The position numbers and the translations under genes are program-made. A model generated the notes under the pieces. That model saw only the letters and a program-made list of their open reading frames with translations. It was not told where the DNA came from and ran no database searches. This document shows, one piece after another, positions 1 to 54,001 of a DNA stretch of 54,001 bases. This DNA is from Elusimicrobiaceae bacterium (GTDB lineage Bacteria > Elusimicrobiota > Elusimicrobia > Elusimicrobiales > Elusimicrobiaceae), in NCBI GenBank assembly GCA_016281355.1, contig JAEEIL010000020.1, positions 1 through 54,001 on the forward strand, given 5' to 3'. Within the stretch, counting starts at the first letter, position 1, and each line of letters begins with the position of its first letter.

Positions 1-258
1 AATACCGAATTTGTGCGAGTTATCAACGAAAACACCCTTAAAATGCGCGTCTACGAACGCGGCAACGGAGAAACTTACGCCTGCGGTTCGGGGGCGTGCG
101 CGGCGGTAGTCGCGGCGACGGAGAAGGGACTTATAAAGAAAAACCGCGACGTAACGGTAAAAGTCAAAGGCGGGGACCTTACGGTAAACTATTCCGAAGA
201 CGGGATAACGCTTTCCGGCGACACGGTACTCGTGTACAAAGGCGAATTCGAATTTTAA
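1..258 (+). CDS. dapF: Diaminopimelate epimerase, C-terminal part
   Basis: This is the 3' end of dapF, cut by the window start; the reading frame is open from base 1. DapF converts LL- to meso-diaminopimelate for lysine and peptidoglycan synthesis in the cytoplasm. The fragment holds the family signature ERGNGET followed by ACGSGACA, whose first Cys is one of the two catalytic cysteines, then the usual C-terminal beta strands (GGDLTV...LSGDTVLVYKGEF). It is a host housekeeping gene with higher GC than the element to its right and is followed at once by a strong terminator. Family assignment is secure; only the N-terminal half is missing because of the window edge. Confidence 0.95.
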   Translation, partial: NTEFVRVINENTLKMRVYERGNGETYACGSGACAAVVAATEKGLIKKNRDVTVKVKGGDLTVNYSEDGITLSGDTVLVYKGEFEF

Positions 259-282
259 TAACGAATTACGATATAAAAACAG

Positions 283-310
283 CGGCACCCCTTCGGGTGC
301 CGTTTTGTTT
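283..310 (+). terminator. Intrinsic terminator of dapF
   Basis: A perfect 8-bp GC-rich stem (CGGCACCC/GGGTGCCG) with a CTTC loop is followed by GTTTTGTTT. It starts 24 bases after the dapF stop codon. Confidence 0.9.
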
Positions 311-423
311 GGCAGGGGTAGCTGGATACTGCCGAAACCCTTAAAAGGGCTCCCTCGGCAGGACTTTGCCTGTCAGGGGAGCGTCTCAAGGGCGACCGAA
401 CCTTGGTTCGACTAACTCTACCC
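311..423. repeat. Structured repeat whose left end copies 17 bases of the tRNA-Gln 3' end
   Basis: Bases 311-327 are identical to the first part of the tRNA-Gln attachment repeat, but the match stops after GCTGGAT. The rest is GC-rich and self-complementary (ACTGCCGA.../...TCGGCAGG, and CCTGTCAGGGGAGC), and the segment ends in CTACCC (418-423), complementary to GGGTAG at 316-321. It may be an older integration scar or a small mobile repeat sharing the site. No protein-coding potential is convincing here. Confidence 0.5.
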
Positions 424-430
424 ACTATAC

Positions 431-466
431 AAAGAAACAGACAACCAAAAGGTTGTCTGTTTCTTT
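431..466 (-). terminator. Terminator downstream of the leftmost tRNA-Gln 3' repeat
   Basis: A perfect 16-bp stem (AAAGAAACAGACAACC with its complement) and a 4-base loop abut the attachment repeat. Read on the minus strand, it lies directly after the CCA end of the tRNA repeat. It is probably the original chromosomal terminator of tRNA-Gln, now about 50 kb from the tRNA. Confidence 0.75.
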
Positions 467-491
467 GGCAGGGGTAGCTGGATTCGAACCA
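466..491. repeat. Attachment-site repeat 1 (left end of element A)
   Basis: 26 bases identical to the 3' end of tRNA-Gln (50644-50669), including the complement of the encoded CCA and the T-arm. It is followed by CAAAAGCAA, which also follows repeat 2 at 34132, so the two elements have related ends. Confidence 0.9.
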
Positions 492-928
492 CAAAAGCAA
501 AACCCAAAATAACAAGTAAAATCCTAACGATTTCGTGATTTCTTTTCCCCAGAATTTCCCCAAAAATCAGATTAACAGAATATCATTGGAGTATTATTAA
601 TTTCAATTTTAAATCGGCTTTGATAAAATGGCGAAATTCAAATCATAATCTTGAAAGAGCATTGTGTTTATGGCTTGCAGATTTCATCCGAATTTTTTCC
701 ACATAAAACCTATGAGTTTGCGAAAATGCTTTTCAAAAGCCGGCAAAAATTTCCTGAAATCCCAGAACTTTGTTTTGCATATAAGTTTGTTTCTGAAAAT
801 GGATTTAATCTAAATGAAGAAAAGCATAAAAAAGGCAAATAATATGAGAAAACTTAATATTTATAAGTAAATCACCCGAAGTAGAAATCAAAAAACTGCT
901 TCGGGTTTATTTTTTGCAAAACACTATT
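492..928. other. Element A left end, no confident gene
   Basis: The stretch holds two TCCCC direct repeats spaced 11 bases apart (546-550 and 557-561), which resemble those at 34211/34221 and 50506/50517 and could be integrase arm sites. A 63-codon frame at 651-842 has only a TTG start, no ribosome binding site and no recognisable family, so it is not called. An intrinsic terminator lies at 874-915. Confidence 0.5.
874..915 (+). terminator. Intrinsic terminator
   Basis: The inverted repeat ACCCGAAG/CTTCGGGT is followed by TTATTTTTTG. It insulates the XRE promoter region from upstream transcription. Confidence 0.75.
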
Positions 929-984
929 TACAAAACTGTATTAAAAAAATACATAAAAATTTTTTGAAAATTTACAAAATTGTA
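929..984. promoter_or_regulatory. Paired operator TACA-N4-TGTA
   Basis: Two near-identical 12-bp inverted repeats, TACAAAACTGTA (929-940) and TACAAAATTGTA (973-984), are 44 bp apart, about four helical turns. The second touches the -35 box of the downstream promoter. They are the obvious candidate sites for the XRE repressor encoded next. Confidence 0.6.
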
Positions 985-1013
985 TTGACTTATTGTTGTC
1001 AATTTGATACAAT
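985..1013 (+). promoter_or_regulatory. SigA-type promoter of the XRE/SPFH/ESCRT-like operon
   Basis: TTGACT at 985-990 and TACAAT at 1008-1013 are separated by the optimal 17 bases. The start codon of the XRE gene follows 30 bases later, after CGGAGGTG. Confidence 0.85.
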
Positions 1014-1042
1014 ATCAAGGTAAGATAAAACGGAGGTGCAAA

Positions 1043-1402
1043 ATGGCAACTGAATTTGGAAAGATTTTAAGAATAATCCGAATAAATTCTGGGGATACGG
1101 CAAAGACAATGGCGGATAAACTCGGTATATCCGTTCCGTATCTTAATGCTATCGAAAACGGAAGGCGGGATATTCCGTCGGATCTAACGGATAAAGTTAT
1201 AAATGTATATGCTTTATCTGAAAAAGACCAAAAGAATATTAAAGAAGCGGTAGTGACTTCAAAAGACAAAGTAAAGATAGATCTAACGGAACTCGCAGAG
1301 AAAAAGAGAAGGGTTATTCTTGCTCTTGCGCAAGACGAAATCGACGACGACGTTATGGAAGAAATTTGCAAAATGGTAAATGCAAAAAAAGGAGACAAAT
1401 AA
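1043..1402 (+). CDS. XRE-family HTH transcriptional regulator
   Basis: A 119-residue cytoplasmic DNA-binding protein. Residues about 1-60 form a Cro/C1-type helix-turn-helix (EFGKILRIIRINSGDTAKTMADKLGISVPYLNAIENGRR); the C-terminal half is a charged helix probably used for dimerisation. I take the ATG at 1043 because GGAGGTG sits 5 bases upstream; a longer reading from 1004 starts inside the promoter -10 region and is unlikely. The stop codon overlaps the next start (TAATG), so it is translationally coupled to the SPFH gene. The TACA-N4-TGTA pair at its promoter suggests autoregulation of the whole operon. Confidence 0.85.
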   Translation: MATEFGKILRIIRINSGDTAKTMADKLGISVPYLNAIENGRRDIPSDLTDKVINVYALSEKDQKNIKEAVVTSKDKVKIDLTELAEKKRRVILALAQDEIDDDVMEEICKMVNAKKGDK

Positions 1403-2898
1403 TGAAAGGTATTGTTTTAGAGCCGACGATTGCGGACGAAAAGGTGTTAGTTCAGTTTACTGCCGAAATATCGGTAGATAAACACGTATCGGTTAAAGCC
1501 CCGAAAGGATATCAGGCGGTCGTTATCGTTGACGAAAAAGCGATAGCGAGAGTCTCGTCTGGTGCGGAGAAGAAAATAATAGAATATGGCAAACAATGGC
1601 TTAATAAAAAAGCCCGTGTTGCGTTTGTTCGTAGTCAAGTTTCTTCCGATATGGCTTGGGGTTTCGGTAATATAAGGGTAAATAACGAAAGATTGCAAGA
1701 AGCCTACACGGTCGGAGCAAACGGCAAATATTCCGTAGAAATTACCGAAGTTGGCAAACTCTTAAACGGTTTCAGCGGCGAAGAAAACGTTACAACCGAT
1801 ATAATAAGAGAAAAAACGATAGCGACCGTAAAGAATATAGGGACTGCGGTTTTGGCGAAATATTTTGCAAATACCGATACGTCCATATTCGAGATTTCGG
1901 CGCATACGGCAGAAATTCGTAAAGAAATGATAGCCGCGTTAAAAAACGAAACCGCGTTTAATACGCTTGGGCTTAAACTTCACGATCTTACAGTCGATGG
2001 TGTACATATACCGGAAGAAGACCTTGAACTTATTAAAAGTCGTATAAACGGCGGTTCGTCTAAGGCGGCGCAAGTACATAATGATAATTCGGATTTCGAC
2101 GATGCAATATTAAAAATAACCGAAAAACTGAATTCTTTGGAAGAAAGCGTTAAAAAATACGGTGAAACGTTAGGCGATAATAAAAGCGACTTTACGGCTA
2201 TTAAACAAGAAATAGAAGAAGCGCTTGCAGAAAGGTTTGCAGAAAATTCCGCAGACTTTCAAGAAAAAATAGAAAGCGTGATTACCGAAAAGGTCAGCGA
2301 AGAAGCGGCGCTTTGGAAAGATACGCTGCTTGCGGGACTTGACGAAAGATTACAAAATGCGGAAAAGAGCGAAAGACCGCAGGTTTATAATACTGAATAT
2401 ACGGCGGAATCGCTTATAACCAACGCACAAAAGGAAACGGATTATTTGCTTGCCGCGTCGATGATCTATTCTTGCGTGGAAGATAGGCTTATAAACGTAT
2501 TTCACTTGCAACACCAAAACAAAAAATTTGTAATACCTTATACGGAATATCTTGAACTTGCCGATACCGCAACGATAAACGGCGAATACATATTAAAGCG
2601 GAAAACTGTAAACGGATACGAACCTTTGCAATCGAACGTGGAAGAAACTTATAATGATGGAACGCCAAAACTTGTGGAAATGTTCCCTATTGTTAGGTTC
2701 TTAAAAGCGGGATTATCTCCTATTGATGCGAAACGTGCGGAAAAAATAAGCGTGGTAATAAATAAAATCCGTCATCCGTCGCCTGAAAATAAAAATTTTT
2801 TGCAAAGGTTTTTTGCAAGAGAAAAGCAGAAGAAGAAAGAGTTTTTGATTAACGCGTTAGAGTTTTTGAAAGAAAAAGAATTATATATTGAAAAGTGA
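1402..2898 (+). CDS. SPFH-domain protein (YdjI-like) with coiled coil
   Basis: 498 residues. The N-terminal 210 or so resemble the SPFH/stomatin-prohibitin domain found in Bacillus YdjI and 'virion core protein'-like proteins: a beta-rich start (KGYQAVVIVDEKAIARVSSG), the GFGNIRVNNERLQEAYTVG strand pair, then ITEVGKLL and a long helical region. Residues about 235-320 are coiled coil, and the C-terminal 150 are unassigned. SPFH proteins form membrane-associated ring or cage assemblies. In Bacillus, ydjI lies with pspA in a membrane-stress operon, and here too ESCRT-III/PspA-like genes follow. The start is set by GGAGACAAATA before ATG 1402; the frame extends upstream but overlaps the XRE gene. 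No membrane helix is visible, so anchoring is probably indirect. Confidence 0.7.
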   Translation: MKGIVLEPTIADEKVLVQFTAEISVDKHVSVKAPKGYQAVVIVDEKAIARVSSGAEKKIIEYGKQWLNKKARVAFVRSQVSSDMAWGFGNIRVNNERLQEAYTVGANGKYSVEITEVGKLLNGFSGEENVTTDIIREKTIATVKNIGTAVLAKYFANTDTSIFEISAHTAEIRKEMIAALKNETAFNTLGLKLHDLTVDGVHIPEEDLELIKSRINGGSSKAAQVHNDNSDFDDAILKITEKLNSLEESVKKYGETLGDNKSDFTAIKQEIEEALAERFAENSADFQEKIESVITEKVSEEAALWKDTLLAGLDERLQNAEKSERPQVYNTEYTAESLITNAQKETDYLLAASMIYSCVEDRLINVFHLQHQNKKFVIPYTEYLELADTATINGEYILKRKTVNGYEPLQSNVEETYNDGTPKLVEMFPIVRFLKAGLSPIDAKRAEKISVVINKIRHPSPENKNFLQRFFAREKQKKKEFLINALEFLKEKELYIEK

Positions 2899-2909
2899 GG
2901 ATAAAAAAG

Positions 2910-3926
2910 ATGAGTAAAAAATATAAACCGTCGGTAAAGGCAAATAATGAATTAAAGGAAGAAGCAGTAAAAGAGTTAAAGGCTATAATCTACAAACTTG
3001 AAAAAGGCAAGTTTGACGATAGCCTTGATAAAGAAACCGTTGAAAACATAATCAAGGATATAAAATCCGCAACGGAAGGGCTTGAATATTCGATAGGCAC
3101 GGGCGACGAAAACGTGTACGCCATTGCGGAAGATGCAAAAAAGCAGATAAAGGCTTTCAAAAAACAGACCGAGCAAGAACTTACGGGAAGAATTGAAAGT
3201 GCGGCTGACGAACTTGTCTATACTTTGACGCTTTGGAAAGACGTGACGGATGGTAACGCTGTTTTGGAAACGGAAGAAGACGTTAAAAAAGCCAAAGTAT
3301 CAAGAAGCAGAAAGAAACTTGATAACAGGTTAAATGAACTCGACGAAATAAAAGAAAGTTTTTCCGTAAATGCAAAACGCCTTGATAAAGATATTCAAGC
3401 GGAGGAGAAAGACCTTGCCGAACTTGAAGAACAGATAATTAAAGAAGATAACGAGCGTAAAATAAACGAAATTTATCGTAAGATAAAAGCGGTAAAGAGC
3501 AAGATCGATATGCTTTCGGTCCGCAAAAGCAATTATTCCGCTTGTTATAATCTTCTGGATATGATATATGCAAACGCAAAAGAGATATTAAACGCCACCG
3601 ATTTTGCGGCGGAAGAAATAGCGAAAGCCAAAGTCCTTTTGAATATCGGAAAGTTAAAGCAGGTCGTAAGCGAGCCTGATAAAGCGATAGCCATATTAAA
3701 ACGTATGGATAAAGACGTAAAGGAAATAGCGGCAAAGACTGCAACTATCGACGAAAAGGTATTTGATTTCGATAAAGGTACGGCGACTGTTAACGAAGAC
3801 GCACTTAAATATAAAGAAGAACTTATGAGAAAGAAACGCGAAAAAGAAGGTTTAAGCGAGAGTATAGAAGAAAACGTTTCGCAGGAAGTTAAAAAAGAAT
3901 CTAAAACCGTAAAGGAGAATAACTAA
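2910..3926 (+). CDS. Coiled-coil protein, ESCRT-III/PspA-like candidate
   Basis: 338 residues, almost entirely helical and highly charged, without a signal peptide or membrane segment. Long heptad stretches run through about 140-215 (KKLDNRLNELDEIKE..., AELEEQIIKEDNERKINEIY). The acidic or mixed C-terminal tail (about 300-338) looks disordered. No catalytic motif is present. The helical-hairpin content, and its position between an SPFH gene and a second small helical protein with Vps4-like ATPases nearby, suggest a membrane-polymer subunit of ESCRT-III or PspA type; the primary sequence alone does not prove it. ATG 2910 is preferred (GTGAGG 9 bases upstream) over a GTG at 2895. It ends 1 base before the next gene. 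Confidence 0.55.
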   Translation: MSKKYKPSVKANNELKEEAVKELKAIIYKLEKGKFDDSLDKETVENIIKDIKSATEGLEYSIGTGDENVYAIAEDAKKQIKAFKKQTEQELTGRIESAADELVYTLTLWKDVTDGNAVLETEEDVKKAKVSRSRKKLDNRLNELDEIKESFSVNAKRLDKDIQAEEKDLAELEEQIIKEDNERKINEIYRKIKAVKSKIDMLSVRKSNYSACYNLLDMIYANAKEILNATDFAAEEIAKAKVLLNIGKLKQVVSEPDKAIAILKRMDKDVKEIAAKTATIDEKVFDFDKGTATVNEDALKYKEELMRKKREKEGLSESIEENVSQEVKKESKTVKENN

Positions 3927-3927
3927 A

Positions 3928-4512
3928 ATGGCGTTTTTTAAAACAAAACAGGAAAAACAAATAATGGCGCAAATGGAGCGCGACGAACAAATGCAGGTCT
4001 TTAACGACCAAATCAACGAACTTAAAACCAAACGCGAAGAATATGCAAAAATCGCCGCGGAAGCAGAGATTAACGGCGATACGGGAACTTACGACGTTGC
4101 AATAAACGCGCTTATGGAACTTAACGACGTTATTTCAAGTTTAATGCAGACGAAAGCCAACTTCGATATAATCAACGTTTCTAATTCTATTGCTGTTAAT
4201 ATGGCTATGGCTATGAACGCGCTTGATAAAATGGCAGGCAATAAAGCCAAAATGCCGAACATAAGAAAGATACAGAAAGCCAACGTCAAGATAAGCAAAT
4301 ATATGCGTAACATCAATATTTCGCAAAAGGCTATGTCTGGCGTTATGAAAACGTCTAACCCCGCAAATAGGGCAAGAAGCGACGCAGAGATTGCGGCAGT
4401 TCGTCCGATGATAGACGCGGCGAGAGCGAAACTCGGCGGTGTTTCAATGCCACAGGCTTCCGGTATAGATATTTCGGCTGAAATAGAAGCAGAGAAGAAT
4501 AGAATTATATAA
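3928..4512 (+). CDS. Small helical protein, Snf7/ESCRT-III-like candidate
   Basis: 194 residues, all-helical, with no signal peptide. A basic N-terminus (MAFFKTKQEKQIMAQMERDEQ) leads into helices rich in small and aliphatic residues; the central part (DVISSLMQTKANFDIINVSNSIAVNMAMAMNALDKMAG) resembles the alpha1-alpha3 pattern of Snf7-type proteins, where short hydrophobic repeats alternate with Gln, Asn and Lys. An ISAEIEAEKNRI tail could be the ATPase-recognition helix (MIM-like). Good ribosome binding site (AAAGGAGAATAACTAAA). With two Vps4-like ATPases in the same array, an ESCRT-III role is the most economical reading, but profile or structure comparison is required. Confidence 0.5.
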   Translation: MAFFKTKQEKQIMAQMERDEQMQVFNDQINELKTKREEYAKIAAEAEINGDTGTYDVAINALMELNDVISSLMQTKANFDIINVSNSIAVNMAMAMNALDKMAGNKAKMPNIRKIQKANVKISKYMRNINISQKAMSGVMKTSNPANRARSDAEIAAVRPMIDAARAKLGGVSMPQASGIDISAEIEAEKNRII

Positions 4513-4548
4513 TTTATAAACTTTTTACTTTCGGAGAAAAGACCTTAA

Positions 4549-6714
4549 ATGGAACTTAAAAGCCTTAAATGTCCCGTATGCGGCGCAAGTGTTGACGTAA
4601 ATAAAATAGATTTTACCCGTAAAATAGCAAAATGTTCGTCTTGCGACGAAACTTTTGTAATCGAGCAAGCGGAAAACTTTGCAAAAGTTGAAGTCGATAA
4701 ATCGAAAGATATAAAGAACTATCGCACTAATTTATCCATTGCGGTTGAAAAGAACAACGTAAAAGAAATAAAGCGGCTTGCGGAAAATATTTTGGATATT
4801 CTGCCCGACGATTACGAAGGCGGATATTTTTACGCATACGCACTATCTAAACTCGGCGACAGTAGTTATCTTTACGATTTTTATAAAGATACCGAAAAGG
4901 TTTATACCGAAGAGTCGGCGACAAGGGTTGCCGAACACGTTATAGCAAACGGCGACCTTCGCGATAATAAGTTTATTGAAGAATATCTGCGACATTTGCA
5001 ATATTCAGCTGGAAAGTATATTTCATATTATAAAGAGATTTTTTTAGTTAAATTTCAAACGGAAGAACTTTATGATGATATTGCCCGTGATGTTTTTATT
5101 TGTCATAGAAGTATTGACTGTAAGGTAGCAGAAAAAATTGTAAAAACTCTTGAAGATGACGGCAATAAATGCTGGATTTCTTCAAGGAACTTGCGTCCGA
5201 ATGATAACGAAAATTATTGGGATAATATTAAAAGAGCTATAAAGTCCTGTCGTGTTTTTTTAGTTGTATCAAGTTGGGATGCTATGTTATCCACAGACGT
5301 TAAAAAAGAAATGGCGTACGCCAAAGATCTTAATAAACGCCGTTTGGAAGTAAAAATCGACGATAGCGAACATACGGCATTTTTTAAAGATTTTTTTGAT
5401 GGGTGTAAATGGATAAAAGGTGAAAATTATAATGACATAAAAAAACGTGTCGCAGAACTTATATTTCCAGAATTAAGCGATTGTACCGAAAGAATAGAAA
5501 ATAAAGTTATATTGTCGAGTAATGAGCAAGTTAAATATTCCGAAGGACTTGAAATTGTAGATGGCGTTTTGAGGGGATTGGGAACTTGTACTGCTAAAGA
5601 GATAACCATTCCTAACGGAGTGTCGGAGATTGGTGATGGTGCTTTTGTAAATATTGAATATTATCATGATGCCCCCCCAGAGATTATCGGTAGTGATATT
5701 ACAAGTGTTTATATCCCAGATACGGTTAAGGCGATAGGTAGTATGGCATTTTGTAATTGTCATAATTTAACAAAAATAGATATTCCTAACAGTGTAATAC
5801 AGTTTGGTGAGGCACAAGATTTATGGGAGGACGGAGACAAATTCGGAGTATTTTATGGTTGCGCGAATTTAGAAGAGATTCAAATAGGTTCTGGCATAAA
5901 AAAAATACCGAGCGGTACATTTGAGGGATGTGTAAATTTAAAAAAAATTACTTATTATGAAGGTACACATATTGAATATTATGCTAATTTCAAACATGAT
6001 TTTGATATAGATTTTGATAACCCCTATTATAATTATGACAATGATTATCCAAAGATAAAAATTGTAAATTTTATTGGCAGTATAGAGGGATGGCTTAAAG
6101 AACCGCTTATTAAACTTAATTCAGACTATGATGAGCCTTTTCAACTATTATTGAATGGAGAAATTGTAAAGGAATTATTAATATCAACCGATATACCTTG
6201 TGGTGCGTTTGAAAATTTTAGACAGTTAGAAAAAGTTGTTGTTGGCAAAGATGTAAATAAGATTGAGCCTTTTGCATTTTTTACTTGTGATAACCTAAGG
6301 CGCGTAGAATTTAGCGATACAGATAATAGTGTGTGGCAATTATTTAAAGACAATAATGATAACAAATCACTCTTTGATACGATAAATACAAACGAATTTA
6401 CTATCGAACAGATGACCGATTATTTTAAAAAGCACTATGATTGTACTTGGATAAAAATTTATAAAAATAAAAAAACGAGATATAAGCTTTGTCCTATATG
6501 TAAAACAAAGTTTATAAAGGAGAATGAAGAAACTTGTTGGGCTTGCAAAAATATACACCAACGTCCCAAAGATAGTAATATACCTGTTATTAGTTCACAT
6601 AATCGAGACAAATATGACATTGACGAAGCAGAACAAGATTATTGGTTTGATGTTGGAGATGACAATGAAAAAACTGATAACGGATATCTTGACGACATAC
6701 AAGATGACGAATAA
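4549..6714 (+). CDS. Zinc ribbon-TIR-LRR protein with C-terminal zinc ribbon
   Basis: 721 residues, cytoplasmic. The N-terminal zinc ribbon uses C8/C11 and C29/C32 (CPVC...CSSC). Residues about 45-170 are helical, TPR-like. A TIR domain spans about 179-310 (DVFICHRSIDCKVAEKI..., WISSRNL, FLVVSSWD), with E254 in KKEMAYA as the candidate catalytic glutamate of NADase-type TIRs. BspA-type leucine-rich repeats follow (about 335-620: ITIPNGVSEIGDGAF, VYIPDTVKAIGSMAF, GCVNLKKI), and a second CxxC pair near 645-665 (CPIC...CWAC) closes the protein. TIR domains cleave NAD+ or make cyclic-ADP-ribose-type signals in bacterial immunity; the LRRs probably bind a partner. The same zinc ribbon type recurs at the N-termini of the 2044-residue protein and the protease downstream. 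Confidence 0.8.
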   Translation: MELKSLKCPVCGASVDVNKIDFTRKIAKCSSCDETFVIEQAENFAKVEVDKSKDIKNYRTNLSIAVEKNNVKEIKRLAENILDILPDDYEGGYFYAYALSKLGDSSYLYDFYKDTEKVYTEESATRVAEHVIANGDLRDNKFIEEYLRHLQYSAGKYISYYKEIFLVKFQTEELYDDIARDVFICHRSIDCKVAEKIVKTLEDDGNKCWISSRNLRPNDNENYWDNIKRAIKSCRVFLVVSSWDAMLSTDVKKEMAYAKDLNKRRLEVKIDDSEHTAFFKDFFDGCKWIKGENYNDIKKRVAELIFPELSDCTERIENKVILSSNEQVKYSEGLEIVDGVLRGLGTCTAKEITIPNGVSEIGDGAFVNIEYYHDAPPEIIGSDITSVYIPDTVKAIGSMAFCNCHNLTKIDIPNSVIQFGEAQDLWEDGDKFGVFYGCANLEEIQIGSGIKKIPSGTFEGCVNLKKITYYEGTHIEYYANFKHDFDIDFDNPYYNYDNDYPKIKIVNFIGSIEGWLKEPLIKLNSDYDEPFQLLLNGEIVKELLISTDIPCGAFENFRQLEKVVVGKDVNKIEPFAFFTCDNLRRVEFSDTDNSVWQLFKDNNDNKSLFDTINTNEFTIEQMTDYFKKHYDCTWIKIYKNKKTRYKLCPICKTKFIKENEETCWACKNIHQRPKDSNIPVISSHNRDKYDIDEAEQDYWFDVGDDNEKTDNGYLDDIQDDE

Positions 6715-6723
6715 TAAAATTTT

Positions 6724-7944
6724 ATGCAAATTAACGACTTAAAAGTACAATGCAACGCCATTTATTTTGTGGCGATAGATCTTTTAGAGAAAAACGGGGA
6801 TAAGAACGAAGTTTGCCGTAAACTGTTGGATGCGGCAACCTTTCTTGTTGAAATTGGTAAAATAAGTCCCGTAGATAAAGAAAAGAGCGAAAAAAATGCC
6901 CGTAAACTTTTGGACGCAAGTAAAAGGCTGCGTGCGGGTGAAGACTATTCTTCCGTTTATTATTTTTTAACGGGTAAGATGCTAACGCCCGTTAAATCGC
7001 AAGAAACGCCAAAGGTACAAGAAACGGAAATAGTAAAAGACCTATTAAAAGAAAAACCAAAAAAAGAAGCACTTCCTACACCCGCGGAATATTCTTTTAA
7101 TTGGGACGTAAAGCCCGCCGTTTCTTTTGACGACGTTGCAGGACTAAAAGACGTAAAAGACGCGGTACTGAATAAAGTGCTTTTGCCACTTATTCATCCC
7201 GAACTTTACGAAGGATATGATAAGAAAAACGGCGGCGGCTTGCTTTTATACGGCCCGCCGGGGACGGGAAAGACAATGATAGCGGCGGCTATCGCCAACG
7301 AAATAGGCGCAAAGTTTTGTTCAATAGGGGCTGCGGATATTATAACGAGCGGCATAGGTAATTCCGAAAAGGCGATAGAAACGCTTTTTAAGGAAGCAAG
7401 GAGTTTCGATTGTGCTGTCATATTCTTTGATGAAATAGAAAGTCTATGTCCCGTAACGACTCACGCACAACACGCAAGGCAAATTCGTTCCGAACTGTTA
7501 AGGCAAATGCAGGGGCTTGACTCTTACGGCGCTAACAGCGATAAAATTCTTTTTCTAATTGCCGCAACGAATAAACCGTGGGAAATCGATCCGGCGTTTA
7601 TACGCCCCGGCAGATTCGGAACGAGAATATACGTCGGACTTCCCGATGAAGACGCAAGGCTTTATATGGTTAAATCCCGTATAGAGCGAATAAAATCGGC
7701 GGGGAAAGTAATAGTCGGCGAGATAAATTATGATGAGATAGTCAAACGTACTAACGGATTTAACGGTGCTGACGTTACTAATCTTATTGACGAAGTTCAG
7801 GAAATATCAATAATGCGGGCGGCAACGGGCGGTAACAAAACTTTGACTATGGCTGACTTTGAAACAGCACTTAATAAAATAACGTCTTCCGCACAAGTAA
7901 AAGATTTGCAAAGACTTAACGAGTGGCGGGAACAAAACGGATAA
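6724..7944 (+). CDS. Vps4-like AAA ATPase (first of two)
   Basis: 406 residues. Residues 1-75 are a helical N-terminal domain that could act like an MIT domain; a charged linker runs to about 125; a classical AAA module follows: Walker A GPPGTGKT (177-184), Walker B FFDEIES (D236, E237), sensor-1 ATNKPWEID, arginine finger region RPGRFG, then a four-helix C-terminal lid. The domain order and the FDDVAGLKDVKDAV entry are those of the Vps4/spastin/katanin group rather than FtsH (no membrane helices, no zinc protease) or p97 (one ATPase module). Such ATPases disassemble ESCRT-III polymers. It starts 10 bases after the upstream gene with a weak ribosome binding site, suggesting coupling. Confidence 0.75.
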   Translation: MQINDLKVQCNAIYFVAIDLLEKNGDKNEVCRKLLDAATFLVEIGKISPVDKEKSEKNARKLLDASKRLRAGEDYSSVYYFLTGKMLTPVKSQETPKVQETEIVKDLLKEKPKKEALPTPAEYSFNWDVKPAVSFDDVAGLKDVKDAVLNKVLLPLIHPELYEGYDKKNGGGLLLYGPPGTGKTMIAAAIANEIGAKFCSIGAADIITSGIGNSEKAIETLFKEARSFDCAVIFFDEIESLCPVTTHAQHARQIRSELLRQMQGLDSYGANSDKILFLIAATNKPWEIDPAFIRPGRFGTRIYVGLPDEDARLYMVKSRIERIKSAGKVIVGEINYDEIVKRTNGFNGADVTNLIDEVQEISIMRAATGGNKTLTMADFETALNKITSSAQVKDLQRLNEWREQNG

Positions 7945-7977
7945 AAACACTAAAAAATAAACTAACGGACGTAAATT

Positions 7978-10900
7978 ATGGCACAAAATATATGTAATAT
8001 TTGCGGAGCGAATTATGAATATAAAAACGGTAAATGGGTGTGTCCCGCTTGCGGAGCGTATAAGCCCGAAGAACTTTCTAACGAAGAAGTTACGCTTTTA
8101 TATAATGCGTCGCAAAAAATAAGGCTCGCGCTGTTTGACGACGCGGAAGAACAGTATAAAGACATTGTATCGAAATACCCTGATAACCCTGACGGTTATT
8201 GGGGACTTGTGCTTGCAAAATACGGTATCAAATACGAACAGGATTACGACGGTAAAATGATCCCGTCCTGTTACGCCGCAAGTTATGAAAGTGTTTTAAC
8301 CGATAAGAATTATCTTAAAGCGATAGAACTCGCAGATAAAGATAATCGCAAGTATTACGAGGAACAAGCAAACAAGATAGAGAAAATCCGCAGAGAGTGG
8401 ATAAATAAGGCAAGCAAAGAAGAGCCTTACGATATTTTTATTTCATATAAAGACACCGAGAAAGAGAACGGCACGGAAAGAACCAAAGACAGTTACGACG
8501 CATTAGAACTTTACACAATGCTGTCTAAACTTGGTTATAGAGTGTTTTACAGCAGAGAATCCTTGAAGGATAAAACGGGCGAAAAATATGAGCCGTACAT
8601 ATTCAATGCGCTTAATACCGCACACATAATGATAGTTTACGGTAGCAAACCCGAATACATAGAATCTACTTGGATTAAAAACGAGTGGATGAGATTTTAT
8701 AAGCGTATCAAACTCGGCAAAAAACAGCCTAATGCGTTGCTCGTAATAAACAACGGTTTTAATCCTGCCGAACTTCCCTCTCCACTTTCCAAAATGCAAA
8801 ATCTTGATAGAAACCGTATTGATTTTTCGAGAGAGTTGGAAAGTTATTGCAAGCGCGTTATTAAAGCGGCAACCACCGTTCTTCCTAAAATCGAGCGTGT
8901 GGAAGTAAAAGCAAAACAAGGCAAAGTCGGTAAGATTGTTAAAATAGAGGCAGTAGAATTAAACAGCAGAACCGTACAAAAAACCGAAATAGTAAGAGAA
9001 GAAGTCGAAAAGCGTGAGATAGGAAACTACACCGTTTCTAAACTTACCGCTAACGCACAAAACGAGCTTAAAATAGCCGAAATGCAATTATCTACCGCTA
9101 ACTTTGACGAAGCGGGAAAGCGATTTAACACGTTCTTATTAAAAAATCCGAAAAACGGACGTGCGCTTACCGGCAAACTTCTTGCCGAAAACAAAAGCAA
9201 GGATTTGGACGGGTTTTCGAGTGTAGGTGTTCAAAATTTTGCCGAATGGAAACTGTTGGAACAAGTTTTATTATTCTCCGAAAAAAGCGTTTCAGGGAAA
9301 ATATTAAAATCGCTGTGCGACGAGATTTTACGCTCATTTAACACGGGCGATTATGGTCGTGCAAGAGACATATATTCGCAGGTGTCGGCTTACGAAGATA
9401 GCGCAGTTACCGAAATGCGTAAATCCGTTTGTGATTTAGCAAAGGGACTTATAGGTAAAAACGACGATACGGCAAAATACTTTATAGACGGGTATCTTTT
9501 ATACGAACAAGACGAAGACAAGTTTTTGTCTCAAATTAGAAACATCGTTGGCATTTCTATTGAAAAAGGCGATTTTAACTTTGCGAAAAAGTATTCCGAA
9601 GACTGGCTGAAATATGAAAACTACGACTTATCGGCAAATTATTCCGCTCTTAAAATCAAATATAAAGTAAAAACGCTAACAGAGTTATTTACCAAAACAG
9701 AAAGCAATAACGCCTATTCAGAAATAGACGAGATTTTACATTGTTTAAATGAAGAATCGGCGGCGGCATGCTTTAAGGATATTTGCGACAGAGTAAATAC
9801 TCTTTTAAGTGCCGATAATTTCGCAAAGCAGGTATATGCCTACATAGACAAGTTCTTCCGATACAACATTAACGGTAGATCAGAAAAGATAAAACAGTTT
9901 TTAACTTTTATTGCGAATAAACCGTCAAAAGAATTCGCTTCCGTATTCGATCTCTTACTTTCTCTTTCAGACTTTAATACGGAAGAATACAGCCTTTACA
10001 CTTTAAAATTTGCTGACAATTCATTAAAGAACGGTGATTTTGACCTTGCCGATAAGTATTACGACAAAGTAAACGAACTGCACGAAACGGCTCTTTCTTG
10101 GGAAGGGAAATTGAAATGCCGTTTAAAAGTCAAAAACGATATAGAATACTCGGCTAATATACAAAACTTAACCGACTTTAAGATTATAGAGAATATTTTG
10201 TCTTTGTCGGAAAACGACGGCAAGCGTTACGAGTTTTTAAGCCGTATTATAGGATACGTTTATTCTGCACTAAAAACGTCTAAAACGGACACGGCAAAAC
10301 TTGTTGCCGTTTTTGAGAATTTGCTTTCTTACGTTCCGAAAGACTTTGACGATAAAATTATCGAGTGGCTGTTTAAGTTTGCACGGTTCTTAAAAAATAA
10401 CGACGAGTTTGATTTAGCAGAAAAACTGTATGCAATAATTATAAATTACGATGCGGAAAACCACGTTGCATATTGGGAAATGTTGCAAGCAAAACTTCGT
10501 TGTAAGGATGAAAACTCGGTTATAAAGCAATATAATCTTATTTCAGACTTCCAAGAGTTCCAAAATGCGCTTGTTGTATCGGCAAAAATAAATTCGGATG
10601 CGTTAAAGCATTATACAAATATCCAACACGAACAAATTAAGTGGATTGAAGAACAAGAAGAATTACAAGTTAAAAATGAGTTAAAAAAACGCAGGGCAAA
10701 AAAACGCAATATTATTATAGCAATAGGTGTAATTGTTGGAATTATAATTGCTTGCACCTGTGTCTTTTGGGGCGTTCAAAGTTATAACCGCAACGAAAGT
10801 AAATTAAGATATAATTCAGTTGATGGGGGACTTTCTGTTCGTGCAGGCAAATATTATACTGCGGAAGAAACGCTTGTTATCCCCTATAAAGTCGATAATA

Positions 10901-13900
10901 AGTTCGTAATTGAAATAAAGGCGTATGCGTTTAAAAACCATACAGAGATAAAGAAAGTAATTTTGCCTATGGCGATAACAAAAATAGGCGACGGAGCTTT
11001 TGAAGGTTGCGTAAATTTAGAAAGCGTTGAATTTAAGGATATATTGGAAGCGAGTGCGAACACACAGGCAAATGCTAATGGAAATAACGGCATAAGTCTG
11101 TTTTCGCCACAAACATTTAACACCGTGAGTTTTGCAACTGTCAACACTACTGATAGTATTAAACTTTCCGTAATCGGAGCAAAAGCGTTTAAGGGGTGTG
11201 AGAAATTACAGACCTTTGAATTAAATTACGGTCTTAAAACAATCGGAGATGAGGCATTTGCAGGGACGGGATTAAAAGAAGTTACTATTCCTAATACAGT
11301 TGCATTTGTTGGCAAAGCCGCTTTTGAAAACTGTAAAGATTTAGTCAATATCGAAGTTGGCGATAAAGATCAAATCTTGCAGACTTGGGATACGGATTGG
11401 AATAAAGGGAATGAGACGAAAGTAAAATATTCGTTCCGTGTATTTTTTAACTATAATGGTGCAGACGTAGAAACAATAATAAACTCCCAACAATTCGTTG
11501 TTTTTGGCAAAACGTATTCTTTTCCTGTGCCTACAAAAACAGGCTATTCATTTGTTGGTTGGTATTTTGGCGACGTAAAATTAACAGACAATAACGGTTT
11601 ATCGCTTAATGTTTGGCATTATCAGGACGGCGGAACTGTAAAAGCTGTATGGGGCAACACTATAGAGTATGCTATCTCTTATAATTTTGGTGGTGGAACA
11701 GTTAAAGAAGCACAAATTCCCAGTGACGCGCTTTTATATAATAATCATTATTACTATATTTATAATACAAATAAAACATGGGAAGAAGCAAAATCGTATT
11801 GTGAAAGTTTAGGCGGGCATTTAGCAACTATTACAAGTAGCGCAGAAAACAATTTCATTGCTACTTATTTAGGTTCAAATTATTATTACATAGGCGGATA
11901 TAAAGATGGTTCAAAGTGGAAATGGGTTACAGGAGAAGAATGGAATTATACTAACTGGAATTCTGGTGAACCGAGTAACCAAAACGGTATTGAAGATAAA
12001 TTAGAATTTTGGACAAATAAAAAATGGAACGATGTTTCAAATGGCGGAACAAATAGACGATTCATCTGTGAATGGGAAACGAGTGATCAAATTATAACAA
12101 CCTATACGATAGAAACAGAAACTTTTGCGTTGCCTGAACTTGCAAAAGAAGGGTATAGTTTTATTGGCTGGACATGGGCGAATAGTGATGTTCCGCAGAA
12201 AAATGTTGTTATTATGAAAGGTTCTTCTGGTAATAAAAAATATATTGCAAATTGGCAAGCAAATGAAAACATTTTGCATTTCGACGCCAACGGCGGTAGC
12301 GGTACGATGGTTGATAAAACGGTTAAGACTGACGCCACAACAACACTACCGACTAACACTTTTACGCGAAGCGGTTATGTTTTCAAGGGCTGGGCAGTAA
12401 GCGAAAACGGAACAAAAGTTTACAATAATGGTGCTTCTTATAAAATGGGGAATAACCCGGAGTACACGCTTTACGCTGTATGGGAAATTGAAATTTATGA
12501 TATAACCTATAATCTTGATGGGGGCATTGTAAGTGGGAATCCATATGGTTATACAATTTATTCAGCAACATTTATTTTAAATAATCCGACAAAAGACGGC
12601 TATACATTTTTAGGGTGGAGCGGTACTGATATTGTTGATAAATCATTTAATGTTACAATTGAACAAGGCTCAGTCGGCAATAGAAATTATTATGCTAATT
12701 TCGGTAAAAATGATAAAAATATTGTTTTGTTAAATATTACCGATAATGGGAATGAGTCCGTAACAGTAAAAGGTTGTGGAAATTCTTATTGTAGGCTACC
12801 TGCTAATACTTTTACTAAGGATGATTATGAATTTAAGGGGTGGAGCTCATCTCAATTCGGGGAAGTCGAATATTACGATAGAGATTTATTTTTCGTCGGA
12901 GAAAACGAAAATTATAACTTATTTGCCGTGTGGGAAGACCGAACAGATTGGATAGCAATATCAACTGCTGAAGAATTTATCAACATAAGAAATGATACAA
13001 CAAAAAAATATTATTTAACAAAAGATATTGACTTAAATGGATATAATTGGGAAACGATAGCGAATTTTAGTGGGATTTTAGATGGTAATGGTAAGGCTGT
13101 TTACAATCTTAATATTGTTAGTCCAAAAGTAATAACAAAATTTGGTCAGGATGGTTATGGTTATCCCGTTTATGAGTTGTCGTATTATTTAGATTTGTTT
13201 TATCAAGGTAATGTTAAAAATTTATCAATAGAATATAATGGCTATTCTTCGAGTTCTTCATATCCTAGAACTGAAAAAAAATATACCACAACATATAAAT
13301 ATTATCTTTATGTTGGTATTGTGTCTGGCGAAAATTGTTACATAATAAATAGGTGTGATGAATTAATAGACAACACGAGTGCAATTATCATTGATAAATC
13401 AATAATGTGTTCAGATGATAATTCTTATGGTAATTATATGTTATACATATATAACAATGATTTCCGTGTTCAAAAAATCAATTCGCACGAAATAGTTGAA
13501 CTAAAACAATGTATGTTTGAAAAACTCGGCTATACGTTTATCGGTTGGACATTGTCTGACGGTGGGGTGGTAAAATATCATGCGGGAGACGAATTTTATA
13601 TCCCAATAGGTAAATCTAATATAACACTTTATCCCGTTTGGCAAGCAAACACCAATGAAGTGATATTTAATGCAAACGGCGGTAACGGAACAATGGCAAG
13701 TCAACAAATGCAAACCGACGTAACCACAGACCTTAATGCAAACACATTTACTAAAATGGGCTATCATTTTATAGGTTGGGCAACTTCCGCTAACGGTACA
13801 GTGGTTTATGAAAACGGCGCGTCTTACACAATGGGGACAAACGCGTCTTACACGCTGTATGCCGTTTGGGAGCAAAACACTAACGAGATCATCTTTAACG

Positions 13901-14112
13901 CCACCAAAGGTAGTGGAACAATGGCAAATCAACAGGCGTTGACCGATACCGTTGTCACGCTTAATCAATGCACTTTCACCGCACCGACAGGGTATTATTT
14001 CGCAGGCTGGTCAGAAGATCCTAACGGGAACGCAGATTATACTGACTGTTCGTCCTTTTCTGTAGGAACAAGCAGTACCTATACGTTATATGCGATTTGG
14101 AAAATGATTTGA
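7978..14112 (+). CDS. Giant membrane-spanning TIR receptor-like protein (LRR, C-type lectin, InlB repeats)
   Basis: 2044 residues. In order: zinc ribbon (C6/C9, C22/C25); helical repeat; TIR domain about 150-300 (DIFISYKDTEKENG..., candidate catalytic E236 in KNEWMRF); TPR-like helices to about 900; a basic stretch KKRRAKKR (903-910) and one membrane helix (about 912-935); then BspA-type LRRs (about 940-1130), InlB/Listeria-Bacteroides repeats, a C-type lectin-like domain (about 1253-1367: SYCESLGGHLATI, WNYTNWNSGEP, RRFICEWE), more InlB repeats, a GLUG-like unit (about 1656-1845: IDLNGYNWE, FSGILDGNGK) and three final InlB repeats ending in YAIWKMI. The positive-inside rule places TIR in the cytoplasm and lectin/LRR outside. 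No sortase motif or second membrane helix is seen. The layout mirrors animal Toll-like receptors, inverted in chain order; that parallel is architectural only. Confidence 0.85.
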   Translation: MAQNICNICGANYEYKNGKWVCPACGAYKPEELSNEEVTLLYNASQKIRLALFDDAEEQYKDIVSKYPDNPDGYWGLVLAKYGIKYEQDYDGKMIPSCYAASYESVLTDKNYLKAIELADKDNRKYYEEQANKIEKIRREWINKASKEEPYDIFISYKDTEKENGTERTKDSYDALELYTMLSKLGYRVFYSRESLKDKTGEKYEPYIFNALNTAHIMIVYGSKPEYIESTWIKNEWMRFYKRIKLGKKQPNALLVINNGFNPAELPSPLSKMQNLDRNRIDFSRELESYCKRVIKAATTVLPKIERVEVKAKQGKVGKIVKIEAVELNSRTVQKTEIVREEVEKREIGNYTVSKLTANAQNELKIAEMQLSTANFDEAGKRFNTFLLKNPKNGRALTGKLLAENKSKDLDGFSSVGVQNFAEWKLLEQVLLFSEKSVSGKILKSLCDEILRSFNTGDYGRARDIYSQVSAYEDSAVTEMRKSVCDLAKGLIGKNDDTAKYFIDGYLLYEQDEDKFLSQIRNIVGISIEKGDFNFAKKYSEDWLKYENYDLSANYSALKIKYKVKTLTELFTKTESNNAYSEIDEILHCLNEESAAACFKDICDRVNTLLSADNFAKQVYAYIDKFFRYNINGRSEKIKQFLTFIANKPSKEFASVFDLLLSLSDFNTEEYSLYTLKFADNSLKNGDFDLADKYYDKVNELHETALSWEGKLKCRLKVKNDIEYSANIQNLTDFKIIENILSLSENDGKRYEFLSRIIGYVYSALKTSKTDTAKLVAVFENLLSYVPKDFDDKIIEWLFKFARFLKNNDEFDLAEKLYAIIINYDAENHVAYWEMLQAKLRCKDENSVIKQYNLISDFQEFQNALVVSAKINSDALKHYTNIQHEQIKWIEEQEELQVKNELKKRRAKKRNIIIAIGVIVGIIIACTCVFWGVQSYNRNESKLRYNSVDGGLSVRAGKYYTAEETLVIPYKVDNKFVIEIKAYAFKNHTEIKKVILPMAITKIGDGAFEGCVNLESVEFKDILEASANTQANANGNNGISLFSPQTFNTVSFATVNTTDSIKLSVIGAKAFKGCEKLQTFELNYGLKTIGDEAFAGTGLKEVTIPNTVAFVGKAAFENCKDLVNIEVGDKDQILQTWDTDWNKGNETKVKYSFRVFFNYNGADVETIINSQQFVVFGKTYSFPVPTKTGYSFVGWYFGDVKLTDNNGLSLNVWHYQDGGTVKAVWGNTIEYAISYNFGGGTVKEAQIPSDALLYNNHYYYIYNTNKTWEEAKSYCESLGGHLATITSSAENNFIATYLGSNYYYIGGYKDGSKWKWVTGEEWNYTNWNSGEPSNQNGIEDKLEFWTNKKWNDVSNGGTNRRFICEWETSDQIITTYTIETETFALPELAKEGYSFIGWTWANSDVPQKNVVIMKGSSGNKKYIANWQANENILHFDANGGSGTMVDKTVKTDATTTLPTNTFTRSGYVFKGWAVSENGTKVYNNGASYKMGNNPEYTLYAVWEIEIYDITYNLDGGIVSGNPYGYTIYSATFILNNPTKDGYTFLGWSGTDIVDKSFNVTIEQGSVGNRNYYANFGKNDKNIVLLNITDNGNESVTVKGCGNSYCRLPANTFTKDDYEFKGWSSSQFGEVEYYDRDLFFVGENENYNLFAVWEDRTDWIAISTAEEFINIRNDTTKKYYLTKDIDLNGYNWETIANFSGILDGNGKAVYNLNIVSPKVITKFGQDGYGYPVYELSYYLDLFYQGNVKNLSIEYNGYSSSSSYPRTEKKYTTTYKYYLYVGIVSGENCYIINRCDELIDNTSAIIIDKSIMCSDDNSYGNYMLYIYNNDFRVQKINSHEIVELKQCMFEKLGYTFIGWTLSDGGVVKYHAGDEFYIPIGKSNITLYPVWQANTNEVIFNANGGNGTMASQQMQTDVTTDLNANTFTKMGYHFIGWATSANGTVVYENGASYTMGTNASYTLYAVWEQNTNEIIFNATKGSGTMANQQALTDTVVTLNQCTFTAPTGYYFAGWSEDPNGNADYTDCSSFSVGTSSTYTLYAIWKMI

Positions 14113-14144
14113 AACAAACAATGAACAGCAAAGGAGAATTTAAT

Positions 14145-14738
14145 ATGAAACAAGGGGTAATACATTTATCTTCAAATTATACAAGAGAAGATTGGAAAAA
14201 ATTGCATTTAACAAGACAAAGTGATTTTAACACTTGGAAGAAGGCTATTAAAATTTTTGACGATAGAATAATGGGATGGTATTTTAATTCAATAGATTTA
14301 TTATCAGATAATGTTTTCAAAAATGGTTTTTCAATTATGGCTATATGTTGTCTTTTAATTGATACTTTTAAACAATTTATGGATGGGGAATTAACGTCTA
14401 ATCCTAATTATAAAAATAGGGGAAATGAATCTAAATATGAGTTTTTTCTGCAACATGAATTAAATGATGTTTTTGACAATTATTCTGCCAGAGTGTTTTA
14501 CAAGTCAATTAGATGTGGCATTTTGCACTCTGCTCAAACTAAAAATGATGCGATTCTTGTTGATATAGGAGATAGAGTGGTGCAAAATGTAAATGGGATG
14601 TTACAGGTGGCGGTTGTACCATTCGTTCAACGATTAAAAGAATATTATACATTATATAAAAACAGGCTTTTAGATGAGAAAGAGCTTGTTTTAAGAAATA
14701 GTTTTATTAAAAAAATGAATGATATTGTGAATAAATAA
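14145..14738 (+). CDS. HEPN-like protein
   Basis: 197 residues, helical. The segment YKSIRCGILHSAQTK contains RX4H (R-C-G-I-L-H), the active-site signature of HEPN-type RNases, within the helix-rich context expected for that fold. I chose ATG 14145 (AAGGAGAATTTAAT upstream) over an earlier in-frame ATG at 14097 that overlaps the giant gene. Base composition is visibly more AT-rich than the neighbouring AAA genes, as is the next gene, so the two look like a cargo cassette placed inside the operon. HEPN proteins are commonly toxins or RNases in conflict systems; the assignment rests on the motif and should be checked by a profile search. Confidence 0.5.
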   Translation: MKQGVIHLSSNYTREDWKKLHLTRQSDFNTWKKAIKIFDDRIMGWYFNSIDLLSDNVFKNGFSIMAICCLLIDTFKQFMDGELTSNPNYKNRGNESKYEFFLQHELNDVFDNYSARVFYKSIRCGILHSAQTKNDAILVDIGDRVVQNVNGMLQVAVVPFVQRLKEYYTLYKNRLLDEKELVLRNSFIKKMNDIVNK

Positions 14739-14760
14739 GAAAATAATTTTAGGATTACAA

Positions 14761-15402
14761 ATGAATTTGCAAATTAATAATAAAAATTTTTTTGAAAATA
14801 TTGCAACTTACATATTAAAAAAGTATTTTAAAAATAAATATTCTGGACTTAAAAGAATGCCTGTTGGACAGGATAAACCTGATTTACAAAGCATTATATC
14901 TAATGTCGGGGTAGAGGTGACATTAATATGTAAGCAGGAATATATTGAGGCTTCGACCATTTTTTCTCAATTAAATGAAATATGTGATAATAAAAAAACA
15001 AAGAAAATTTCCAGAATACAACAATTAGTAGATTATGGGAATGGGTTTATTATTGAAAATTATAGTTTAATTGATATTGAAGGAATACTGGTAGATTCAT
15101 ATAACAAGAAAAGTCAAAAATTAAATAATGGTTATAAAATTTTTGAACGAAACGAATTGTTTTTTATTAACGAATTACAAAATATTGATCAGGATATGTG
15201 CCAGACATTTTTAAAAATAATCAAAGACAATAAAACTAACAGTTTGATGTTTGATACAATTTATATTTTAAATTGTTTTAATAAAAAACTGTTCATTATT
15301 AATTTAAGCGAAAAGGATAAAGGAATCGAATCACTTATAATAAATGATTTGGAAAAAATAGCCAAAAAAGCGAAATATGAATTCGTAAGGAATAACCTAT
15401 GA
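14761..15402 (+). CDS. PD-(D/E)XK nuclease-like protein
   Basis: 213 residues. The N-terminal helix is followed by KPDLQSIISNVGVEVT, which reads as the PD...ExT variant of the PD-(D/E)XK core (D of PDL, E of GVEVT, with Thr in place of the usual Lys). The remainder alternates helices and strands (SLMFDTIYILNCFNKKLFIINLS). The gene is AT-rich like the HEPN-like gene before it, and its stop overlaps the start of the next AAA gene (ATGA), so it is translated as part of the operon. It may be a nuclease effector or an inactive relative. Confidence 0.45.
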   Translation: MNLQINNKNFFENIATYILKKYFKNKYSGLKRMPVGQDKPDLQSIISNVGVEVTLICKQEYIEASTIFSQLNEICDNKKTKKISRIQQLVDYGNGFIIENYSLIDIEGILVDSYNKKSQKLNNGYKIFERNELFFINELQNIDQDMCQTFLKIIKDNKTNSLMFDTIYILNCFNKKLFIINLSEKDKGIESLIINDLEKIAKKAKYEFVRNNL

Positions 15403-16532
15403 ATAATCAACCTAAAATTGAAGCGTTTAAGAGCTTCTACCAACAAGGAAAAGATTTATATAATGCGGGCGATATATCTTCCGCAAGAGATGCGCTTATA
15501 AAGGCGGCGGAACTTGCCAACGATATTTCCGTAAATGCAAACTCCTACGACGTGCGCATGGAATATCATAAAACGGCGGTTAAAATACTTGATTTTGTCA
15601 AAAAATCTTGTGTAAAAACGCCACCGCAAGCCGTTACACCAAATAGTCAGAACGGCGAGCAGGAAGAAAAGCCGCAAGCTGTAAAAGCAGAGAAAAAAAG
15701 CGGTATTACTTTTGCCGATGTTGCGGGGCTTGAAGACGTAAAAGACCAGATACGCTACAAGGTTTTAGAGCCACTTAAGAATCCCGAGCTTGCCGAAATG
15801 TATAAAATCGAGCCGGGCGCGAAGATTCTTCTTTACGGTCCTCCCGGAACGGGCAAGACCTTTATTGCCCGTGCAATCGCAGGCGAAGTGGACGCAGAGT
15901 TTTACGTCGTGAACTGTCAAGACCTTATTTCAAAATATATGGGCGATAGTAGTAAAAAGTTGGACGAACTATTCGACGAGGCGCAGAAGAACGAGCGCGC
16001 TATCATCTTTTTTGACGAGTTCGATTCGGTAGCAAGTAAGCGTGGTGACGGTGGCGACGGCGTTGATGCGGAAATGGCGCGTTTTGTAGCGACTTTTTTA
16101 ACCAAGGTTGACGGCTTTAAGAAGAGTGAAACAAACAAAATGCTTTTGCTTATTGCGGCAACAAACCGTCCGTGGGCGTTAGACAGCGCAATGCTCCGTG
16201 GCGGGCGTTTCGATACGCATATTTACGTCGGAGTTCCCGACCAAACGGCACGTGAGTTTTTGGTTAACAAGGTGTTAAAAGGCTTACCTATGGACGAAGA
16301 CGTTGATTTATCTAAACTTGCGTGGGCTTTGGAAGGTTACGGCGGCGGCGATATTACGGCAATTTGCGGGAAAATTAAACTTTCGGCGTATATGCGTTCA
16401 TTGAAGGTTGGGACACCGCAGAATATTACTCGTGAAGATTGCAACGGTGTTTTAGTATCTTCGCATAATATGATAACAGCGGAAGATATCGAGAAATTTG
16501 AAAAATTTCGCCAAAGCGGTTCGATAGACTAA
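15399..16532 (+). CDS. Vps4-like AAA ATPase with MIT-like N-terminus (second of two)
   Basis: 377 residues. Residues 1-70 form a three-helix MIT-like domain (AFKSFYQQGKDLYNAGDISS..., ARDALIKAAELAND), very like the Vps4 microtubule-interacting-and-transport domain that binds ESCRT-III tails. After a linker comes the AAA module: Walker A GPPGTGKT (147-154), the pore-loop motif SKYMGDS (compare KWMGES in Vps4), Walker B FFDEFDS (D206, E207), sensor-1 ATNRPWALD, and GGRFD. There is one ATPase domain and no membrane segment. It differs clearly from the 406-residue paralogue in the pore loop and N-terminus, so the two may form a hetero-hexamer or serve different polymers. Confidence 0.75.
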   Translation: MNNQPKIEAFKSFYQQGKDLYNAGDISSARDALIKAAELANDISVNANSYDVRMEYHKTAVKILDFVKKSCVKTPPQAVTPNSQNGEQEEKPQAVKAEKKSGITFADVAGLEDVKDQIRYKVLEPLKNPELAEMYKIEPGAKILLYGPPGTGKTFIARAIAGEVDAEFYVVNCQDLISKYMGDSSKKLDELFDEAQKNERAIIFFDEFDSVASKRGDGGDGVDAEMARFVATFLTKVDGFKKSETNKMLLLIAATNRPWALDSAMLRGGRFDTHIYVGVPDQTAREFLVNKVLKGLPMDEDVDLSKLAWALEGYGGGDITAICGKIKLSAYMRSLKVGTPQNITREDCNGVLVSSHNMITAEDIEKFEKFRQSGSID

Positions 16533-16542
16533 AGGAGATAAT

Positions 16543-17331
16543 ATGCAAGAGATTTGTCCTGTTTGCGGTAGCAAAAACTTAAAGATTATTGATGAAAAAG
16601 CAAGAAGATATAATTGCTTATCCTGTGATGAAACGTTTACCCTTGAAGAAAAACCTGTCGTAAAGGAAGTTATACATACCGTCGTTGAAAAGCAGATTGA
16701 AAAGGTTGTTAACGAAAATTATTCCGCAAAAGACATTTATAACAAAAATATAGATAGCATTATGGAAGTTACTGCTTCTTTCGGGGAAGATGAAACAAGC
16801 GGAACAGGTTTTTTTGTTTCTCCAAACGGCTATATGATAACTAACGCACACGTTGTGATAAACGTTAAAAACGGTAAGCCGGTCTTGTGCGACGGGGTTT
16901 CCGTTTGCAAAAGCCGCTCAACCGATTTTTATGATGCCGAAATAGTTTATCTTGATGCAAAAAACGATTTAGCATTATTAAAGATTTTAGAAAAAAACAA
17001 ATATAATTGCGTCTCTTTTGCAAGAAAGAATGTAGAGATAGGCGACAAGATTTTTGCAATCGGTAATAGCCTTGGAGACGGACTTAATTTGCTTGACGGC
17101 ATAGTGGGCGACGTAAACAGAAAATTCAAAGCCACTACCGCATTTCTTTTCAATGCGCTTGTAACTCATGGCTGTTCTGGCGGACCTGTGTTTAATGATA
17201 AAGGTGAAGTTTGCGGAGTAACGGTAGGCGGTGCAAATATTGCCGCAGGAATGAACTTTGCTTTACCACTAGCAATTGTGTTAGATTTTATAAATAAAGT
17301 AAAGAAGGAAAAAGCAATTATAATACTTTAA
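16543..17331 (+). CDS. Zinc ribbon-trypsin-like serine protease
   Basis: 262 residues. The N-terminal zinc ribbon (C5/C8, C25/C28: CPVC...CLSC) matches those of the two TIR proteins upstream. The protease domain (about 70-255) shows the S1C/DegP-type triad: H103 (TNAHVV), D142 (KNDLALLKI) and S212 (GCSGGPVF). There is no PDZ domain, signal peptide or membrane helix, so the protein should be cytosolic, unlike most DegP-family proteases. It ends the rightward array. A regulated cytosolic protease beside TIR proteins suggests proteolytic activation or an effector role. Confidence 0.8.
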   Translation: MQEICPVCGSKNLKIIDEKARRYNCLSCDETFTLEEKPVVKEVIHTVVEKQIEKVVNENYSAKDIYNKNIDSIMEVTASFGEDETSGTGFFVSPNGYMITNAHVVINVKNGKPVLCDGVSVCKSRSTDFYDAEIVYLDAKNDLALLKILEKNKYNCVSFARKNVEIGDKIFAIGNSLGDGLNLLDGIVGDVNRKFKATTAFLFNALVTHGCSGGPVFNDKGEVCGVTVGGANIAAGMNFALPLAIVLDFINKVKKEKAIIIL

Positions 17332-17422
17332 GGAATAATTGTTTTAATCAATTTTCTTATAAATAATCGTTTTACATTTAATGTTGCGGGGATTTGGATG
17401 AAAAACGATGATAGTTTGTTTA

Positions 17423-18910
17423 TTATATTAAGCTTATTAATTTTTGCCAAATTTTTACCATCGCAAACGTGTCGAGTTCGCAGTATTTCAGCAGGTTTTT
17501 GCGGGCGATAGACTGTTCTTCTTTCGGCATGTCTTTTATAAGTGGGAAAATTGTCATCGCTTCCGAGCCGTTATGTACCCCGTCTAAATTATGATAGTTA
17601 AGCGACGGATCGTCGGGGAATATGGCGGGTAAGACGCTTTTAATCGAGAAAGAACCACCCATAGCCTTATTATAGTAATATCCTTTTTGAAAGGGGACTA
17701 ACAGGTCTTTTATGTTTCTTTCGATATTAAGTAAATGCTTGGACAGGTCGGGGAATATCTCGGCAAGTTCTTTTATCCTTCCGCATTCAAATTTTTTGTT
17801 GTATGCAAGAGTGCAGACGTTCATAGGAATATTTGCACACAGGCTTTCCGCAATAGCACGCAAAGGATTTTCACCGGATTCTGCTAAAAATTCTTTATGC
17901 TTTAAGGGCGCGCCTTCGCTTTCGATATAATGCAAAGAGTACTGGAACGGTATCTGTTGATACGGTCTTGTTCCGTCGAATTGCGGAATAACCGATTGCA
18001 TCGTTTCAAAATCAAGGAAATATAAGGGATACGACAAGGTGTCTAAAAACTTTTTTATACCGTCTTTCTTTATATACGTTCCCTTATCGTGTAGATAGTA
18101 GTCGATTTGTCGCGTTTGCTTATAATCCAAATGCCCGTGTTTTTCTAATTCTTCAAAAGAAATAATGCCGTCGTTATAGTACTTGAATTTTTTACCTATT
18201 CCCAAGCGGTAAACGTCAAAAACGTTCGGCGTAGGTAGATGCTTGGTGCAGTATTTCCAGTATGCGCAAGAATAAGGCGACGTGCATTTATCTGATATGT
18301 CTATATTCGGTTCAGTTTCGTTATTTAAGATTTCGTCTGCACATTTCAGGTTTTCTTCGATTTTGTCATATTCTTCCTGTAATAATCCGCTGACGTCCTG
18401 AATGAAAAACAATTCTTTAACGTTTATATCGCCGTGCCTTACGTATTTATTATTAATGTTTACAAGGTACGTGCCGGTAACCGTAATGCCGCTTTTTTCA
18501 AGCACGTATTTCTGATACGCAACGTCCACTAAATAAATATAGTTCAGGTGGGTACTGCTTTTTATTTCATAAATAGCGTAGCCGCCTTTTTCTTTGTGCA
18601 GTATATCTACCGCGCAATATAATCCGTTATAAGAAAAAGCCGCTTCGCAGATATTTTCCGTGCCTTTTGCCACTTCGTCAGCCGTCTTTTGTATCATAGC
18701 CGAATAATCGAGATGGTTGTCTTCTGACAGCGTGGTAGTTTCAACAAAATTGCCGAACAGCGTCATTGCAAGGTCGCCTACTTCGTTGCCTGTCGATAGT
18801 CTTGCGGCAAGGGAAGTGTCAATCTCTTTTTCTTCGGGTTTGAATTTATCAAGCCAAGTGATTTTGGGGCATTGCCAAAAACTGCAATATTTGGATTTGC
18901 TGAAAAACAT
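17423..18910 (-). CDS. DUF2779 nuclease-like protein
   Basis: 495 residues. The N-terminal half resembles Cas4/RecB-type PD-(D/E)XK proteins: a first Cys pair (YCSFWQCPK), the core GYAIYEIKSST (E-x-K) and a Cys cluster CTSPYSCAYWKYC typical of an iron-sulfur nuclease. The C-terminal half is the DUF2779 domain, with YFLDFETMQ resembling motif I of DEDD exonucleases, and LKYCELDTFAMVKIW at the end. It is transcribed leftward from its own promoter, divergently from the WYL gene and convergently with the operon to its left. The substrate is unknown; nucleic acid cleavage is inferred from the two folds. Confidence 0.75.
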   Translation of the reverse strand: MFFSKSKYCSFWQCPKITWLDKFKPEEKEIDTSLAARLSTGNEVGDLAMTLFGNFVETTTLSEDNHLDYSAMIQKTADEVAKGTENICEAAFSYNGLYCAVDILHKEKGGYAIYEIKSSTHLNYIYLVDVAYQKYVLEKSGITVTGTYLVNINNKYVRHGDINVKELFFIQDVSGLLQEEYDKIEENLKCADEILNNETEPNIDISDKCTSPYSCAYWKYCTKHLPTPNVFDVYRLGIGKKFKYYNDGIISFEELEKHGHLDYKQTRQIDYYLHDKGTYIKKDGIKKFLDTLSYPLYFLDFETMQSVIPQFDGTRPYQQIPFQYSLHYIESEGAPLKHKEFLAESGENPLRAIAESLCANIPMNVCTLAYNKKFECGRIKELAEIFPDLSKHLLNIERNIKDLLVPFQKGYYYNKAMGGSFSIKSVLPAIFPDDPSLNYHNLDGVHNGSEAMTIFPLIKDMPKEEQSIARKNLLKYCELDTFAMVKIWQKLISLI

Positions 18911-18932
18911 GCGTACTCCTTTTTATAAATCA

Positions 18933-18961
18933 ATTTTATTATATTTAAAATTTTAAGTCAA
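18933..18961 (-). promoter_or_regulatory. SigA-type promoter of the DUF2779 gene
   Basis: On the minus strand TTGACT (18956-18961) and TAAAAT (18933-18938) are 17 bases apart. An AGGAG ribosome binding site (18916-18920) precedes the start codon. Confidence 0.8.
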
Positions 18962-19000
18962 CTAATTTGTCAGTTCGCTTTATATGATAATTCTTTTTAT

Positions 19001-19033
19001 GTCCCGAAAAAGGTGCGTTGAGTATGGTATTTA
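19001..19033 (+). promoter_or_regulatory. Shared GTCC-N10-GCRT-N9-(-10) element, copy 1
   Basis: GTCC (19001-19004), N10, GCGT (19015-19018), N9, then TATTTA in the -10 position. It lies upstream of the WYL regulator gene and has the same spacing as three other copies at 19102, 23440 and 24101. This copy is the weakest. Confidence 0.5.
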
Positions 19034-19101
19034 TAAAATATATATCGTTCAGAAAAAAATTATTTATTATAGGTTTAATAGGTGTGTTGCCAAGTATGAT
19101 T

Positions 19102-19134
19102 GTCCTTTTTTTGTCGCATTTGTTTTGTTAAAAT
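19102..19134 (+). promoter_or_regulatory. Shared GTCC-N10-GCRT-N9-(-10) element, copy 2
   Basis: GTCC (19102-19105), N10, GCAT (19116-19119), N9, TAAAAT (19129-19134), 63 bases before the WYL start codon. No good -35 box is present, so the motif probably replaces or covers it. Confidence 0.6.
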
Positions 19135-19196
19135 TATTGCGCCGACAAAAAATTTATGATAAAATATATTCATTGAATTTAAGGCGGTATTTTATC

Positions 19197-20219
19197 GTGA
19201 AAGACGTCGAACCTAAAAAACTTGCAATAGTAAGGATATTGCAGATTTTAGAACAATACAGCGATTTCGACCACCCATTAACGCAAGATGAAATTTTAGA
19301 CAAACTAGCAAGTCTTTACGGCATAGAACTTGAAAGAAAGGCAGTCGGCAAAACGATTGCCATTTTGCAAGATATGTTTGATAAAGATTCTGTGCTTAAA
19401 AGTCCTTCGAGCGCAATAGTTTTAGAATCCAACAAGCGCAGAGGCACTTATTTCGATAAAAGGCTGTTTGAAGATGCGGAAATACGCCTACTTATAGACA
19501 GTGTTTTAGCGAGTAAGCATATTTCCGAAAAGTATTCGGCGGATTTAATCGAAAAACTGTGTATGCTTTCTAACAAGTATTTTTTATCGCACGTCAAACA
19601 TATTTGTTCCGTTAAGGACTGGGATAAAACGGATAACAAATCTCTCTTTTATAATATAGAAACGATTGACGCGGCGATAGAAAAGGGACGGCAGATAAGG
19701 TTCGATTACAATAAATTCGGCACGGATAAAAAATTGCATAAATCCGCAACACACGTCGTAAGCCCATATCAGTTGATTTTACATAATCAAAGATACTACC
19801 TTATGTCTTTAAGCGAGAAGTGGAAAAATATGGGGTATTTCAGACTTGATAAAATTACCAACGTCGAAATTTTAGAAGATACGCCCATAACTCCGCTGCG
19901 TTCGGTAGAAGGTTATAAAAACGGCGTCGATTATAAAAAGATAGCGTCTTCACTACCGTATATGTTTACGGATAAAATAGAAAAAATAGAGTTTCTTGCC
20001 GAAGAATGGATGGTAGACCACGTTATAGACTGGTTCGGCACGGGTGCGAAGTTTGAAAAGGCGGCGGACGACAAGGTTAAAGTAACGGTAACTGCAAGCC
20101 CCAACGCTATGGAATACTGGGCGATGCAATATCTTAATTCCGTAGAAATTCTTACTCCCACAGAATTACGCGAAAGAATTAAGCAAAACATAGAGAACGC
20201 AAATAAGAGATATGAATAA
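19197..20219 (+). CDS. WYL-domain transcriptional regulator
   Basis: 340 residues from a GTG start: a winged-helix N-terminus (about 8-75: LTQDEILDKLASLYGIELERKAVGKTIAIL), a WYL domain in the middle (IRFDYNKFG, VVSPYQLILHNQRYYLMSL, FRLDKITNVEIL) and a C-terminal WCX extension. WYL proteins such as BrxR/CapW repress phage-defence operons and sense nucleic-acid ligands. A longer frame extends to 18984, but it would run through the two promoter-like elements, so GTG 19197 (after AAGGCGG) is preferred. It heads the rightward defence cluster and is a likely binder of the GTCC-N10-GCAT motif. Confidence 0.85.
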   Translation: MKDVEPKKLAIVRILQILEQYSDFDHPLTQDEILDKLASLYGIELERKAVGKTIAILQDMFDKDSVLKSPSSAIVLESNKRRGTYFDKRLFEDAEIRLLIDSVLASKHISEKYSADLIEKLCMLSNKYFLSHVKHICSVKDWDKTDNKSLFYNIETIDAAIEKGRQIRFDYNKFGTDKKLHKSATHVVSPYQLILHNQRYYLMSLSEKWKNMGYFRLDKITNVEILEDTPITPLRSVEGYKNGVDYKKIASSLPYMFTDKIEKIEFLAEEWMVDHVIDWFGTGAKFEKAADDKVKVTVTASPNAMEYWAMQYLNSVEILTPTELRERIKQNIENANKRYE

Positions 20220-20248
20220 GCAATTATAAAGAGGCAAAAGAGAAATAT

Positions 20249-21514
20249 ATGGCTTATATAATGAGTATCAAAGACATTCTCCAATTAAACTTAGACATCC
20301 CAAGTTTTCAAAGACCTTATAAATGGCAGAATAGAAATGTTATTGAATTATTAGAGGATATATATATTGCTATTCAAGAAAGCAAAAAATACGACGCATA
20401 TAAATACAGAATAGGTACTATTATTTTATTTGATAATGTGAAAAAGGATACAAAGGATGTTATTGATGGTCAACAGCGGTTGTTTTCGCTTGCTATGATA
20501 TCTTATTATTTGAATACAAAATTTACTTGCTCTTTACTGGACATGAATTGTAGCAATAAAATAACACGATTCAATCTCCATCAAAATTATAAATGTATTA
20601 AAAATTGGTTTAATTTTAAAAATGATTTTTTAAAAGAAGATTTTAGGTATGCCTTGGAAAAGGTTTTAGAGGTGGTAGTAATCACTGTAGATAAATTATC
20701 AAGTGCTTTTCAACTTTTCGATTCTCAGAATACAAGAGGAAAAGCTTTGGACCCACATGATTTATTGAAAGCATATCACCTTCGCGAAATGAAAAATGAT
20801 CCTTATGAAATGTATCATGCAGTAGGGAAGTGGGAGTCGTTTCAACCAAACGACATAAGCAATCTGTTTGATGTTTTTTTATTTCCGATATTAAATTGGG
20901 CAAGAAGAGAGAAAACGCAAAAGTTTTCAACTAAGCAAATAGATTATTACAAAGGCATATCAGACATTTCAAGTTATACATATGCAAAAAGAGCAAGAAA
21001 GGCTAATCCGTATTTTCAAATAACTGAGCCATTTATATCTGGTAATGATTTCTTTGAAATGGTAGCTCATTATCTAGTACTACTTGAAGATATTGAAAGA
21101 GAAATAGACAAGAACGAAGCTTTTGATAAAATTAAAAAAATAATTAATAGTGATAATTCAGTTGGTTTTAATTATACAGTAGATTTGTTTAAATGTGTGT
21201 TATTGTGCTATTATGATAAATTCCACAACTTTGATGAACAAGCAGTAAAGAAATTATTTATTTGGGCATTTATGCTTAGAGTTGATATGGAGAATTTAGG
21301 TTTTGATAGCATCAATAAATATGCTTCTGGCGATTTTAACTATGATAAATACACCAATAATATTCCTATGTTTTCACTAATTGTAAATTCACGATTCCAT
21401 ACTGATGTTTCAAATTTATTAATCAATGTTACGCGCGAAAATAATCATGCGCGTGCAAACAAATGGGATAAATTGTATAAAGAATTAAAAAGCATGAATG
21501 GTATGGAGAAATAG
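20249..21514 (+). CDS. DUF262 protein, N-terminal-type partner of a GmrSD-like pair
   Basis: 421 residues. The DUF262 domain occupies about 1-190: IPSFQRPYKW, the signature VIDGQQRLFSL (ParB/sulfiredoxin-like NTP-binding fold) and FQLFDSQNTRGKALDPHDLLKAYHLR. The C-terminal half is helical and lacks the HNH (DUF1524) nuclease of full-length GmrSD, which the next gene supplies. GmrSD-type enzymes are NTP-dependent, modification-directed restriction systems. The next start codon lies 1 base beyond its stop, so the two are co-translated. The gene is noticeably AT-rich relative to the WYL gene. Confidence 0.8.
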   Translation: MAYIMSIKDILQLNLDIPSFQRPYKWQNRNVIELLEDIYIAIQESKKYDAYKYRIGTIILFDNVKKDTKDVIDGQQRLFSLAMISYYLNTKFTCSLLDMNCSNKITRFNLHQNYKCIKNWFNFKNDFLKEDFRYALEKVLEVVVITVDKLSSAFQLFDSQNTRGKALDPHDLLKAYHLREMKNDPYEMYHAVGKWESFQPNDISNLFDVFLFPILNWARREKTQKFSTKQIDYYKGISDISSYTYAKRARKANPYFQITEPFISGNDFFEMVAHYLVLLEDIEREIDKNEAFDKIKKIINSDNSVGFNYTVDLFKCVLLCYYDKFHNFDEQAVKKLFIWAFMLRVDMENLGFDSINKYASGDFNYDKYTNNIPMFSLIVNSRFHTDVSNLLINVTRENNHARANKWDKLYKELKSMNGMEK

Positions 21515-21515
21515 C

Positions 21516-23387
21516 ATGAATAATGTAATTGAAAAATTAGGATTATATGGTAAAAAACATTCTTTATTTAATGAAAAAGACAAATATGTCGTTCCCCTAT
21601 ACCAAAGGGCGTATTCTTGGACCGACAAAGAAATAGAACAGTTAATAGATGATATAAATGATTTTACCGATGATAATTATTATCTTGGTTCATTAATTGT
21701 TTATAAAAAAGGAAACACATATGAGGTGATAGATGGTCAGCAAAGATTGACAACTTTGTTTATTCTTTTTAAATATTTAGAATTAAATAATTTTAATTCA
21801 CTATCATTTGAGTGTAGAGATAAGTCTAATTACACTTTAACGCATTTATGTCAATCTGATGTTGAAGATACTATGTTAGAAAATGGAATTATAAATGGGT
21901 ATAAGGTTATTAGTCAAAAGATTGAAAGAGATGTTGATAAAGAAAAATTTAAAAATAAGTTATCAAATATAATTATTTATAGAATAGAAGTGCCGGAGCA
22001 TACGGACTTGAATAGATACTTTGAAATAATGAATACTCGTGGTGAGCAACTTGAACAACACGATATTTTAAAAGCACAATTGATGGGCTATTTAAAAGAT
22101 ACTAAAGAAAGAGATGCTTTCGCTATGATTTGGGATGCTTGTGCCGATATGACAGGATATGTTCAAATGCATTTTCCAAGGAATATAAGGGATGATATAT
22201 TTGGCGGATATTGGGAATACTTAAAGAGCGATAATATTTTTTCACTTGTTAGTAATGTAATTGATAAGAAAAAATCAAAAGGCGATATAAAAGTTAAAGA
22301 TGTATTAAAACCTAATTTTTTTGTTGATCCAGTGGGCGATTTTGAAGATAAAGACGAACGGATTAGATTTGATAGCATAATTGAGTTTACATATTTTTTA
22401 CAACATGTATTACGAGTGTTTATTAATAAAACTTCAATAGAGCACGTTAAAAATGAAAATATAGTTAAAGAACTATTAGATGATAAAAAACTGATTGATA
22501 GTTTTACCAATGTTATAGAAAACGGGTTAATCAATGGAAGTACTATAGACAAACGAAAGTTTGCAATGGACTTTATTAATTGCTTAATAAAATGTAGATT
22601 TTTATTTGATAAGTACATTTTAAAACGGGAATATCCTTTAAACGATCGTGAGGGAGTATGGAGTATTAAATCTTTAAAAACATCTGGGCAACAATCTCAA
22701 AAAAAACCATATTATTATAATACTATATTCCATAATAAAAATGAACGGGAATCTACATATGCACCCAGAAACACATTGAATGTTATGATTCAATCATGCT
22801 TAAGGGTGTCTTATACATCTCCAAAAATTATGCATTGGATTACACAGTTGCTGATTAGGCTTTACGACATAAAAAATGAAAATGAGCTGGTTGACTTTCA
22901 TAAAGATGGTGAAAAAATTGCAAAAGAAGCAATAAAAAAAGATTTCTTTAACAAATGTGAATCGGGAGATAATCATACATATCAAATGGGAGTTAATACA
23001 CCGCATATTGTTCTAAACTACTTGGATTACTTACTTTGGAAGAATGACAAGAATAAATATAAAGAGTTTATTTTTGAATTTAGAAATTCAGTTGAACACT
23101 GGTATCCGCAGCATCCTTCAGATGGTACTTTCCCTAAATGGGAAGAGGGCGTAGATAGATTTGGAAATCTATGTATTATTCAGCGCAGTATTAATTCTAA
23201 ATTTTCAAACATGGCTCCTGAAGCAAAAAAGAGCACTTATAAAGAAATGATAGCTAAAGGAAGTTTAAAATTACGATTGATGGCTAGTGCTACAAATTCA
23301 AGTAAGGATTGGAAGGATGAGGGCTGTGCTATCCATGAAGGCACAATGATAGATTTACTTAGGGATAATGTATATGAAATTACATAA
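21516..23387 (+). CDS. DUF262-DUF1524 (GmrSD-like) restriction protein
   Basis: 623 residues. DUF262 at the N-terminus (VPLYQRAYSW, EVIDGQQRLTTLFIL, IMNTRGEQLEQHDILKAQL), a long helical middle, and a C-terminal DUF1524/HNH-like part (FRNSVEHWYPQHP...RFGNLCII). In GmrSD the DUF262 half binds and hydrolyses NTP and the HNH half cuts DNA bearing modified cytosines. The first His of the HNH core is in VEHW. ATG 21516 is chosen; an earlier in-frame start overlaps the previous gene. It is probably one complex with the upstream protein. Confidence 0.8.
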   Translation: MNNVIEKLGLYGKKHSLFNEKDKYVVPLYQRAYSWTDKEIEQLIDDINDFTDDNYYLGSLIVYKKGNTYEVIDGQQRLTTLFILFKYLELNNFNSLSFECRDKSNYTLTHLCQSDVEDTMLENGIINGYKVISQKIERDVDKEKFKNKLSNIIIYRIEVPEHTDLNRYFEIMNTRGEQLEQHDILKAQLMGYLKDTKERDAFAMIWDACADMTGYVQMHFPRNIRDDIFGGYWEYLKSDNIFSLVSNVIDKKKSKGDIKVKDVLKPNFFVDPVGDFEDKDERIRFDSIIEFTYFLQHVLRVFINKTSIEHVKNENIVKELLDDKKLIDSFTNVIENGLINGSTIDKRKFAMDFINCLIKCRFLFDKYILKREYPLNDREGVWSIKSLKTSGQQSQKKPYYYNTIFHNKNERESTYAPRNTLNVMIQSCLRVSYTSPKIMHWITQLLIRLYDIKNENELVDFHKDGEKIAKEAIKKDFFNKCESGDNHTYQMGVNTPHIVLNYLDYLLWKNDKNKYKEFIFEFRNSVEHWYPQHPSDGTFPKWEEGVDRFGNLCIIQRSINSKFSNMAPEAKKSTYKEMIAKGSLKLRLMASATNSSKDWKDEGCAIHEGTMIDLLRDNVYEIT

Positions 23388-23439
23388 GAACTCTCGAAAT
23401 CTTGTTAAACTATGATAAAAAACAGTTTTAAGTTAAAAT

Positions 23440-23507
23440 GTCCTAAAAAAGACGCATAGGATTTAATAAAATAATGGCGGAAGGGAAAATTCCGTCATTA
23501 TTTATTT
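23440..23507 (+). promoter_or_regulatory. Shared GTCC-N10-GCAT-N9-(-10) element, copy 3, with hairpin
   Basis: GTCC (23440-23443), N10, GCAT (23454-23457), N9, TAAAAT (23467-23472), followed directly by a hairpin AATGGCGGAA...TTCCGTCATT and a T-rich stretch. The hairpin could end transcription of the DUF262 pair or act as an attenuator for the HD gene. Confidence 0.55.
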
Positions 23508-23520
23508 TAAATGAGAAATT

Positions 23521-24090
23521 ATGCAAAGTAAATTAGATAAAGCGATTGAGTATGCGGTGAGTGCGCATAGTGGGGCGACAAGAAAGGGGACGGATATACC
23601 GTTTATACTTCATCCGCTTGAAGCGCTTACGATAGCAAGCACCTTAACGCACGACGTAGACGTGTTATGCGCGGCTGTATTGCACGACACGGTCGAAGAT
23701 ACCGACACAACCATAGACGATATAAAAGCAAATTTCGGCAAATCGGTTGCCAAATACGTTTTGTTTGAGAGTGAAAACAAAAGGAAAGGTGTTCCCGAAT
23801 CGGAGTCTTGGAAGACAAGAAAAATCGAGACATTAAATTTACTTAATAAAGCGGATATAAACGAACAGATTTTGGTGCTTTCCGATAAACTTGCAAACAT
23901 GAGAGCGATATATCGGGATTATCAAACGCTTGGCGACAAGTTGTGGGAAAGATTTAACGTTAAAGAAAAACAAGAACACGCTTGGTATTACGGAGAAATT
24001 GCAAAAAGGTTGAATTTGCTGTTTGGAACGCTTTCCTATAAAGAATACGCCAAATTGTTTGAAAAAGTCTTCGGCAAAATTAACGGATAA
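23521..24090 (+). CDS. HD-domain small alarmone hydrolase-like protein (Mesh1/SpoT-like)
   Basis: 189 residues. It has the HD-domain pattern of the RelA/SpoT hydrolase and Mesh1 families: AHSGATRKGTDIPFILHPLEA (H16, H31), AAVLHDTVEDTD (H55, D56, E59, D60) and LVLSDKLANMRAIYRD. No synthetase, TGS or ACT domain is present. Such enzymes remove the 3'-pyrophosphate of (p)ppGpp or related nucleotides. Placed between a restriction pair and an AAA protein, it may clear a signalling nucleotide made during defence; that role is inference. Confidence 0.8.
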   Translation: MQSKLDKAIEYAVSAHSGATRKGTDIPFILHPLEALTIASTLTHDVDVLCAAVLHDTVEDTDTTIDDIKANFGKSVAKYVLFESENKRKGVPESESWKTRKIETLNLLNKADINEQILVLSDKLANMRAIYRDYQTLGDKLWERFNVKEKQEHAWYYGEIAKRLNLLFGTLSYKEYAKLFEKVFGKING

Positions 24091-24100
24091 CCCTTTTTAC

Positions 24101-24133
24101 GTCCCGAAATTGTCGCATTTGATATTATATAAT
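24101..24133 (+). promoter_or_regulatory. Shared GTCC-N10-GCAT-N9-(-10) element, copy 4
   Basis: GTCC (24101-24104), N10, GCAT (24115-24118), N9, TATAAT (24128-24133), with the same spacing as copies 1-3. It lies 11 bases after the HD gene stop codon. Confidence 0.6.
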
Positions 24134-24175
24134 AATGGCAGAAAGCAAAAATAACTTTCTGCCATTATTTTTTTA
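24131..24175 (+). terminator. Terminator/attenuator hairpin after promoter element 4
   Basis: A stem AATGGCAGAAAG/CTTTCTGCCATT is followed by ATTTTTTTAC. The stem starts at the -10 box, so it can terminate read-through from the HD gene and may also attenuate the new transcript. Confidence 0.65.
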
Positions 24176-24189
24176 CGGGAGAGAAGTTT

Positions 24190-26199
24190 ATGAGATTTTA
24201 TCAGGTAGAAGTCAAATCAAACAATAACCCTTACGACGTTGAGAATTTAACTCGCGACAAAGAGCGTGAATTGAACAGTAAAACATGTAAATTAACAATG
24301 GAGTACTCCGAAGAAACCTATCTTGAAAAAGGTTTGGCTTTCATAAGCGGGATCAATCCGATTGTTATTTCAGCCTGTATCTTGAACGATAAGTCAGAAG
24401 TTAAAGACCTCGTTAAAACTCTTCTTAAAAAAATGGAAATTGAGTTTACGGCGCTACTCGTTAAGGAAATTTCCATGTCAATATTTTTTGCGGATCTAAC
24501 TTCTGCCGACAGAGGCGGCAGAATAGAAGACGACTGGTCGTTTGCCTGTTCGTTGGGGCTTGACGATTTTTTCAATCAGGGTAGGCACAGTAACAACTAT
24601 TCCGATAGGGTTGTTGAAGAAAAGAAAACGGTAAGCGACTTAAAAAAAGACGCAGAAGACAATTTTTTAGGCTTGCAATATACGAACGAACTTAACAGAA
24701 TATTAAAGTGTAAAACGCGGACGAAATTCGTCGGACATCCGGCGCATTATATTATCGTATCCAAAAACGGCGATCATAGGAGAATTATGACACGGGATAT
24801 GATTGCCGCACTCTATAAAAAAGGCAGATTGCCGTCTAAACGTTATACGATAGTCGATATTTGCGACAGGGATTACAGTAGTTATTTTCTTGAAAAAATA
24901 TATAAAATCAACGAAGGCGCAACCGTTATGCTTAAAGTCAATGCGGAAGACGTTGAAAACGACGGTTTTAAAAGGCGAGGGCTTAATATTGACGATATAT
25001 GTAAAATCGTCAAAGACAACTGTTCCAAAGTTCTGACGATTTTTTCCATCGATTCCGGTTCGCAAATGTTAAAGGATAAAATAATGAACGAACTTCTCGG
25101 TGTGACTGTCGTTGATATTTCCGAAGATATTTACCATAAAGACAGCGCGGTTAAACTTATTACGAATTTCGCCGAAAGGGACGGACTGACTGTAAGCGAA
25201 GATTTTATTGAAAAAATAAAGAACTCTGAAAGAACTTACGAGTTTGACGATATTTTAGGTATATATAACAAATGGCGACACGAATATCTCGGCACTACGG
25301 TCTTTACCGAATATAAAAAATTCGTCACTCACGAAGTCGAAAAAACCGACGAAATAAAGTCCGATGCATATAAAGAACTGCAAGAGATGATAGGACTTTC
25401 GGGGGCAAAAACGCTTATAAACGGAGTTATAAATTTCTTTAAAATGCAAAAAGAATACAGATTAAGGGGCTTGGAATTCAAGCGTCCGTCTATGCATATG
25501 GTTTTTACGGGAAGTCCGGGAACTGCAAAAACCAGCGTGGCAAGACTTGTCGCAAGAATTCTTAAAGACAACGGCGTTCTTTCGGTCGGTAATTTAATAG
25601 AAGTCGGCAGGGCAGATATTATAGGGCAGTATCTCGGGCAAACCGCACCGCTTGTAAAAGAAACTTTTGCAAGAGCGAAAGGTTCGGTTTTGTTTATAGA
25701 CGAAGCCTATTCTCTCATTGACGACAGAAAAGGGTTATACGGCGACGAAGCGATAAACACGATAGTTCAGGAAATGGAAAATCACCGTGACGATGTGATA
25801 GTTATCTTTGCAGGGTATCAAAAAGAGATGCAAGAGTTTTTAGAAAGAAACCCTGGCTTAAATTCGCGTATAGCCTTTCATATCCCGTTTGAAGATTATT
25901 CTTCCCAAGAACTTTTAGATATAACCAAACTTATCGCTAAAAACACGGGTTTTTCGATTGACGGAAAGGCCGACGGAAAACTGTTGAAAATATTTGACGA
26001 CGTAAGATCCGACGAATCCTTCGGCAACGGTAGATTTGCGAGAAACTTAATCGAAAAAGCCAAAATGCACCAAGCCGATAGGCTTATAAAACAAGATTTG
26101 CAATTTGTTTCCGACAAAGAAATGACGACTTTAATCGCCGAAGACTTTGATATGCCCGAAGTAGCCCAGCCGAAAGTCAGGTTAGGTTTTACCGTATGA
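24190..26199 (+). CDS. CbbX/SpoVK-family AAA ATPase with unknown N-terminal region
   Basis: 669 residues. Residues 1-385 belong to no family I recognise (mixed alpha/beta). The C-terminal AAA module is of the CbbX/EccA/SpoVK type: Walker A GSPGTAKT (441-448), IGQYLGQT, Walker B VLFIDEAYSL, and FAGYQKEMQEFLERNPGLNSR. The Walker A motif has Ala before Lys (TAKT), seen in this family. These ATPases remodel or inactivate protein partners. The next gene follows after 10 bases and encodes a degenerate RecF-like protein, probably its partner. Confidence 0.75.
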   Translation: MRFYQVEVKSNNNPYDVENLTRDKERELNSKTCKLTMEYSEETYLEKGLAFISGINPIVISACILNDKSEVKDLVKTLLKKMEIEFTALLVKEISMSIFFADLTSADRGGRIEDDWSFACSLGLDDFFNQGRHSNNYSDRVVEEKKTVSDLKKDAEDNFLGLQYTNELNRILKCKTRTKFVGHPAHYIIVSKNGDHRRIMTRDMIAALYKKGRLPSKRYTIVDICDRDYSSYFLEKIYKINEGATVMLKVNAEDVENDGFKRRGLNIDDICKIVKDNCSKVLTIFSIDSGSQMLKDKIMNELLGVTVVDISEDIYHKDSAVKLITNFAERDGLTVSEDFIEKIKNSERTYEFDDILGIYNKWRHEYLGTTVFTEYKKFVTHEVEKTDEIKSDAYKELQEMIGLSGAKTLINGVINFFKMQKEYRLRGLEFKRPSMHMVFTGSPGTAKTSVARLVARILKDNGVLSVGNLIEVGRADIIGQYLGQTAPLVKETFARAKGSVLFIDEAYSLIDDRKGLYGDEAINTIVQEMENHRDDVIVIFAGYQKEMQEFLERNPGLNSRIAFHIPFEDYSSQELLDITKLIAKNTGFSIDGKADGKLLKIFDDVRSDESFGNGRFARNLIEKAKMHQADRLIKQDLQFVSDKEMTTLIAEDFDMPEVAQPKVRLGFTV

Positions 26200-26209
26200 G
26201 ATAGGCAAG

Positions 26210-26968
26210 ATGTACTTAACAAGACTTATAATAAAACGTTTCGGCAAAACCATTAATTCGGATCTTAAATTTAAGAAAGGTTTGAATATTATAGATTGCG
26301 GGAACAAGCGCGAAGTGGCGGCGGCTTTTTGCCTTGCTATGGGCGAACCTTCGGAGACTTATAACACTTTGTTTACGTCGGAAACGGAAATTGTGGCGTA
26401 TTTTTCGGACGGTGGGGAAAAGGTCGTTATAAAAAGAACTTCAAACTGTTATTCGGTTATGGCAAACGGCGAAGAATCGGAACGTTATAAAAGTTTATTT
26501 CTGGAAAACTCTCGGCGAAATTTAGCGTGTTATTGTCTGTCGCAGGATTTCAGTAACGGGCTTGCAAGATATAAAAACGAGGACGTTTATCTTTCAGACG
26601 CTTTTATAAAAGGATACGGAGTAAAAGCGTTCAGGCGTGCGTTAAACGTTTATATCCGTTCGATAAAACCGAAAATCATCAGCGACGAGAAAAATATTTA
26701 TCTCGGTTTGCAGATAGGCGGCAATTTTACGGTTTTTAAGGGCGGAGGTGAGCAGGTGGAAATTGACGGACAAGATAAAGCGGTTTTCAATTATTACTGT
26801 TTTTTGATAATCCGTAATTTTTGGCGGGAACTATATAGAACGAAAGATATAAATTATCCCGAAATTCCGCTTTTAATTACAGGTTTTCAAAGCGATATAG
26901 AAAATTCACAAAAAGATTTATTGTTAAAAAACACGTTAAAAGACTGTAATCAAGTGTTATCAATTTAA
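26210..26968 (+). CDS. Degenerate RecF/SMC-type ATPase-like protein
   Basis: 252 residues. The start (LTRLIIKRFGKTI, then FKKGLNIIDCGNKREVAAAF) is that of RecF/AAA_15-type ABC ATPases, but the P-loop Gly-Lys-Ser/Thr is missing (DCGNKREVAAA), and the Walker B position reads PLLITGF without the acidic pair. It looks like a pseudo-ATPase kept as a scaffold for the AAA protein upstream. It is short for the family because the coiled-coil arm is absent. Confidence 0.5.
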   Translation: MYLTRLIIKRFGKTINSDLKFKKGLNIIDCGNKREVAAAFCLAMGEPSETYNTLFTSETEIVAYFSDGGEKVVIKRTSNCYSVMANGEESERYKSLFLENSRRNLACYCLSQDFSNGLARYKNEDVYLSDAFIKGYGVKAFRRALNVYIRSIKPKIISDEKNIYLGLQIGGNFTVFKGGGEQVEIDGQDKAVFNYYCFLIIRNFWRELYRTKDINYPEIPLLITGFQSDIENSQKDLLLKNTLKDCNQVLSI

Positions 26969-26986
26969 AAACAAGGAGAAAGCAAA

Positions 26987-27445
26987 ATGAAAAAAACTTA
27001 TCCGAAAATTATCAAAGGCATTTATCAAGGCATAAAAGAAGCAAACGAGATCGCAGGCGAAGACGCAACAGATATAAACGGAACTGCTTTTGCGCCCGAT
27101 AAGGTGTTAAAGCGGGCGGGCGAAAAACTTAAATGGAAAAAGACTTTTACAAGGCGCAAAAACAAGTTGCATAGGCTTGTAAACAAACTGAAAATCTGGG
27201 ATTATTATTTTACCGAACGCATTATTATAGAACTCGTTAAGATAAACTGCGAATATTACGGCAACCAGGATGTTGTGGAATTTGCAACGGATAGCGACGA
27301 CTATAAAGAGTTAAAAGCGGCGACCGAAAAACTTTTAATGCTTTCGGATAAGATAAAAGATGCGAGCAGTTCCGACGAAGAACACGAGTATAGAAAAGAG
27401 TTTTACACTACGCTTGCAAAATATATCGAGTGGTTTTGGGAGTAA
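26987..27445 (+). CDS. Unknown helical protein (152 aa)
   Basis: No family recognised. A small helical, basic-then-acidic protein (KRAGEKLKWKKTFTRRKNKLHRL near the middle; WFWE at the end) without signal peptide or membrane helix. AAGGAG upstream and 18 bases after the previous gene, so probably co-transcribed with the AAA/RecF-like pair, possibly as a third subunit. Confidence 0.6.
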   Translation: MKKTYPKIIKGIYQGIKEANEIAGEDATDINGTAFAPDKVLKRAGEKLKWKKTFTRRKNKLHRLVNKLKIWDYYFTERIIIELVKINCEYYGNQDVVEFATDSDDYKELKAATEKLLMLSDKIKDASSSDEEHEYRKEFYTTLAKYIEWFWE

Positions 27446-27534
27446 AAAGTTTTTTTGATGCACACATAAAAATAGTGGATTTAAAATTTGTCAATATGAT
27501 ATAATAATGAAAAAATTAAGGGAGAAAGAAAATT

Positions 27535-28083
27535 ATGACAGAAGATCTTAATTATGAATTAGATATGGCATTACAAGATGCGAAAGAACGCAAAAAAACA
27601 GGACAAGTTTGTAATTTTGTGGTGTATTGTGGACGAAGTGGATTTGGAAAAACTCCTATAATAAAAGAGTGGCTTAAAGAAAAGAATTTAAAATCTATAT
27701 GGTTTGATGACACTTTTACAGTAGATAGTTTTTATGATAACCAGCCAATAATTTTTAAGCCTGAAACCATTGATACGATAAATGATGGGGAAAGTGTCGT
27801 CGTTTTTGATAATTACGATTGGGTGCCGTTATCTATCCGTAAACATTTTTTTAAGTTGATAAAAGATTCCGTTGTAACGGATTTGCGAGAAAAAGAATTT
27901 TTTAATAGTTTTAAAATTGTAAATTTGGATGGTAGCGACTGCCCTGAAATTAGAGGCGAAAGAAAACTTGATAATATTTTTATGATAATAGTTGTAACGC
28001 ATCCAACATTGAGTAGTTTTGCCGAAGATTATACGGAAGAAGAGAAGGAAATTTTTGGAGAACACGAAACATTAAAGAAATAA
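27535..28083 (+). CDS. P-loop NTPase, small
   Basis: 182 residues with Walker A GRSGFGKT (33-40) and a Walker B-like SVVVFDNYD. The remaining sequence is alpha/beta (IFMIIVVTHPTLSSF near the end as a sensor-like strand). It fits a minimal AAA or STAND-type ATP-binding domain without effector parts. Its own AT-rich upstream region has a TATAAT at 27499-27504, and a strong ribosome binding site (AGGGAGAAAG) precedes it. The function is unknown. Confidence 0.65.
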   Translation: MTEDLNYELDMALQDAKERKKTGQVCNFVVYCGRSGFGKTPIIKEWLKEKNLKSIWFDDTFTVDSFYDNQPIIFKPETIDTINDGESVVVFDNYDWVPLSIRKHFFKLIKDSVVTDLREKEFFNSFKIVNLDGSDCPEIRGERKLDNIFMIIVVTHPTLSSFAEDYTEEEKEIFGEHETLKK

Positions 28084-28111
28084 GAGTGTAAATTTTTACA
28101 GGAGAAGAAAA

Positions 28112-28720
28112 ATGTCTTTTACATCAAAAAAGAATCTAACAAGAACTACGCTCGATTTTAGTAAAATTACAACAGGAACCTCGTATTGTAAAAGTTTTAA
28201 TACGCTAGTATCATTAAAGTTATTACAAAATGCAACGCATATTATTGTTGGCACATTAACTCCAAAGAATGGTAGAGATGTAGGGTATTTCTATTGTAGC
28301 GATAGCGCAAATCAGCGGCAATTTAGTATTCTTGACTCATGGAAAGAAGATGGAGAGAGCTTAAACCAAAAAAGAAAAGCCTTAATCCAATCGCCAAACA
28401 ATAAAAAAATTATAGAATCTATCAATAAAATATTATTTAGAAGGCGCCTTGCTTTTTTAGATGTGATTAAAGAAGCAATTGCGCCGGATAACGATCCGAG
28501 CGATGATTCGATTATAGAATATATATTAGATAAAGAGATATTTTTAAACACATACAAAAACAATCCCAATATTGTGTTTATTGCAAATAGTAAGAATGCA
28601 CAGGTGGCTTTAGATTTTATTTTTGAGGATAAAAAACCACAGATACGATTAATTCCGCAAACTCCTCGTTCCGTAAAAGGTGGATTAAACGAAATCAATC
28701 GTTTATATAAATCTCTGTAA
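28112..28720 (+). CDS. Uracil-DNA-glycosylase-fold-like protein
   Basis: 202 residues. HIIVGTLTPKNGRDVGYFYC...RQFSILDSW recalls the first motif and following loop of Mug/UDG-type glycosylases (GxxPxxxx...FYxxxxNxFWxIL), and RLAFLDVIKEA...DPSDDSIIEYI matches the usual LxDVIxxCxRxGSxDxxI stretch, followed by a strand NIVFIANSKNAQVAL. The catalytic acidic residue is not evident, so activity is uncertain. It could recognise modified or deaminated bases. 28 bases separate it from the P-loop gene. Confidence 0.5.
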   Translation: MSFTSKKNLTRTTLDFSKITTGTSYCKSFNTLVSLKLLQNATHIIVGTLTPKNGRDVGYFYCSDSANQRQFSILDSWKEDGESLNQKRKALIQSPNNKKIIESINKILFRRRLAFLDVIKEAIAPDNDPSDDSIIEYILDKEIFLNTYKNNPNIVFIANSKNAQVALDFIFEDKKPQIRLIPQTPRSVKGGLNEINRLYKSL

Positions 28721-28824
28721 TTAAAAAATATAATTAAGCTAATTTAAGAAACGATAAATGTGTTGCATCTTTTTTGTTATTATATAATTGCAAAATCAAT
28801 TTTTTAAAAAAAGGAGAAAGAATT

Positions 28825-29058
28825 ATGAAAAAAGAAGTGAAAGAATTGATAGAAAAATATAAGCAAGATATAGCAGAAGAAAGGTTTATTGATATAATCT
28901 CTGAATGTGCTGGGAAAAGTATAGAAAATCTTATCGAGTTAAGAAGTGTTTTCAATGAAGCAGAGATAGAAGGTTTTGATGAGCAGCTTTCCAAAATGTT
29001 GATTAATTATAAAGAAATAACTACACTTGCATGGGATATAGTTAGATTGATAAAATAA
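28825..29058 (+). CDS. Small unknown protein (77 aa)
   Basis: A short helical, acidic protein beginning at ATG 28825 after AAGGAGAAAG; an upstream in-frame start at 28774 runs through the promoter-like TATAAT and is rejected. The stretch IEGFDEQLSKMLINYKEITT resembles VKGFDDHLVKIMCGQEVYIT in the 231-residue protein at 30579, suggesting a shared small domain. Confidence 0.6.
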   Translation: MKKEVKELIEKYKQDIAEERFIDIISECAGKSIENLIELRSVFNEAEIEGFDEQLSKMLINYKEITTLAWDIVRLIK

Positions 29059-29088
29059 TTTTATAAAAAATTTTTACAGGAGAAGAAA

Positions 29089-30441
29089 ATGCAAAACGAA
29101 GTATTATTCAGTAAAATGTTTGTTGGCAGTTATAACGACGACAATATAGGTCACGAAGTTATCAATTTTTTTAAACCGGACAACTCAGAAAATAGTTTTT
29201 TATATATTCCACCATACGGAAACATATCCGAAAAACTGTACAGGAATATAAAGCACGTGGTTTTATTGGGTGCACCCGTAAGATATGCGTATCCGGTTAT
29301 TGCGATTGCAACAAACGTAAAGTGTTTTGAAAATGACGACGATCGAAAAAAACAAGAAGACGATATAAAATATTGTGGTGTTTCGGTTAATAAAATAAAT
29401 TATACGGGAACTATGCCGGGTGATCCGAACTGGTTTTTGACGTATATAGTTGCAAAAGATAGTATAAAGTGCCCGTTAAAAGAGGACAAGTATTACGTAG
29501 TCCCAAAATCGGATAATAAATTCAGCGAAGAAGAACATAAAAGTGTAATAGAAAAATTAGAAAAGAATGGCGGTAAGGTTTTAGATGTTGAAGTAAATCC
29601 GCAAAGAAAATATACAAGTTGCCTTTGTGTGGAATATTTGGAAAAAGTCATAGAAAATTGGGATGTTTATCCGTTAAAAACAGTTGAAGAGGCAAAAAAG
29701 GAGGTTTCCAACTATAAAGATGATAATTTCTTAAATTTTTGTGGAAAAACAAACGATGAGATCGTTTTTTCTAATATGATTTGTAATATTCTAAATCATA
29801 AACATGCAGATGAACATGCAGATGCAGAATACAGACAAAAATTTGTACGGGAGATTTTTGGAGTAGAATCAAGCATTGATTTTTCGGTAGAGAAAGAAGT
29901 TTTAAGTCTTACAAAAAGTCAAAGGCTTATTAAACAATATTTTGGTGAGGGGAACAGCGCACTAAAAGAACAAGCAAAAAAGAAACTTAAAGATTGCTAT
30001 GGAATAGATATTGCTCTGTATAAAGAAAATCCTTTTAAAAAACAAAATGGGCGAATAGATTTATTGATTAAAAACAATGAGAAAATTATAGTAGTCGAAA
30101 ATAAAATCAAATCTTCTATAAACGGTATTTTTGAAGATGGTGATGAAATAAAAAATCAACTGGACAAATACAAAGAATATATCAGATACTACAAAAAAGA
30201 GGAAACCGAATATAGTCACGCAAAAGATACCTACTTTATTTTTGCACCGGTTTACAATTCTGACTTTGATATTTTAGGTTGTAAGATAATAACCTATGAT
30301 AAACTCGTTAAATTTTTTGAAAAAAACAAGATACCTGACTGTGAGTTTTTTGATGAGTTTTTAAATGGTCTGAAAAAACATTCCTTGACACGTCAGCAAG
30401 AAATAACGCGAAGATTTATAAATGTACTAAAACAAAAATAA
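29089..30441 (+). CDS. PD-(D/E)XK nuclease-family protein
   Basis: 450 residues. The C-terminal part (about 225-450) is a PD-(D/E)XK module of the PDDEXK_4 kind: GRIDLLIKN (D324) followed by IIVVENKIKSS (E337, K339), an intact D...ExK core, then QLDKYKEYI. The N-terminal 220 residues are a separate alpha/beta domain with no family I recognise. A good ribosome binding site (AGGAGAAGAAA) precedes the ATG. The terminator at 30465 closes the unit. Likely a DNA endonuclease of a defence cassette, together with the 77-residue protein before it. Confidence 0.7.
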   Translation: MQNEVLFSKMFVGSYNDDNIGHEVINFFKPDNSENSFLYIPPYGNISEKLYRNIKHVVLLGAPVRYAYPVIAIATNVKCFENDDDRKKQEDDIKYCGVSVNKINYTGTMPGDPNWFLTYIVAKDSIKCPLKEDKYYVVPKSDNKFSEEEHKSVIEKLEKNGGKVLDVEVNPQRKYTSCLCVEYLEKVIENWDVYPLKTVEEAKKEVSNYKDDNFLNFCGKTNDEIVFSNMICNILNHKHADEHADAEYRQKFVREIFGVESSIDFSVEKEVLSLTKSQRLIKQYFGEGNSALKEQAKKKLKDCYGIDIALYKENPFKKQNGRIDLLIKNNEKIIVVENKIKSSINGIFEDGDEIKNQLDKYKEYIRYYKKEETEYSHAKDTYFIFAPVYNSDFDILGCKIITYDKLVKFFEKNKIPDCEFFDEFLNGLKKHSLTRQQEITRRFINVLKQK

Positions 30442-30464
30442 GTTTTTAATTAAGATGCATATTA

Positions 30465-30492
30465 GATGCGACAAATTCGTCGCATCTTTTTT
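30465..30492 (+). terminator. Intrinsic terminator
   Basis: A perfect 8-bp stem GATGCGAC/GTCGCATC with a 6-base loop, followed by TTTTTTG, lies 24 bases after the stop codon of the PD-(D/E)XK gene. A TATAAT at 30500-30505 follows and may start the next unit. Confidence 0.8.
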
Positions 30493-30578
30493 GTTATTAT
30501 ATAATCGAACCTATGATATATCAAATTTAAAAACCGACAAATCAAAACAATCTCAAAAAAATATAGGAGTAAAAAAAT

Positions 30579-31274
30579 ATGGAAAAGAAAGTAAAAAGAT
30601 TAAACCGTTCTAAACTTGCTTTTAATTTTAAGTCGGCACAAAAAATAATGTCGGGGCAAGAAGTGATTGAAGAAATGAAACGCTTTACCGATAATAACGG
30701 TGTGCTTTATATTCCGAATCACGACGATATTTCTGACGATAATTTAGTTTACTACCGCCTTAAAATGGATTATAGCAAAGCAGATGAAAAAGCCTTTATT
30801 TCAGATGCGGATAATCTCGTTAAAAACATATACGACATTTTTACGTTATGTAAAAAGGTAAAAATCGACAGTGAAGTTTTTTTATCACAGGAGAATAAGG
30901 CAAAAAGCGTATTGCCGCAAAACCTTTTTGAAACGTGGAATACGTATATCCGCGATCTCGAAGTAAAAGGTTTTGACGATCATTTAGTAAAAATCATGTG
31001 CGGGCAAGAAGTTTATATTACGGATAAACATTTGTCGAAGGAAGAAATCGCAATATGGCATAAATACATGGCGGCTAAAAAGGTAGAAGCCGCTAAAAGA
31101 ATAGGGAGGGGAGTAGCGGCATACACCGTGATAGCAAGAGCGCAAAGACTTTTGATAATATTAGAATTGGGTGCGCCTGAAATAATACTCAATAACGAGA
31201 CTAACGATCTTATTATCAGTTTGGCAATTCACCGTTTTGCAAAAACGAAAACCGCCGTAGAAAAGATAGTATAA
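30579..31274 (+). CDS. Unknown protein (231 aa)
   Basis: No family recognised. Mostly helical; the central VKGFDDHLVKIMCGQEVYIT is similar to the small protein at 28825, and the region KRIGRGVAAYTVIARAQRLLIILELGAP is hydrophobic and could form a buried hairpin rather than a membrane segment. Ribosome binding site TAGGAGTAAAAAA. It starts after a terminator and a TATAAT box, so it is probably the first gene of the unit that includes the small membrane protein and the exonuclease-like protein. Confidence 0.6.
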   Translation: MEKKVKRLNRSKLAFNFKSAQKIMSGQEVIEEMKRFTDNNGVLYIPNHDDISDDNLVYYRLKMDYSKADEKAFISDADNLVKNIYDIFTLCKKVKIDSEVFLSQENKAKSVLPQNLFETWNTYIRDLEVKGFDDHLVKIMCGQEVYITDKHLSKEEIAIWHKYMAAKKVEAAKRIGRGVAAYTVIARAQRLLIILELGAPEIILNNETNDLIISLAIHRFAKTKTAVEKIV

Positions 31275-31327
31275 GAAAAAAATGAAAGCGAAAATCAACG
31301 TATTGAGATGGAGCGTAAAGGTCAGTT

Positions 31328-31483
31328 ATGAAAAACAGATGGGAACGTGCAGGCGATATAACTAAAACGATAACGATTATGTGCGGTTTTGTGTTTATTA
31401 TCGTTTTTGCTTTATCGTTTTTTACTGCGAATAAATTGTTGAATTCGGTTCAAAAATACAGATATAATAAATTGAAACGATAG
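31328..31483 (+). CDS. Small single-pass membrane protein (51 aa)
   Basis: A 51-codon frame starting at ATG 31328. The N-terminus MKNRWERAGDITKT is polar, then IMCGFVFIIVFALSFF is a clear membrane helix (about 17-34), followed by a basic tail (QKYRYNKLKR). Its stop is 11 bases before the next start and overlaps the next ribosome binding site (TAGGAG), indicating tight coupling to the exonuclease-like gene. A ribosome binding site for the gene itself is weak (AAAGGTCAGTT). Small membrane proteins of this sort often act as toxins or anchors. Confidence 0.55.
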   Translation: MKNRWERAGDITKTITIMCGFVFIIVFALSFFTANKLLNSVQKYRYNKLKR

Positions 31484-31494
31484 GAGAATCATAA

Positions 31495-31983
31495 ATGAAT
31501 ATATATTTTAATATAGAAACTTCGGGCTTATCCGTCGGAGAAGAAGGCAAAAAAGACGCACGGATATTAAGTATTACCGCTATTAAAACCGACGGCGATA
31601 TACTCATAGATAAGTTTGCCACGTTCGTTGCGTGCGGGGAATATCTGCCGAAATACGTTCGGGAGATTACGGGCATAAGCAATACGCTGCTTAAAGGCGC
31701 GCCGAGAACGAAAACGGCGTTAAAATATTTTAAGGAGTTTGCGGGGAATAATACGCTTATTTCATACCATATTGCATTTGATATGAGTTTTCTGAAATTC
31801 TACGGTGCAAAATACGGGATAAAGTTCGACAATCCGCAAATAGATTTGTTGCCTTTGGCAAAGAAACAACTTAACGGCAAGGTGCCGGATTTCAGTATTA
31901 AAACGGTTTCGGACTTTTTCGGCATCTCGCTCAATCAATCGGACGTAGATATTATCTACGAAATAGGCAAAGTTTTGTTATAA
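31495..31983 (+). CDS. DnaQ-like 3'-5' exonuclease, probably inactive
   Basis: 162 residues of the RNase T/DnaQ (DEDD) fold. Motif I reads FNIETSG: the first catalytic Asp is Asn (N6) while E8 is kept. Motif II YHIAFDMSFL keeps the Asp. Motif III, normally HRAxxDA, reads NQSDVDI, so the general-base His is lost while an Asp remains. PKYVREITGISNTLL and PQIDLLPLAK match the family between motifs. Loss of two catalytic positions suggests a nucleic-acid-binding rather than cutting role. Directly behind the small membrane protein. Confidence 0.7.
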   Translation: MNIYFNIETSGLSVGEEGKKDARILSITAIKTDGDILIDKFATFVACGEYLPKYVREITGISNTLLKGAPRTKTALKYFKEFAGNNTLISYHIAFDMSFLKFYGAKYGIKFDNPQIDLLPLAKKQLNGKVPDFSIKTVSDFFGISLNQSDVDIIYEIGKVLL

Positions 31984-32110
31984 TTGACAACGTTAAGAGT
32001 ATTTATATCAAAGAAGGGCCTTCTACTAAATAGGTTAAGACTAATAAAGAATCGGGCGGTCTTATAAAATCACTTGCTTTACAAGCAATAGAGATTTTAG
32101 GAAAGAAAAA
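31984..32110 (+). promoter_or_regulatory. Intergenic promoter and hairpins
   Basis: TTGACA begins right after the preceding stop codon (31984-31989) with a weak -10 (TATATC) 16 bases on. Two small inverted repeats follow (AAGAC...GTCTT and TTGCTTTACAAGCAA) before AGGAAAG and the next start; they may regulate the 352-residue gene. Confidence 0.4.
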
Positions 32111-33169
32111 ATGAACGAATATCAAGAATTAAAAAACAGGATAATAAAAGAACTTTTTAAAAATGAAGGATATGCGGAGTTTTTGTGCAATCAGGATTTG
32201 ACGGACCCATCTATGATAGATATGATTTGCGCTGCCCCGATTTCACTTAAAAGGAAAGCTGAAATATTGAAAGAGCTTTCAGCATATCAAGGCGAGGCCG
32301 AACAGACTTTGTCTTTTAAAACTTATTATGACGAAGTACAAAAGGCAATTGACGGTCTTATGCTAAATGAAGGTGAGATTTTTCTTTGTTTAGGCAAGAC
32401 AAGAGAGTACGGAGATGAAACGCAGTTAGAAGCGTTTCCGAGCAGAAGTTTAGCGCATATTTACAGCATAGTTAACGAAGATATAAATGAAAAAAGTTTC
32501 CATTCTGACGACTGGTGTGACTGGGGTGTTTACTGCGACTGGTACGAACTTGAAAAGTGGCATGCTGCAACAAAAGAAGATGCTAAACACGAATATGTTA
32601 GAATGGATATGGTTAAAGGGAAGTCCTATACATACACTTTCGTAAATGGTGAAATCTGTTATTTTGACAATTTTCTGGAAAGGTTTAATCATAGAAAAGA
32701 ATATCGCATAAAAGAAAAATTAAGCCTTTTTTATTCGGGCAATTCGCTTAATCTTCCTACACCTTGGAAAGAGGGTGATATTTTGGAGGTTGACGGAACG
32801 CCTTTTGCCCCGAAAGTAAGGGTGGTTGTCTTAAATTCTCGTGATGAAAACGACTGTTGTTTTCCGTGTTGTATGTATCTGACCGAAAAGGGCGTTGATG
32901 CGGGCGCATTAAAACACAGCCATATTTATGAGAACGCTCCTTACGACAACATTTCGCCGCTATATTCAGTCAAGCGTTTTACGGGGGAGTTAACCGCTGA
33001 CGAAAAGGTGCTAAAGATTGTAGCCGATTACGTGAAAGATAATAGAGAGCGAGGAGATAAAATCTTTGAACTCATTACTCAAGAATTTAAGGGAGATAAA
33101 GACGCAGACTACGATGCTATGCGTAAACAAGCGCTCATTGAGTATATTTTACATCCGCAAAAAAAGTGA
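32111..33169 (+). CDS. Unknown protein (352 aa)
   Basis: No family recognised. The N-terminus is helical (about 1-95), the middle is rich in Trp, Tyr, Cys and Asp (DDWCDWGVYCDWYELEKWH) and beta-like (YTYTFVNGEICYFDNF, GDILEVDGTPFAPKVRVVVLN), and the C-terminus is a helical bundle (DADYDAMRKQALIEYILHP). There is no signal peptide or membrane segment. It could be a cytosolic immunity-type or host-like protein; the function is not inferable. It ends the rightward genes of element A and is convergent with the sigma-like gene. Confidence 0.6.
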   Translation: MNEYQELKNRIIKELFKNEGYAEFLCNQDLTDPSMIDMICAAPISLKRKAEILKELSAYQGEAEQTLSFKTYYDEVQKAIDGLMLNEGEIFLCLGKTREYGDETQLEAFPSRSLAHIYSIVNEDINEKSFHSDDWCDWGVYCDWYELEKWHAATKEDAKHEYVRMDMVKGKSYTYTFVNGEICYFDNFLERFNHRKEYRIKEKLSLFYSGNSLNLPTPWKEGDILEVDGTPFAPKVRVVVLNSRDENDCCFPCCMYLTEKGVDAGALKHSHIYENAPYDNISPLYSVKRFTGELTADEKVLKIVADYVKDNRERGDKIFELITQEFKGDKDADYDAMRKQALIEYILHPQKK

Positions 33170-33209
33170 CCGCTTGTAATAACAGGCGGCTATTTTTATA
33201 CAATATGGA

Positions 33210-33833
33210 TTATATATCCCCGAAGGTTTTGATATATTTTCTTCTTATCTGATATCTTAACGACCAAGGCGAAGATTTGGGAAGGTTAAGGTATTTGACA
33301 ATTTCCATATAAGTCATGTCAGCCATATAGCAGTTGAGAAGAGTAAGTTGTTTATCACTAAGATCTAAGGCGGACAGTATTTCGTCCGCTTTTGCGTAAT
33401 CCGAATAATCGTTTTCTTCGTAAACTACGTATCGGTCTTTTTTGGGGATAATAGCACGGGTGTTTTTATAGTATTTATTATTTTCGTAGATAAGATGACA
33501 GATCGTTTTGGTACAGAACTTGAATATCGGGATAGGTTTGTTATCGCAGTATATAATATCGGATAATCTTTTACCTATGTTTTGGGAAAGGATAAGAGAA
33601 ACTTCCTGTAGTAAGTCGTAACTGTCGGACAGGATATATCCTTCTTCGTCTGAGTGAAAGATATCTTTGATAAGGTTATTATACCGATTCTTACAACGGA
33701 TATTTTTGATACCGACTATTCTTGTGGTTCTGATAGTGATAACTTCGGCTAAGGCGATAAAGTTATCGGGAGAGATGATCTCGCTTTGATTTGTTTTTTC
33801 TCTTTGGTAGAAATGAATCATTTTATATACCAT
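33210..33833 (-). CDS. Sigma-70-like protein
   Basis: 207 residues. The C-terminal 60 residues (ILSALDLSDKQLTLLNCYMADMTYMEIVKYLNLPKSSPWSLRYQ, here cited by pattern) match sigma region 4 or a phage-type sigma helix-turn-helix; the N-terminal part is helical (region 2-like position, QEVSLILSQNIGKRL) but weakly conserved. Firmicutes integrative elements often carry such divergent sigma-like proteins. The start codon borders a 230-base imperfect palindrome that occupies its 5' region. It lies next to the right end of element A and could drive element genes. Confidence 0.55.
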   Translation of the reverse strand: MVYKMIHFYQREKTNQSEIISPDNFIALAEVITIRTTRIVGIKNIRCKNRYNNLIKDIFHSDEEGYILSDSYDLLQEVSLILSQNIGKRLSDIIYCDNKPIPIFKFCTKTICHLIYENNKYYKNTRAIIPKKDRYVVYEENDYSDYAKADEILSALDLSDKQLTLLNCYMADMTYMEIVKYLNLPKSSPWSLRYQIRRKYIKTFGDI

Positions 33834-34063
33834 CCTTATAAATTTATTTTTTGCCTTTTACGGCGAGAGAAAGGCGCCATAGGGCGAAAGGGTGGTATAG
33901 AGATAAAAGACATACTTGGAAGGATCAAGGGGGAATAAAAAACTTTTCAGAGAGAAGAATAAAAGACCTGCCCAAATAAAGACAAGTCTGAAAAGTTTTT
34001 TACCTTGAACCTTCCGCTGCGCTATGGCAGAGTGAACGGACGTAAAAGACAAAATTTATAAGG
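33834..34063. repeat. Large imperfect palindrome upstream of the sigma-like gene
   Basis: Nested inverted repeats: CCTTATAAATTT (33834-33845) with its complement at 34052-34063; GGAAGGATCAAGG (33918-33930) with CCTTGAACCTTCC (34003-34015, one mismatch); and a perfect 15-bp pair at 33937-33951 and 33987-34001. TTTTACG and GCCATAG blocks recur in matching order in both arms. It looks like an inverted duplication that has drifted, either a MITE-like insertion or a structured leader/regulatory region for the leftward gene. Confidence 0.65.
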
Positions 34064-34092
34064 TTAGAGTCTAAAAAATATTTAAAAACAAA

Positions 34093-34126
34093 GACCCAGT
34101 CGAACTGTTATAGGTTCAACTGGGTC
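34093..34126 (-). terminator. Terminator downstream of tRNA repeat 2
   Basis: A stem GACCCAGT/ACTGGGTC is extended by GAAC/GTTC after one mismatch; on the minus strand it is followed by TTTGTTTTTAAA. It sits 6 bases from attachment repeat 2, where the tRNA 3' end once was before element B integrated. Confidence 0.8.
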
Positions 34127-34131
34127 GGATT

Positions 34132-34157
34132 TGGCAGGGGTAGCTGGATTCGAACCA
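34132..34157. repeat. Attachment-site repeat 2 (junction of elements A and B)
   Basis: The 26 bases are identical to 466-491 and to the tRNA 3' end at 50644-50669. The next nine bases (CAAAAGCAA) match those after repeat 1, and a related GTAAAATAYTAACGATTT block follows in both, showing that elements A and B have homologous left ends. Confidence 0.9.
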
Positions 34158-34210
34158 CAAAAGCAATTTTAAAATGTTCAGTAAAATACTAACGATTTTA
34201 ACTATTCAGT

Positions 34211-34225
34211 CCCCCTATAATCCCC
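34211..34225. repeat. TCCCC pair, candidate integrase arm site (element B left)
   Basis: Two TCCCC units about 11 bases apart (AGTCCCCCTATAATCCCCAG). The same arrangement is at 546-561 (element A left) and 50506-50521 (element B right), so it belongs to the attachment region. Confidence 0.5.
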
Positions 34226-34302
34226 AGAAAAGTAGCTGGTTATTGTATTTTTTAGATACTTAATTATGTGGATTATGGCTATAAAACGATACAATGAAAA
34301 AA

Positions 34303-34384
34303 ACAATTACTTTCTACAAAAATTTTCAGTAAGCAGTACTATATAATTAAAAAAATGATTATTTTCTACCAAAATTCTCAATAG
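34303..34384. repeat. 52-bp-spaced direct repeats near element B left end
   Basis: Two imperfect direct repeats built around TTTCTACNAAAATTNTCA begin near 34303 and 34355, five helical turns apart. The second runs into GATTGACTTT. They may bind the integrase, an excisionase or a regulator. The rest of 34226-34483 holds no gene. Confidence 0.55.
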
Positions 34385-34483
34385 GTGATTGACTTTAAAG
34401 TATCGCATCTTGTATTACAAAACCATAAAAGCCAAATTAATAATAAAGCCGATAAGATTACCCGTAAGATTTCCTGTAAGTTA

Positions 34484-34512
34484 TTGACTTTATTTTTTTG
34501 TTATGTTAAAAT
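34484..34512 (+). promoter_or_regulatory. SigA-type promoter of the Fic gene
   Basis: TTGACT (34484-34489) and TAAAAT (34507-34512), spacing 17, followed by AAAGGAG and the Fic start codon. Confidence 0.85.
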
Positions 34513-34537
34513 TATTCCGTAGCAAAAAGGAGATAAA

Positions 34538-35524
34538 ATGGATAAATATATTCCGCCTTATGATATTACCGAAGAAATGCTTTCACTTACTTCGGAAATA
34601 ATGGAATTGCTTGGCGAACTTAAAAATATAAACGACCTTGAAAAATTGCCGAGACTTAGGAGAGTGAATAGGATAAAATCTATACACTCGTCGCTTGCGA
34701 TAGAGAATAACGTTCTTTCGTTAAGTCAGGTAACGGATGTTTTAGAAGGTAAAAGAGTTTTAGGACCGGAAGATGATATTATCGCCGTTAAAAACGCTTT
34801 TGAAATGTATAAACAAATCGAAGAGTTAGATCCGTTCTCTATTAAAGACTTGGAAAAAGCGCACGGGATAATGATGAAGGGGCTGGTAGAAGAAGCAGGA
34901 AAGATTAGGACTTCGCCCGTCGGCGTTATAAATAATAAAGGGCAAGTTATTCACGTCGCCCCGCAAGCGTCTATGGTAAACGGTCTGTTAACGCAGTTAT
35001 TTTCTTGGCTCAAAAACAGCAATGCTCAAATGCTTATTAAATCGAGCGTGTTCCACTATGAATTCGAGTTTATTCATCCTTTCTGCGACGGCAACGGCAG
35101 AATGGGAAGACTTTGGCAAACCGTACTGCTTGCGAGTTGGAAACCTATTTTTGAGTGGATACCGATAGAAAGCATAATTAAAGATAATCAGGACGAGTAC
35201 TATAAGGCGATAACGTTATCTACTTCGGAAGGAAAGTCAAATTGTTTTATCGTCTTTATGCTTAAAACCATAAAAGCGTCTTTACAGGATATTATAAAGG
35301 ATTCCAGAAATCATTATAACCATATAAACAATCAGATAACCGCGCTTATGGCGGTTATAGAAAGTTATCCTATGTCGCTTACGGAACTTATGGAAAAAGT
35401 CGGATTAAAGGACAGAGATACTTTCCGTAAAAATTATATACTACCTGCTATCGAAGCAGGTTTAATCGGTATGACCGAACCAGACAAACCGAGAAGTAAA
35501 AATCAAAAATATTTTAAGATTTAG
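34538..35524 (+). CDS. Fic-family protein AMPylase with winged-helix C-terminus
   Basis: 328 residues. The active-site motif HPFCDGNGRMGR spans 180-191 (H180 catalytic). An N-terminal inhibitory helix motif S52-LAI-E56-N57 fits the (S/T)xxxE(G/N) rule of class II Fic proteins, so the enzyme should be self-inhibited until triggered. Residues about 265-328 form a winged-helix domain (MSLTELMEKVGLKDRDTFRKNYI). Fic enzymes transfer AMP to target hydroxyls. It has its own promoter and AAGGAG site and lies alone at the left end of element B. Confidence 0.9.
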   Translation: MDKYIPPYDITEEMLSLTSEIMELLGELKNINDLEKLPRLRRVNRIKSIHSSLAIENNVLSLSQVTDVLEGKRVLGPEDDIIAVKNAFEMYKQIEELDPFSIKDLEKAHGIMMKGLVEEAGKIRTSPVGVINNKGQVIHVAPQASMVNGLLTQLFSWLKNSNAQMLIKSSVFHYEFEFIHPFCDGNGRMGRLWQTVLLASWKPIFEWIPIESIIKDNQDEYYKAITLSTSEGKSNCFIVFMLKTIKASLQDIIKDSRNHYNHINNQITALMAVIESYPMSLTELMEKVGLKDRDTFRKNYILPAIEAGLIGMTEPDKPRSKNQKYFKI

Positions 35525-35600
35525 GAAAACAGGATTAACCGTGTTATGGTGGTAAAGTGAACAGTGAAGTTTTTTCAGAAGACTTTTTAGGAGAAAATAA

Positions 35601-36221
35601 ATGTTTGATTATGTATACGATAAGCAGGAGTTAAAGGAATTAAAAAGCGCCTGCGAAACAATTATCAAAAATGTCCAGCAGAGTTGGCTCAAAGATTACT
35701 TTACTTTTCAATTTATTTTAATCGGAAGCGGAAGTAATAACCTTATCACCCAAAACGGAGAAAATGGTGAGTTCGATTTGGACTATAATTTTATTTTGCA
35801 AAAAGACAGGCAAGGACTTATAAACAACCCGAAACAAATAAAAGAATTGTTTATTAAAGCGTTCAATGAAACCAATCCCGATTTGGGGTTTAAACCTGCG
35901 GAAAATTCTACTTCGGTGATTACGTCGAAGTTGATTTATGGAAATCGCTTACATTTTTCTTTCGATGTTGCCATTATGTGCGAAGGAAATAACGGAAATT
36001 ATTTGAAAATTGTTCACAATAACACAACACAACAATACTATTGGAACGAAGTGCGTCACTCGCGCAATTATCAAACTAAAATAAAGGCAATAAAGGATGC
36101 TGGGAAATGGAATGAATTGCGTGAAAGGTATCTTGAATTGAAGAATTATTATTTATCAAGACAAGAAGATATTGCATCGTTTTCGATATTAATACAAGCG
36201 ATAAACGAAATTTGCAAATAG
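35601..36221 (+). CDS. Nucleotidyltransferase-fold protein (NTase of an NTase/HEPN pair)
   Basis: 206 residues. GSGSNNLITQNGENGEFDLDYNF gives the NTase pattern GS...DxD (D-L-D), and FSFDVAIM supplies the third acidic residue. The size and context fit MNT-like antitoxins that AMPylate HEPN toxins, but the larger loop between GS and DxD also resembles OAS/CD-NTase-type enzymes. The partner HEPN gene starts 7 bases after its stop. AGGAG precedes the start. Confidence 0.7.
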   Translation: MFDYVYDKQELKELKSACETIIKNVQQSWLKDYFTFQFILIGSGSNNLITQNGENGEFDLDYNFILQKDRQGLINNPKQIKELFIKAFNETNPDLGFKPAENSTSVITSKLIYGNRLHFSFDVAIMCEGNNGNYLKIVHNNTTQQYYWNEVRHSRNYQTKIKAIKDAGKWNELRERYLELKNYYLSRQEDIASFSILIQAINEICK

Positions 36222-36228
36222 ACCTATT

Positions 36229-36918
36229 ATGACATACGAAAAGTTTTGGAACAAGATAAAAATAACCGAAACAGAGAAAGAAAAGTCGATTTATTATCTT
36301 CGATACCGTGGTGTTGACGAACATGATCATGTTCGTCAACATTTGGAAAGCCTATCTGGTGAAAAAGTCTCTTATGCCGAAATTGCAACCGCTTTTCGAT
36401 ATGATAAACGGATACGACGTGTTCTATATAAATATATCGGGTTGTTGGAAGAAAGCATTCGGGCTTATATCTCGAATAAATATAGCGATAGAATTAATCA
36501 TATAAAGTGTTCTGCTCCAATGAAAACCAATCTTAACAAGTTCGGCACACTCTCGACGGCTTTATCAGAGTTGACGTTTTATCAATTAATAACACAAGTA
36601 CTAATGCTTTCTGAAACGGATAAAAAAGAAGTATTCGTTAATTATATAAAACCAAATGATTTATATGCAGTTGTCGCATTGAGAAACGAAGTGAGTCATA
36701 ATCGCTTTTTGTTGGATAACAAGAATTTGAAGAAATGTAGTGTCGGCGACGGAAATGGCTCTTTGTGGACGAATATCATAAATCTAAAAAACTGTTTACC
36801 AGAGCCATTCAGGATGCAATTCGCAATAGATATAAACGATTGCGCAAAAGAAGGTAGAATAGATTATTTAAATCAAACTCAATGGGTATTGATAGATGGG
36901 TTAATCGTAAAAATTTAA
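36229..36918 (+). CDS. Abi-like HEPN RNase protein
   Basis: 229 residues, helical. The N-terminal part matches Abi_2 (AbiD/F)-type proteins (YLRYRGVDEHDHVRQHLES, FRYDKRIRRVLYKYIGLLEESIRAYI) and VVALRNEVSHNRFLL holds the HEPN RX4H signature (R-N-E-V-S-H). Likely an abortive-infection RNase or toxin held by the NTase just upstream. An overlapping frame at 36308 is a shadow. Confidence 0.75.
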   Translation: MTYEKFWNKIKITETEKEKSIYYLRYRGVDEHDHVRQHLESLSGEKVSYAEIATAFRYDKRIRRVLYKYIGLLEESIRAYISNKYSDRINHIKCSAPMKTNLNKFGTLSTALSELTFYQLITQVLMLSETDKKEVFVNYIKPNDLYAVVALRNEVSHNRFLLDNKNLKKCSVGDGNGSLWTNIINLKNCLPEPFRMQFAIDINDCAKEGRIDYLNQTQWVLIDGLIVKI

Positions 36919-37024
36919 CGAAGTTTTATAGTATCTTTTTTTGAGAAAGCAAGAAATAAAAATTTTTAAATATGACTGATATTATCATATTTAGTATTTT
37001 ATAATAGAATGCGGGAGAAGTATT

Positions 37025-40000
37025 ATGGCATCAATTATAGATAATAGAAACAAAACGATGTTGGAATCGTTAAAAAACACGTTAAAGCAAGCCGAAAGCG
37101 TAGATATATTAACGGCGTTCTTTTACTTTTCAGGCTTCAACGCTCTTGCGGAAGAATTAAGAGATAAAAAAATACGTATTTTAGTTGGTTGCACTATTGA
37201 TCCAAACGCAATAAGCGAACTCTGTAATGCGGTAAAAAATAATCCAGACGAAGAATTGAGTTCTTATTCTGTTCGTGGCTATAACAATTTAAACAATTCT
37301 CAAAAGAAAAACAACTATATCAACAGTTTTATAGATTTATTTAATAAATCTTCTTTGGCGGACGAGTTTGATTCGACTGAAAATCAAGCGATTTTCAAGA
37401 TGTTTTTGGAAAAAATCAAAAACGGGACATTGGAAATACGTTTAACTGCGAGACAGGATCATAGCAAATTTTATGTAATTACCAACAAATATGAATATTC
37501 TTGCTTCGGCGACCAAAAAGGCGTGGTATTTATGGGCTCGTCGAATTTTACATATAACGGACTACTTGGTCAAGGCGAGATGAATGAGCGTTTTAGCGAC
37601 AACGTAAAATACGACGAATATGAAGATAAATTTGAAAGTTTATGGAACGACAGCAAAGCAATAGATATATGCGTAAAAGATGGCAATAAAGATTTTGAAA
37701 CCGAGTTAAAAAAGAAGCTTTGGATTTTTGCAAAGCCTTCGCCATATCATATTTACGCACGTATATTATATGAATTGTATAATTCTATCGACCAAAACAG
37801 CGTTACTACTCCGTCGGAAATAACGAACGGGAAATTTGCTAATTTCAAATATCAATTAGACGCTATTAAATACGGTGTTGATTGTATAAATAAAAACAAC
37901 GGCGTAATTATTGCCGACGTTGTTGGTCTTGGTAAATCAATTATAGCGTCGGCGATTGCGTATAATCTTGATATACATAAAACGGTAGTTATTGCGCCGC
38001 CGCACCTTGTTGAGCAATGGGAAGATTATCAGCAAGATTTCGGACTTCGGGGTGTAAAAGTTTGTAGTAGCGGAAGAATCGAAGATTTATACAATGACTA
38101 TGCCGATGATCCCGATCCTATTTTGTATGTTATTGATGAGGCGCACCGATATAGAAACGAATTAAGTGAAAGTTATCAGTGGCTGCACCAACTGACGCGG
38201 TCTAATGCGGAAAATAAAGTTATTTTGCTTACGGCAACTCCATATAATAACCGCCCGCAAGACTTATTTGCGCTTGTAAAATTATTCCAGACTCCGAGTA
38301 GATCCACCATAAATTCTGTGGATAATTTAAGCGCGCGTTTTCACGAATTGATAACGAGATACAACAAACTCGAAAAAGAAGGTAAAAGAAACTTTACCGA
38401 AGAAATCAAAACCGAACTTGACAAGTTGAGCGGCGAGTTAAGAGTGCTGATTGATCCCGTAATTATTCGTCGTAGTCGTCTTGATTTGCAGGAAATAAAA
38501 GAATACGCCGAAGATTTAAGATTGCAAAATATTCACTTTCCGGAAGTTGTCGGTCCGAATTTAATAGAATACGATTTAGGCGGAATACGAGAATTATATC
38601 TTGATACACTTGAAAAATTAAGTAATCAATTTATTTGCGCCCGTTATAATCCTTCGGCGTATTTAATTGATCCGGAAGGATTTAATGAAAAATACGGCGA
38701 GTTGTTCAATGAAATTAACATCCAGCAATTTCAAGGCAACTTGGCGCAGTTTATAAAGAGATTGCTCGTTATGCGTTTTGAAAGTTCAAAAGCGGCTTTC
38801 AAGTCAACGCTTAACAGTTTGCTAACTTCTTACGAAAATATTAAAAAATGGTGGGATAAGGGTTACGTTCCGATTAAGAAAAGCGGATATTTGCCCGATC
38901 CCAACGGAGAAGAAATACAGGAAACTTTCGACGCAATCAATAATATAGCGGACGAGCCTATCGACGTTGATAAAATTAAGAAAAAAGCTATTCCTTTTGC
39001 AAAAAATCTGTTTAAGGAAGAATTTATCGTTGCCGTGGAGAACGATGTAAAATTACTTAGCGGAATTTATCATAATTGGTTTACGTCTGATAGCGTGGGA
39101 GAAGATCCGAAATACAATGAAATAAGCAAGCAGATTAAAAACAATCTTTCCGACAATTCTGCCCGTAAAATAGTTGTTTTCTCATCTTTCGCCGATACTG
39201 CCGAATATGTTAAAGCACGGCTCGAAGAAGACGGTTTCCGTGCATTATTATATACGGGTAAAGCGTCCAGCATTGACCGCAACGTCGTTAAAGCCAATTT
39301 TGACGCATCGTATAAGGCGGCGGAGCAATTAAATGATTACGATATTATCGTCGCGACCGATGCGTTGAGCGAAGGTTTTAACTTAAACCGTGCTGGAATT
39401 ATTATAAACTACGATATTCCGTATAACCCGACGAGAGTTGTTCAAAGAATAGGTCGTATCAACCGTATCAATAAAAAGATGTTTGATAAAATTTATATCT
39501 ATAACTTTTTCCCGACCGATATCGGCGAACAAAATACACTTATTAAGGGCATTTCCACTTTAAAAATGTTCCTTATCAATAATATCGTCGGTAGCGATAC
39601 GAAAACGCTTACGCCGGACGAAACGTTGCAAAGTTATTTCAAAAAACAATATGATGACGCTAACGCCGAGAACAGCGAAAAGAGTTGGGACGTTGATTTC
39701 CGCAATGATTATAATGCAATAAAGTATAACGTCAGATTTATTGACGAAACGTTAAAAATCCCCGAAAGGGCAAGAATTGTTCGCAAAGATAAATCCGTTC
39801 CTTGCGCCATCTCGTTTGCAAAGCGTGGAAATAATACGTTGTTTGCATTGGCAAGCCCGTATAAAGATAAAGCGGAAATAGTTCCGCCCGAAAAAGTTTT
39901 GACGTTATTCAAAGCCGATCCGGAAGAAAAAAGTTTTGATTACGACGAAGCGTTAGATAAAAAGTTTGCTATTTTGCGTGACGAAATTCGTAAACCGTAT

Positions 40001-40318
40001 CCCAAAATCAAACTCGATAAACGTAAGGGCGAGGCAATCGATAATCTTGAAAAACTTTCAGTTGCTTGTCCCGCGGAAAAGGATTATATAGCGGACTTAC
40101 TTGACGTGATCAAAACTTATGACGATTTAAGTGACGGCGAATTAAAATATCTTGCGAAAATCGTCGTAAAGAAGAGCGGCGCAGATGAAACCGTTAAAGA
40201 ATTAAAAGAAAAAATACCCGTCAATTACATTATCCAGATAAAACGAAAAGTGGAAAGCATTGACGCACAGACCGAAATCATTATGTTCACGGAGGACTTG
40301 AGAAGTGATAACGCTTGA
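37025..40318 (+). CDS. PLD nuclease-SNF2 helicase fusion
   Basis: 1097 residues. A phospholipase-D-type nuclease domain (about 1-230) with H146/K148 (HSKFYVI) and GSSNF (171-175); then SNF2 helicase: motif I VVGLGKS (G301, K304), motif II DEAH (D371), LTATPYNNRP, and helicase C motifs VFSSF, VATDALSEGFN and RIGRINRINK (near 810). The architecture suggests an ATP-driven DNA translocase with a metal-independent nuclease, as in restriction-type systems including DISARM-related sets. It overlaps the methyltransferase gene by 14 bases, so the two are co-translated. The ribosome binding site is GGGAGAAG. Confidence 0.85.
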   Translation: MASIIDNRNKTMLESLKNTLKQAESVDILTAFFYFSGFNALAEELRDKKIRILVGCTIDPNAISELCNAVKNNPDEELSSYSVRGYNNLNNSQKKNNYINSFIDLFNKSSLADEFDSTENQAIFKMFLEKIKNGTLEIRLTARQDHSKFYVITNKYEYSCFGDQKGVVFMGSSNFTYNGLLGQGEMNERFSDNVKYDEYEDKFESLWNDSKAIDICVKDGNKDFETELKKKLWIFAKPSPYHIYARILYELYNSIDQNSVTTPSEITNGKFANFKYQLDAIKYGVDCINKNNGVIIADVVGLGKSIIASAIAYNLDIHKTVVIAPPHLVEQWEDYQQDFGLRGVKVCSSGRIEDLYNDYADDPDPILYVIDEAHRYRNELSESYQWLHQLTRSNAENKVILLTATPYNNRPQDLFALVKLFQTPSRSTINSVDNLSARFHELITRYNKLEKEGKRNFTEEIKTELDKLSGELRVLIDPVIIRRSRLDLQEIKEYAEDLRLQNIHFPEVVGPNLIEYDLGGIRELYLDTLEKLSNQFICARYNPSAYLIDPEGFNEKYGELFNEINIQQFQGNLAQFIKRLLVMRFESSKAAFKSTLNSLLTSYENIKKWWDKGYVPIKKSGYLPDPNGEEIQETFDAINNIADEPIDVDKIKKKAIPFAKNLFKEEFIVAVENDVKLLSGIYHNWFTSDSVGEDPKYNEISKQIKNNLSDNSARKIVVFSSFADTAEYVKARLEEDGFRALLYTGKASSIDRNVVKANFDASYKAAEQLNDYDIIVATDALSEGFNLNRAGIIINYDIPYNPTRVVQRIGRINRINKKMFDKIYIYNFFPTDIGEQNTLIKGISTLKMFLINNIVGSDTKTLTPDETLQSYFKKQYDDANAENSEKSWDVDFRNDYNAIKYNVRFIDETLKIPERARIVRKDKSVPCAISFAKRGNNTLFALASPYKDKAEIVPPEKVLTLFKADPEEKSFDYDEALDKKFAILRDEIRKPYPKIKLDKRKGEAIDNLEKLSVACPAEKDYIADLLDVIKTYDDLSDGELKYLAKIVVKKSGADETVKELKEKIPVNYIIQIKRKVESIDAQTEIIMFTEDLRSDNA

Positions 40319-43300
40319 AGAGGCGAGAGAAATTCTTGCGAAAGAATACCATATAGATAACTTTACGTATCTTGTCAAAGATTTGTTGTTGCCGGACTTT
40401 GCCGGCGATAAGCACGCTGTCGAATTTAATAACGGCATATTCACTTCTGTTACGCAGTTGGGCGATTCTTCCGCTTGCGATTTAAGTGTTTTTGAAGTTG
40501 TTCTAGCGGACGGCGCGCAAAACCGCCGTGTGGCTATTACGCAGGAAATGTTCAAAATCCTTCGTGGACTTCGTGTAAATAACGCCATTGTCGCTTTTGC
40601 AAATGCGGATAAGCGCAATTATCGTATCTCTCTTTTAACGAGTAAATACGAGTATAACGGTGAGAAAATCGTAAAAGTTCTTTCTAATCCGCGTCGTTAT
40701 TCGTATAGCCTTGGGATAGGTACGAAAACCAAAACCGCTTATAAGTTTTTGATTGCAAAAGGCAAAGTCGCCGACCTTAACGAACTTATTAACCGTTTCT
40801 CAGTAGAAGTCGTAAACAAACAATTCTATGCCGAAATAGCCACGAGTTTTACCGAACTTGTCGGTGGCGAGCGCGATGGCAAAACTTACGAAAAACTGCT
40901 TAATCTCCACGGTACTGTCGATCATAACAAGTATGCCGAGTTCGGCGTGCGCCTTATCGGTCGAATAATGTTCTGTTGGTTTTTGCGTGAAAAACGTAGC
41001 GAAAACAATATTCCGCTTGTCCCCGACGATATGCTTGCACTCGACACGATAAACGGAAAAGCAAATTATTATCACGACGTTTTAGAACCGCTTTTCTTTG
41101 AACTTCTTAATACTCCGCATAAAAAACGTAAAGCATGTTTTAATGCCGATTATTACAAATTGATTCCTTATCTTAACGGCGGTCTGTTCAGCCCGCATAC
41201 TGACGACAGATACAAATTCGATCCCGTCAATAATTGCGGACAATACGGCGTTGTAACTATCCCTAACGAGTGGTTTATAAAACTTTACAATACGTTAGGT
41301 CAATACAACTTTACCGTGGATGAAAACACCGCTTACGATATAGAACTTTCTATCGATCCCGAAATGCTCGGTAGGATTTTTGAAAACTTGCTTGCGGAAA
41401 TCAACCCAGAAACGGGCGAAAATGCAAAGAAAAGCACGGGCAGTTTCTATACGCCCCGTGATATCGTCGATTATATGGTCGATAGCAGTCTTTGCGAATA
41501 CTTAAAAACCAAAACGGGCATTGACGAAATCAAATTGAACGCCCTTATCAGCTATTCAAAAGAAGATGACGATTTAGCCGTATTCGATGCAAATGAGAAG
41601 AAAAAACTTATCGACGCATTATACACCGTTACCGTTCTCGATCCCGCTTGCGGTTCGGGCGCGTTTCCTATCGGTATGCTACAAAAAGTAGTTTACGTTT
41701 TACAGGAACTCGATCCCGACGCAAATCTTTGGTTTGATAAAGCGACCGAAAACGTCGGCATACTTTTACGAAAGGAATTTGAAAAGAAGTTTAACGCCGG
41801 CTCGCTTAACTATATACGTAAATTAAGCGTTATCCAGAATTCTATCTTCGGTATCGATATTCAACCTATTGCAGTCGAAATTTCCCGCCTGCGCTGTTTC
41901 CTGTCGCTCATTATTGAAGAAAAAGTCGATGATACCGAAGAAAACCGCGGTATTAACCCGTTGCCCAACTTGGATTTTAAGTTTATTATCGCAAATTCGC
42001 TTATTACTTTGGACAACACAACTCAGTTATCTATATTTGAAAATCAAGATCACATCAAGAAATTGAAAGATATAAGAGAAGAATATTTCAATGCGGATAG
42101 CGAACGCCGCACGGAATTGAAACTCGAATTTTTGCAAGTTCAGCAAGATATGTTGTTGAATACTATCGCCAACTATCAAAAACAGGCGTCCGCGCGTTAT
42201 CAGCAACTTTCCGAATGGAAACCTTTTGAAAATAAGGCGACTTCTTGGTTTGATCCCGAATGGATGTTCGGCATCAAAGACGGTTTTGATATTGTTATCG
42301 GTAACCCACCATATATTTCAACAAAAGAAATATCGGCGAGTGATAAAAAATTATATGAAGAGAGTTTAGGGTTTACTGATGATACATATTATTTGTTTAC
42401 ATATAAAGGACTTCAACTCATTAAGCAGAATGGAAATTTAAACTATATTATTCCAAAGACATTTTGGACAACCCAAACAAAGCGAGGCATGAGAGATTTA
42501 TTATTGCAAAGGAAAGTCTCATATATTTTTGACACTGCAAATCCTTTTGAATCTGTAATGGTAGATACATGCATTATTCAAGTAATAAATCAGGAGTATG
42601 AACCTAACAACAATATTTTGTTTTTAGATGGCAGCAAAAACTTGTCTTGCCCGAACAAGTTTTTAATATCACAAGACAAATATATAAATATGCAAAATTC
42701 TGTAATATTTAAACCAACAGAATATAATTTGAAAATCGTTGATAAGCTTGGCAAAAAAGTTAAAGTTTTATATGATACTTGGTGGGATTCGATAAAAACC
42801 TCAAAAGATATCGAAAAAAACAAAGCAAAACTCGAAAAATATAGGGCATCCTTAAAGCCAGGAGATATTGCGTTGTTAGGATGTCTTACAGAGGGCGGGC
42901 AAGGTTTAGCGACTGCAAATAATGGTAAATATATAGCTGTTAGAAGAAAAACAAAATGGGCAAATAATATAGTTGTTTCAAGACCAATAAAGTTAAAAGA
43001 AGCAATTAAGAAATACCATATTGACCTGAATGATCTAAAACCATATAATTCACCCGATGAATTATTTGAAAATAGTAATGAAAAAGAAATTGATAGGATA
43101 TTTGATTATTTGAAGGGCAAATACGGTAGAGATATTTTTGGACAAGGGTATATTTATAGGATTATTGAAGACGAAGAATTGGCTGACATCTCTAGTTTAA
43201 CAACAGACGAAAAAGAAAATGGTATCGAAGAAAATAAAAAATACTATGTTCCTTATGATAAAGGCGATAAAGATGGTAATAGGTGGTATTTAGAAACTCC

Positions 43301-43775
43301 ATTTGCTATTGCTTGGTCTAAATCAAACGTCCGTTTTTTAAAGACCGATCCCAAAGCAAGATATCAGGGATATCAGTTCTTTTTTAACGAGGGTTTTTGT
43401 TGGAGCGATATTAATACTACATTCTTAAAATGCAGATTAAAAAATAAAAGCATAAACGACGTAAAGAGTATGAGTTTATATGGCCTTTCTAATATGGTTC
43501 CAGAAAAATATATTATTTCTTTAATCAATTCATCATTTATAAGCTTTTATGTTGATTCTTTTGTTAACAATACGCAAACGTTTCAAATAAATGATGCAAG
43601 ACAATTACCCATAGTTATACCAAGTGCAGAACAGTTATCAAAAATTCTGTCTATTTTTGAAGATGCTGTTTTGTTAAAAAAAGAAGAATTCGATAACGGT
43701 ATAACCAATACAGCTAAATTAAATATTTTGCAAGAAAAACTTGACAATTTAGTATTAAACATCTATGGAATATAG
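40305..43775 (+). CDS. Eco57I-type adenine methyltransferase with invertible C-terminal specificity region
   Basis: 1156 residues. The N-terminal 400 are unassigned; the N6-adenine MTase core has motif I DPACGSG (from D446) and motif IV NPPY (667-670). The C-terminal part is a target-recognition region. At codons 1009-1014 the gene carries the 18-bp sequence CGTCCGTTTTTTAAAGAC, repeated inverted at 44200-44217; inversion would replace residues 1015-1156 with about 147 alternative residues now encoded on the minus strand. The frame is preserved across the crossover. It probably protects self DNA against the PLD-helicase; the switch would change sequence specificity. Confidence 0.85.
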   Translation: MITLEEAREILAKEYHIDNFTYLVKDLLLPDFAGDKHAVEFNNGIFTSVTQLGDSSACDLSVFEVVLADGAQNRRVAITQEMFKILRGLRVNNAIVAFANADKRNYRISLLTSKYEYNGEKIVKVLSNPRRYSYSLGIGTKTKTAYKFLIAKGKVADLNELINRFSVEVVNKQFYAEIATSFTELVGGERDGKTYEKLLNLHGTVDHNKYAEFGVRLIGRIMFCWFLREKRSENNIPLVPDDMLALDTINGKANYYHDVLEPLFFELLNTPHKKRKACFNADYYKLIPYLNGGLFSPHTDDRYKFDPVNNCGQYGVVTIPNEWFIKLYNTLGQYNFTVDENTAYDIELSIDPEMLGRIFENLLAEINPETGENAKKSTGSFYTPRDIVDYMVDSSLCEYLKTKTGIDEIKLNALISYSKEDDDLAVFDANEKKKLIDALYTVTVLDPACGSGAFPIGMLQKVVYVLQELDPDANLWFDKATENVGILLRKEFEKKFNAGSLNYIRKLSVIQNSIFGIDIQPIAVEISRLRCFLSLIIEEKVDDTEENRGINPLPNLDFKFIIANSLITLDNTTQLSIFENQDHIKKLKDIREEYFNADSERRTELKLEFLQVQQDMLLNTIANYQKQASARYQQLSEWKPFENKATSWFDPEWMFGIKDGFDIVIGNPPYISTKEISASDKKLYEESLGFTDDTYYLFTYKGLQLIKQNGNLNYIIPKTFWTTQTKRGMRDLLLQRKVSYIFDTANPFESVMVDTCIIQVINQEYEPNNNILFLDGSKNLSCPNKFLISQDKYINMQNSVIFKPTEYNLKIVDKLGKKVKVLYDTWWDSIKTSKDIEKNKAKLEKYRASLKPGDIALLGCLTEGGQGLATANNGKYIAVRRKTKWANNIVVSRPIKLKEAIKKYHIDLNDLKPYNSPDELFENSNEKEIDRIFDYLKGKYGRDIFGQGYIYRIIEDEELADISSLTTDEKENGIEENKKYYVPYDKGDKDGNRWYLETPFAIAWSKSNVRFLKTDPKARYQGYQFFFNEGFCWSDINTTFLKCRLKNKSINDVKSMSLYGLSNMVPEKYIISLINSSFISFYVDSFVNNTQTFQINDARQLPIVIPSAEQLSKILSIFEDAVLLKKEEFDNGITNTAKLNILQEKLDNLVLNIYGI
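43328..43345 (+). repeat. Inversion site, left copy (inside the MTase gene)
   Basis: CGTCCGTTTTTTAAAGAC, exactly inverted at 44200-44217. It lies in frame as V-R-F-L-K-T in both cassettes and has GTC...GAC half-site symmetry, as expected for a serine-recombinase site. Confidence 0.8.
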
Positions 43776-44174
43776 GGTTTTTACCAATTCGTCCATTTTA
43801 TTTTCTAAATTTAAAATTATAGAATTATCTATTGAGGTTTGTTTTTCTGCATAAATATTATTAAATAGTTCACATATTTGTTCTAATTGTTCTTTTGTGG
43901 GAATTATAATAGGTATCTGCCTTAAATCGTTTATTTGAATATTTACGGTACAATTAATAAATTCTCGATAGTAATCAAATAATAGGTTTGAATTTAAGAG
44001 CGAAACAAAGAAAGAATTAGGCAATTTTGTATTTGATATCAAAGACATAGAGCCTACATCATTTACAGATGCTTGTTTCAATTTCACTTTTAACAATCTT
44101 GCATTTGGATTTAAAAGATTATTCCAACAAAAACCCTCTTTAAAATAAAACTGTGGATTTCTCATAACGGGCAT
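43755..44174 (-). CDS. Silent alternative 3' cassette of the MTase gene
   Basis: A 139-codon reading frame on the minus strand, homologous to the MTase C-terminus: FYFKEGFCWNN aligns with FFFNEGFCWSD, VNDVGSMSL with INDVKSMSL, IQINDLRQIPIIIP with FQINDARQLPIVIP, and ELVKTLYSI with NLVLNIYGI. The open frame actually continues upstream to 44217 without a ribosome binding site (the first ATG, at 44172, follows GGAGAAGGA by chance or design), reading VRFLKT across the inversion core. It overlaps the active gene's end by 21 bases tail to tail. As it stands it is a promoterless fragment; after inversion it would become the expressed MTase end. Confidence 0.8.
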   Translation of the reverse strand: MPVMRNPQFYFKEGFCWNNLLNPNARLLKVKLKQASVNDVGSMSLISNTKLPNSFFVSLLNSNLLFDYYREFINCTVNIQINDLRQIPIIIPTKEQLEQICELFNNIYAEKQTSIDNSIILNLENKMDELVKTLYSIDV

Positions 44175-44199
44175 TCCTTCTCCTTTTTTCCCAGAATTA

Positions 44200-44217
44200 G
44201 TCTTTAAAAAACGGACG
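44200..44217 (-). repeat. Inversion site, right copy
   Basis: The reverse complement of 43328-43345. The segment between the two sites is 854 bp. The recombinase gene begins 59 bases to its right. Confidence 0.8.
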
Positions 44218-44276
44218 CTAAAATTATCCTAGTATTCGCTTTGGCTGTATAATTAATACACAAAGGAGAATACAAA

Positions 44277-44876
44277 ATGATATATGGGTACATAAGAGTT
44301 AGTAGCGACAAACAAACAGTCGAAAATCAAAGGTATGAAATTAATACGTTCATTAAAAAGAATAATTTACGAATCGATGGGTGGATAGAAGAAACAATTA
44401 GTGGAACTAAAAATTATGATAAAAGGAAGTTAGGCTATCTGTTAAAAAGGGTGCAAAAAGATGATTTGATTATTTGCGCAGAACTTTCAAGACTTGGAAG
44501 AAATCTTTTTATGATAATGGAAATATTAAATATTTGCATGTCAAAAGAGTGTAAAGTTTGGACTATTAAAGACAATTATCGTTTGGGCGAGGATATTCAA
44601 AGTAAAGTGCTGGCGTTTGCTTTTGGGTTATCTGCAGAGATTGAGCGTAATCTAATAAGTCAAAGGACAAAAGAGGCTTTAGCTCGCTTAAAATTTGAAG
44701 GTAAGAAATTAGGTAGAAAAATAGGTTCAAAAAATAAAAATTTGAATGCGAAATGCGAGAACAACTATAACTTGATTATGAAATTACTAGATAAAGGTGT
44801 TTCTGTCCCTAAAATAGCTTATAAAATACACGTATCAAAGGGAACACTTTACAGATATTTATCATTAAAAAAATAA
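44277..44876 (+). CDS. Serine recombinase, DNA invertase type
   Basis: 199 residues of the Hin/Gin/resolvase class. The N-terminal catalytic domain begins YGYIRVSSDKQTVENQ, with S9 as the nucleophile by alignment to Hin S10, then ETISGTKNYDKRKLGYLL, DLIICAELSRLGRN and the E helix (AFGLSAEIERNLISQRTKEAL). The C-terminal helix-turn-helix is GVSVPKIAYKIHVSKGTLYRYL. Its small size is that of invertases and resolvases, not large integrases. A TATAAT box (44248-44253) and AAAGGAG precede it. It lies beside the invertible MTase cassette and is the natural enzyme for it. Confidence 0.9.
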   Translation: MIYGYIRVSSDKQTVENQRYEINTFIKKNNLRIDGWIEETISGTKNYDKRKLGYLLKRVQKDDLIICAELSRLGRNLFMIMEILNICMSKECKVWTIKDNYRLGEDIQSKVLAFAFGLSAEIERNLISQRTKEALARLKFEGKKLGRKIGSKNKNLNAKCENNYNLIMKLLDKGVSVPKIAYKIHVSKGTLYRYLSLKK

Positions 44877-44910
44877 AACACTTTAAAATAGCCATAACAA
44901 TGGACAAGTT

Positions 44911-45003
44911 ATGAAAACAATCACTTATACTTTTGCCGATGGACATAAACAAGACATAGAAGTATCGGACGAAATCGCTCTCGTCGAAGAATCTGTAAAA
45001 TAA
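44911..45003 (+). pseudogene. Remnant of a sigma-like/element regulator N-terminus, copy 1
   Basis: A 30-codon frame starting MKTITYTFADGHKQDIEVSDE, the characteristic N-terminus of a conserved sigma-like protein of Clostridia integrative elements, which then stops. A second, more damaged copy is at 48029. The pair flanks the TIR/DUF4365 cargo. Confidence 0.5.
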
Positions 45004-45018
45004 CAAAGGAGAAAAAAT

Positions 45019-45246
45019 ATGTATAATCCGAATTGGTACTATAACCCGCAATGCTTTAACCAACAAGCATACAATCAAATGCAACAAGAGATGCAAAAAT
45101 ATCAGCAATCGCAAAGCGAGGAAGTTGCAAAAGCGTTTCACGCATACAAAGACTTTCTTGATGCTTACGGCAAATTAGATCCTGCCCATCAGCAAGAATT
45201 GTTTTATTATTGTTTTGCTGATTTTGCCAGCCGTAATCATTGGTAA
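45019..45246 (+). CDS. Small Gln/Tyr-rich protein (75 aa)
   Basis: Unknown family. The N-terminus is rich in Asn, Tyr and Gln (MYNPNWYYNPQCFNQQAYNQ), followed by a helical stretch (EEVAKAFHAYKDFLDAYGKLD) and YYCFADFASRNHW. AAAGGAG lies 9 bases upstream, and it begins 15 bases after the remnant frame. Probably a real small element protein; the function is unknown. Confidence 0.6.
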   Translation: MYNPNWYYNPQCFNQQAYNQMQQEMQKYQQSQSEEVAKAFHAYKDFLDAYGKLDPAHQQELFYYCFADFASRNHW

Positions 45247-45295
45247 TTAGTTAAAATCGTCGTTGACGCCAAATTAATCGGTATTGGAGGTAACA

Positions 45296-46297
45296 ATGGA
45301 TTTTTTAAGCCCTGAACTTGAAGATTTATTAAAAAAGTGTATAGAGAAAGAAACTGATTTCCCAAAGGTGTTGCGAGAGATGTTAGAAAATGGTAATGCT
45401 TTTGAAAACTCTCGTTTGCGTGGGAAAATAAAAAGTTTAATAGATGAGGGTTATATTTCAAAACTCTCTTGGGGAGATAATCTACCATTGTTTGGTCGAA
45501 TAGAGCAAAAAGGATATGATTATTTTAAGTTAAAAGGCATTTACATACGTGCGAGATTAAGACAAGATCCATATTTTATTTTGTTGGATAAAGAATCGGA
45601 GGACGCATTAAAACGTCTTGTTAGTTTTTCTGAAGATTTTATTTCCCTTTCTGGCAAAACTTCAGAGGGTAAAATTTACGAAAATCTTGCACAGAAAGGC
45701 TACATTAAAATAGGTGCTAAAGGGTTAAGCTATATGCTTAACGGAGGCTTTGTTGGAGTCGTTTCAGTGACACAATCGGGGAAACAATATTTTATAGAAA
45801 AAGAAAATAGGATAGAAGAAATTATGTTTGCTCAAAGCGATAATACAATTGTTCAATTAAATAAGAGTGGATTATCTTACGACGTTTTTATTTCTCATGC
45901 AAATAAAGATAAAAATGATTACGTTGACGAATTAAAAGCTTCTTTGGACAAGCTAAAAATCAAGATTTTTTACGATAAAGATTCTTTGGAATGGGGTGAC
46001 AATTGGAAACAAAGAATTTTAAATGGTGTAAAAGAATCTGAATTTGCAATTATTGTTATCTCTGAAAATTTCTTTGATAGAGAATGGACGGAAAAAGAAC
46101 TCAACGAATTCTTGAATCGTCAAAATAGAAATGGGCAAAAGATCATTTTGCCGATTTTACATAATATCACGATAGAACAATTACAAGCCAAATATCCAGC
46201 GGTTGCAGATATTCAAGCAATTCATTCAAAGGATTATTCTTGTGATGAGATTGCTCTTCAATTTGCAGGGCAATTAATTAAAAGATTAAAGGCATAA
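45296..46297 (+). CDS. TIR-domain protein
   Basis: 333 residues. An N-terminal helical or winged-helix part (about 1-85) and a middle domain (about 95-180) precede a C-terminal TIR domain (about 193-333): YDVFISHANKDKNDYVDEL, IFYDKDSLEWGDNW, FAIIVISENFFDREWTEKEL, with the last Glu-rich turn carrying the catalytic Glu candidate. I use ATG 45296 (GGAGG 5-6 bases upstream). Followed by a DUF4365 gene and an unknown gene in the same direction; TIR probably acts as the NAD+-consuming effector. Confidence 0.85.
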   Translation: MDFLSPELEDLLKKCIEKETDFPKVLREMLENGNAFENSRLRGKIKSLIDEGYISKLSWGDNLPLFGRIEQKGYDYFKLKGIYIRARLRQDPYFILLDKESEDALKRLVSFSEDFISLSGKTSEGKIYENLAQKGYIKIGAKGLSYMLNGGFVGVVSVTQSGKQYFIEKENRIEEIMFAQSDNTIVQLNKSGLSYDVFISHANKDKNDYVDELKASLDKLKIKIFYDKDSLEWGDNWKQRILNGVKESEFAIIVISENFFDREWTEKELNEFLNRQNRNGQKIILPILHNITIEQLQAKYPAVADIQAIHSKDYSCDEIALQFAGQLIKRLKA

Positions 46298-46337
46298 AGA
46301 AATATTTTATGGTTAAACAATTAGAGGAAGCAAGAAT

Positions 46338-46850
46338 ATGAATGATAAACTTTTTGAAGAGGATTTAAGTATAAGTTATTTGCGTGCAATAGCTGCACAG
46401 GCAAAAGTTACCTTTCAATTAAACAATAGAGACGAAGATGGTAAAGATGTTGATTTAAAACAAATAGTCGAGACAAACGAGGGCCTTAAATTTAACGCGG
46501 AAATTTGTGTTCAACTTAAAGCAACTTGTTCAAAGAATTGTTATTCTGAAAATGACTCAGAGATAACATATAGCTTAAAAGCTAAAAATTATAACGACCT
46601 TTGTATGAAAGGGACAAACAGTATAATATTATGCTTGTTAATCTTGCCAGAAGATTGTAAAGATTGGGTAAAACAGAGTCCAGATGACCTTATATTAAAA
46701 AAATCAATGTATTGGTTTAGTCCTACTGATAAAACGCCGACTAATAATTCAGAAAGCGTTACAATTAAAATCCCCAAAACCCAATTGTTTACTGCTGAGG
46801 TGTTAAAGGGAATGATGCAAAGTGTTGCTAATAATGGAGGCATATTATGA
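46338..46850 (+). CDS. DUF4365 protein
   Basis: 170 residues with the DUF4365 pattern: EDLSISYLRAIAAQAKVTFQ, then DGKDVDL, EICVQLKATCS (Q-x-K) and a strand-rich remainder (NSIILCLLILPED). DUF4365 is a PD-(D/E)XK-like fold common in defence islands; here D of DGKDVD and QLK stand for the core. Its last codons overlap the next gene by 4 bases (ATGA), so they are co-translated. Confidence 0.8.
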   Translation: MNDKLFEEDLSISYLRAIAAQAKVTFQLNNRDEDGKDVDLKQIVETNEGLKFNAEICVQLKATCSKNCYSENDSEITYSLKAKNYNDLCMKGTNSIILCLLILPEDCKDWVKQSPDDLILKKSMYWFSPTDKTPTNNSESVTIKIPKTQLFTAEVLKGMMQSVANNGGIL

Positions 46851-47986
46851 TTTATTCTACAGATTTAACTGAAATTTCCGGTAAAATTAATCATTTGAAT
46901 ATTATAAAATACGTTTCAGATCTTCATTGGGTAAAATATACTGGTAAAGTTAAAGAGGGACTTTCAATTTACCAAAAAACTGTCAATGAACGTTTTTATC
47001 AAATAAATATTCCTTGTGATAAGTCATTTTACGATTATGCAATTGCGATGCGAAAGGTGGTAAGCATACTTGCTTTAACTGAAAAGAAAAGCGAAGAACA
47101 GATTATTTTAGAATTGCTTAATCCTTTATCTGATATTTTGCGGTTTAGAGATATTAGTGATAGCGTTGAAAACGGAAGCATTCTTTTAGAAGATGGCATC
47201 AGGTTGTTTGAAAATGCAAAAAGATTGGTTTTATCTGCTGCTCAAGATGTTGTGAATTATAAAAGAACTTATAAAGGGAGAATTTCAGATCAAGTACAAA
47301 AATTTGTAGATCAATGTAGGTACGGACAAACAGAAATTGGAAGCTATGTTGTTTCTATAGTATGTCCTTTTGCTAATTTATCTTCCGACGGAGAATATAA
47401 ACAGTTATCGATTTTTTCGGAAGAAACTGAAGCCGCAAACTCGATGACAAGGCAAACCACAAAAAAGATTTTTGATTCCATCTCTGAAATAAAAAATACA
47501 TTAGATGCCGGTGGTGATTTGTGTTCTTTAATAGAAGATGAGTCCAAAAAAATCAGCGTATCATTCGTCGAGTCATTAATGAATCTTAATTTGAGCAAGC
47601 CTAATGATTCAATTGAGATAAGTGCTAAATGGGCACCTACAATTTATGAAAACAAACCACAAGTAGATATGATTTCAATTTCGCATGACTATTATGATCC
47701 TATGAAGTGTTTAGTTGATAAATATAAAAAAGAAGAAGAACTAAACGATGTTGTCTTTGAAGGTAAAATATCGGAATTGGAAGCGAATACAAAAATTGAG
47801 GATAGAAAGCAAGGGCAGGCAACACTGGTTTATATTTCTGGGACATCCTTGAAGACAATTAAATTATCTATGGATAAAGAAAATTACGATATTGCAATAA
47901 TTGCACATAAGGAAGGTAAAACGATTAGGGCGGTCGGTGAAAAAGCAAAACGCCATTTAAAAAATGTTACTATTGAAATTTTATAA
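46847..47986 (+). CDS. Unknown protein (379 aa), partner of DUF4365
   Basis: No family recognised. The N-terminal half is helical with VVSILALTEKKSEEQIILELLNPLSDILRFR; the C-terminal third is beta-rich (GQATLVYISGTSLKTIKLSMDKENYDIAIIAHKEGKTIRAVGEKAK). No signal peptide. Tight overlap with DUF4365 indicates a complex; together with the TIR gene it may be a three-part defence unit. Confidence 0.65.
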   Translation: MIYSTDLTEISGKINHLNIIKYVSDLHWVKYTGKVKEGLSIYQKTVNERFYQINIPCDKSFYDYAIAMRKVVSILALTEKKSEEQIILELLNPLSDILRFRDISDSVENGSILLEDGIRLFENAKRLVLSAAQDVVNYKRTYKGRISDQVQKFVDQCRYGQTEIGSYVVSIVCPFANLSSDGEYKQLSIFSEETEAANSMTRQTTKKIFDSISEIKNTLDAGGDLCSLIEDESKKISVSFVESLMNLNLSKPNDSIEISAKWAPTIYENKPQVDMISISHDYYDPMKCLVDKYKKEEELNDVVFEGKISELEANTKIEDRKQGQATLVYISGTSLKTIKLSMDKENYDIAIIAHKEGKTIRAVGEKAKRHLKNVTIEIL

Positions 47987-48028
47987 ACGATGGGTTAAAT
48001 TTTTTTTAAATCAGATTAGAATAATTAT

Positions 48029-48142
48029 ATGAAAACTATCACCTACACTTTTGCCGATGAACATAATGCAAGGATTGAATGTTTAATTAATATAAATATA
48101 TTCGACAAAAGAAGTCAAAATAACCTGTCATATAGGTCTTGA
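48029..48142 (+). pseudogene. Remnant of the sigma-like N-terminus, copy 2
   Basis: Starts MKTITYTFADEHNARIECL, matching copy 1 at 44911 for ten residues and then diverging into unrelated codons before a stop at 48140-48142. Not a functional gene. Confidence 0.5.
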
Positions 48143-48166
48143 CAAGTAAAGAATGTATGGTATCAT
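48139..48166 (+). promoter_or_regulatory. Promoter of the structured RNA region
   Basis: TTGACA (48139-48144), spacing 16, TATCAT (48161-48166). No protein-coding frame follows for over 1 kb; the downstream sequence is rich in stable hairpins. Confidence 0.75.
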
Positions 48167-48172
48167 GAAAAT

Positions 48173-48650
48173 GTACGAGTAATATCGTATTTTTGTAGTG
48201 CCCTTTTAAAAAGGGATAGACGAAAATTATTTCGTCTTGTGTGGGAGCGCGTTTGCGCTTCTTCCCGTTGCAATCTTATTAAGAAAGTATTGTTAAGATT
48301 GCGCGTTCGGGAAACGATTACTGCGGGGCTTATTATGGTAATCGTAGGTTTGCCGGAGTTTTCCGTGTGCGATCATATTATATGATTTCAGCGGATACTT
48401 TTCCAGACTCAAACAAAATATTGCCTGCAAGATTTTGTTTGAAGAGGAACAGCAAGCATTACGGCAAAGCGGCGAAAGTAAAAAGACGCTTGCGAAGTTT
48501 GCTTTGCTGCGACGAGATGGGCTTTTTTGTGCTACAATTTTTAGGTATTACGCGTATAACAACTAAATATATTAACGGAATTAAAGAGTCCGTACGAGAA
48601 GGAATTGCGCCAAAAGGCGACGGTGAAAATCGTACGGACTTTTTGTTTTC
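48173..48650 (+). ncRNA. Candidate large structured non-coding RNA
   Basis: From the promoter to an apparent terminator (AGTCCGTACGA at 48587-48597 pairing with 48630-48640, then TTTTTGTTTT) lie about 480 bases with many stem-loops: CCCTTTTAAAAAGGG, AGACGAAA/TTTCGTCT, GCAATCTTA/TAAGATTGC, CGATTAC/GTAATCG, CAAACAAAAT/ATTTTGTTTG, GCAAAGC/GCTTTGC. The 99-codon frame at 48367-48666 crosses these stems and has no ribosome binding site. Size, ornateness and a place beside tRNA/integrase recall GOLLD- or ROOL-type phage RNAs, but I cannot confirm membership. Confidence 0.55.
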
Positions 48651-48720
48651 AAAGGAGTTTTTATGACATAGCACAGAACAAGCAAATAAAAGGATAGTTT
48701 TGGGAAAACAGTAAGAATTG

Positions 48721-48868
48721 AAAGCAGGTAAAGGGTTTTCCCAAAATCGAGCATTTTGGTGAAAACCGTATGGTTACAAACAGGAAACCTGTTTTAATTT
48801 AAAAACAACAGAATCGGGTTTCCCGATTGCTGCAAAACGAAAACGGTGCGTTTTCCTTTACCTGCTTT
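48721..48868 (+). ncRNA. Multibranch RNA domain closed by a 14-bp helix
   Basis: AAAGCAGGTAAAGG (48721-48734) is perfectly complementary to 48855-48868. Inside are four hairpins: GTTTTC-CAAAAT/ATTTTG-GAAAAC, AACAGG/CCTGTT, ATCGGG-TTT-CCCGAT and GAAAACG/CGTTTTC. It lies after the apparent terminator of the upstream RNA and may be a separate RNA or a continuation. Between 48869 and 48960 another long-range pair (AACACC/GGTGTT) is present; no gene is seen. Confidence 0.6.
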
Positions 48869-48966
48869 GTAAAATAGAGAAAAAACACCAAAAATTTAGC
48901 AACGGAAATATAAAAATATTTTTTAAATTTACTAATATTTCAGGTGTTGCCGTGGCTTAATATTAT

Positions 48967-48994
48967 AAGGAGAAAAATTATGACTTGGACGTAG
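48967..48994 (+). other. Four-codon mini-ORF with strong ribosome binding site
   Basis: AAGGAG (48967-48972), 7 bases, then ATG-ACT-TGG-ACG-TAG (M-T-W-T). A perfect start signal leading to an immediate stop suggests a leader peptide or a degraded gene start. Confidence 0.45.
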
Positions 48995-49003
48995 AAAAAA
49001 GAA

Positions 49004-49032
49004 TTGACAAGCAAGCAATAAGTACATATAAT
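49004..49032 (+). promoter_or_regulatory. Consensus promoter of the integrase gene
   Basis: TTGACA (49004-49009), spacing 17, TATAAT (49027-49032): a perfect SigA promoter. The 240-base leader that follows has no gene but has hairpins, including GTAAC/GTTAC and TTTGCGC/GCGCAAA, the latter (about 49236-49270) just before the integrase ribosome binding site. Confidence 0.85.
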
Positions 49033-49283
49033 CGTAGTAACAAAAAAGTTACCATTTGCTTGCAGGGTAAAAAAGACAACTGAATAGCAATCCGACTGTG
49101 GGATATTTACGGGCAGCAAGTTTAACACAAAAAAATACTCGCATCTTCCTGAACCTGTCGGAAATAAATTAAGGGAGAACAATTTGTAGAAAATGGCGAG
49201 AGAACATTGTAGTCGATCGGGGATAACGATTACTTTTGCGCAAAGAGTAAAAACGGATTTCCGCGCAAATAAAAATTTAAGGA

Positions 49284-50486
49284 GTGAAAAATTATAAGAG
49301 AAAAACAAGAACTACCAAGGCAGACAACGAAACTTTACTATTAGAGCAAATAAAACATTTAAATACTTTAATAGAAAAGTTAGAGTCAAAGCCGTCAACA
49401 GACGGGAATGGGAAAAAGGGACTGAAAGTTAAAATCGGCAAATTACAATTTACAAAGAAGGAGATACAAGAAATGCCGAGATTAAAAGATTTCAGTATAA
49501 GACAAAAAGAAAACGGAGTGTATGAGATAAGATTTCGAAGATACGGGTATAACGAAAGTTTTTCGAGTAAAGATTTCAGCGTAGCAAAACAAAAGGCGTT
49601 TACGTGGCTTGCCACTTTCGAACACGAGATACAGGCAAACGAGAATTTTGTTATATTGAAAAGAAGCGAAAAGGGCGATTTTTACGAAAGCAATACAGTA
49701 ATGTTCAAAGTTTTTGCCCACAATTACTTATATAATGTTAAGAAGTCTATGGTTGTGCAATACACATTTGATAACATAATTAACATTTATAAAAATCACG
49801 TTGCAAAAATTTACGATAAATACCCCGTATCGAAAATCAAGCCTGAAATGATTCAGAAACACTTAAACGTATTATCGAAAGAGAAAGGGAGAACGTGCGA
49901 AACGGTAAGGTCGATATTAAACGGAATTTTTGAATACGCCGTAGCAAGCGGCGTGATAGACAGAAATCCGATGAAAGCCGTATTTATCAAAAAGCACGAA
50001 CGCACAACGGGAACTGCGCTTTCAAAGGACGAAGAACGGAACTTCGTTGAAAGTATAAAGGGAACGAAGCACGAAGCGATTTTTCTTAAAATGCTTTATT
50101 CGGGCGTAAGACCTTGCGAGATAAACGATATAAAGGAAGATTTGGAGCATAACACGATAACGATTAAAAACGGAAAGTTAAAGAGTTATCAAAAGAATTT
50201 ATTCAGAATAATACCTATATTTCCTTTGTATAAACAGGTGGCTGAATGTGATTGCGGAAAACTCAATCCTAGAAAATTGTCGTACGAGTTCAGAGAATAT
50301 TGTCCGAACCATCAGTTAAAGGATTTAAGGCATACTTTCACCACAAGGGCAAGAGAGTGCGGAATAGATAACGAACTCGTGGCGGTATGGACGGGACACT
50401 CGCTTGGAAACATAACGAGTAGCGTATATACCCATTTTTCGATAGAGTTTCAGCAAGAACAGGCAAAAAAATTAGTATATATCTAA
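49284..50486 (+). CDS. Tyrosine integrase of element B
   Basis: 400 residues from GTG 49284, or 337 from ATG 49473, which has a better-spaced AAGGAG (49458-49463) and yields the usual start MPRLKDFSIRQ. The upstream 63 codons (coiled KTRTTKADNETLLLEQIKHL...) may be a true extension. An N-terminal arm-binding domain (YEIRFRRYGYNESF), an SAM-like core-binding domain, and a catalytic domain with SGVRPCEI (Arg), LKDLRHTFTTRA (HxxR), WTGHS (His) and SVYTHFS (Tyr) are visible. It reads toward the tRNA and should integrate at the tRNA-Gln 3' end. Confidence 0.9.
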   Translation: MKNYKRKTRTTKADNETLLLEQIKHLNTLIEKLESKPSTDGNGKKGLKVKIGKLQFTKKEIQEMPRLKDFSIRQKENGVYEIRFRRYGYNESFSSKDFSVAKQKAFTWLATFEHEIQANENFVILKRSEKGDFYESNTVMFKVFAHNYLYNVKKSMVVQYTFDNIINIYKNHVAKIYDKYPVSKIKPEMIQKHLNVLSKEKGRTCETVRSILNGIFEYAVASGVIDRNPMKAVFIKKHERTTGTALSKDEERNFVESIKGTKHEAIFLKMLYSGVRPCEINDIKEDLEHNTITIKNGKLKSYQKNLFRIIPIFPLYKQVAECDCGKLNPRKLSYEFREYCPNHQLKDLRHTFTTRARECGIDNELVAVWTGHSLGNITSSVYTHFSIEFQQEQAKKLVYI

Positions 50487-50505
50487 CAAAAAATTATGCG
50501 GTTAG

Positions 50506-50521
50506 TCCCCATTTAGTCCCC
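50506..50521. repeat. TCCCC pair, candidate integrase arm site (element B right)
   Basis: AGTCCCCATTTAGTCCCC, with the same 11-base period as the pairs at 546 and 34211, starts 18 bases after the integrase stop. Confidence 0.5.
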
Positions 50522-50582
50522 ACAAAGTCTGAAATGGGATAAAAATTCAACCGTAAAAGTGGTCAAACCACCTCTAAAACAA

Positions 50583-50618
50583 ACGGTAGATTGACTGTAA
50601 TGATAGTCAATCTACCGT
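50583..50618 (-). terminator. Terminator downstream of tRNA-Gln, supplied by element B
   Basis: A perfect 14-bp stem (ACGGTAGATTGACT/AGTCAATCTACCGT); on the minus strand it is followed by TTGTTTT. A smaller GGGC/GCCC hairpin lies between it and the tRNA. Confidence 0.8.
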
Positions 50619-50643
50619 ATAAAGTGGGCAAACGCCCAAAAAA

Positions 50644-50719
50644 TGGCAGGGGTAGCTGGATTCGAACCAACGAAGTGACGGAGTCAGAGTCCGTTGCCTT
50701 ACCGCTTGGCGATACCCCT
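50644..50719 (-). tRNA. tRNA-Gln(CTG)
   Basis: 76 bases with encoded CCA. Acceptor AGGGGTA/TACCCCT with discriminator G, D-arm GCC AAGCGGTAA GGC, anticodon stem ACGGA/TCCGT with loop CTCTGAC (anticodon CTG, reading CAG), T-arm GTTGG TTCGAAT CCAGC. The sequence closely follows the Bacillus tRNA-Gln pattern. Its 3' end (plus-strand 50644-50669) is the attachment core. Confidence 0.95.
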
Positions 50720-50738
50720 GTATTTTTTTCGCTATTGT

Positions 50739-50767
50739 ATTGTATCAAATATGAAAAATTTTTTCAA
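50739..50767 (-). promoter_or_regulatory. Promoter of tRNA-Gln
   Basis: On the minus strand TTGAAA (50762-50767), spacing 17, TACAAT (50739-50744), 20 bases before the tRNA 5' end. Confidence 0.75.
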
Positions 50768-50876
50768 CTGTTTTACGGACGTTTTTATAATTTTTTGTTT
50801 TTCTTTTCCGCGACGGTTTTTTGCTTGCAAAATTTCCGGTTTTATCATATAATTTTTTCGTACGGGAGGGGAAAGC

Positions 50877-51725
50877 ATGTTATACGTTATAGGCAATAAG
50901 CGGTTTTCGGTGTCTGTGGAATCTACGGGCGCGCAACCTGTGAGTGTGAAAAAGGACGGCAAGGAAATGCTGTGGCAAAACGAAAACGGCGCTTGGGACA
51001 AAAGCGCGCCTATACTTTTCCCGTTTGGGGGAAACGTTAAGGTCATCGTGGACGGCAAGGAATATCCGAAGTCTTTTCACGGCGTAGTAAGAAATAAAGA
51101 GTTTTCCTTCGTTTCGCAAACGCAATCGGCTTTGACGCTGTTTTTAAAGTCTTCCGAAGAAACCAAAAAAGTTTACCCCTTCGATTTCGAGTTTACGGTA
51201 ACTTACGCCGTAAGAAACACCGCGCTTTACATAACCTACGAAGTGCTTAACCCGTCGGTGGATAATCCGTTGTATTTTGCCTGCGGCGGGCACGAATCTT
51301 TCAATATTGACGGAAAATTAGACGACTATTTCGTGCAGTTCGAAAAGACGGAAAAATTCAGTTGCGTATATATCGACAGAGACGGAAACCCTATTGACAG
51401 ACCGAAGACCTGTCCCGTGTCGGACGTTCTTTACTTCAAGGATTTCCCCATATTGAACAGCGAAACTCTCGTTTGCAAAAACGTAAAGTCTTCTTTCGTC
51501 AAACTCGTTAAAAAAGACGGGGAAACGGTTGCGGAAACGCATTTCAAGGGTTTTAAGAACCTTCTTTTCTGGCGTGCGGAACAATCGCCTTATATCTGCA
51601 TAGAGCCTTGGAAGAATCTTCCCGACATTTTGGGCAAGGAAGATATCGAATTTAAGGATAAAGCGGGCGTTGAAAAGGTTTTGCCGCAGTCGGTAAAGAC
51701 GGTAAAACGCAAAATAGTATATTAA
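50877..51725 (+). CDS. Aldose-1-epimerase-family protein (LacX-like)
   Basis: 282 residues of the galactose-mutarotase fold: VESTGAQPVSVKKDGKEMLW, APILFPFGGNV, the conserved HGVVRN near residue 60 (His), YFACGGHESFN (His) and the C-terminal NLLFWRAEQSPYICIEPW with the catalytic Glu. It converts alpha and beta sugar anomers or modifies related sugars. Host gene on the right side of the tRNA with host-like GC; GGGAGGGG precedes the start. Confidence 0.85.
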   Translation: MLYVIGNKRFSVSVESTGAQPVSVKKDGKEMLWQNENGAWDKSAPILFPFGGNVKVIVDGKEYPKSFHGVVRNKEFSFVSQTQSALTLFLKSSEETKKVYPFDFEFTVTYAVRNTALYITYEVLNPSVDNPLYFACGGHESFNIDGKLDDYFVQFEKTEKFSCVYIDRDGNPIDRPKTCPVSDVLYFKDFPILNSETLVCKNVKSSFVKLVKKDGETVAETHFKGFKNLLFWRAEQSPYICIEPWKNLPDILGKEDIEFKDKAGVEKVLPQSVKTVKRKIVY

Positions 51726-51761
51726 AATAAGAGTCGTGAAAACGGTATATAAACGATAAAA

Positions 51762-51791
51762 GCCCGCCCGCGGAAAATTCCGCGGGCGGGC
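51762..51791. terminator. Bidirectional terminator
   Basis: A perfect 12-bp GC stem GCCCGCCCGCGG/CCGCGGGCGGGC with A- and T-rich flanks, between the convergent epimerase and DUF4037 genes. Confidence 0.9.
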
Positions 51792-51813
51792 AGGTTTTAA
51801 AAATTTTATTTTA

Positions 51814-52752
51814 TCATATTCCTTCCATAACGTGCATATTGCGAAGCGTCGGGTCTTTTATCTTATCGGTTACGGAAAAGGCGTGGGTGTCGAGGTTATT
51901 GCAGGTGGCGTCGGTAATCCTTTGTTCTTTGAACTCGTCTATCACGAGTCTTGCGATATCGTCTATTATCTCGCATTTTTCCATCGCCTGTCCGTTGGAA
52001 TTTCCGAGTTCCGTAAGCCCGATGAGAGAAAGTTCGAGATCGCCTAAAACTTTCAGGTCCCGCATACCCCTGTACGCCCATTTATAGAAAGGTTCGTAAG
52101 CGTTGTTAAGCAGGTATATGACCGAAATGCAATGTCTTACGAACTCGAAAACGGCAAGCTGTGCCGAACCCGATTCTTCTCTTTTGATAAGTCTTTGGTA
52201 ATTATACTGTCCGGACTGCGCCATCATGGCGGTGTGCGCCGCTATCTTTTTTAAGCGAATATCTTCGGGATACCCCTTTTTCAGCACTTCACGAACGGCG
52301 GAAAACTCGCCTTTATCGTCTTTAAACACCTTGCCGCAGGACGCGGTAAGGAGTGCAGAAGACGGGGTGTAAAGCCACCGTTTCACGCTGTCGGGCGCGT
52401 TTGCCGCGCCGAGAAATCTCGTATAGAACTCGTCGATAAGAATAACGCCGCGACGATTCCCGCCGGAAGGGGAAAGCGGCGACCTTTTAAGCCCCATAAA
52501 CTCCTTGGGTAGTTTCGCGTAAGCCCTTTCGAGCTTAAAGCCGAATTCGTCGTAATCTTTTTTGTTCAGCCAGATACAGAATCCGGGGTCGAAATCGTGG
52601 TCTTTCGATATCTCGTCGTCGTAGCCGAGACACTCCGACCCTTCTCCGACCAGCCCTACGGCGATATCCGAAAGCTTGTCGGGAAATTCCGTTTCGAGCA
52701 TTACTTTTCCGTAAGTTTCGTAAAACAGTTCGACAATCTCAAGACCTTTCAT
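51814..52752 (-). CDS. DUF4037 nucleotidyltransferase-like protein
   Basis: 312 residues. GLVGEGSECLGYDDEISKDHDFDPGF is the DUF4037 signature: a degenerate NTase core (G-E-G-S, then DHDFD acidic pair). The remainder is helical with HCISVIYLLNNAYEPFYKWAYRGM (HEPN-like helices in this family). The start overlaps the end of the TPR gene upstream on the same strand by 14 bases, so they form an operon. The function is unknown; possibly a regulator. Confidence 0.85.
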   Translation of the reverse strand: MKGLEIVELFYETYGKVMLETEFPDKLSDIAVGLVGEGSECLGYDDEISKDHDFDPGFCIWLNKKDYDEFGFKLERAYAKLPKEFMGLKRSPLSPSGGNRRGVILIDEFYTRFLGAANAPDSVKRWLYTPSSALLTASCGKVFKDDKGEFSAVREVLKKGYPEDIRLKKIAAHTAMMAQSGQYNYQRLIKREESGSAQLAVFEFVRHCISVIYLLNNAYEPFYKWAYRGMRDLKVLGDLELSLIGLTELGNSNGQAMEKCEIIDDIARLVIDEFKEQRITDATCNNLDTHAFSVTDKIKDPTLRNMHVMEGI

Positions 52753-53566
52753 AAATTTTCTCCGATAGGTTTTTAAGTTCTTCGGCTATTTTGGCGTAAC
52801 CGAAATACCCGAAACTCGGGTAACACTTGGAGTATACGAAAGCAAGGTAAGAGTCCTGCGGGTTTTTCTCGTCGCACAAAAGGTTGTAAGCCTTAAAAAG
52901 GCAGTCGGTTATCTTGTCTTTCGGGGTTTTTTGCGCGTCGTAAAGGTGCGCGAGATTGATATAGGATATTGCGGCGTCTATCTTGCCGTTCTCCGCGTTT
53001 TCCATTATTTCTATCGCCGAAAGGTACAGTTTTTCGGCTTTTTCGGTTTCTCCGACGTCGGCGAGCGCAAGTGCGAAATTGTTGTAAAGCCCCGCTTTAA
53101 GGGGGTCTTTCTGCGTTAAGTTTTCGTCGTAAATTTTTTGAACCTTTTCGTAGAGCGGTACGGCTTTATCCGCTTTTCCGAAAGCCTTGAAAAGCGTGGC
53201 GACGTTAAGTATAATAGTCGCCGCGGAAACGGAGCCCGAAATATTCAACTCTTCTATGAGAGAAAGGGCGCGCGCCGCCGCGTCCGTGCCTTTTTCGGTG
53301 TTTGCCGTCTTGCGGTAAACGCCGAGAAGTTCGTTGATCACGGAAAGTTCGCCGTTTTTATCGTTTAAAGCCCGCGCTTCTTCGAGCCAGTATTCGAGGT
53401 GTGCCGCCGCGCCCGCAAGATCGTTCTTTTTATAAAACCCGTCGGTTTTTTCCATTATTCTTTTCACGGGGATACGCCCCGCGGCGGGGGATAGTTCAGG
53501 ATTGTAAAATTCTTTGCCGCCGCATAAAGGGCAGGCGGGCTCTTTGTAATCGAAACCGTCTATCAT
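52739..53566 (-). CDS. TPR protein with N-terminal CxxC
   Basis: 275 residues. A short zinc-ribbon-like start (ACPLCGGKEFYNP) is followed by about six tetratricopeptide-type helical pairs (LYNNFALALADVGETEKAEKLYLSAIEI, cited by pattern). TPRs bind proteins. Co-transcribed with the DUF4037 gene, a frequent pairing. Confidence 0.8.
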   Translation of the reverse strand: MIDGFDYKEPACPLCGGKEFYNPELSPAAGRIPVKRIMEKTDGFYKKNDLAGAAAHLEYWLEEARALNDKNGELSVINELLGVYRKTANTEKGTDAAARALSLIEELNISGSVSAATIILNVATLFKAFGKADKAVPLYEKVQKIYDENLTQKDPLKAGLYNNFALALADVGETEKAEKLYLSAIEIMENAENGKIDAAISYINLAHLYDAQKTPKDKITDCLFKAYNLLCDEKNPQDSYLAFVYSKCYPSFGYFGYAKIAEELKNLSEKIYERS

Positions 53567-53609
53567 ATTTTTATTGTAACACGGCGGAAAACTTTCGTCA
53601 AGAGTAAAA

Positions 53610-53636
53610 TTCCCGCCGCAGAGTTCGCGGCGGGAA
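53610..53636 (-). terminator. Terminator of the ECF S-component gene
   Basis: A perfect 10-bp stem TTCCCGCCGC/GCGGCGGGAA, 6 bases beyond the stop codon on the minus strand, followed there by TTTTACTC. Confidence 0.8.
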
Positions 53637-53641
53637 AGGTT

Positions 53642-54001
53642 TCAAGCGTCTTTACTTATATAATCGTTCGCTATCTTTTTGATTTTAAGGTGATAGGCAA
53701 GCGGCAATGCGACCGCCGCGCCGACTACCGCCTGTAACAATTCGAAAGGTATCTTATACACCGCGTATTCGGGCGTGGAATATATAAACGCGCTACCGAG
53801 AGTATATCCCGTAACCATTATTATTACACCGATAGCGCACCCGACCGTCGAAAATAAAACTTCCTTCTTTTGCCCGATACGGTTAGAAAACACCGAAATA
53901 ACGAGCGCCTGAACGCTTCTCGTGATAAGGGTGGTAAACATAGCCGCGGGGTAAAAGAAAAGGTCGCCGAGAAACGCCCCGCCTCCGCCCGCAACGACGG
54001 C
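53642..54001 (-). CDS. ECF transporter S component, C-terminal part
   Basis: The gene is cut by the window end; the open frame runs from 54001. Hydrophobic helices (GGGGAFLGDLFFYPAAMFTTLI, then EVLFSTVGCAIGVIIMVTGYTL, and FELLQAVVGAAVALPLAYHL, cited by pattern) fit the substrate-binding S subunit of energy-coupling-factor vitamin transporters. GDLFFYP and FTTLITRSVQALV are typical of this group. The vitamin cannot be told from this part. Confidence 0.75.
   Translation of the reverse strand, partial: AVVAGGGGAFLGDLFFYPAAMFTTLITRSVQALVISVFSNRIGQKKEVLFSTVGCAIGVIIMVTGYTLGSAFIYSTPEYAVYKIPFELLQAVVGAAVALPLAYHLKIKKIANDYISKDA

What the first reader, a model, noticed from the sequence alone, without database searches (positions are those of the whole stretch)
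7978..14112. Bacterial protein with Toll-like-receptor-like layout: cytosolic TIR, one membrane helix, external LRR and C-type lectin
A single 2044-residue chain places a TIR domain before a KKRRAKKR stop-transfer flank and a membrane helix, and LRR, C-type lectin and InlB repeats after it. By the positive-inside rule the recognition domains face outward. Most bacterial TIR immune proteins are cytosolic, so a surface-exposed sensor joined to TIR would be a distinct mode, possibly detecting phage or neighbouring cells at the surface.
Basis: partly seen in the sequence, partly recalled or inferred. Interest (0 to 1): 0.92.

Follow-up and report, generated by a model that had tools for sequence, protein, structure and literature searches.

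The report
Membrane TIR receptor in ESCRT-like operon
A gut bacterium carries, on a mobile gene island packed with defence genes, a protein built like a back-to-front Toll-like receptor, and it sits in an operon whose other proteins resemble the ESCRT membrane-remodelling machinery, which published surveys had placed only in archaea and eukaryotes.

Summary
ORF 7978-14112 (2044 aa) reads Zn ribbon - TIR (Glu236 present) - helical repeats - basic flank - one strong membrane helix (912-930) - BspA LRR - C-type lectin - InlB repeats. Four orthologues keep TIR, basic flank, single helix and LRR/InlB ectodomain; the lectin is found only here. An outward-facing ectodomain is well predicted, not proven. 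In other loci of the family the ectodomain is missing.

The larger finding is the operon. It encodes an SPFH protein, coiled-coil CC1, CC2, a second soluble TIR-LRR, two Vps4/Cdc48-class AAA ATPases and a Zn-ribbon trypsin. CC2's model matches ESCRT-III structures, and its profile aligns collinearly with CHMP3/Vps24; controls do not. Of 30 loci with a CC2 relative, 29 have a same-strand AAA gene in the fetched stretch, 25 within 200 bp and one fused to it; 19 have a TIR gene. [quoted passage not shown]

The window operon lies on a 50-kb, low-GC, tRNA-Gln-integrated island rich in defence genes. Best reading: a surface-sensing membrane TIR receptor within an ESCRT-like conflict or membrane-stress system. 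Ligand, catalysis and anti-phage function are untested. The contig is probably mis-binned.

The parts
466..491 (+). att repeat (26 bp), left end of the island
   Evidence: exact 26-bp direct repeat of the tRNA-Gln 3' end at 50644-50669
1043..1402 (+). XRE-type HTH regulator, first gene of the operon
   Evidence: sequence; orthologue at the same place in L004 (73% identity), L035, L037, L038
1402..2898 (+). SPFH/Band-7 protein
   Evidence: Pfam Band_7_1 36.8 bits, cut-off 24; SPFH gene in 26 of 30 related loci
2895..3926 (+). CC1, helical coiled-coil protein with conserved C-terminal motif DALKYKEELMRKKREKE
   Evidence: conserved in six close loci; fold model does not match ESCRT-III
3928..4512 (+). 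CC2, ESCRT-III-like protein (two long helices, then three shorter ones)
   Evidence: AlphaFold2 model; Foldseek top hits CHMP2A/CHMP3, CHMP1B/IST1, CdvB, Asgard ESCRT-IIIB, Vipp1; hhalign to CHMP3/Vps24
4549..6714 (+). second TIR protein: Zn ribbon - TIR - BspA LRR - Zn ribbon, no membrane helix
   Evidence: TIR_2 50.5 bits, LRR_5 92.6 bits; no hydrophobic segment
6724..7944 (+). AAA1, Vps4/CdvC-class AAA ATPase
   Evidence: NCBIfam best hit CdvC, 180.5 bits, below its 650 cut-off; 58.7% identical to the AAA half of the CC2-AAA fusion in L041
7978..14112 (+). the finding: membrane-spanning TIR protein, 2044 aa
7993..8052 (+). N-terminal zinc ribbon (aa 6-25)
   Evidence: sequence; conserved in orthologues
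8434..8832 (+). TIR domain (aa 153-285), Glu236 in STWIKNEW
10684..10767 (+). basic flank KKRRAKKR and membrane helix 912-930
11110..11358 (+). BspA-type LRR
11770..12072 (+). C-type lectin domain with GEPS, IED and WND motifs and one Cys pair
   Evidence: motif read from sequence
12115..14109 (+). InlB-type (List_Bact) repeats
14761..15402 (+). accessory ORF P0008 of unknown family, absent from the L004 operon (as is P0007, 14097-14738)
15399..16532 (+). AAA2, Vps4/Cdc48-class AAA ATPase with TPR/MIT-like N-terminal helices; Walker motifs intact
   Evidence: 80% identical in L004
16543..17331 (+). Zn ribbon - trypsin-like protease, no signal peptide or TM; H, D, S motifs (TNAHV, NDLALL, GCSGGP) intact
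   Evidence: Trypsin_2 88.8 bits; sequence; trypsin gene in 14 of 30 related loci
49284..50486 (+). tyrosine integrase at the right end of the island
   Evidence: Phage_int_M 41.4 bits
50644..50669 (+). att repeat, right end, inside tRNA-Gln (50644-50719, minus strand)

Best explanation
The protein is the membrane-anchored receptor subunit of an ESCRT-like conflict or membrane-stress system carried on a mobile defence island. Its C-terminal 1100 residues (LRR, lectin, InlB stalk) probably face the cell surface and its Zn ribbon, TIR and TPR-like region the cytosol. Inside, an SPFH scaffold, an ESCRT-III-like polymer-former (CC2) and Vps4-class ATPases act on the same patch of membrane, while a cytosolic Zn-ribbon trypsin and a second, soluble TIR-LRR serve as further effectors or sensors. 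Proposed cycle: ligand binding outside, or membrane damage during phage entry or contact with a neighbour, clusters the receptor; its TIR domains associate and either hydrolyse NAD+ or recruit the second TIR; the ESCRT-III/Vps4 module assembles to seal, pinch off or wall off the membrane, or to keep the receptors apart until needed. Shown: domain order, conserved helix and charge asymmetry, operon conservation, ESCRT-III-like profile and fold of CC2, AAA linkage and one fusion, island boundaries. Inferred: topology in the cell, catalysis, ligand, order of events, defence role.
For: Domains and helix. Orthologous operon regulator-SPFH-CC1-CC2-TIR/TM-AAA-trypsin in L004, with CC2 85% and AAA2 80% identical but the receptor only 41%, as expected of a fast-evolving ectodomain on a conserved core. 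CC2 fold: Foldseek leading matches are almost all ESCRT-III superfamily (CHMP, CdvB, Asgard, Vipp1, PspA, Snf7); CC1, treated the same way, gives none in its top 50. CC2 profile against CHMP3+Vps24: columns 1-144 on 1-152, P 2.4e-4; 0 of 300 heptad-preserving shuffles reach its score (32.5 vs mean 11.5, max 23.3), reversed profile 14.5, CC1 11.6, SPFH 12.8. With 38 sequences: 24.1 vs shuffle max 16.6, and no match to PspA. CC2-AAA fusion in L041. 29 of 30 loci have a same-strand AAA gene in the fetched stretch, 25 within 200 bp; SPFH in 26, TIR in 19, trypsin in 14. TIR proteins with predicted TM in 16 of 19 TIR loci. Island: 26-bp att repeats, integrase, GC 0.35 vs 0.47-0.51 flanks. Its other cargo is defence-type.
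Against: The CC2 model is of low confidence (pLDDT 65, pTM 0.38, two-row alignment) and no PDB hit passes E 0.001. Pfam does not call Snf7 on CC2 or its relatives, and a sequence profile search of the PDB finds no ESCRT-III. With 38 sequences the hhalign probability falls to 7% although its score stays above all shuffles. AAA2's N-terminus scores as TPR, with an archaeal Vps4 MIT domain only at E 2.7. AAA2 fits Cdc48 better than CdvC. The ectodomain is absent in some systems (L037, L038). No anti-phage, NADase or topology data exist.
Confidence: 0.5

Rival explanations
1. Envelope-stress and membrane-repair system (a Psp/Lia analogue), not immunity: the receptor senses wall or membrane state and the SPFH/ESCRT-III/AAA module repairs it; the TIR is a protein-interaction domain only.
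For: SPFH, ESCRT-III-type PspA and AAA associations in bacteria are linked to membrane stress (PMC11237479); L041 also encodes StiP and C-C_Bond_Lyase, which I associate from memory with tellurite-type stress operons; PspA itself is not found over cut-off in 101 sampled relatives of G341, leaving room for a substitute.
Against: Patchy presence, in the window on a mobile island among defence genes; fast-diverging ectodomains; recurrent TIR and trypsin partners; BrxL in L040.
Confidence: 0.27
2. Abortive-infection TIR system in which the LRR/lectin region is only a surface adhesin or stalk, and the trigger is intracellular (TPR-like region or the second TIR-LRR).
For: InlB, BspA and lectin modules are typical of Firmicutes adhesins (established knowledge); the soluble TIR-LRR P0002 suggests LRRs can work in the cytosol here; L037 keeps TIR and membrane helices with no ectodomain.
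Against: TIR, single helix and LRR/InlB ectodomain are kept together in five orthologues; an adhesin would not need a TIR on its cytosolic end.
Confidence: 0.15
3. The hydrophobic segment is not inserted and the whole protein is cytosolic.
For: No dedicated topology predictor was available; BspA LRRs occur in a protein of the same operon without a helix.
Against: Hydropathy 2.2-3.1 with 6-10 basic residues upstream in the four orthologues measured; independent TIR-KKSKKK-TM-InlB proteins in Christensenella UBA1782 (L005, L025).
Confidence: 0.05

Closest known systems
Animal Toll/Toll-like receptors
   Same: LRR ectodomain, one membrane helix, cytosolic TIR
   Different: Reverse order (TIR at N-terminus, type II topology), extra lectin, InlB and Zn-ribbon modules, BspA-type LRR, TIR keeps the catalytic glutamate; convergence of layout, no evidence of descent
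Archaeal and eukaryotic ESCRT-III/Vps4 systems (Cdv; Meth_adaptin ESCRT with SPFH and Zn ribbon, PMC10936438)
   Same: ESCRT-III-like protein next to Vps4/Cdc48-class AAA, up to three ESCRT-III-like paralogues per locus, SPFH and zinc-ribbon partners
   Different: Bacterial, mobile, coupled to TIR receptors and trypsin; MIT domain unproven; no winged-helix/ESCRT-II component recognised
PspA/Vipp1 phage-shock systems (PMC11237479)
   Same: ESCRT-III superfamily helix pattern, SPFH and AAA associations
   Different: CC2 aligns with CHMP3/Vps24 but not with PspA profiles and Pfam does not call PspA_IM30; no TIR/LRR/lectin receptor described there
DGR/ternary and STAND conflict systems with C-type-lectin-fold sensors, TIR and trypsin effectors (PMC10907252, PMC7159879)
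   Same: CLec-fold sensor, TIR and trypsin effector types in one locus
   Different: No reverse transcriptase, MoxR, vWA or STAND gene recognised in this operon; sensor and TIR are on one chain across a membrane
Thoeris and other bacterial TIR immune systems
   Same: TIR domain with the conserved glutamate
   Different: No ThsA recognised; ThsB/ThcB models not met for this protein; membrane-spanning

Membership tests
Toll-like receptor (layout only) | cytosolic TIR joined by one helix to extracellular LRRs | tested here: inconclusive
   layout met by sequence and charge asymmetry; topology not testable here; domain order is inverted
ESCRT system | ESCRT-III-fold protein | tested here: inconclusive
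   fold and profile tests positive against controls; low-confidence model, Pfam Snf7 not called
ESCRT system | Vps4-type AAA encoded with it | tested here: met
   29/30 loci with same-strand AAA, 25 within 200 bp, one fusion; Vps4_C above the Pfam cut-off in L040 and L041; AAA class is Vps4/Cdc48, exact subfamily not resolved
ESCRT system | MIT domain on the ATPase and MIM on ESCRT-III | tested here: inconclusive
   N-terminal helices score as TPR; archaeal Vps4 MIT (2w2u) only at E 2.7; MIM not tested
PspA/Vipp1 | PspA_IM30 domain | tested here: not met
   no Pfam hit; no profile match
TIR NADase immune proteins | catalytic glutamate in the TIR | tested here: met
   W..NEW glutamate invariant in 8 of 8; activity not testable
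Thoeris | ThsB/ThcB TIR with ThsA/ThcA partner | tested here: not met
   ThcB4 model 17.4 bits against cut-off 220; no PADLOC hit for this protein
IetAS | IetA ATPase with IetS protease | tested here: not met
   NCBIfam IteA 132.5 and 85.3 bits against cut-off 510; the protease here is trypsin-like, whereas IetS is subtilase-like (from memory)
DGR variable protein | lectin fold diversified by a nearby reverse transcriptase | tested here: not met
   no reverse transcriptase among the window ORFs scanned; template repeat not searched

The most novel reading that the evidence does not exclude
A widespread family of mobile bacterial ESCRT systems (ESCRT-III-like protein plus Vps4-class ATPase, with SPFH) is wired to membrane-spanning TIR receptors. 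Bacteria would then have an immune or membrane-surveillance machine joining a Toll-like receptor layout and ESCRT machinery, both associated with eukaryotes.
Probability: 0.5. Interest if true: 0.95.

Novelty: new variant of a known kind. Interest (0 to 1): 0.85.

Why it matters
Bacterial TIR immunity is known mainly from cytosolic sensors of infection; a receptor that reads the outside of the cell and carries a TIR inside would be a different mode. [quoted passage not shown] A bacterial family that joins ESCRT-III-like and Vps4-class proteins to TIR receptors would bear on the origin of ESCRT and raises a testable idea, that membrane remodelling is part of bacterial immunity.

Tried and rejected
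Order, class and phylum samples around the assigned genome found no copy of the system outside the window; this made sense once the contig proved probably mis-binned. Plasmid tblastn and a viral-contig scan with CC2 found nothing; phage hits with AAA2 were generic FtsH/AAA. The idea that CC1 is a second ESCRT-III was tested and rejected on present data. The MIT-domain idea stayed inconclusive. Simple Pfam or PDB sequence searches do not reveal CC2's nature, but CHMP3 itself reaches CHMP1B only at E 0.004 by the same kind of search, so that absence is weak evidence. CC2 as a plain PspA was rejected. No paper describing a TIR-TM-LRR bacterial receptor or a TIR-ESCRT operon was found in the open-licence library; subscription papers, including Burroughs and Aravind 2020, could not be read, so prior description cannot be excluded.
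Full report
OBSERVATION. The ORF at 7978-14112 is real and as described. Pfam places TIR_2 at 153-285, a BspA-type LRR at 1045-1127, a C-type lectin at 1265-1365 and eight InlB-type repeats; LRR and lectin are also matched by solved structures. The only strongly hydrophobic segment is 912-930 (mean hydropathy 3.08), preceded by NELKKRRAKKRN. Glu236 sits in STWIKNEW at the position of the catalytic glutamate of TIR NADases (motif from established knowledge; alignment). The lectin keeps most of the Ca2+ motif (GEPS, IED, WND) and one cysteine pair, read from the sequence.

THE LAYOUT RECURS. A Clostridia MAG (L004) carries an orthologue, 41% identical, with basic flank, helix at 907-925, LRR and InlB repeats but no lectin. 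L035/L045 (2728 aa), L036 (2233 aa) and L088 (1773 aa) also have TIR, one helix and an LRR/InlB ectodomain; L098 has a TIR-TM-LRR of another TIR type. In the four long members measured, 6-10 K/R lie in the 15 residues before the helix and 1-3 after. Shorter TIR-KKSKKK-TM-InlB proteins occur in Christensenella UBA1782 (L005, L025). In L037 and L038 the TIR protein ends in three helices with little or no ectodomain. Membrane anchoring is thus the commoner trait and the ectodomain the variable one. A cytosolic kinase-TM-PASTA layout is an accepted precedent for type II receptors in Gram-positive bacteria (established knowledge).

THE OPERON. Upstream and downstream on the same strand lie an XRE regulator (1043), an SPFH protein (1402-2898), CC1 (2895-3926), CC2 (3928-4512), a soluble Zn-TIR-LRR-Zn protein (4549-6714), AAA1 (6724-7944), the finding, two accessory ORFs, AAA2 (15399-16532) and a Zn-ribbon trypsin (16543-17331). 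In L004 the core is regulator, SPFH, CC1, CC2, receptor, AAA2, trypsin, with CC2 and AAA2 85% and 80% identical while SPFH, receptor and protease are 40-48%. The receptor, P0002 and the protease each begin with a zinc ribbon.

CC2 IS ESCRT-III-LIKE. With only two sequences AlphaFold2 gives helices 7-49, 52-102, 112-136, 145-170 and 183-193, the hairpin at pLDDT about 90, the rest low. Foldseek against the PDB returns CHMP2A-CHMP3, CHMP1B/IST1, CdvB, Asgard ESCRT-IIIB, Vipp1, PspA and Snf7 as almost all of its leading hits. CC1, another coiled-coil protein handled identically, gives none. Independently, a profile of ten CC2 relatives aligns end to end with CHMP3+Vps24 (P 2.4e-4); none of 300 heptad-preserving shuffles reaches its score. 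With 38 relatives the score still exceeds all 150 shuffles, while PspA gives nothing. The tests are consistent, but each is short of a conventional significance threshold for homology in a database search, so I call CC2 ESCRT-III-like, not proven ESCRT-III.

IT TRAVELS WITH A VPS4-CLASS ATPASE. The CC2 profile matches 31 of 297 genomes around G480, sometimes two or three paralogues per locus. Of 30 loci inspected, 29 have a same-strand AAA gene in the fetched stretch, 25 of them within 200 bp; the thirtieth (L088) was fetched without its downstream part. In L041 CC2 and an AAA1-type ATPase are one polypeptide of 532 residues. Vps4_C passes the Pfam cut-off in L040 and L041. Some loci carry a double-AAA, Cdc48-like version. 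SPFH is in 26, TIR in 19 and trypsin in 14 of 30. Makarova et al. [quoted passage not shown] Ravi et al. 2024 (PMC11237479) report bacterial VPS4-like ATPases without snf7, and PspA next to AAA or Band-7 proteins.

CONTEXT. The window operon lies in a 50-kb insertion at tRNA-Gln, flanked by 26-bp repeats with an integrase at the right end; GC is 0.35 against 0.47-0.51 in the flanks. The rest of the island encodes GmrSD-type nucleases, a Cas4-like DUF2779 protein, Fic, a type IIG restriction-methylation enzyme with a PLD/SNF2 helicase, and a third TIR protein. A defence role is inferred from this company, not shown. The contig is probably mis-binned: its DapF tail is at most 45% identical to the assigned genus, and the assembly has another DapF, but it is up to 65% identical to relatives of the L004 genome. 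This does not affect the operon, which recurs in other genomes.

MECHANISM. I favour a surface-facing receptor whose clustering brings TIR domains together at an SPFH/ESCRT-III membrane site that the AAA ATPases remodel, with the protease and second TIR as effectors. A membrane-repair role without immunity is the main rival. Ligand, catalysis and sequence of events are untested.

VERDICT. Observation confirmed; interpretation partly supported and enlarged. If the ESCRT assignment holds, the system is new in kind; on present evidence I rate it a new variant of TIR-based conflict systems with a 0.5 chance of the stronger claim.

Noticed in passing
window 1-258 and whole contig: Contig C27 is probably mis-binned: its DapF tail matches relatives of G341 (up to 65%) far better than the assigned genus (38-45%), and the assembly has a second DapF on C39.
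   Followed up: partly
window 34132-34157: A third exact copy of the 26-bp att core inside the island suggests two elements in tandem, 466-34157 (with the TIR/ESCRT operon) and 34132-50669 (with the integrase).
   Followed up: no
window 45284-46850: A third TIR protein (ThsB-type PADLOC match 96.7 bits, candidate PDC-S66 153 bits) next to a DUF4365/PDC-M02A protein: possible separate defence pair.
   Followed up: no
window 20249-23387: Two tandem GmrSD-family genes, the first with DUF7834.
   Followed up: no
window 37025-43775: PLD/SNF2 helicase plus type IIG-like methylase pair resembling DISARM or Hma-type helicases and type IIG restriction enzymes.
   Followed up: no
window 14097-15402: Two ORFs of unknown family (P0007, P0008) between receptor and AAA2, absent in L004; P0008 has a D..D..EVT pattern reminiscent of PD-(D/E)XK nucleases.
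   Followed up: no
L041:6772-8370 and 10222-13361: CC2-AAA fusion in a locus with StiP-PELOTA and C-C_Bond_Lyase genes, suggesting a link between these ESCRT-like systems and tellurite-type stress operons.
   Followed up: partly
L096:2299-6006: A TIR protein of an ESCRT-like locus ends in a ribosomal L7/L12 C-terminal domain after three membrane helices.
   Followed up: no
L039:2833-5949: A Zn-ribbon, single-helix, Ig-like ectodomain protein without a recognisable TIR in a CC2/AAA/trypsin locus: the receptor slot may exist without TIR.
   Followed up: no

Follow-up and report, generated by a model that had tools for sequence, protein, structure and literature searches.

What regulates the promoters around a WYL-domain gene in an Elusimicrobiaceae genome, and does the WYL protein turn its neighbours on or hold them off? 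The question is raised by a stretch of 54,001 nucleotides (contig JAEEIL010000020.1, positions 1 to 54,001; hereafter the window). A sequence-only reading of this DNA had described one promoter element, lacking a -35 box, at positions 19001, 19102, 23440 and 24101, and had proposed a likely regulon with autoregulation by the WYL protein.

Promoter elements in the window

All four elements were found where they had been described. In its strict form, GTCC-N10-GCRT-N9-TANNNT, the pattern has three matches in the window, where 0.02 are expected and none of 100 shuffled sequences reached three, and the genome-wide scan that the reading called for found it once more outside the window in the 1.5-Mb genome. 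The copy at 19001 falls outside the strict pattern because its forward -10, TATTTA, fails TANNNT. Among 60 relatives of the host genome the strict pattern and its reversed control occur at similar frequencies, and GTCC/GCRT is therefore a local variant and not a general motif; the literal pattern has three matches across 47 WYL loci of relatives.

Each element lies at the heart of an imperfect inverted repeat of 20 bp, such as ACGTCCCGAA-ATTGTCGCAT, which begins two nucleotides ahead of the quoted position (18999, 19100, 23438 and 24099) and of which GTCC and GCRT are outer parts. We learned a 20-bp palindrome matrix by expectation-maximisation from approximately 200 bp upstream of 45 WYL homologues, with the window excluded. 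Its log-likelihood was 128, as compared to 47–59 in shuffles, and its consensus is close to TTGTACCAAATTTGGTACAA. Noise in the window peaks at 11.7 bits; the sites at 18999 and 24099 score far above this, that at 19100 is about at noise level, and that at 23438 is below it (Table 1). The matrix added a fifth site, at 30466, which is the best in the window and reads ATGCGAC-N6-GTCGCAT.

In all five window operators a TANNNT hexamer lies exactly 9 nucleotides away. In the window, four operators score above 11 bits and have N9-TANNNT on one side or the other; 200 shuffles gave a mean of 0.13 and a maximum of one. Whole-genome matches to a degenerate operator-N9-TANNNT pattern with at most one mismatch are confined to the window, where there are four. 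One further site, at 4569 (17.7 bits, N9-TAAATA), was dismissed, as it lies inside a TIR-LRR gene, where it codes for part of a zinc ribbon (CPVCGA).

Table 1. Predicted promoters and associated genes in the window (scores are from the palindrome matrix).
Feature	Position	Strand	Remarks
Cas4-like/DUF2779 nuclease gene, predicted target	17423–18910	-	Pfam DUF2779 and Cas4; next to WYL in about a dozen relatives
Operator 18999–19018, N9, -10 TATCAT at 18984–18989	18984–19018	-	Predicted leftward promoter of Cas4/DUF2779 gene; 16.3 bits; at most one mismatch to degenerate pattern
Operator 19100–19119, N9, -10 TAAAAT	19100–19134	+	Predicted to drive WYL and probably both GmrSD-type genes; 11.2 bits
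WYL regulator gene, 340 aa	19197–20219	+	Pfam WYL and WCX; start GTG 19197, not ATG 18984
GmrSD_N/DUF7834 gene	20249–21514	+	Probably co-transcribed with WYL
GmrSD_N/GmrSD_C gene	21498–23387	+	Probably co-transcribed with WYL
Operator 23438–23457, N9, -10 TAAAAT	23438–23472	+	Predicted HD gene promoter; 5.3 bits, exact spacing; HD homologue in L047 with same promoter type
HD_4 gene, RelA/SpoT-type hydrolase domain, predicted target	23521–24090	+	
Operator 24099–24118, N9, -10 TATAAT	24099–24133	+	Predicted AAA gene promoter; 17.4 bits; AAA homologues in L036 and L037 with same promoter type
Gene for 669-aa protein with SpoVK/CbbX-type AAA domain, predicted target	24190–26199	+	
Operator ATGCGACAAATTCGTCGCAT, N9, -10 TATTAT	30466–30500	+	Predicted promoter of 30579 gene; 18.9 bits; zero mismatches to degenerate pattern
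231-aa gene, predicted target	30579–31274	+	No Pfam or NCBIfam match

Genes downstream of the sites

Two copies had been placed before the WYL gene. This holds for the one at 19100, whereas the one at 18999 has its exact N9-TATCAT on the minus strand and faces the Cas4-like gene. With one directed leftward and the other rightward, each with N9-TANNNT, the pair would thus form back-to-back promoters of the divergent Cas4/DUF2779 and WYL genes. The copies assigned to the HD gene and the CbbX-type AAA gene do precede them, both with N9-TANNNT. Homologues of the 30579 gene occur under the same promoter type at four loci of relatives (L020, L021, L026 and L033), and the HD and AAA genes also have such homologues; this therefore provides independent support for 23438, 24099 and 30466. 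Site 23438 is weak by the matrix, and its assignment as a promoter rests on its spacing, its likeness to the other window sites, and the homologous target in L047.

In the promoters of the HD and AAA genes, long terminator-like hairpins (23469–23503 and 24131–24169) start immediately at the -10 and have the stem letters AATGGCRGAA in common. We considered them as regulatory leaders and rejected this, as the predicted transcription start falls inside the 5' arm; terminators of the upstream transcript are therefore likelier, and the hairpins are probably such terminators overlapping the next promoter. At 30464–30487, 22 nucleotides past the stop of the gene at 29089–30441, the operator itself makes up the stem of a hairpin that resembles a terminator and runs into T6, and here one sequence may serve as both operator and terminator.

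In relatives, the genes under such promoters encode FtsH-like AAA/M41 proteins (five), DnaB-like helicase domains (five), and SNF2-type helicases (three), with HD, ADP-ribosylglycohydrolase, and LRR proteins and a DNA polymerase III alpha fragment as further targets. In one of them (L027) the WYL gene is followed by a pair of the same GmrSD-type genes. As judged from the predicted proteins, the mix of targets in the window and in relatives fits a damage or phage response.

The window also encodes two TIR proteins with LRR_5 repeats (4549–14112), one of which is 2044 amino acids long and also carries C-type lectin and Listeria-Bacteroides repeats. The region from 34538 to 50486 encodes Fic and Abi_2 proteins, a PLD/SNF2 helicase adjoining a type IIG-like methylase, a resolvase, a ThsB-like TIR protein, a DUF4365 protein, and a phage-type integrase, and looks like a mobile defence island.

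The WYL protein and its homologues

An RBS-like AAGGCGG lies upstream of the GTG at 19197, and 40 homologues aligned at full length have the common start MxxxEPKKLA, which therefore places the start of the WYL gene at this codon. The protein model (pLDDT 83, pTM 0.54) has a winged helix-turn-helix (residues 7–86), a helical region (93–163), a WYL domain (165–230), and a WCX domain (246–340). Pfam, the model, and the fold comparison thus agree on the one-chain wHTH, WYL, and WCX arrangement of the DriD/SiwR type. In a profile search the only solved relatives were DriD (chains at E of approximately 1e-5, in the WYL-WCX part only) and PafC, which places DriD among the kin of the WYL protein by sequence. 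In the fold comparison DriD, PafBC, BrxR, and CapW lead, with Z of 10–12 and a large rmsd because the domains are oriented differently. R216 is invariant in the family alignment and K/R219 is basic; by analogy, this RLDR/K sequence would be the counterpart of R204/R207 of SiwR, which makes its basic residues candidates for binding single-stranded DNA.

A PafBC-type pair or fusion of two WYL subunits was not found at this locus, which encodes one 340-aa protein. The gene is also the only close copy in the host genome, where a search for a second WYL protein gave no match at E 0.001. We found homologues at 47 loci in other bacteria, for the most part in metagenome assemblies of Clostridia; identity is 47–63% for nearly all of them. 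None was found in viral contigs. Even a distant match is present in just five of 234 other genomes of the host's own class, which suggests horizontal acquisition. At one locus (L056, 5998–7437) the WYL regulator is fused with an RNase_T (DEDD exonuclease) domain; a separate RNase_T gene is found in the window at 31495–31983.

A fixed distance between operator and -10

We examined the spacing in a held-out set of 61 operators above 13 bits, which lie outside the training stretches in 46 homologous loci of relatives. TANNNT occurs exactly 9 nucleotides from the operator edge in 48 of the 61, including 19 cases of TATAAT. Other offsets have 2.8 cases on average and never more than 10; offset 8 has one case and offset 10 none. 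Altogether, 85 operators above 13 bits are present in the relatives' loci, compared with nine in Markov controls. If the -10 hexamer is taken as -12 to -7, the operator extends from -41 to -22. A logo of 61 promoters of this kind in relatives, hereafter type A, has T-R-T-G ahead of the -10, which is an extended -10. A -35 box is absent from them: the best hexamer at 16–18 nucleotides never has more than three of six matches. A two-fold operator of approximately 20 bp at a constant distance from the -10, with a poor -35, is thus found here as in DriD/SiwR-type homodimeric WYL activators.

The geometry is kept before unrelated genes while the flanks and most spacer positions are unconserved. The downstream genes belong to about 30 unrelated sequence families, and the spacing is therefore not accounted for by promoters descending together with their genes; that promoter cassettes were copied is a less likely source of its recurrence. 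Complementary arms that extend the operators show a mild excess at the first four positions, with runs of at least six in five of 59 sites. At three sites (L026 2636–2675, L021 7737–7774 and L022 8429–8464) the inverted repeat is 8–10 bp longer per side, with a different sequence each time.

A second geometry, type R, is present in relatives. Ten operators are associated with a TTGACA-like -35 (four to six of six matches) and a 17-nucleotide spacer, and in all ten the -10 starts at exactly operator position 16. Nine precede a WYL gene and one precedes a Cas4/DUF2779 gene (L021). This is the layout of a repressor and, from the position of the operator, implies that WYL would repress its own gene in those relatives. 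The trait changes at least four times on the WYL protein tree, on which L049 and L062 were additionally called type R by eye. Type R sites are absent from the window, and no operator overlapping or downstream of the -10, as in BrxR and CapW, was found there; its operators end 9 nucleotides before the -10.

Association of the sites with the WYL gene

We compared sites in 121 genomes of one family, of which 15 have a WYL homologue at E below 1e-40 and 106 do not, with counts tallied by hand. The WYL-bearing genomes have 24 matches (1.6 per genome) and the others 31 (0.29 per genome), the latter close to the reversed control (0.32 per genome). Two of the 15, the sample seeds G236 and G235, carry most of the matches and several WYL-bearing genomes have none, so the comparison of exact matches is fairer: five of 15 WYL-bearing genomes have one, as compared to one of 106. 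In genomes reached via their loci, the matches cluster on the WYL contig (e.g. G236:C5, G237:C12 and G235:C10).

Activation or repression

The sequence comparisons support well a regulon with autoregulation, as the reading had proposed: the same operator lies upstream of WYL homologues, its spacing is fixed before about 30 families, homologues of the HD, AAA, and 30579 genes are found under it, and genomes that have no close WYL homologue contain the sites in background numbers only. Details of the proposal needed correction, since the 18999 copy faces the Cas4-like gene and the fifth site, 30466, lay outside the interval considered. On sequence and by analogy, we consider it probable that the sites are WYL binding sites, with the WYL protein most likely a DriD-like homodimeric activator of the island promoters.

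WYL regulators have been divided into repressors of defence genes and activators responding to genotoxic stress (PMC10693628). DriD of Caulobacter crescentus has a 20-bp site that overlaps the -35 and is kept at one distance from the -10 (PMC12340889). DriD is the closest solved relative by sequence, and the predicted operator position in the window matches this layout. Both proteins have the wHTH, helical region, WYL, and WCX domains. Both sites are 20-bp pseudopalindromes over a degenerate -35, where the constancy of the distance to the -10 is compared and not its value in nucleotides, and the DriD half-site ATACGAC resembles ATGCGAC of site 30466 (PMC12340889). However, identity is about 20% over the fold, the DriD half-sites are 7 nucleotides apart (in a 21-bp consensus) rather than 6, and its targets are scattered genes whereas those in the window are clustered in an island; for DriD no autorepressor layout is reported, in contrast to type R of the WYL relatives (PMC12340889). 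SiwR of Mycobacterium smegmatis is likewise a single WYL activator of adjacent genes, and acts through an imperfect palindrome of 19 bp ahead of the -10, but it is actinobacterial and has one target operon, as opposed to five promoters in the window (PMC10693628). PafBC also activates promoters without a normal -35. However, it is a heterodimer that requires RNA polymerase for binding and has a single site near -24 to -26, whereas the window has one WYL gene and two-fold operators.

Promoters with an extended -10 can be active in the absence of an activator, and the protein bound at this position could therefore instead be a repressor. The WYL protein could then be a repressor throughout, where the promoters are constitutive and a bound dimer blocks the polymerase until a signal arrives. 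BrxR and CapW of defence islands do repress (PMC9122601, PMC9122588), and both are WYL regulators of defence genes with inverted repeats of approximately 20 bp, whose use of operators type R resembles; however, their own sites overlap or follow the -10 (PMC9122601, PMC9122589, PMC9122588). Type R in relatives, in which the operator covers the -10 of a consensus promoter, has a repressor's layout as well. Nevertheless, a steric block needs no base-exact spacing, yet there is hardly a case at offset 8 or 10; the target promoters are without a -35; and DriD and SiwR, with comparable layouts, both activate. We therefore regard repression throughout as unlikely. The reading had taken WYL as a defence regulator. 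A sequence-supported regulon in a defence island agrees with this, but the geometry points to activation and not to the repression known for defence WYL proteins.

It is improbable that another regulator or an alternative sigma factor acts at these sites, with the WYL gene as just one of its targets. A fixed -10 without a -35 could define an alternative promoter class, and the WYL gene is common to the loci by construction. However, the -10 is of the housekeeping type (TATAAT), the two-fold palindrome ahead of it fits a dimer, and where a genome lacks a close WYL homologue the sites do not exceed background. A recurrence by chance, or by copying of promoter DNA on which no regulator acts, suggested by the background numbers of the literal pattern in host-genome relatives, is highly improbable given the enrichment in the window (strict pattern, and operators above 11 bits against shuffles), the geometry kept before unrelated genes amid unconserved flanks and spacers, and the held-out spacing, which speaks strongly against it.

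With WYL as an activator, a homodimer would bind the inverted repeat in place of the missing -35 and help the housekeeping RNA polymerase to use a -10 at exactly the fixed distance. It would thereby drive its own operon, with the two GmrSD-type genes, and the divergent Cas4/DUF2779, HD, AAA, and 30579 genes. In some relatives, where a consensus promoter has its spacer and -10 covered by the operator, the same WYL would repress its own gene. The signal may be single-stranded DNA from damage or phage attack; this, like WYL binding and activation, is what we infer. Somewhat tentatively, one WYL protein with a single operator in two exact placements may be both an activator of defence and repair genes and, in some lineages, a self-repressor; together with its sites it would be a self-contained response module, passed between distant bacteria, which switches defence genes on rather than derepressing them.

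The locus thus has a regulator in a defence island with the predicted layout of an activator, and base-exact promoters of the same kind recur in many Clostridia genomes, with dozens of related gut bacteria sharing the layout. This layout makes it testable whether bacteria switch such genes on upon DNA damage or infection, and the operator matrix would allow unknown genes, such as the 30579 family, to be assigned to that response.

Follow-up and report, generated by a model that had tools for sequence, protein, structure and literature searches.

Inversion within the gene that sets DNA-methyltransferase specificity is an established kind of phase variation. The master DNA invertase Mpi of Bacteroides fragilis flips many promoters, and Milman et al. 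in 2023 reportedly predicted gene-altering programmed inversions, including some in type II restriction-modification, probably of a generally similar kind to the one described here. In type I restriction-modification, hsdS inversion is established (PMC5903667; PMC11892184), for example in Streptococcus pneumoniae (PMC4948785), with inverted repeats in the specificity gene and a recombinase that swaps recognition modules. Phase variation of pglX is known in BREX (PMC11341690). Type-2 "BR" systems carry an HKD (PLD) nuclease fused to a SNF2 helicase and an N6-methyltransferase (MTase) together with DUF499 and DUF3780; the part of that report compared here makes no mention of inversion (PMC12839542).

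We examined a locus in the window (the whole stretch of DNA analyzed, a single 54,001-bp contig of a 1.5-Mb Elusimicrobiaceae genome from a gut bacterium) in which a PLD-SNF2 helicase gene and an MTase gene adjoin a silent cassette and an Mpi-family invertase. We consider it probable that this locus is a two-site phase-variable specificity inverton, capable of up to four enzyme forms, within a two-gene restriction-like system on an integrated defense island. It resembles invertible hsdS in its repeats and recombinase; in contrast, its recognition domain is part of the MTase, its recombinase is an Mpi-family serine invertase, and half of a target recognition domain (TRD) would be exchanged at two nested sites, a layout not met in the passages of the cited sources that were compared. 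With BREX PglX it shares an MTase fold with an integral TRD, but it lacks the BREX operon and its partner is the PLD-SNF2 helicase; PglZ, expected of a BREX system, gave only a sub-cut-off match in the genome (21.1 versus 25 bits), on another contig. With Bacteroides Mpi it shares the recombinase family (NF009949), the window invertase being local and altering coding sequence. The helicase-MTase combination resembles the effector portion of Type-2 BR systems, but DUF499 had 0 matches in the genome. As for DISARM, DrmD reached 160 bits against a cut-off of 610, and among the best PADLOC matches listed for nine proteins there was only a helicase-DrmA match of 75 bits and none to DrmB. The initial annotation suggested that the switch may be new. 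That suggestion stands for the variant in a PLD-helicase/MTase pair, for which no report of inversion was recognized in a search of mainly open-access literature; it does not stand for inversion of MTase specificity genes in general.

Inverted sites, cassettes, and invertase of the window

The MTase gene (40305..43775, plus strand) encodes a 1156-aa adenine-specific enzyme of PglX/type-IIG-like character. Pfam assigns Eco57I (105.9 bits) and N6_Mtase domains and no nuclease domain to the chain, although the best PADLOC model is REase_MTase_IIG (287 bits); Foldseek, used for overall fold only, returned PglX 8c45 as the best match. A tRNA-Gly call inside the gene (42582-42668) was regarded as spurious. 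The preceding gene, overlapping by 14 bp, encodes a PLD-SNF2 helicase (37025..40318, plus strand; Pfam PLDc_2, SNF2-rel_dom, and Helicase_C), the presumed nuclease/translocase partner, in whose translation an HSK...GSSN motif is visible.

The initial annotation had placed an 18-bp repeat in frame in the MTase gene, with an inverted copy downstream. Both copies of this site, S1 (CGTCCGTTTTTTAAAGAC), are exact: the left copy (43328..43345, plus strand) forms the VRFLKT codons of the MTase ORF, and the right copy (44200..44217, minus strand) lies in the silent cassette. No further copy occurs in the window even with up to three mismatches; in shuffled sequence 0.15 matches are expected, and two matches arose in 1 of 100 shuffles. 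The S1 inverted repeat is therefore confirmed, but the earlier description of a single site pair was incomplete, because a nested second pair, S2, had been overlooked. The 16-bp S2 core (GAGGGTTTTTGTTGGA) is exact at 43389..43404 (plus strand) and 44123..44138 (minus strand); the entire 1.5-Mb genome contains these two exact inverted copies, and a backwards control pattern returned 0. S2 starts 61 bp further in than S1 on the left arm and 79 bp further in on the right, encodes EGFCW in both cassettes, and is the core of a nested inverted repeat of 31 nt with a 90% match (43374-43404/44123-44153).

Comparison of the cassettes assigns the active S1-S2 segment (43346..43388, plus strand) to the DPKARYQG type and the silent one (44139..44199, minus strand) to the NSGKKGEGMPVMRNPQ type. 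The active post-S2 module (43389..43775, plus strand) belongs to class alpha (SDINTT) and, judging from the module alignment and the PglX profile, comprises the latter half of the recognition domain together with the C-terminal helices. Its silent counterpart (43755..44138, minus strand) belongs to class beta (NNLLNP) and is open to its own stop codon. Inversion at S1 in silico gave an uninterrupted protein of 1161 aa, the minus-strand frame being open through the repeat, in agreement with the silent homologous C-terminus annotated as continuous across the core. Such a flip would span 854 bp and exchange approximately the last 142 residues, both as originally given; inversion at S2 would exchange only the last 128 and retain the S1-S2 segment. 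Two cassettes combined with two usable sites would thus allow up to four full-length MTases.

The recombinase gene (44277..44876, plus strand) starts 59 bp from the right S1 copy, the distance already noted, and encodes a protein of 199 aa with Pfam Resolvase and HTH_7 domains. Its previous label, "Hin-type," was right about a serine recombinase and wrong about the family: the protein scores above the NCBIfam threshold of the Mpi family (NF009949; 319.6 versus 272 bits) and should be termed an Mpi-type serine invertase. The locus therefore combines inverted repeats, one of them in an expressed gene, with an in-frame silent homologous segment and an adjacent site-specific recombinase. The invertase is oriented opposite to all 19 of its closest relatives and lacks the last 17 residues, which in 19/19 relatives form a conserved C-tail (AYT.IR.P..WxRGIY) with several invariant residues; it could thus be slow or locked. 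On the minus strand of 44218-44276, a TAG precedes the GTCC of the right S1 copy by 12 nt. The invertase stop codon of the relatives is spaced identically, and the TAG may mark the former end of the invertase before it flipped. Recombination at sites around the gene was considered as the cause of this flip, but the inverted repeats listed include no flanking pair.

Three exact direct copies of a 26-bp tRNA-Gln 3' end (TGGCAGGGGTAGCTGGATTCGAACCA) occur at 466-491, 34132-34157, and 50644-50669, and a tyrosine integrase is encoded at 49284-50486. The switch lies inside the smaller of two tandem integrated islands, which measure 16.5 kb (34132-50644) and 33.7 kb (466-34132). Defense-like neighbors on the island are a Fic protein (34538), an Abi_2 protein (36229), and a TIR protein (45284), and a DUF4365 protein with its partner (46338-47986) matches PADLOC PDC-M02A/M02B. 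The genome also encodes a second PLD-helicase/MTase pair (L018, 6360-13108 on contig C32), which has neither cassette nor invertase; its MTase has a similar kind of body and an unrelated specificity half.

The exchanged segment and the recognition domain

When the profile of the C-terminal half was searched against the PDB, the only match was Salmonella PglX (8c45), with query residues 300-473 aligned to PglX 707-873 (whole-sequence E 8.5e-11). According to the PglX report, the TRD comprises residues 662-849, spacer helices follow at 850-960, and T802A/S838N shift specificity (PMC11341690). EGFCW aligns to EGITW of PglX (776-780, by hand count), which places T802 and S838 both after the aligned S2 position. 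A PADLOC PglX model was also matched by 27 of the 30 modules from the loci described below. AlphaFold models were dropped for domain placement given their low confidence in the TRD (mean pLDDT of 68 for the whole MTase, about 27 near residues 1001-1030, and 58 for the C-terminal half), and the TRD assignment accordingly rests on the sequence profile against 8c45. From this alignment, the TRD limits, and the specificity changes located after S2, a flip should replace the second TRD half and the helices behind it, and we infer that the target sequence would change with it.

Related loci and conservation of the sites

A genome-wide invertase scan yielded 80 loci with the closest invertases, beside which a common layout recurs: a PLD-SNF2 helicase, an MTase, two or three C-terminal cassettes, and an invertase. 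The supporting loci come mostly from metagenome-assembled genomes (MAGs). In 10 of the 80 (L028, L029, L031, L032, L035, L036, L041, L044, L045, and L046), a single contig holds the invertase, two or more cassettes, and MTase body sequence, of which L035 contributes only the end. The hosts of these ten are Treponema (L045), Bacillota (L044), and otherwise Bacteroidales or their relatives. In three more loci (from the genomes of L030, L033, and L039), the MTase is on a separate contig. Four of the 19 genomes searched via invertase loci had no MTase match (G096, G099, G103, and G107). Among 90 genomes of the same family as the window, 5 had an MTase match and 5 an invertase match (E 1e-20). In each of the 11 related loci retrieved with both genes, the helicase gene immediately precedes the MTase gene, and PLDc_2 was present in 8/8 of the helicases scanned from these, in L195 below the curated cut-off. 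The viral scan with the invertase returned 18 loci, none with cassettes; that with the MTase returned three loci with the helicase-MTase pair and no silent cassette or invertase match. The plasmid search gave only distant MTases, all below 60% identity.

Eight loci, including the window, have two cassettes, and in all of them both S2 sites encode EGFCW, one S2 site of L042 differing in its last base. Another eight have three cassettes (L029, L035, L040, L041, L046, and the loci of genomes G092, G095, and G100), although the first module of L040 is broken by stops and the third module of G092 and of G095 is cut off by a contig end. In 8/8 of these, the tandem arm consists of S1, the segment, a degenerate S2 (EGLCW), and a module, followed by a third module that begins at an intact S2 preceded by unrelated DNA. 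Two intact direct S2 repeats would invite deletion of a module, which offers a rationale for the degenerate copy; this tandem rule was derived from the same eight loci in which it is seen. The alignment comprised 30 modules open for at least 100 codons, 29 of them 122-135 aa long and one 141 aa; the interrupted first module of L040 and any module truncated at a contig end were left out. There are two types of S1-S2 segment (DPKARYQG and NSGKKGEGMP) and at least four classes of post-S2 module, and all eight combinations of the two types with four classes were found. Counting against the inverton reading, an NSGK segment is MTase-linked in most loci, and S1 is rarely in the alternative state.

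The sites are conserved as DNA beyond chance. In ten MTase C-terminal halves with 157 invariant residues that have degenerate codons, seven of them inside S1/S2, mean pairwise codon identity was 0.83 at the sites versus 0.48 for draws matched by degeneracy, and the observed value was reached in 0 of 100,000 draws. Of 51 loci whose downstream flank spans 1.5 kb or more, 22 have an inverted repeat of at least 15 nt with one arm in the first 120 nt past the invertase and the other farther on; among control stretches, 2 of 446 do. Next to other MTases, the repeats of related Mpi loci are GAGCGnTTTTGTTCAG-like and code for a different peptide (frame read by eye).

Several individual loci have further features. 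At L061, L062, L067, L076, L084, L087, L093, and L106, Mpi genes adjoin MTase cassettes with GAGCGATTnTGTnCAGnA-like sites, and in L061, L062, and L087 the contig ends within 20 bp of the invertase stop. In L044, an S2-like sequence on the opposite strand (6653-6668) overlaps the S1 beside the invertase. The decayed loci L037 and L038 are broken after 6690, directly past the GAG of S2, and one runs into the helicase gene; they are possible products of aberrant recombination.

Activity, competing explanations, and transfer of the specificity half

Where reads continue in more than one way, an assembly is expected to branch and break at a 16-bp repeat. S2 occupies the very beginning (base 1) of contigs G092:C70 and G095:C26, and S1 the very end (base 7224) of G103:C102; these three ends are as mixed orientations predict, although they could alternatively reflect mixed strains in a MAG. 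The G100 assembly breaks inside S2, its two contigs sharing a 55-base end (hand count). In the 80-locus set, a contig end falls no more than 200 bp from the invertase in 15 cases on its downstream side and in 2 on its upstream side (0.86 expected; Fisher p 0.0014). A matching beta module (88.9% over 99 bp) differs in position between G095, where it is linked to the MTase, and G100, where it stands third, the two loci being diverged relatives (78% over 1222 bp); the loci compared include no pair of orientations within one species. The window's own genome assembly displays neither both orientations nor contig breaks at the sites.

Recurrence of the layout in unrelated genomes, conservation of the sites at the DNA level, reassortment of modules across S2, the contig breaks, and the location of the swapped segment in the recognition domain together support the specificity-switching inversion that the initial annotation had proposed. 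An alternative that we judge unlikely is that the window holds a locked or decaying relic, its rearranged, tail-less invertase no longer working and its second cassette dead stock. The reversed orientation and shortened end of the invertase are consistent with such a fate, as is decay elsewhere in the family: G086, of the same genus, has two inverted cassettes and an invertase and no MTase body, G025 has an invertase with a fragment, and the G085 MTase retains S1 (with 1 mismatch) and S2 in a genome with no invertase at E 1e-20. The catalytic and HTH domains of the window invertase are nevertheless complete (Pfam) and its score is above the Mpi cut-off, the silent cassette is fully open with the S1 and S2 pairs intact, and tail-less Mpi relatives of about 200 aa also adjoin inverted MTase cassettes.

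It is considerably less probable still that the cassettes are exchanged by RecA-type recombination or gene conversion, with the invertase incidental. Such exchange evidently also happens, given that in L031, L035, and L041 the two arms carry identical S1-S2 segments (65-86 nt), but S1 and S2, at 16-18 bp, offer too little length for homologous exchange to be efficient, the conservation of the sites is at the DNA level, and cassette homology starts exactly at S1 next to the invertase or, in third cassettes, at S2. That the locus is instead an on/off switch has next to no credibility in our estimation: the sole point in its favor is that most known Mpi-type switches act on promoters, nothing in the data pointed that way, and it is contradicted by the full-length protein obtained from both orientations and by the narrow range of module lengths.

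Under specificity switching, two short in-frame sites would divide the TRD of the MTase. The Mpi-family invertase would recombine the inverted S1 copies and swap everything from VRFLKT on, and probably would also recombine S2 and swap everything from EGFCW on, exchanging the expressed second TRD half and the following helices for the silent version. Each of the four MTases would have its own target for methylation and for guiding the PLD-SNF2 helicase, such that several restriction and methylation identities would coexist in a clonal population. We infer that the invertase acts on both sites, that the helicase restricts, and that the window copy is active.

The specificity half and its switch seem to have been grafted onto MTases at the catalytic NPPY, which is at residue 667 of the window MTase. 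Four observations underlie this suggestion. From 666 to 1007, the window MTase is 51-84% identical per bin to five phylogenetically distant invertible MTases, compared with 17-50% in bins 1 to 640; against the non-invertible L126, L128, and L018, identity is 14-43% in the 666-1007 bins and 27-66% in bins before 641, and another comparison gave similar results. GC content drops at the NPPY region, from 0.411 (40305-42299) to 0.297 (42300-43775). Identity between L029 and L055 is 91-92% as far as NPPY and falls to 27%, 17%, and 21% beyond. In other Mpi loci, among them L059, L080, and L094, an inverted repeat spans the NPPY codons and the silent MTase cassettes begin at NPPY, so that a flip there would swap the whole specificity half. 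We put at roughly even odds a broader proposal, that these loci are combinatorial half-TRD shufflons in which one local Mpi-type invertase, acting on two nested DNA-conserved sites, mixes S1-S2 segments with post-S2 modules (four forms from two cassettes, and more in three-cassette loci with a degenerate S2 in the tandem arm), and in which specificity half, cassettes, and invertase move as a unit between MTases by exchange at NPPY, across Elusimicrobiota, Bacteroidota, Spirochaetota, and Bacillota.

If the specificity-switching reading is true, a helicase-MTase defense system would change its self/non-self code by a local flip and would provide several restriction identities against phages within a clonal population. 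Related switches with similar parts occur in several bacterial groups, and the number and placement of their sites lead to testable predictions on recombinase site choice. The natural shuffling would also pinpoint the positions at which modules of a PglX-like recognition domain can be exchanged, information of use for reading and engineering specificity.
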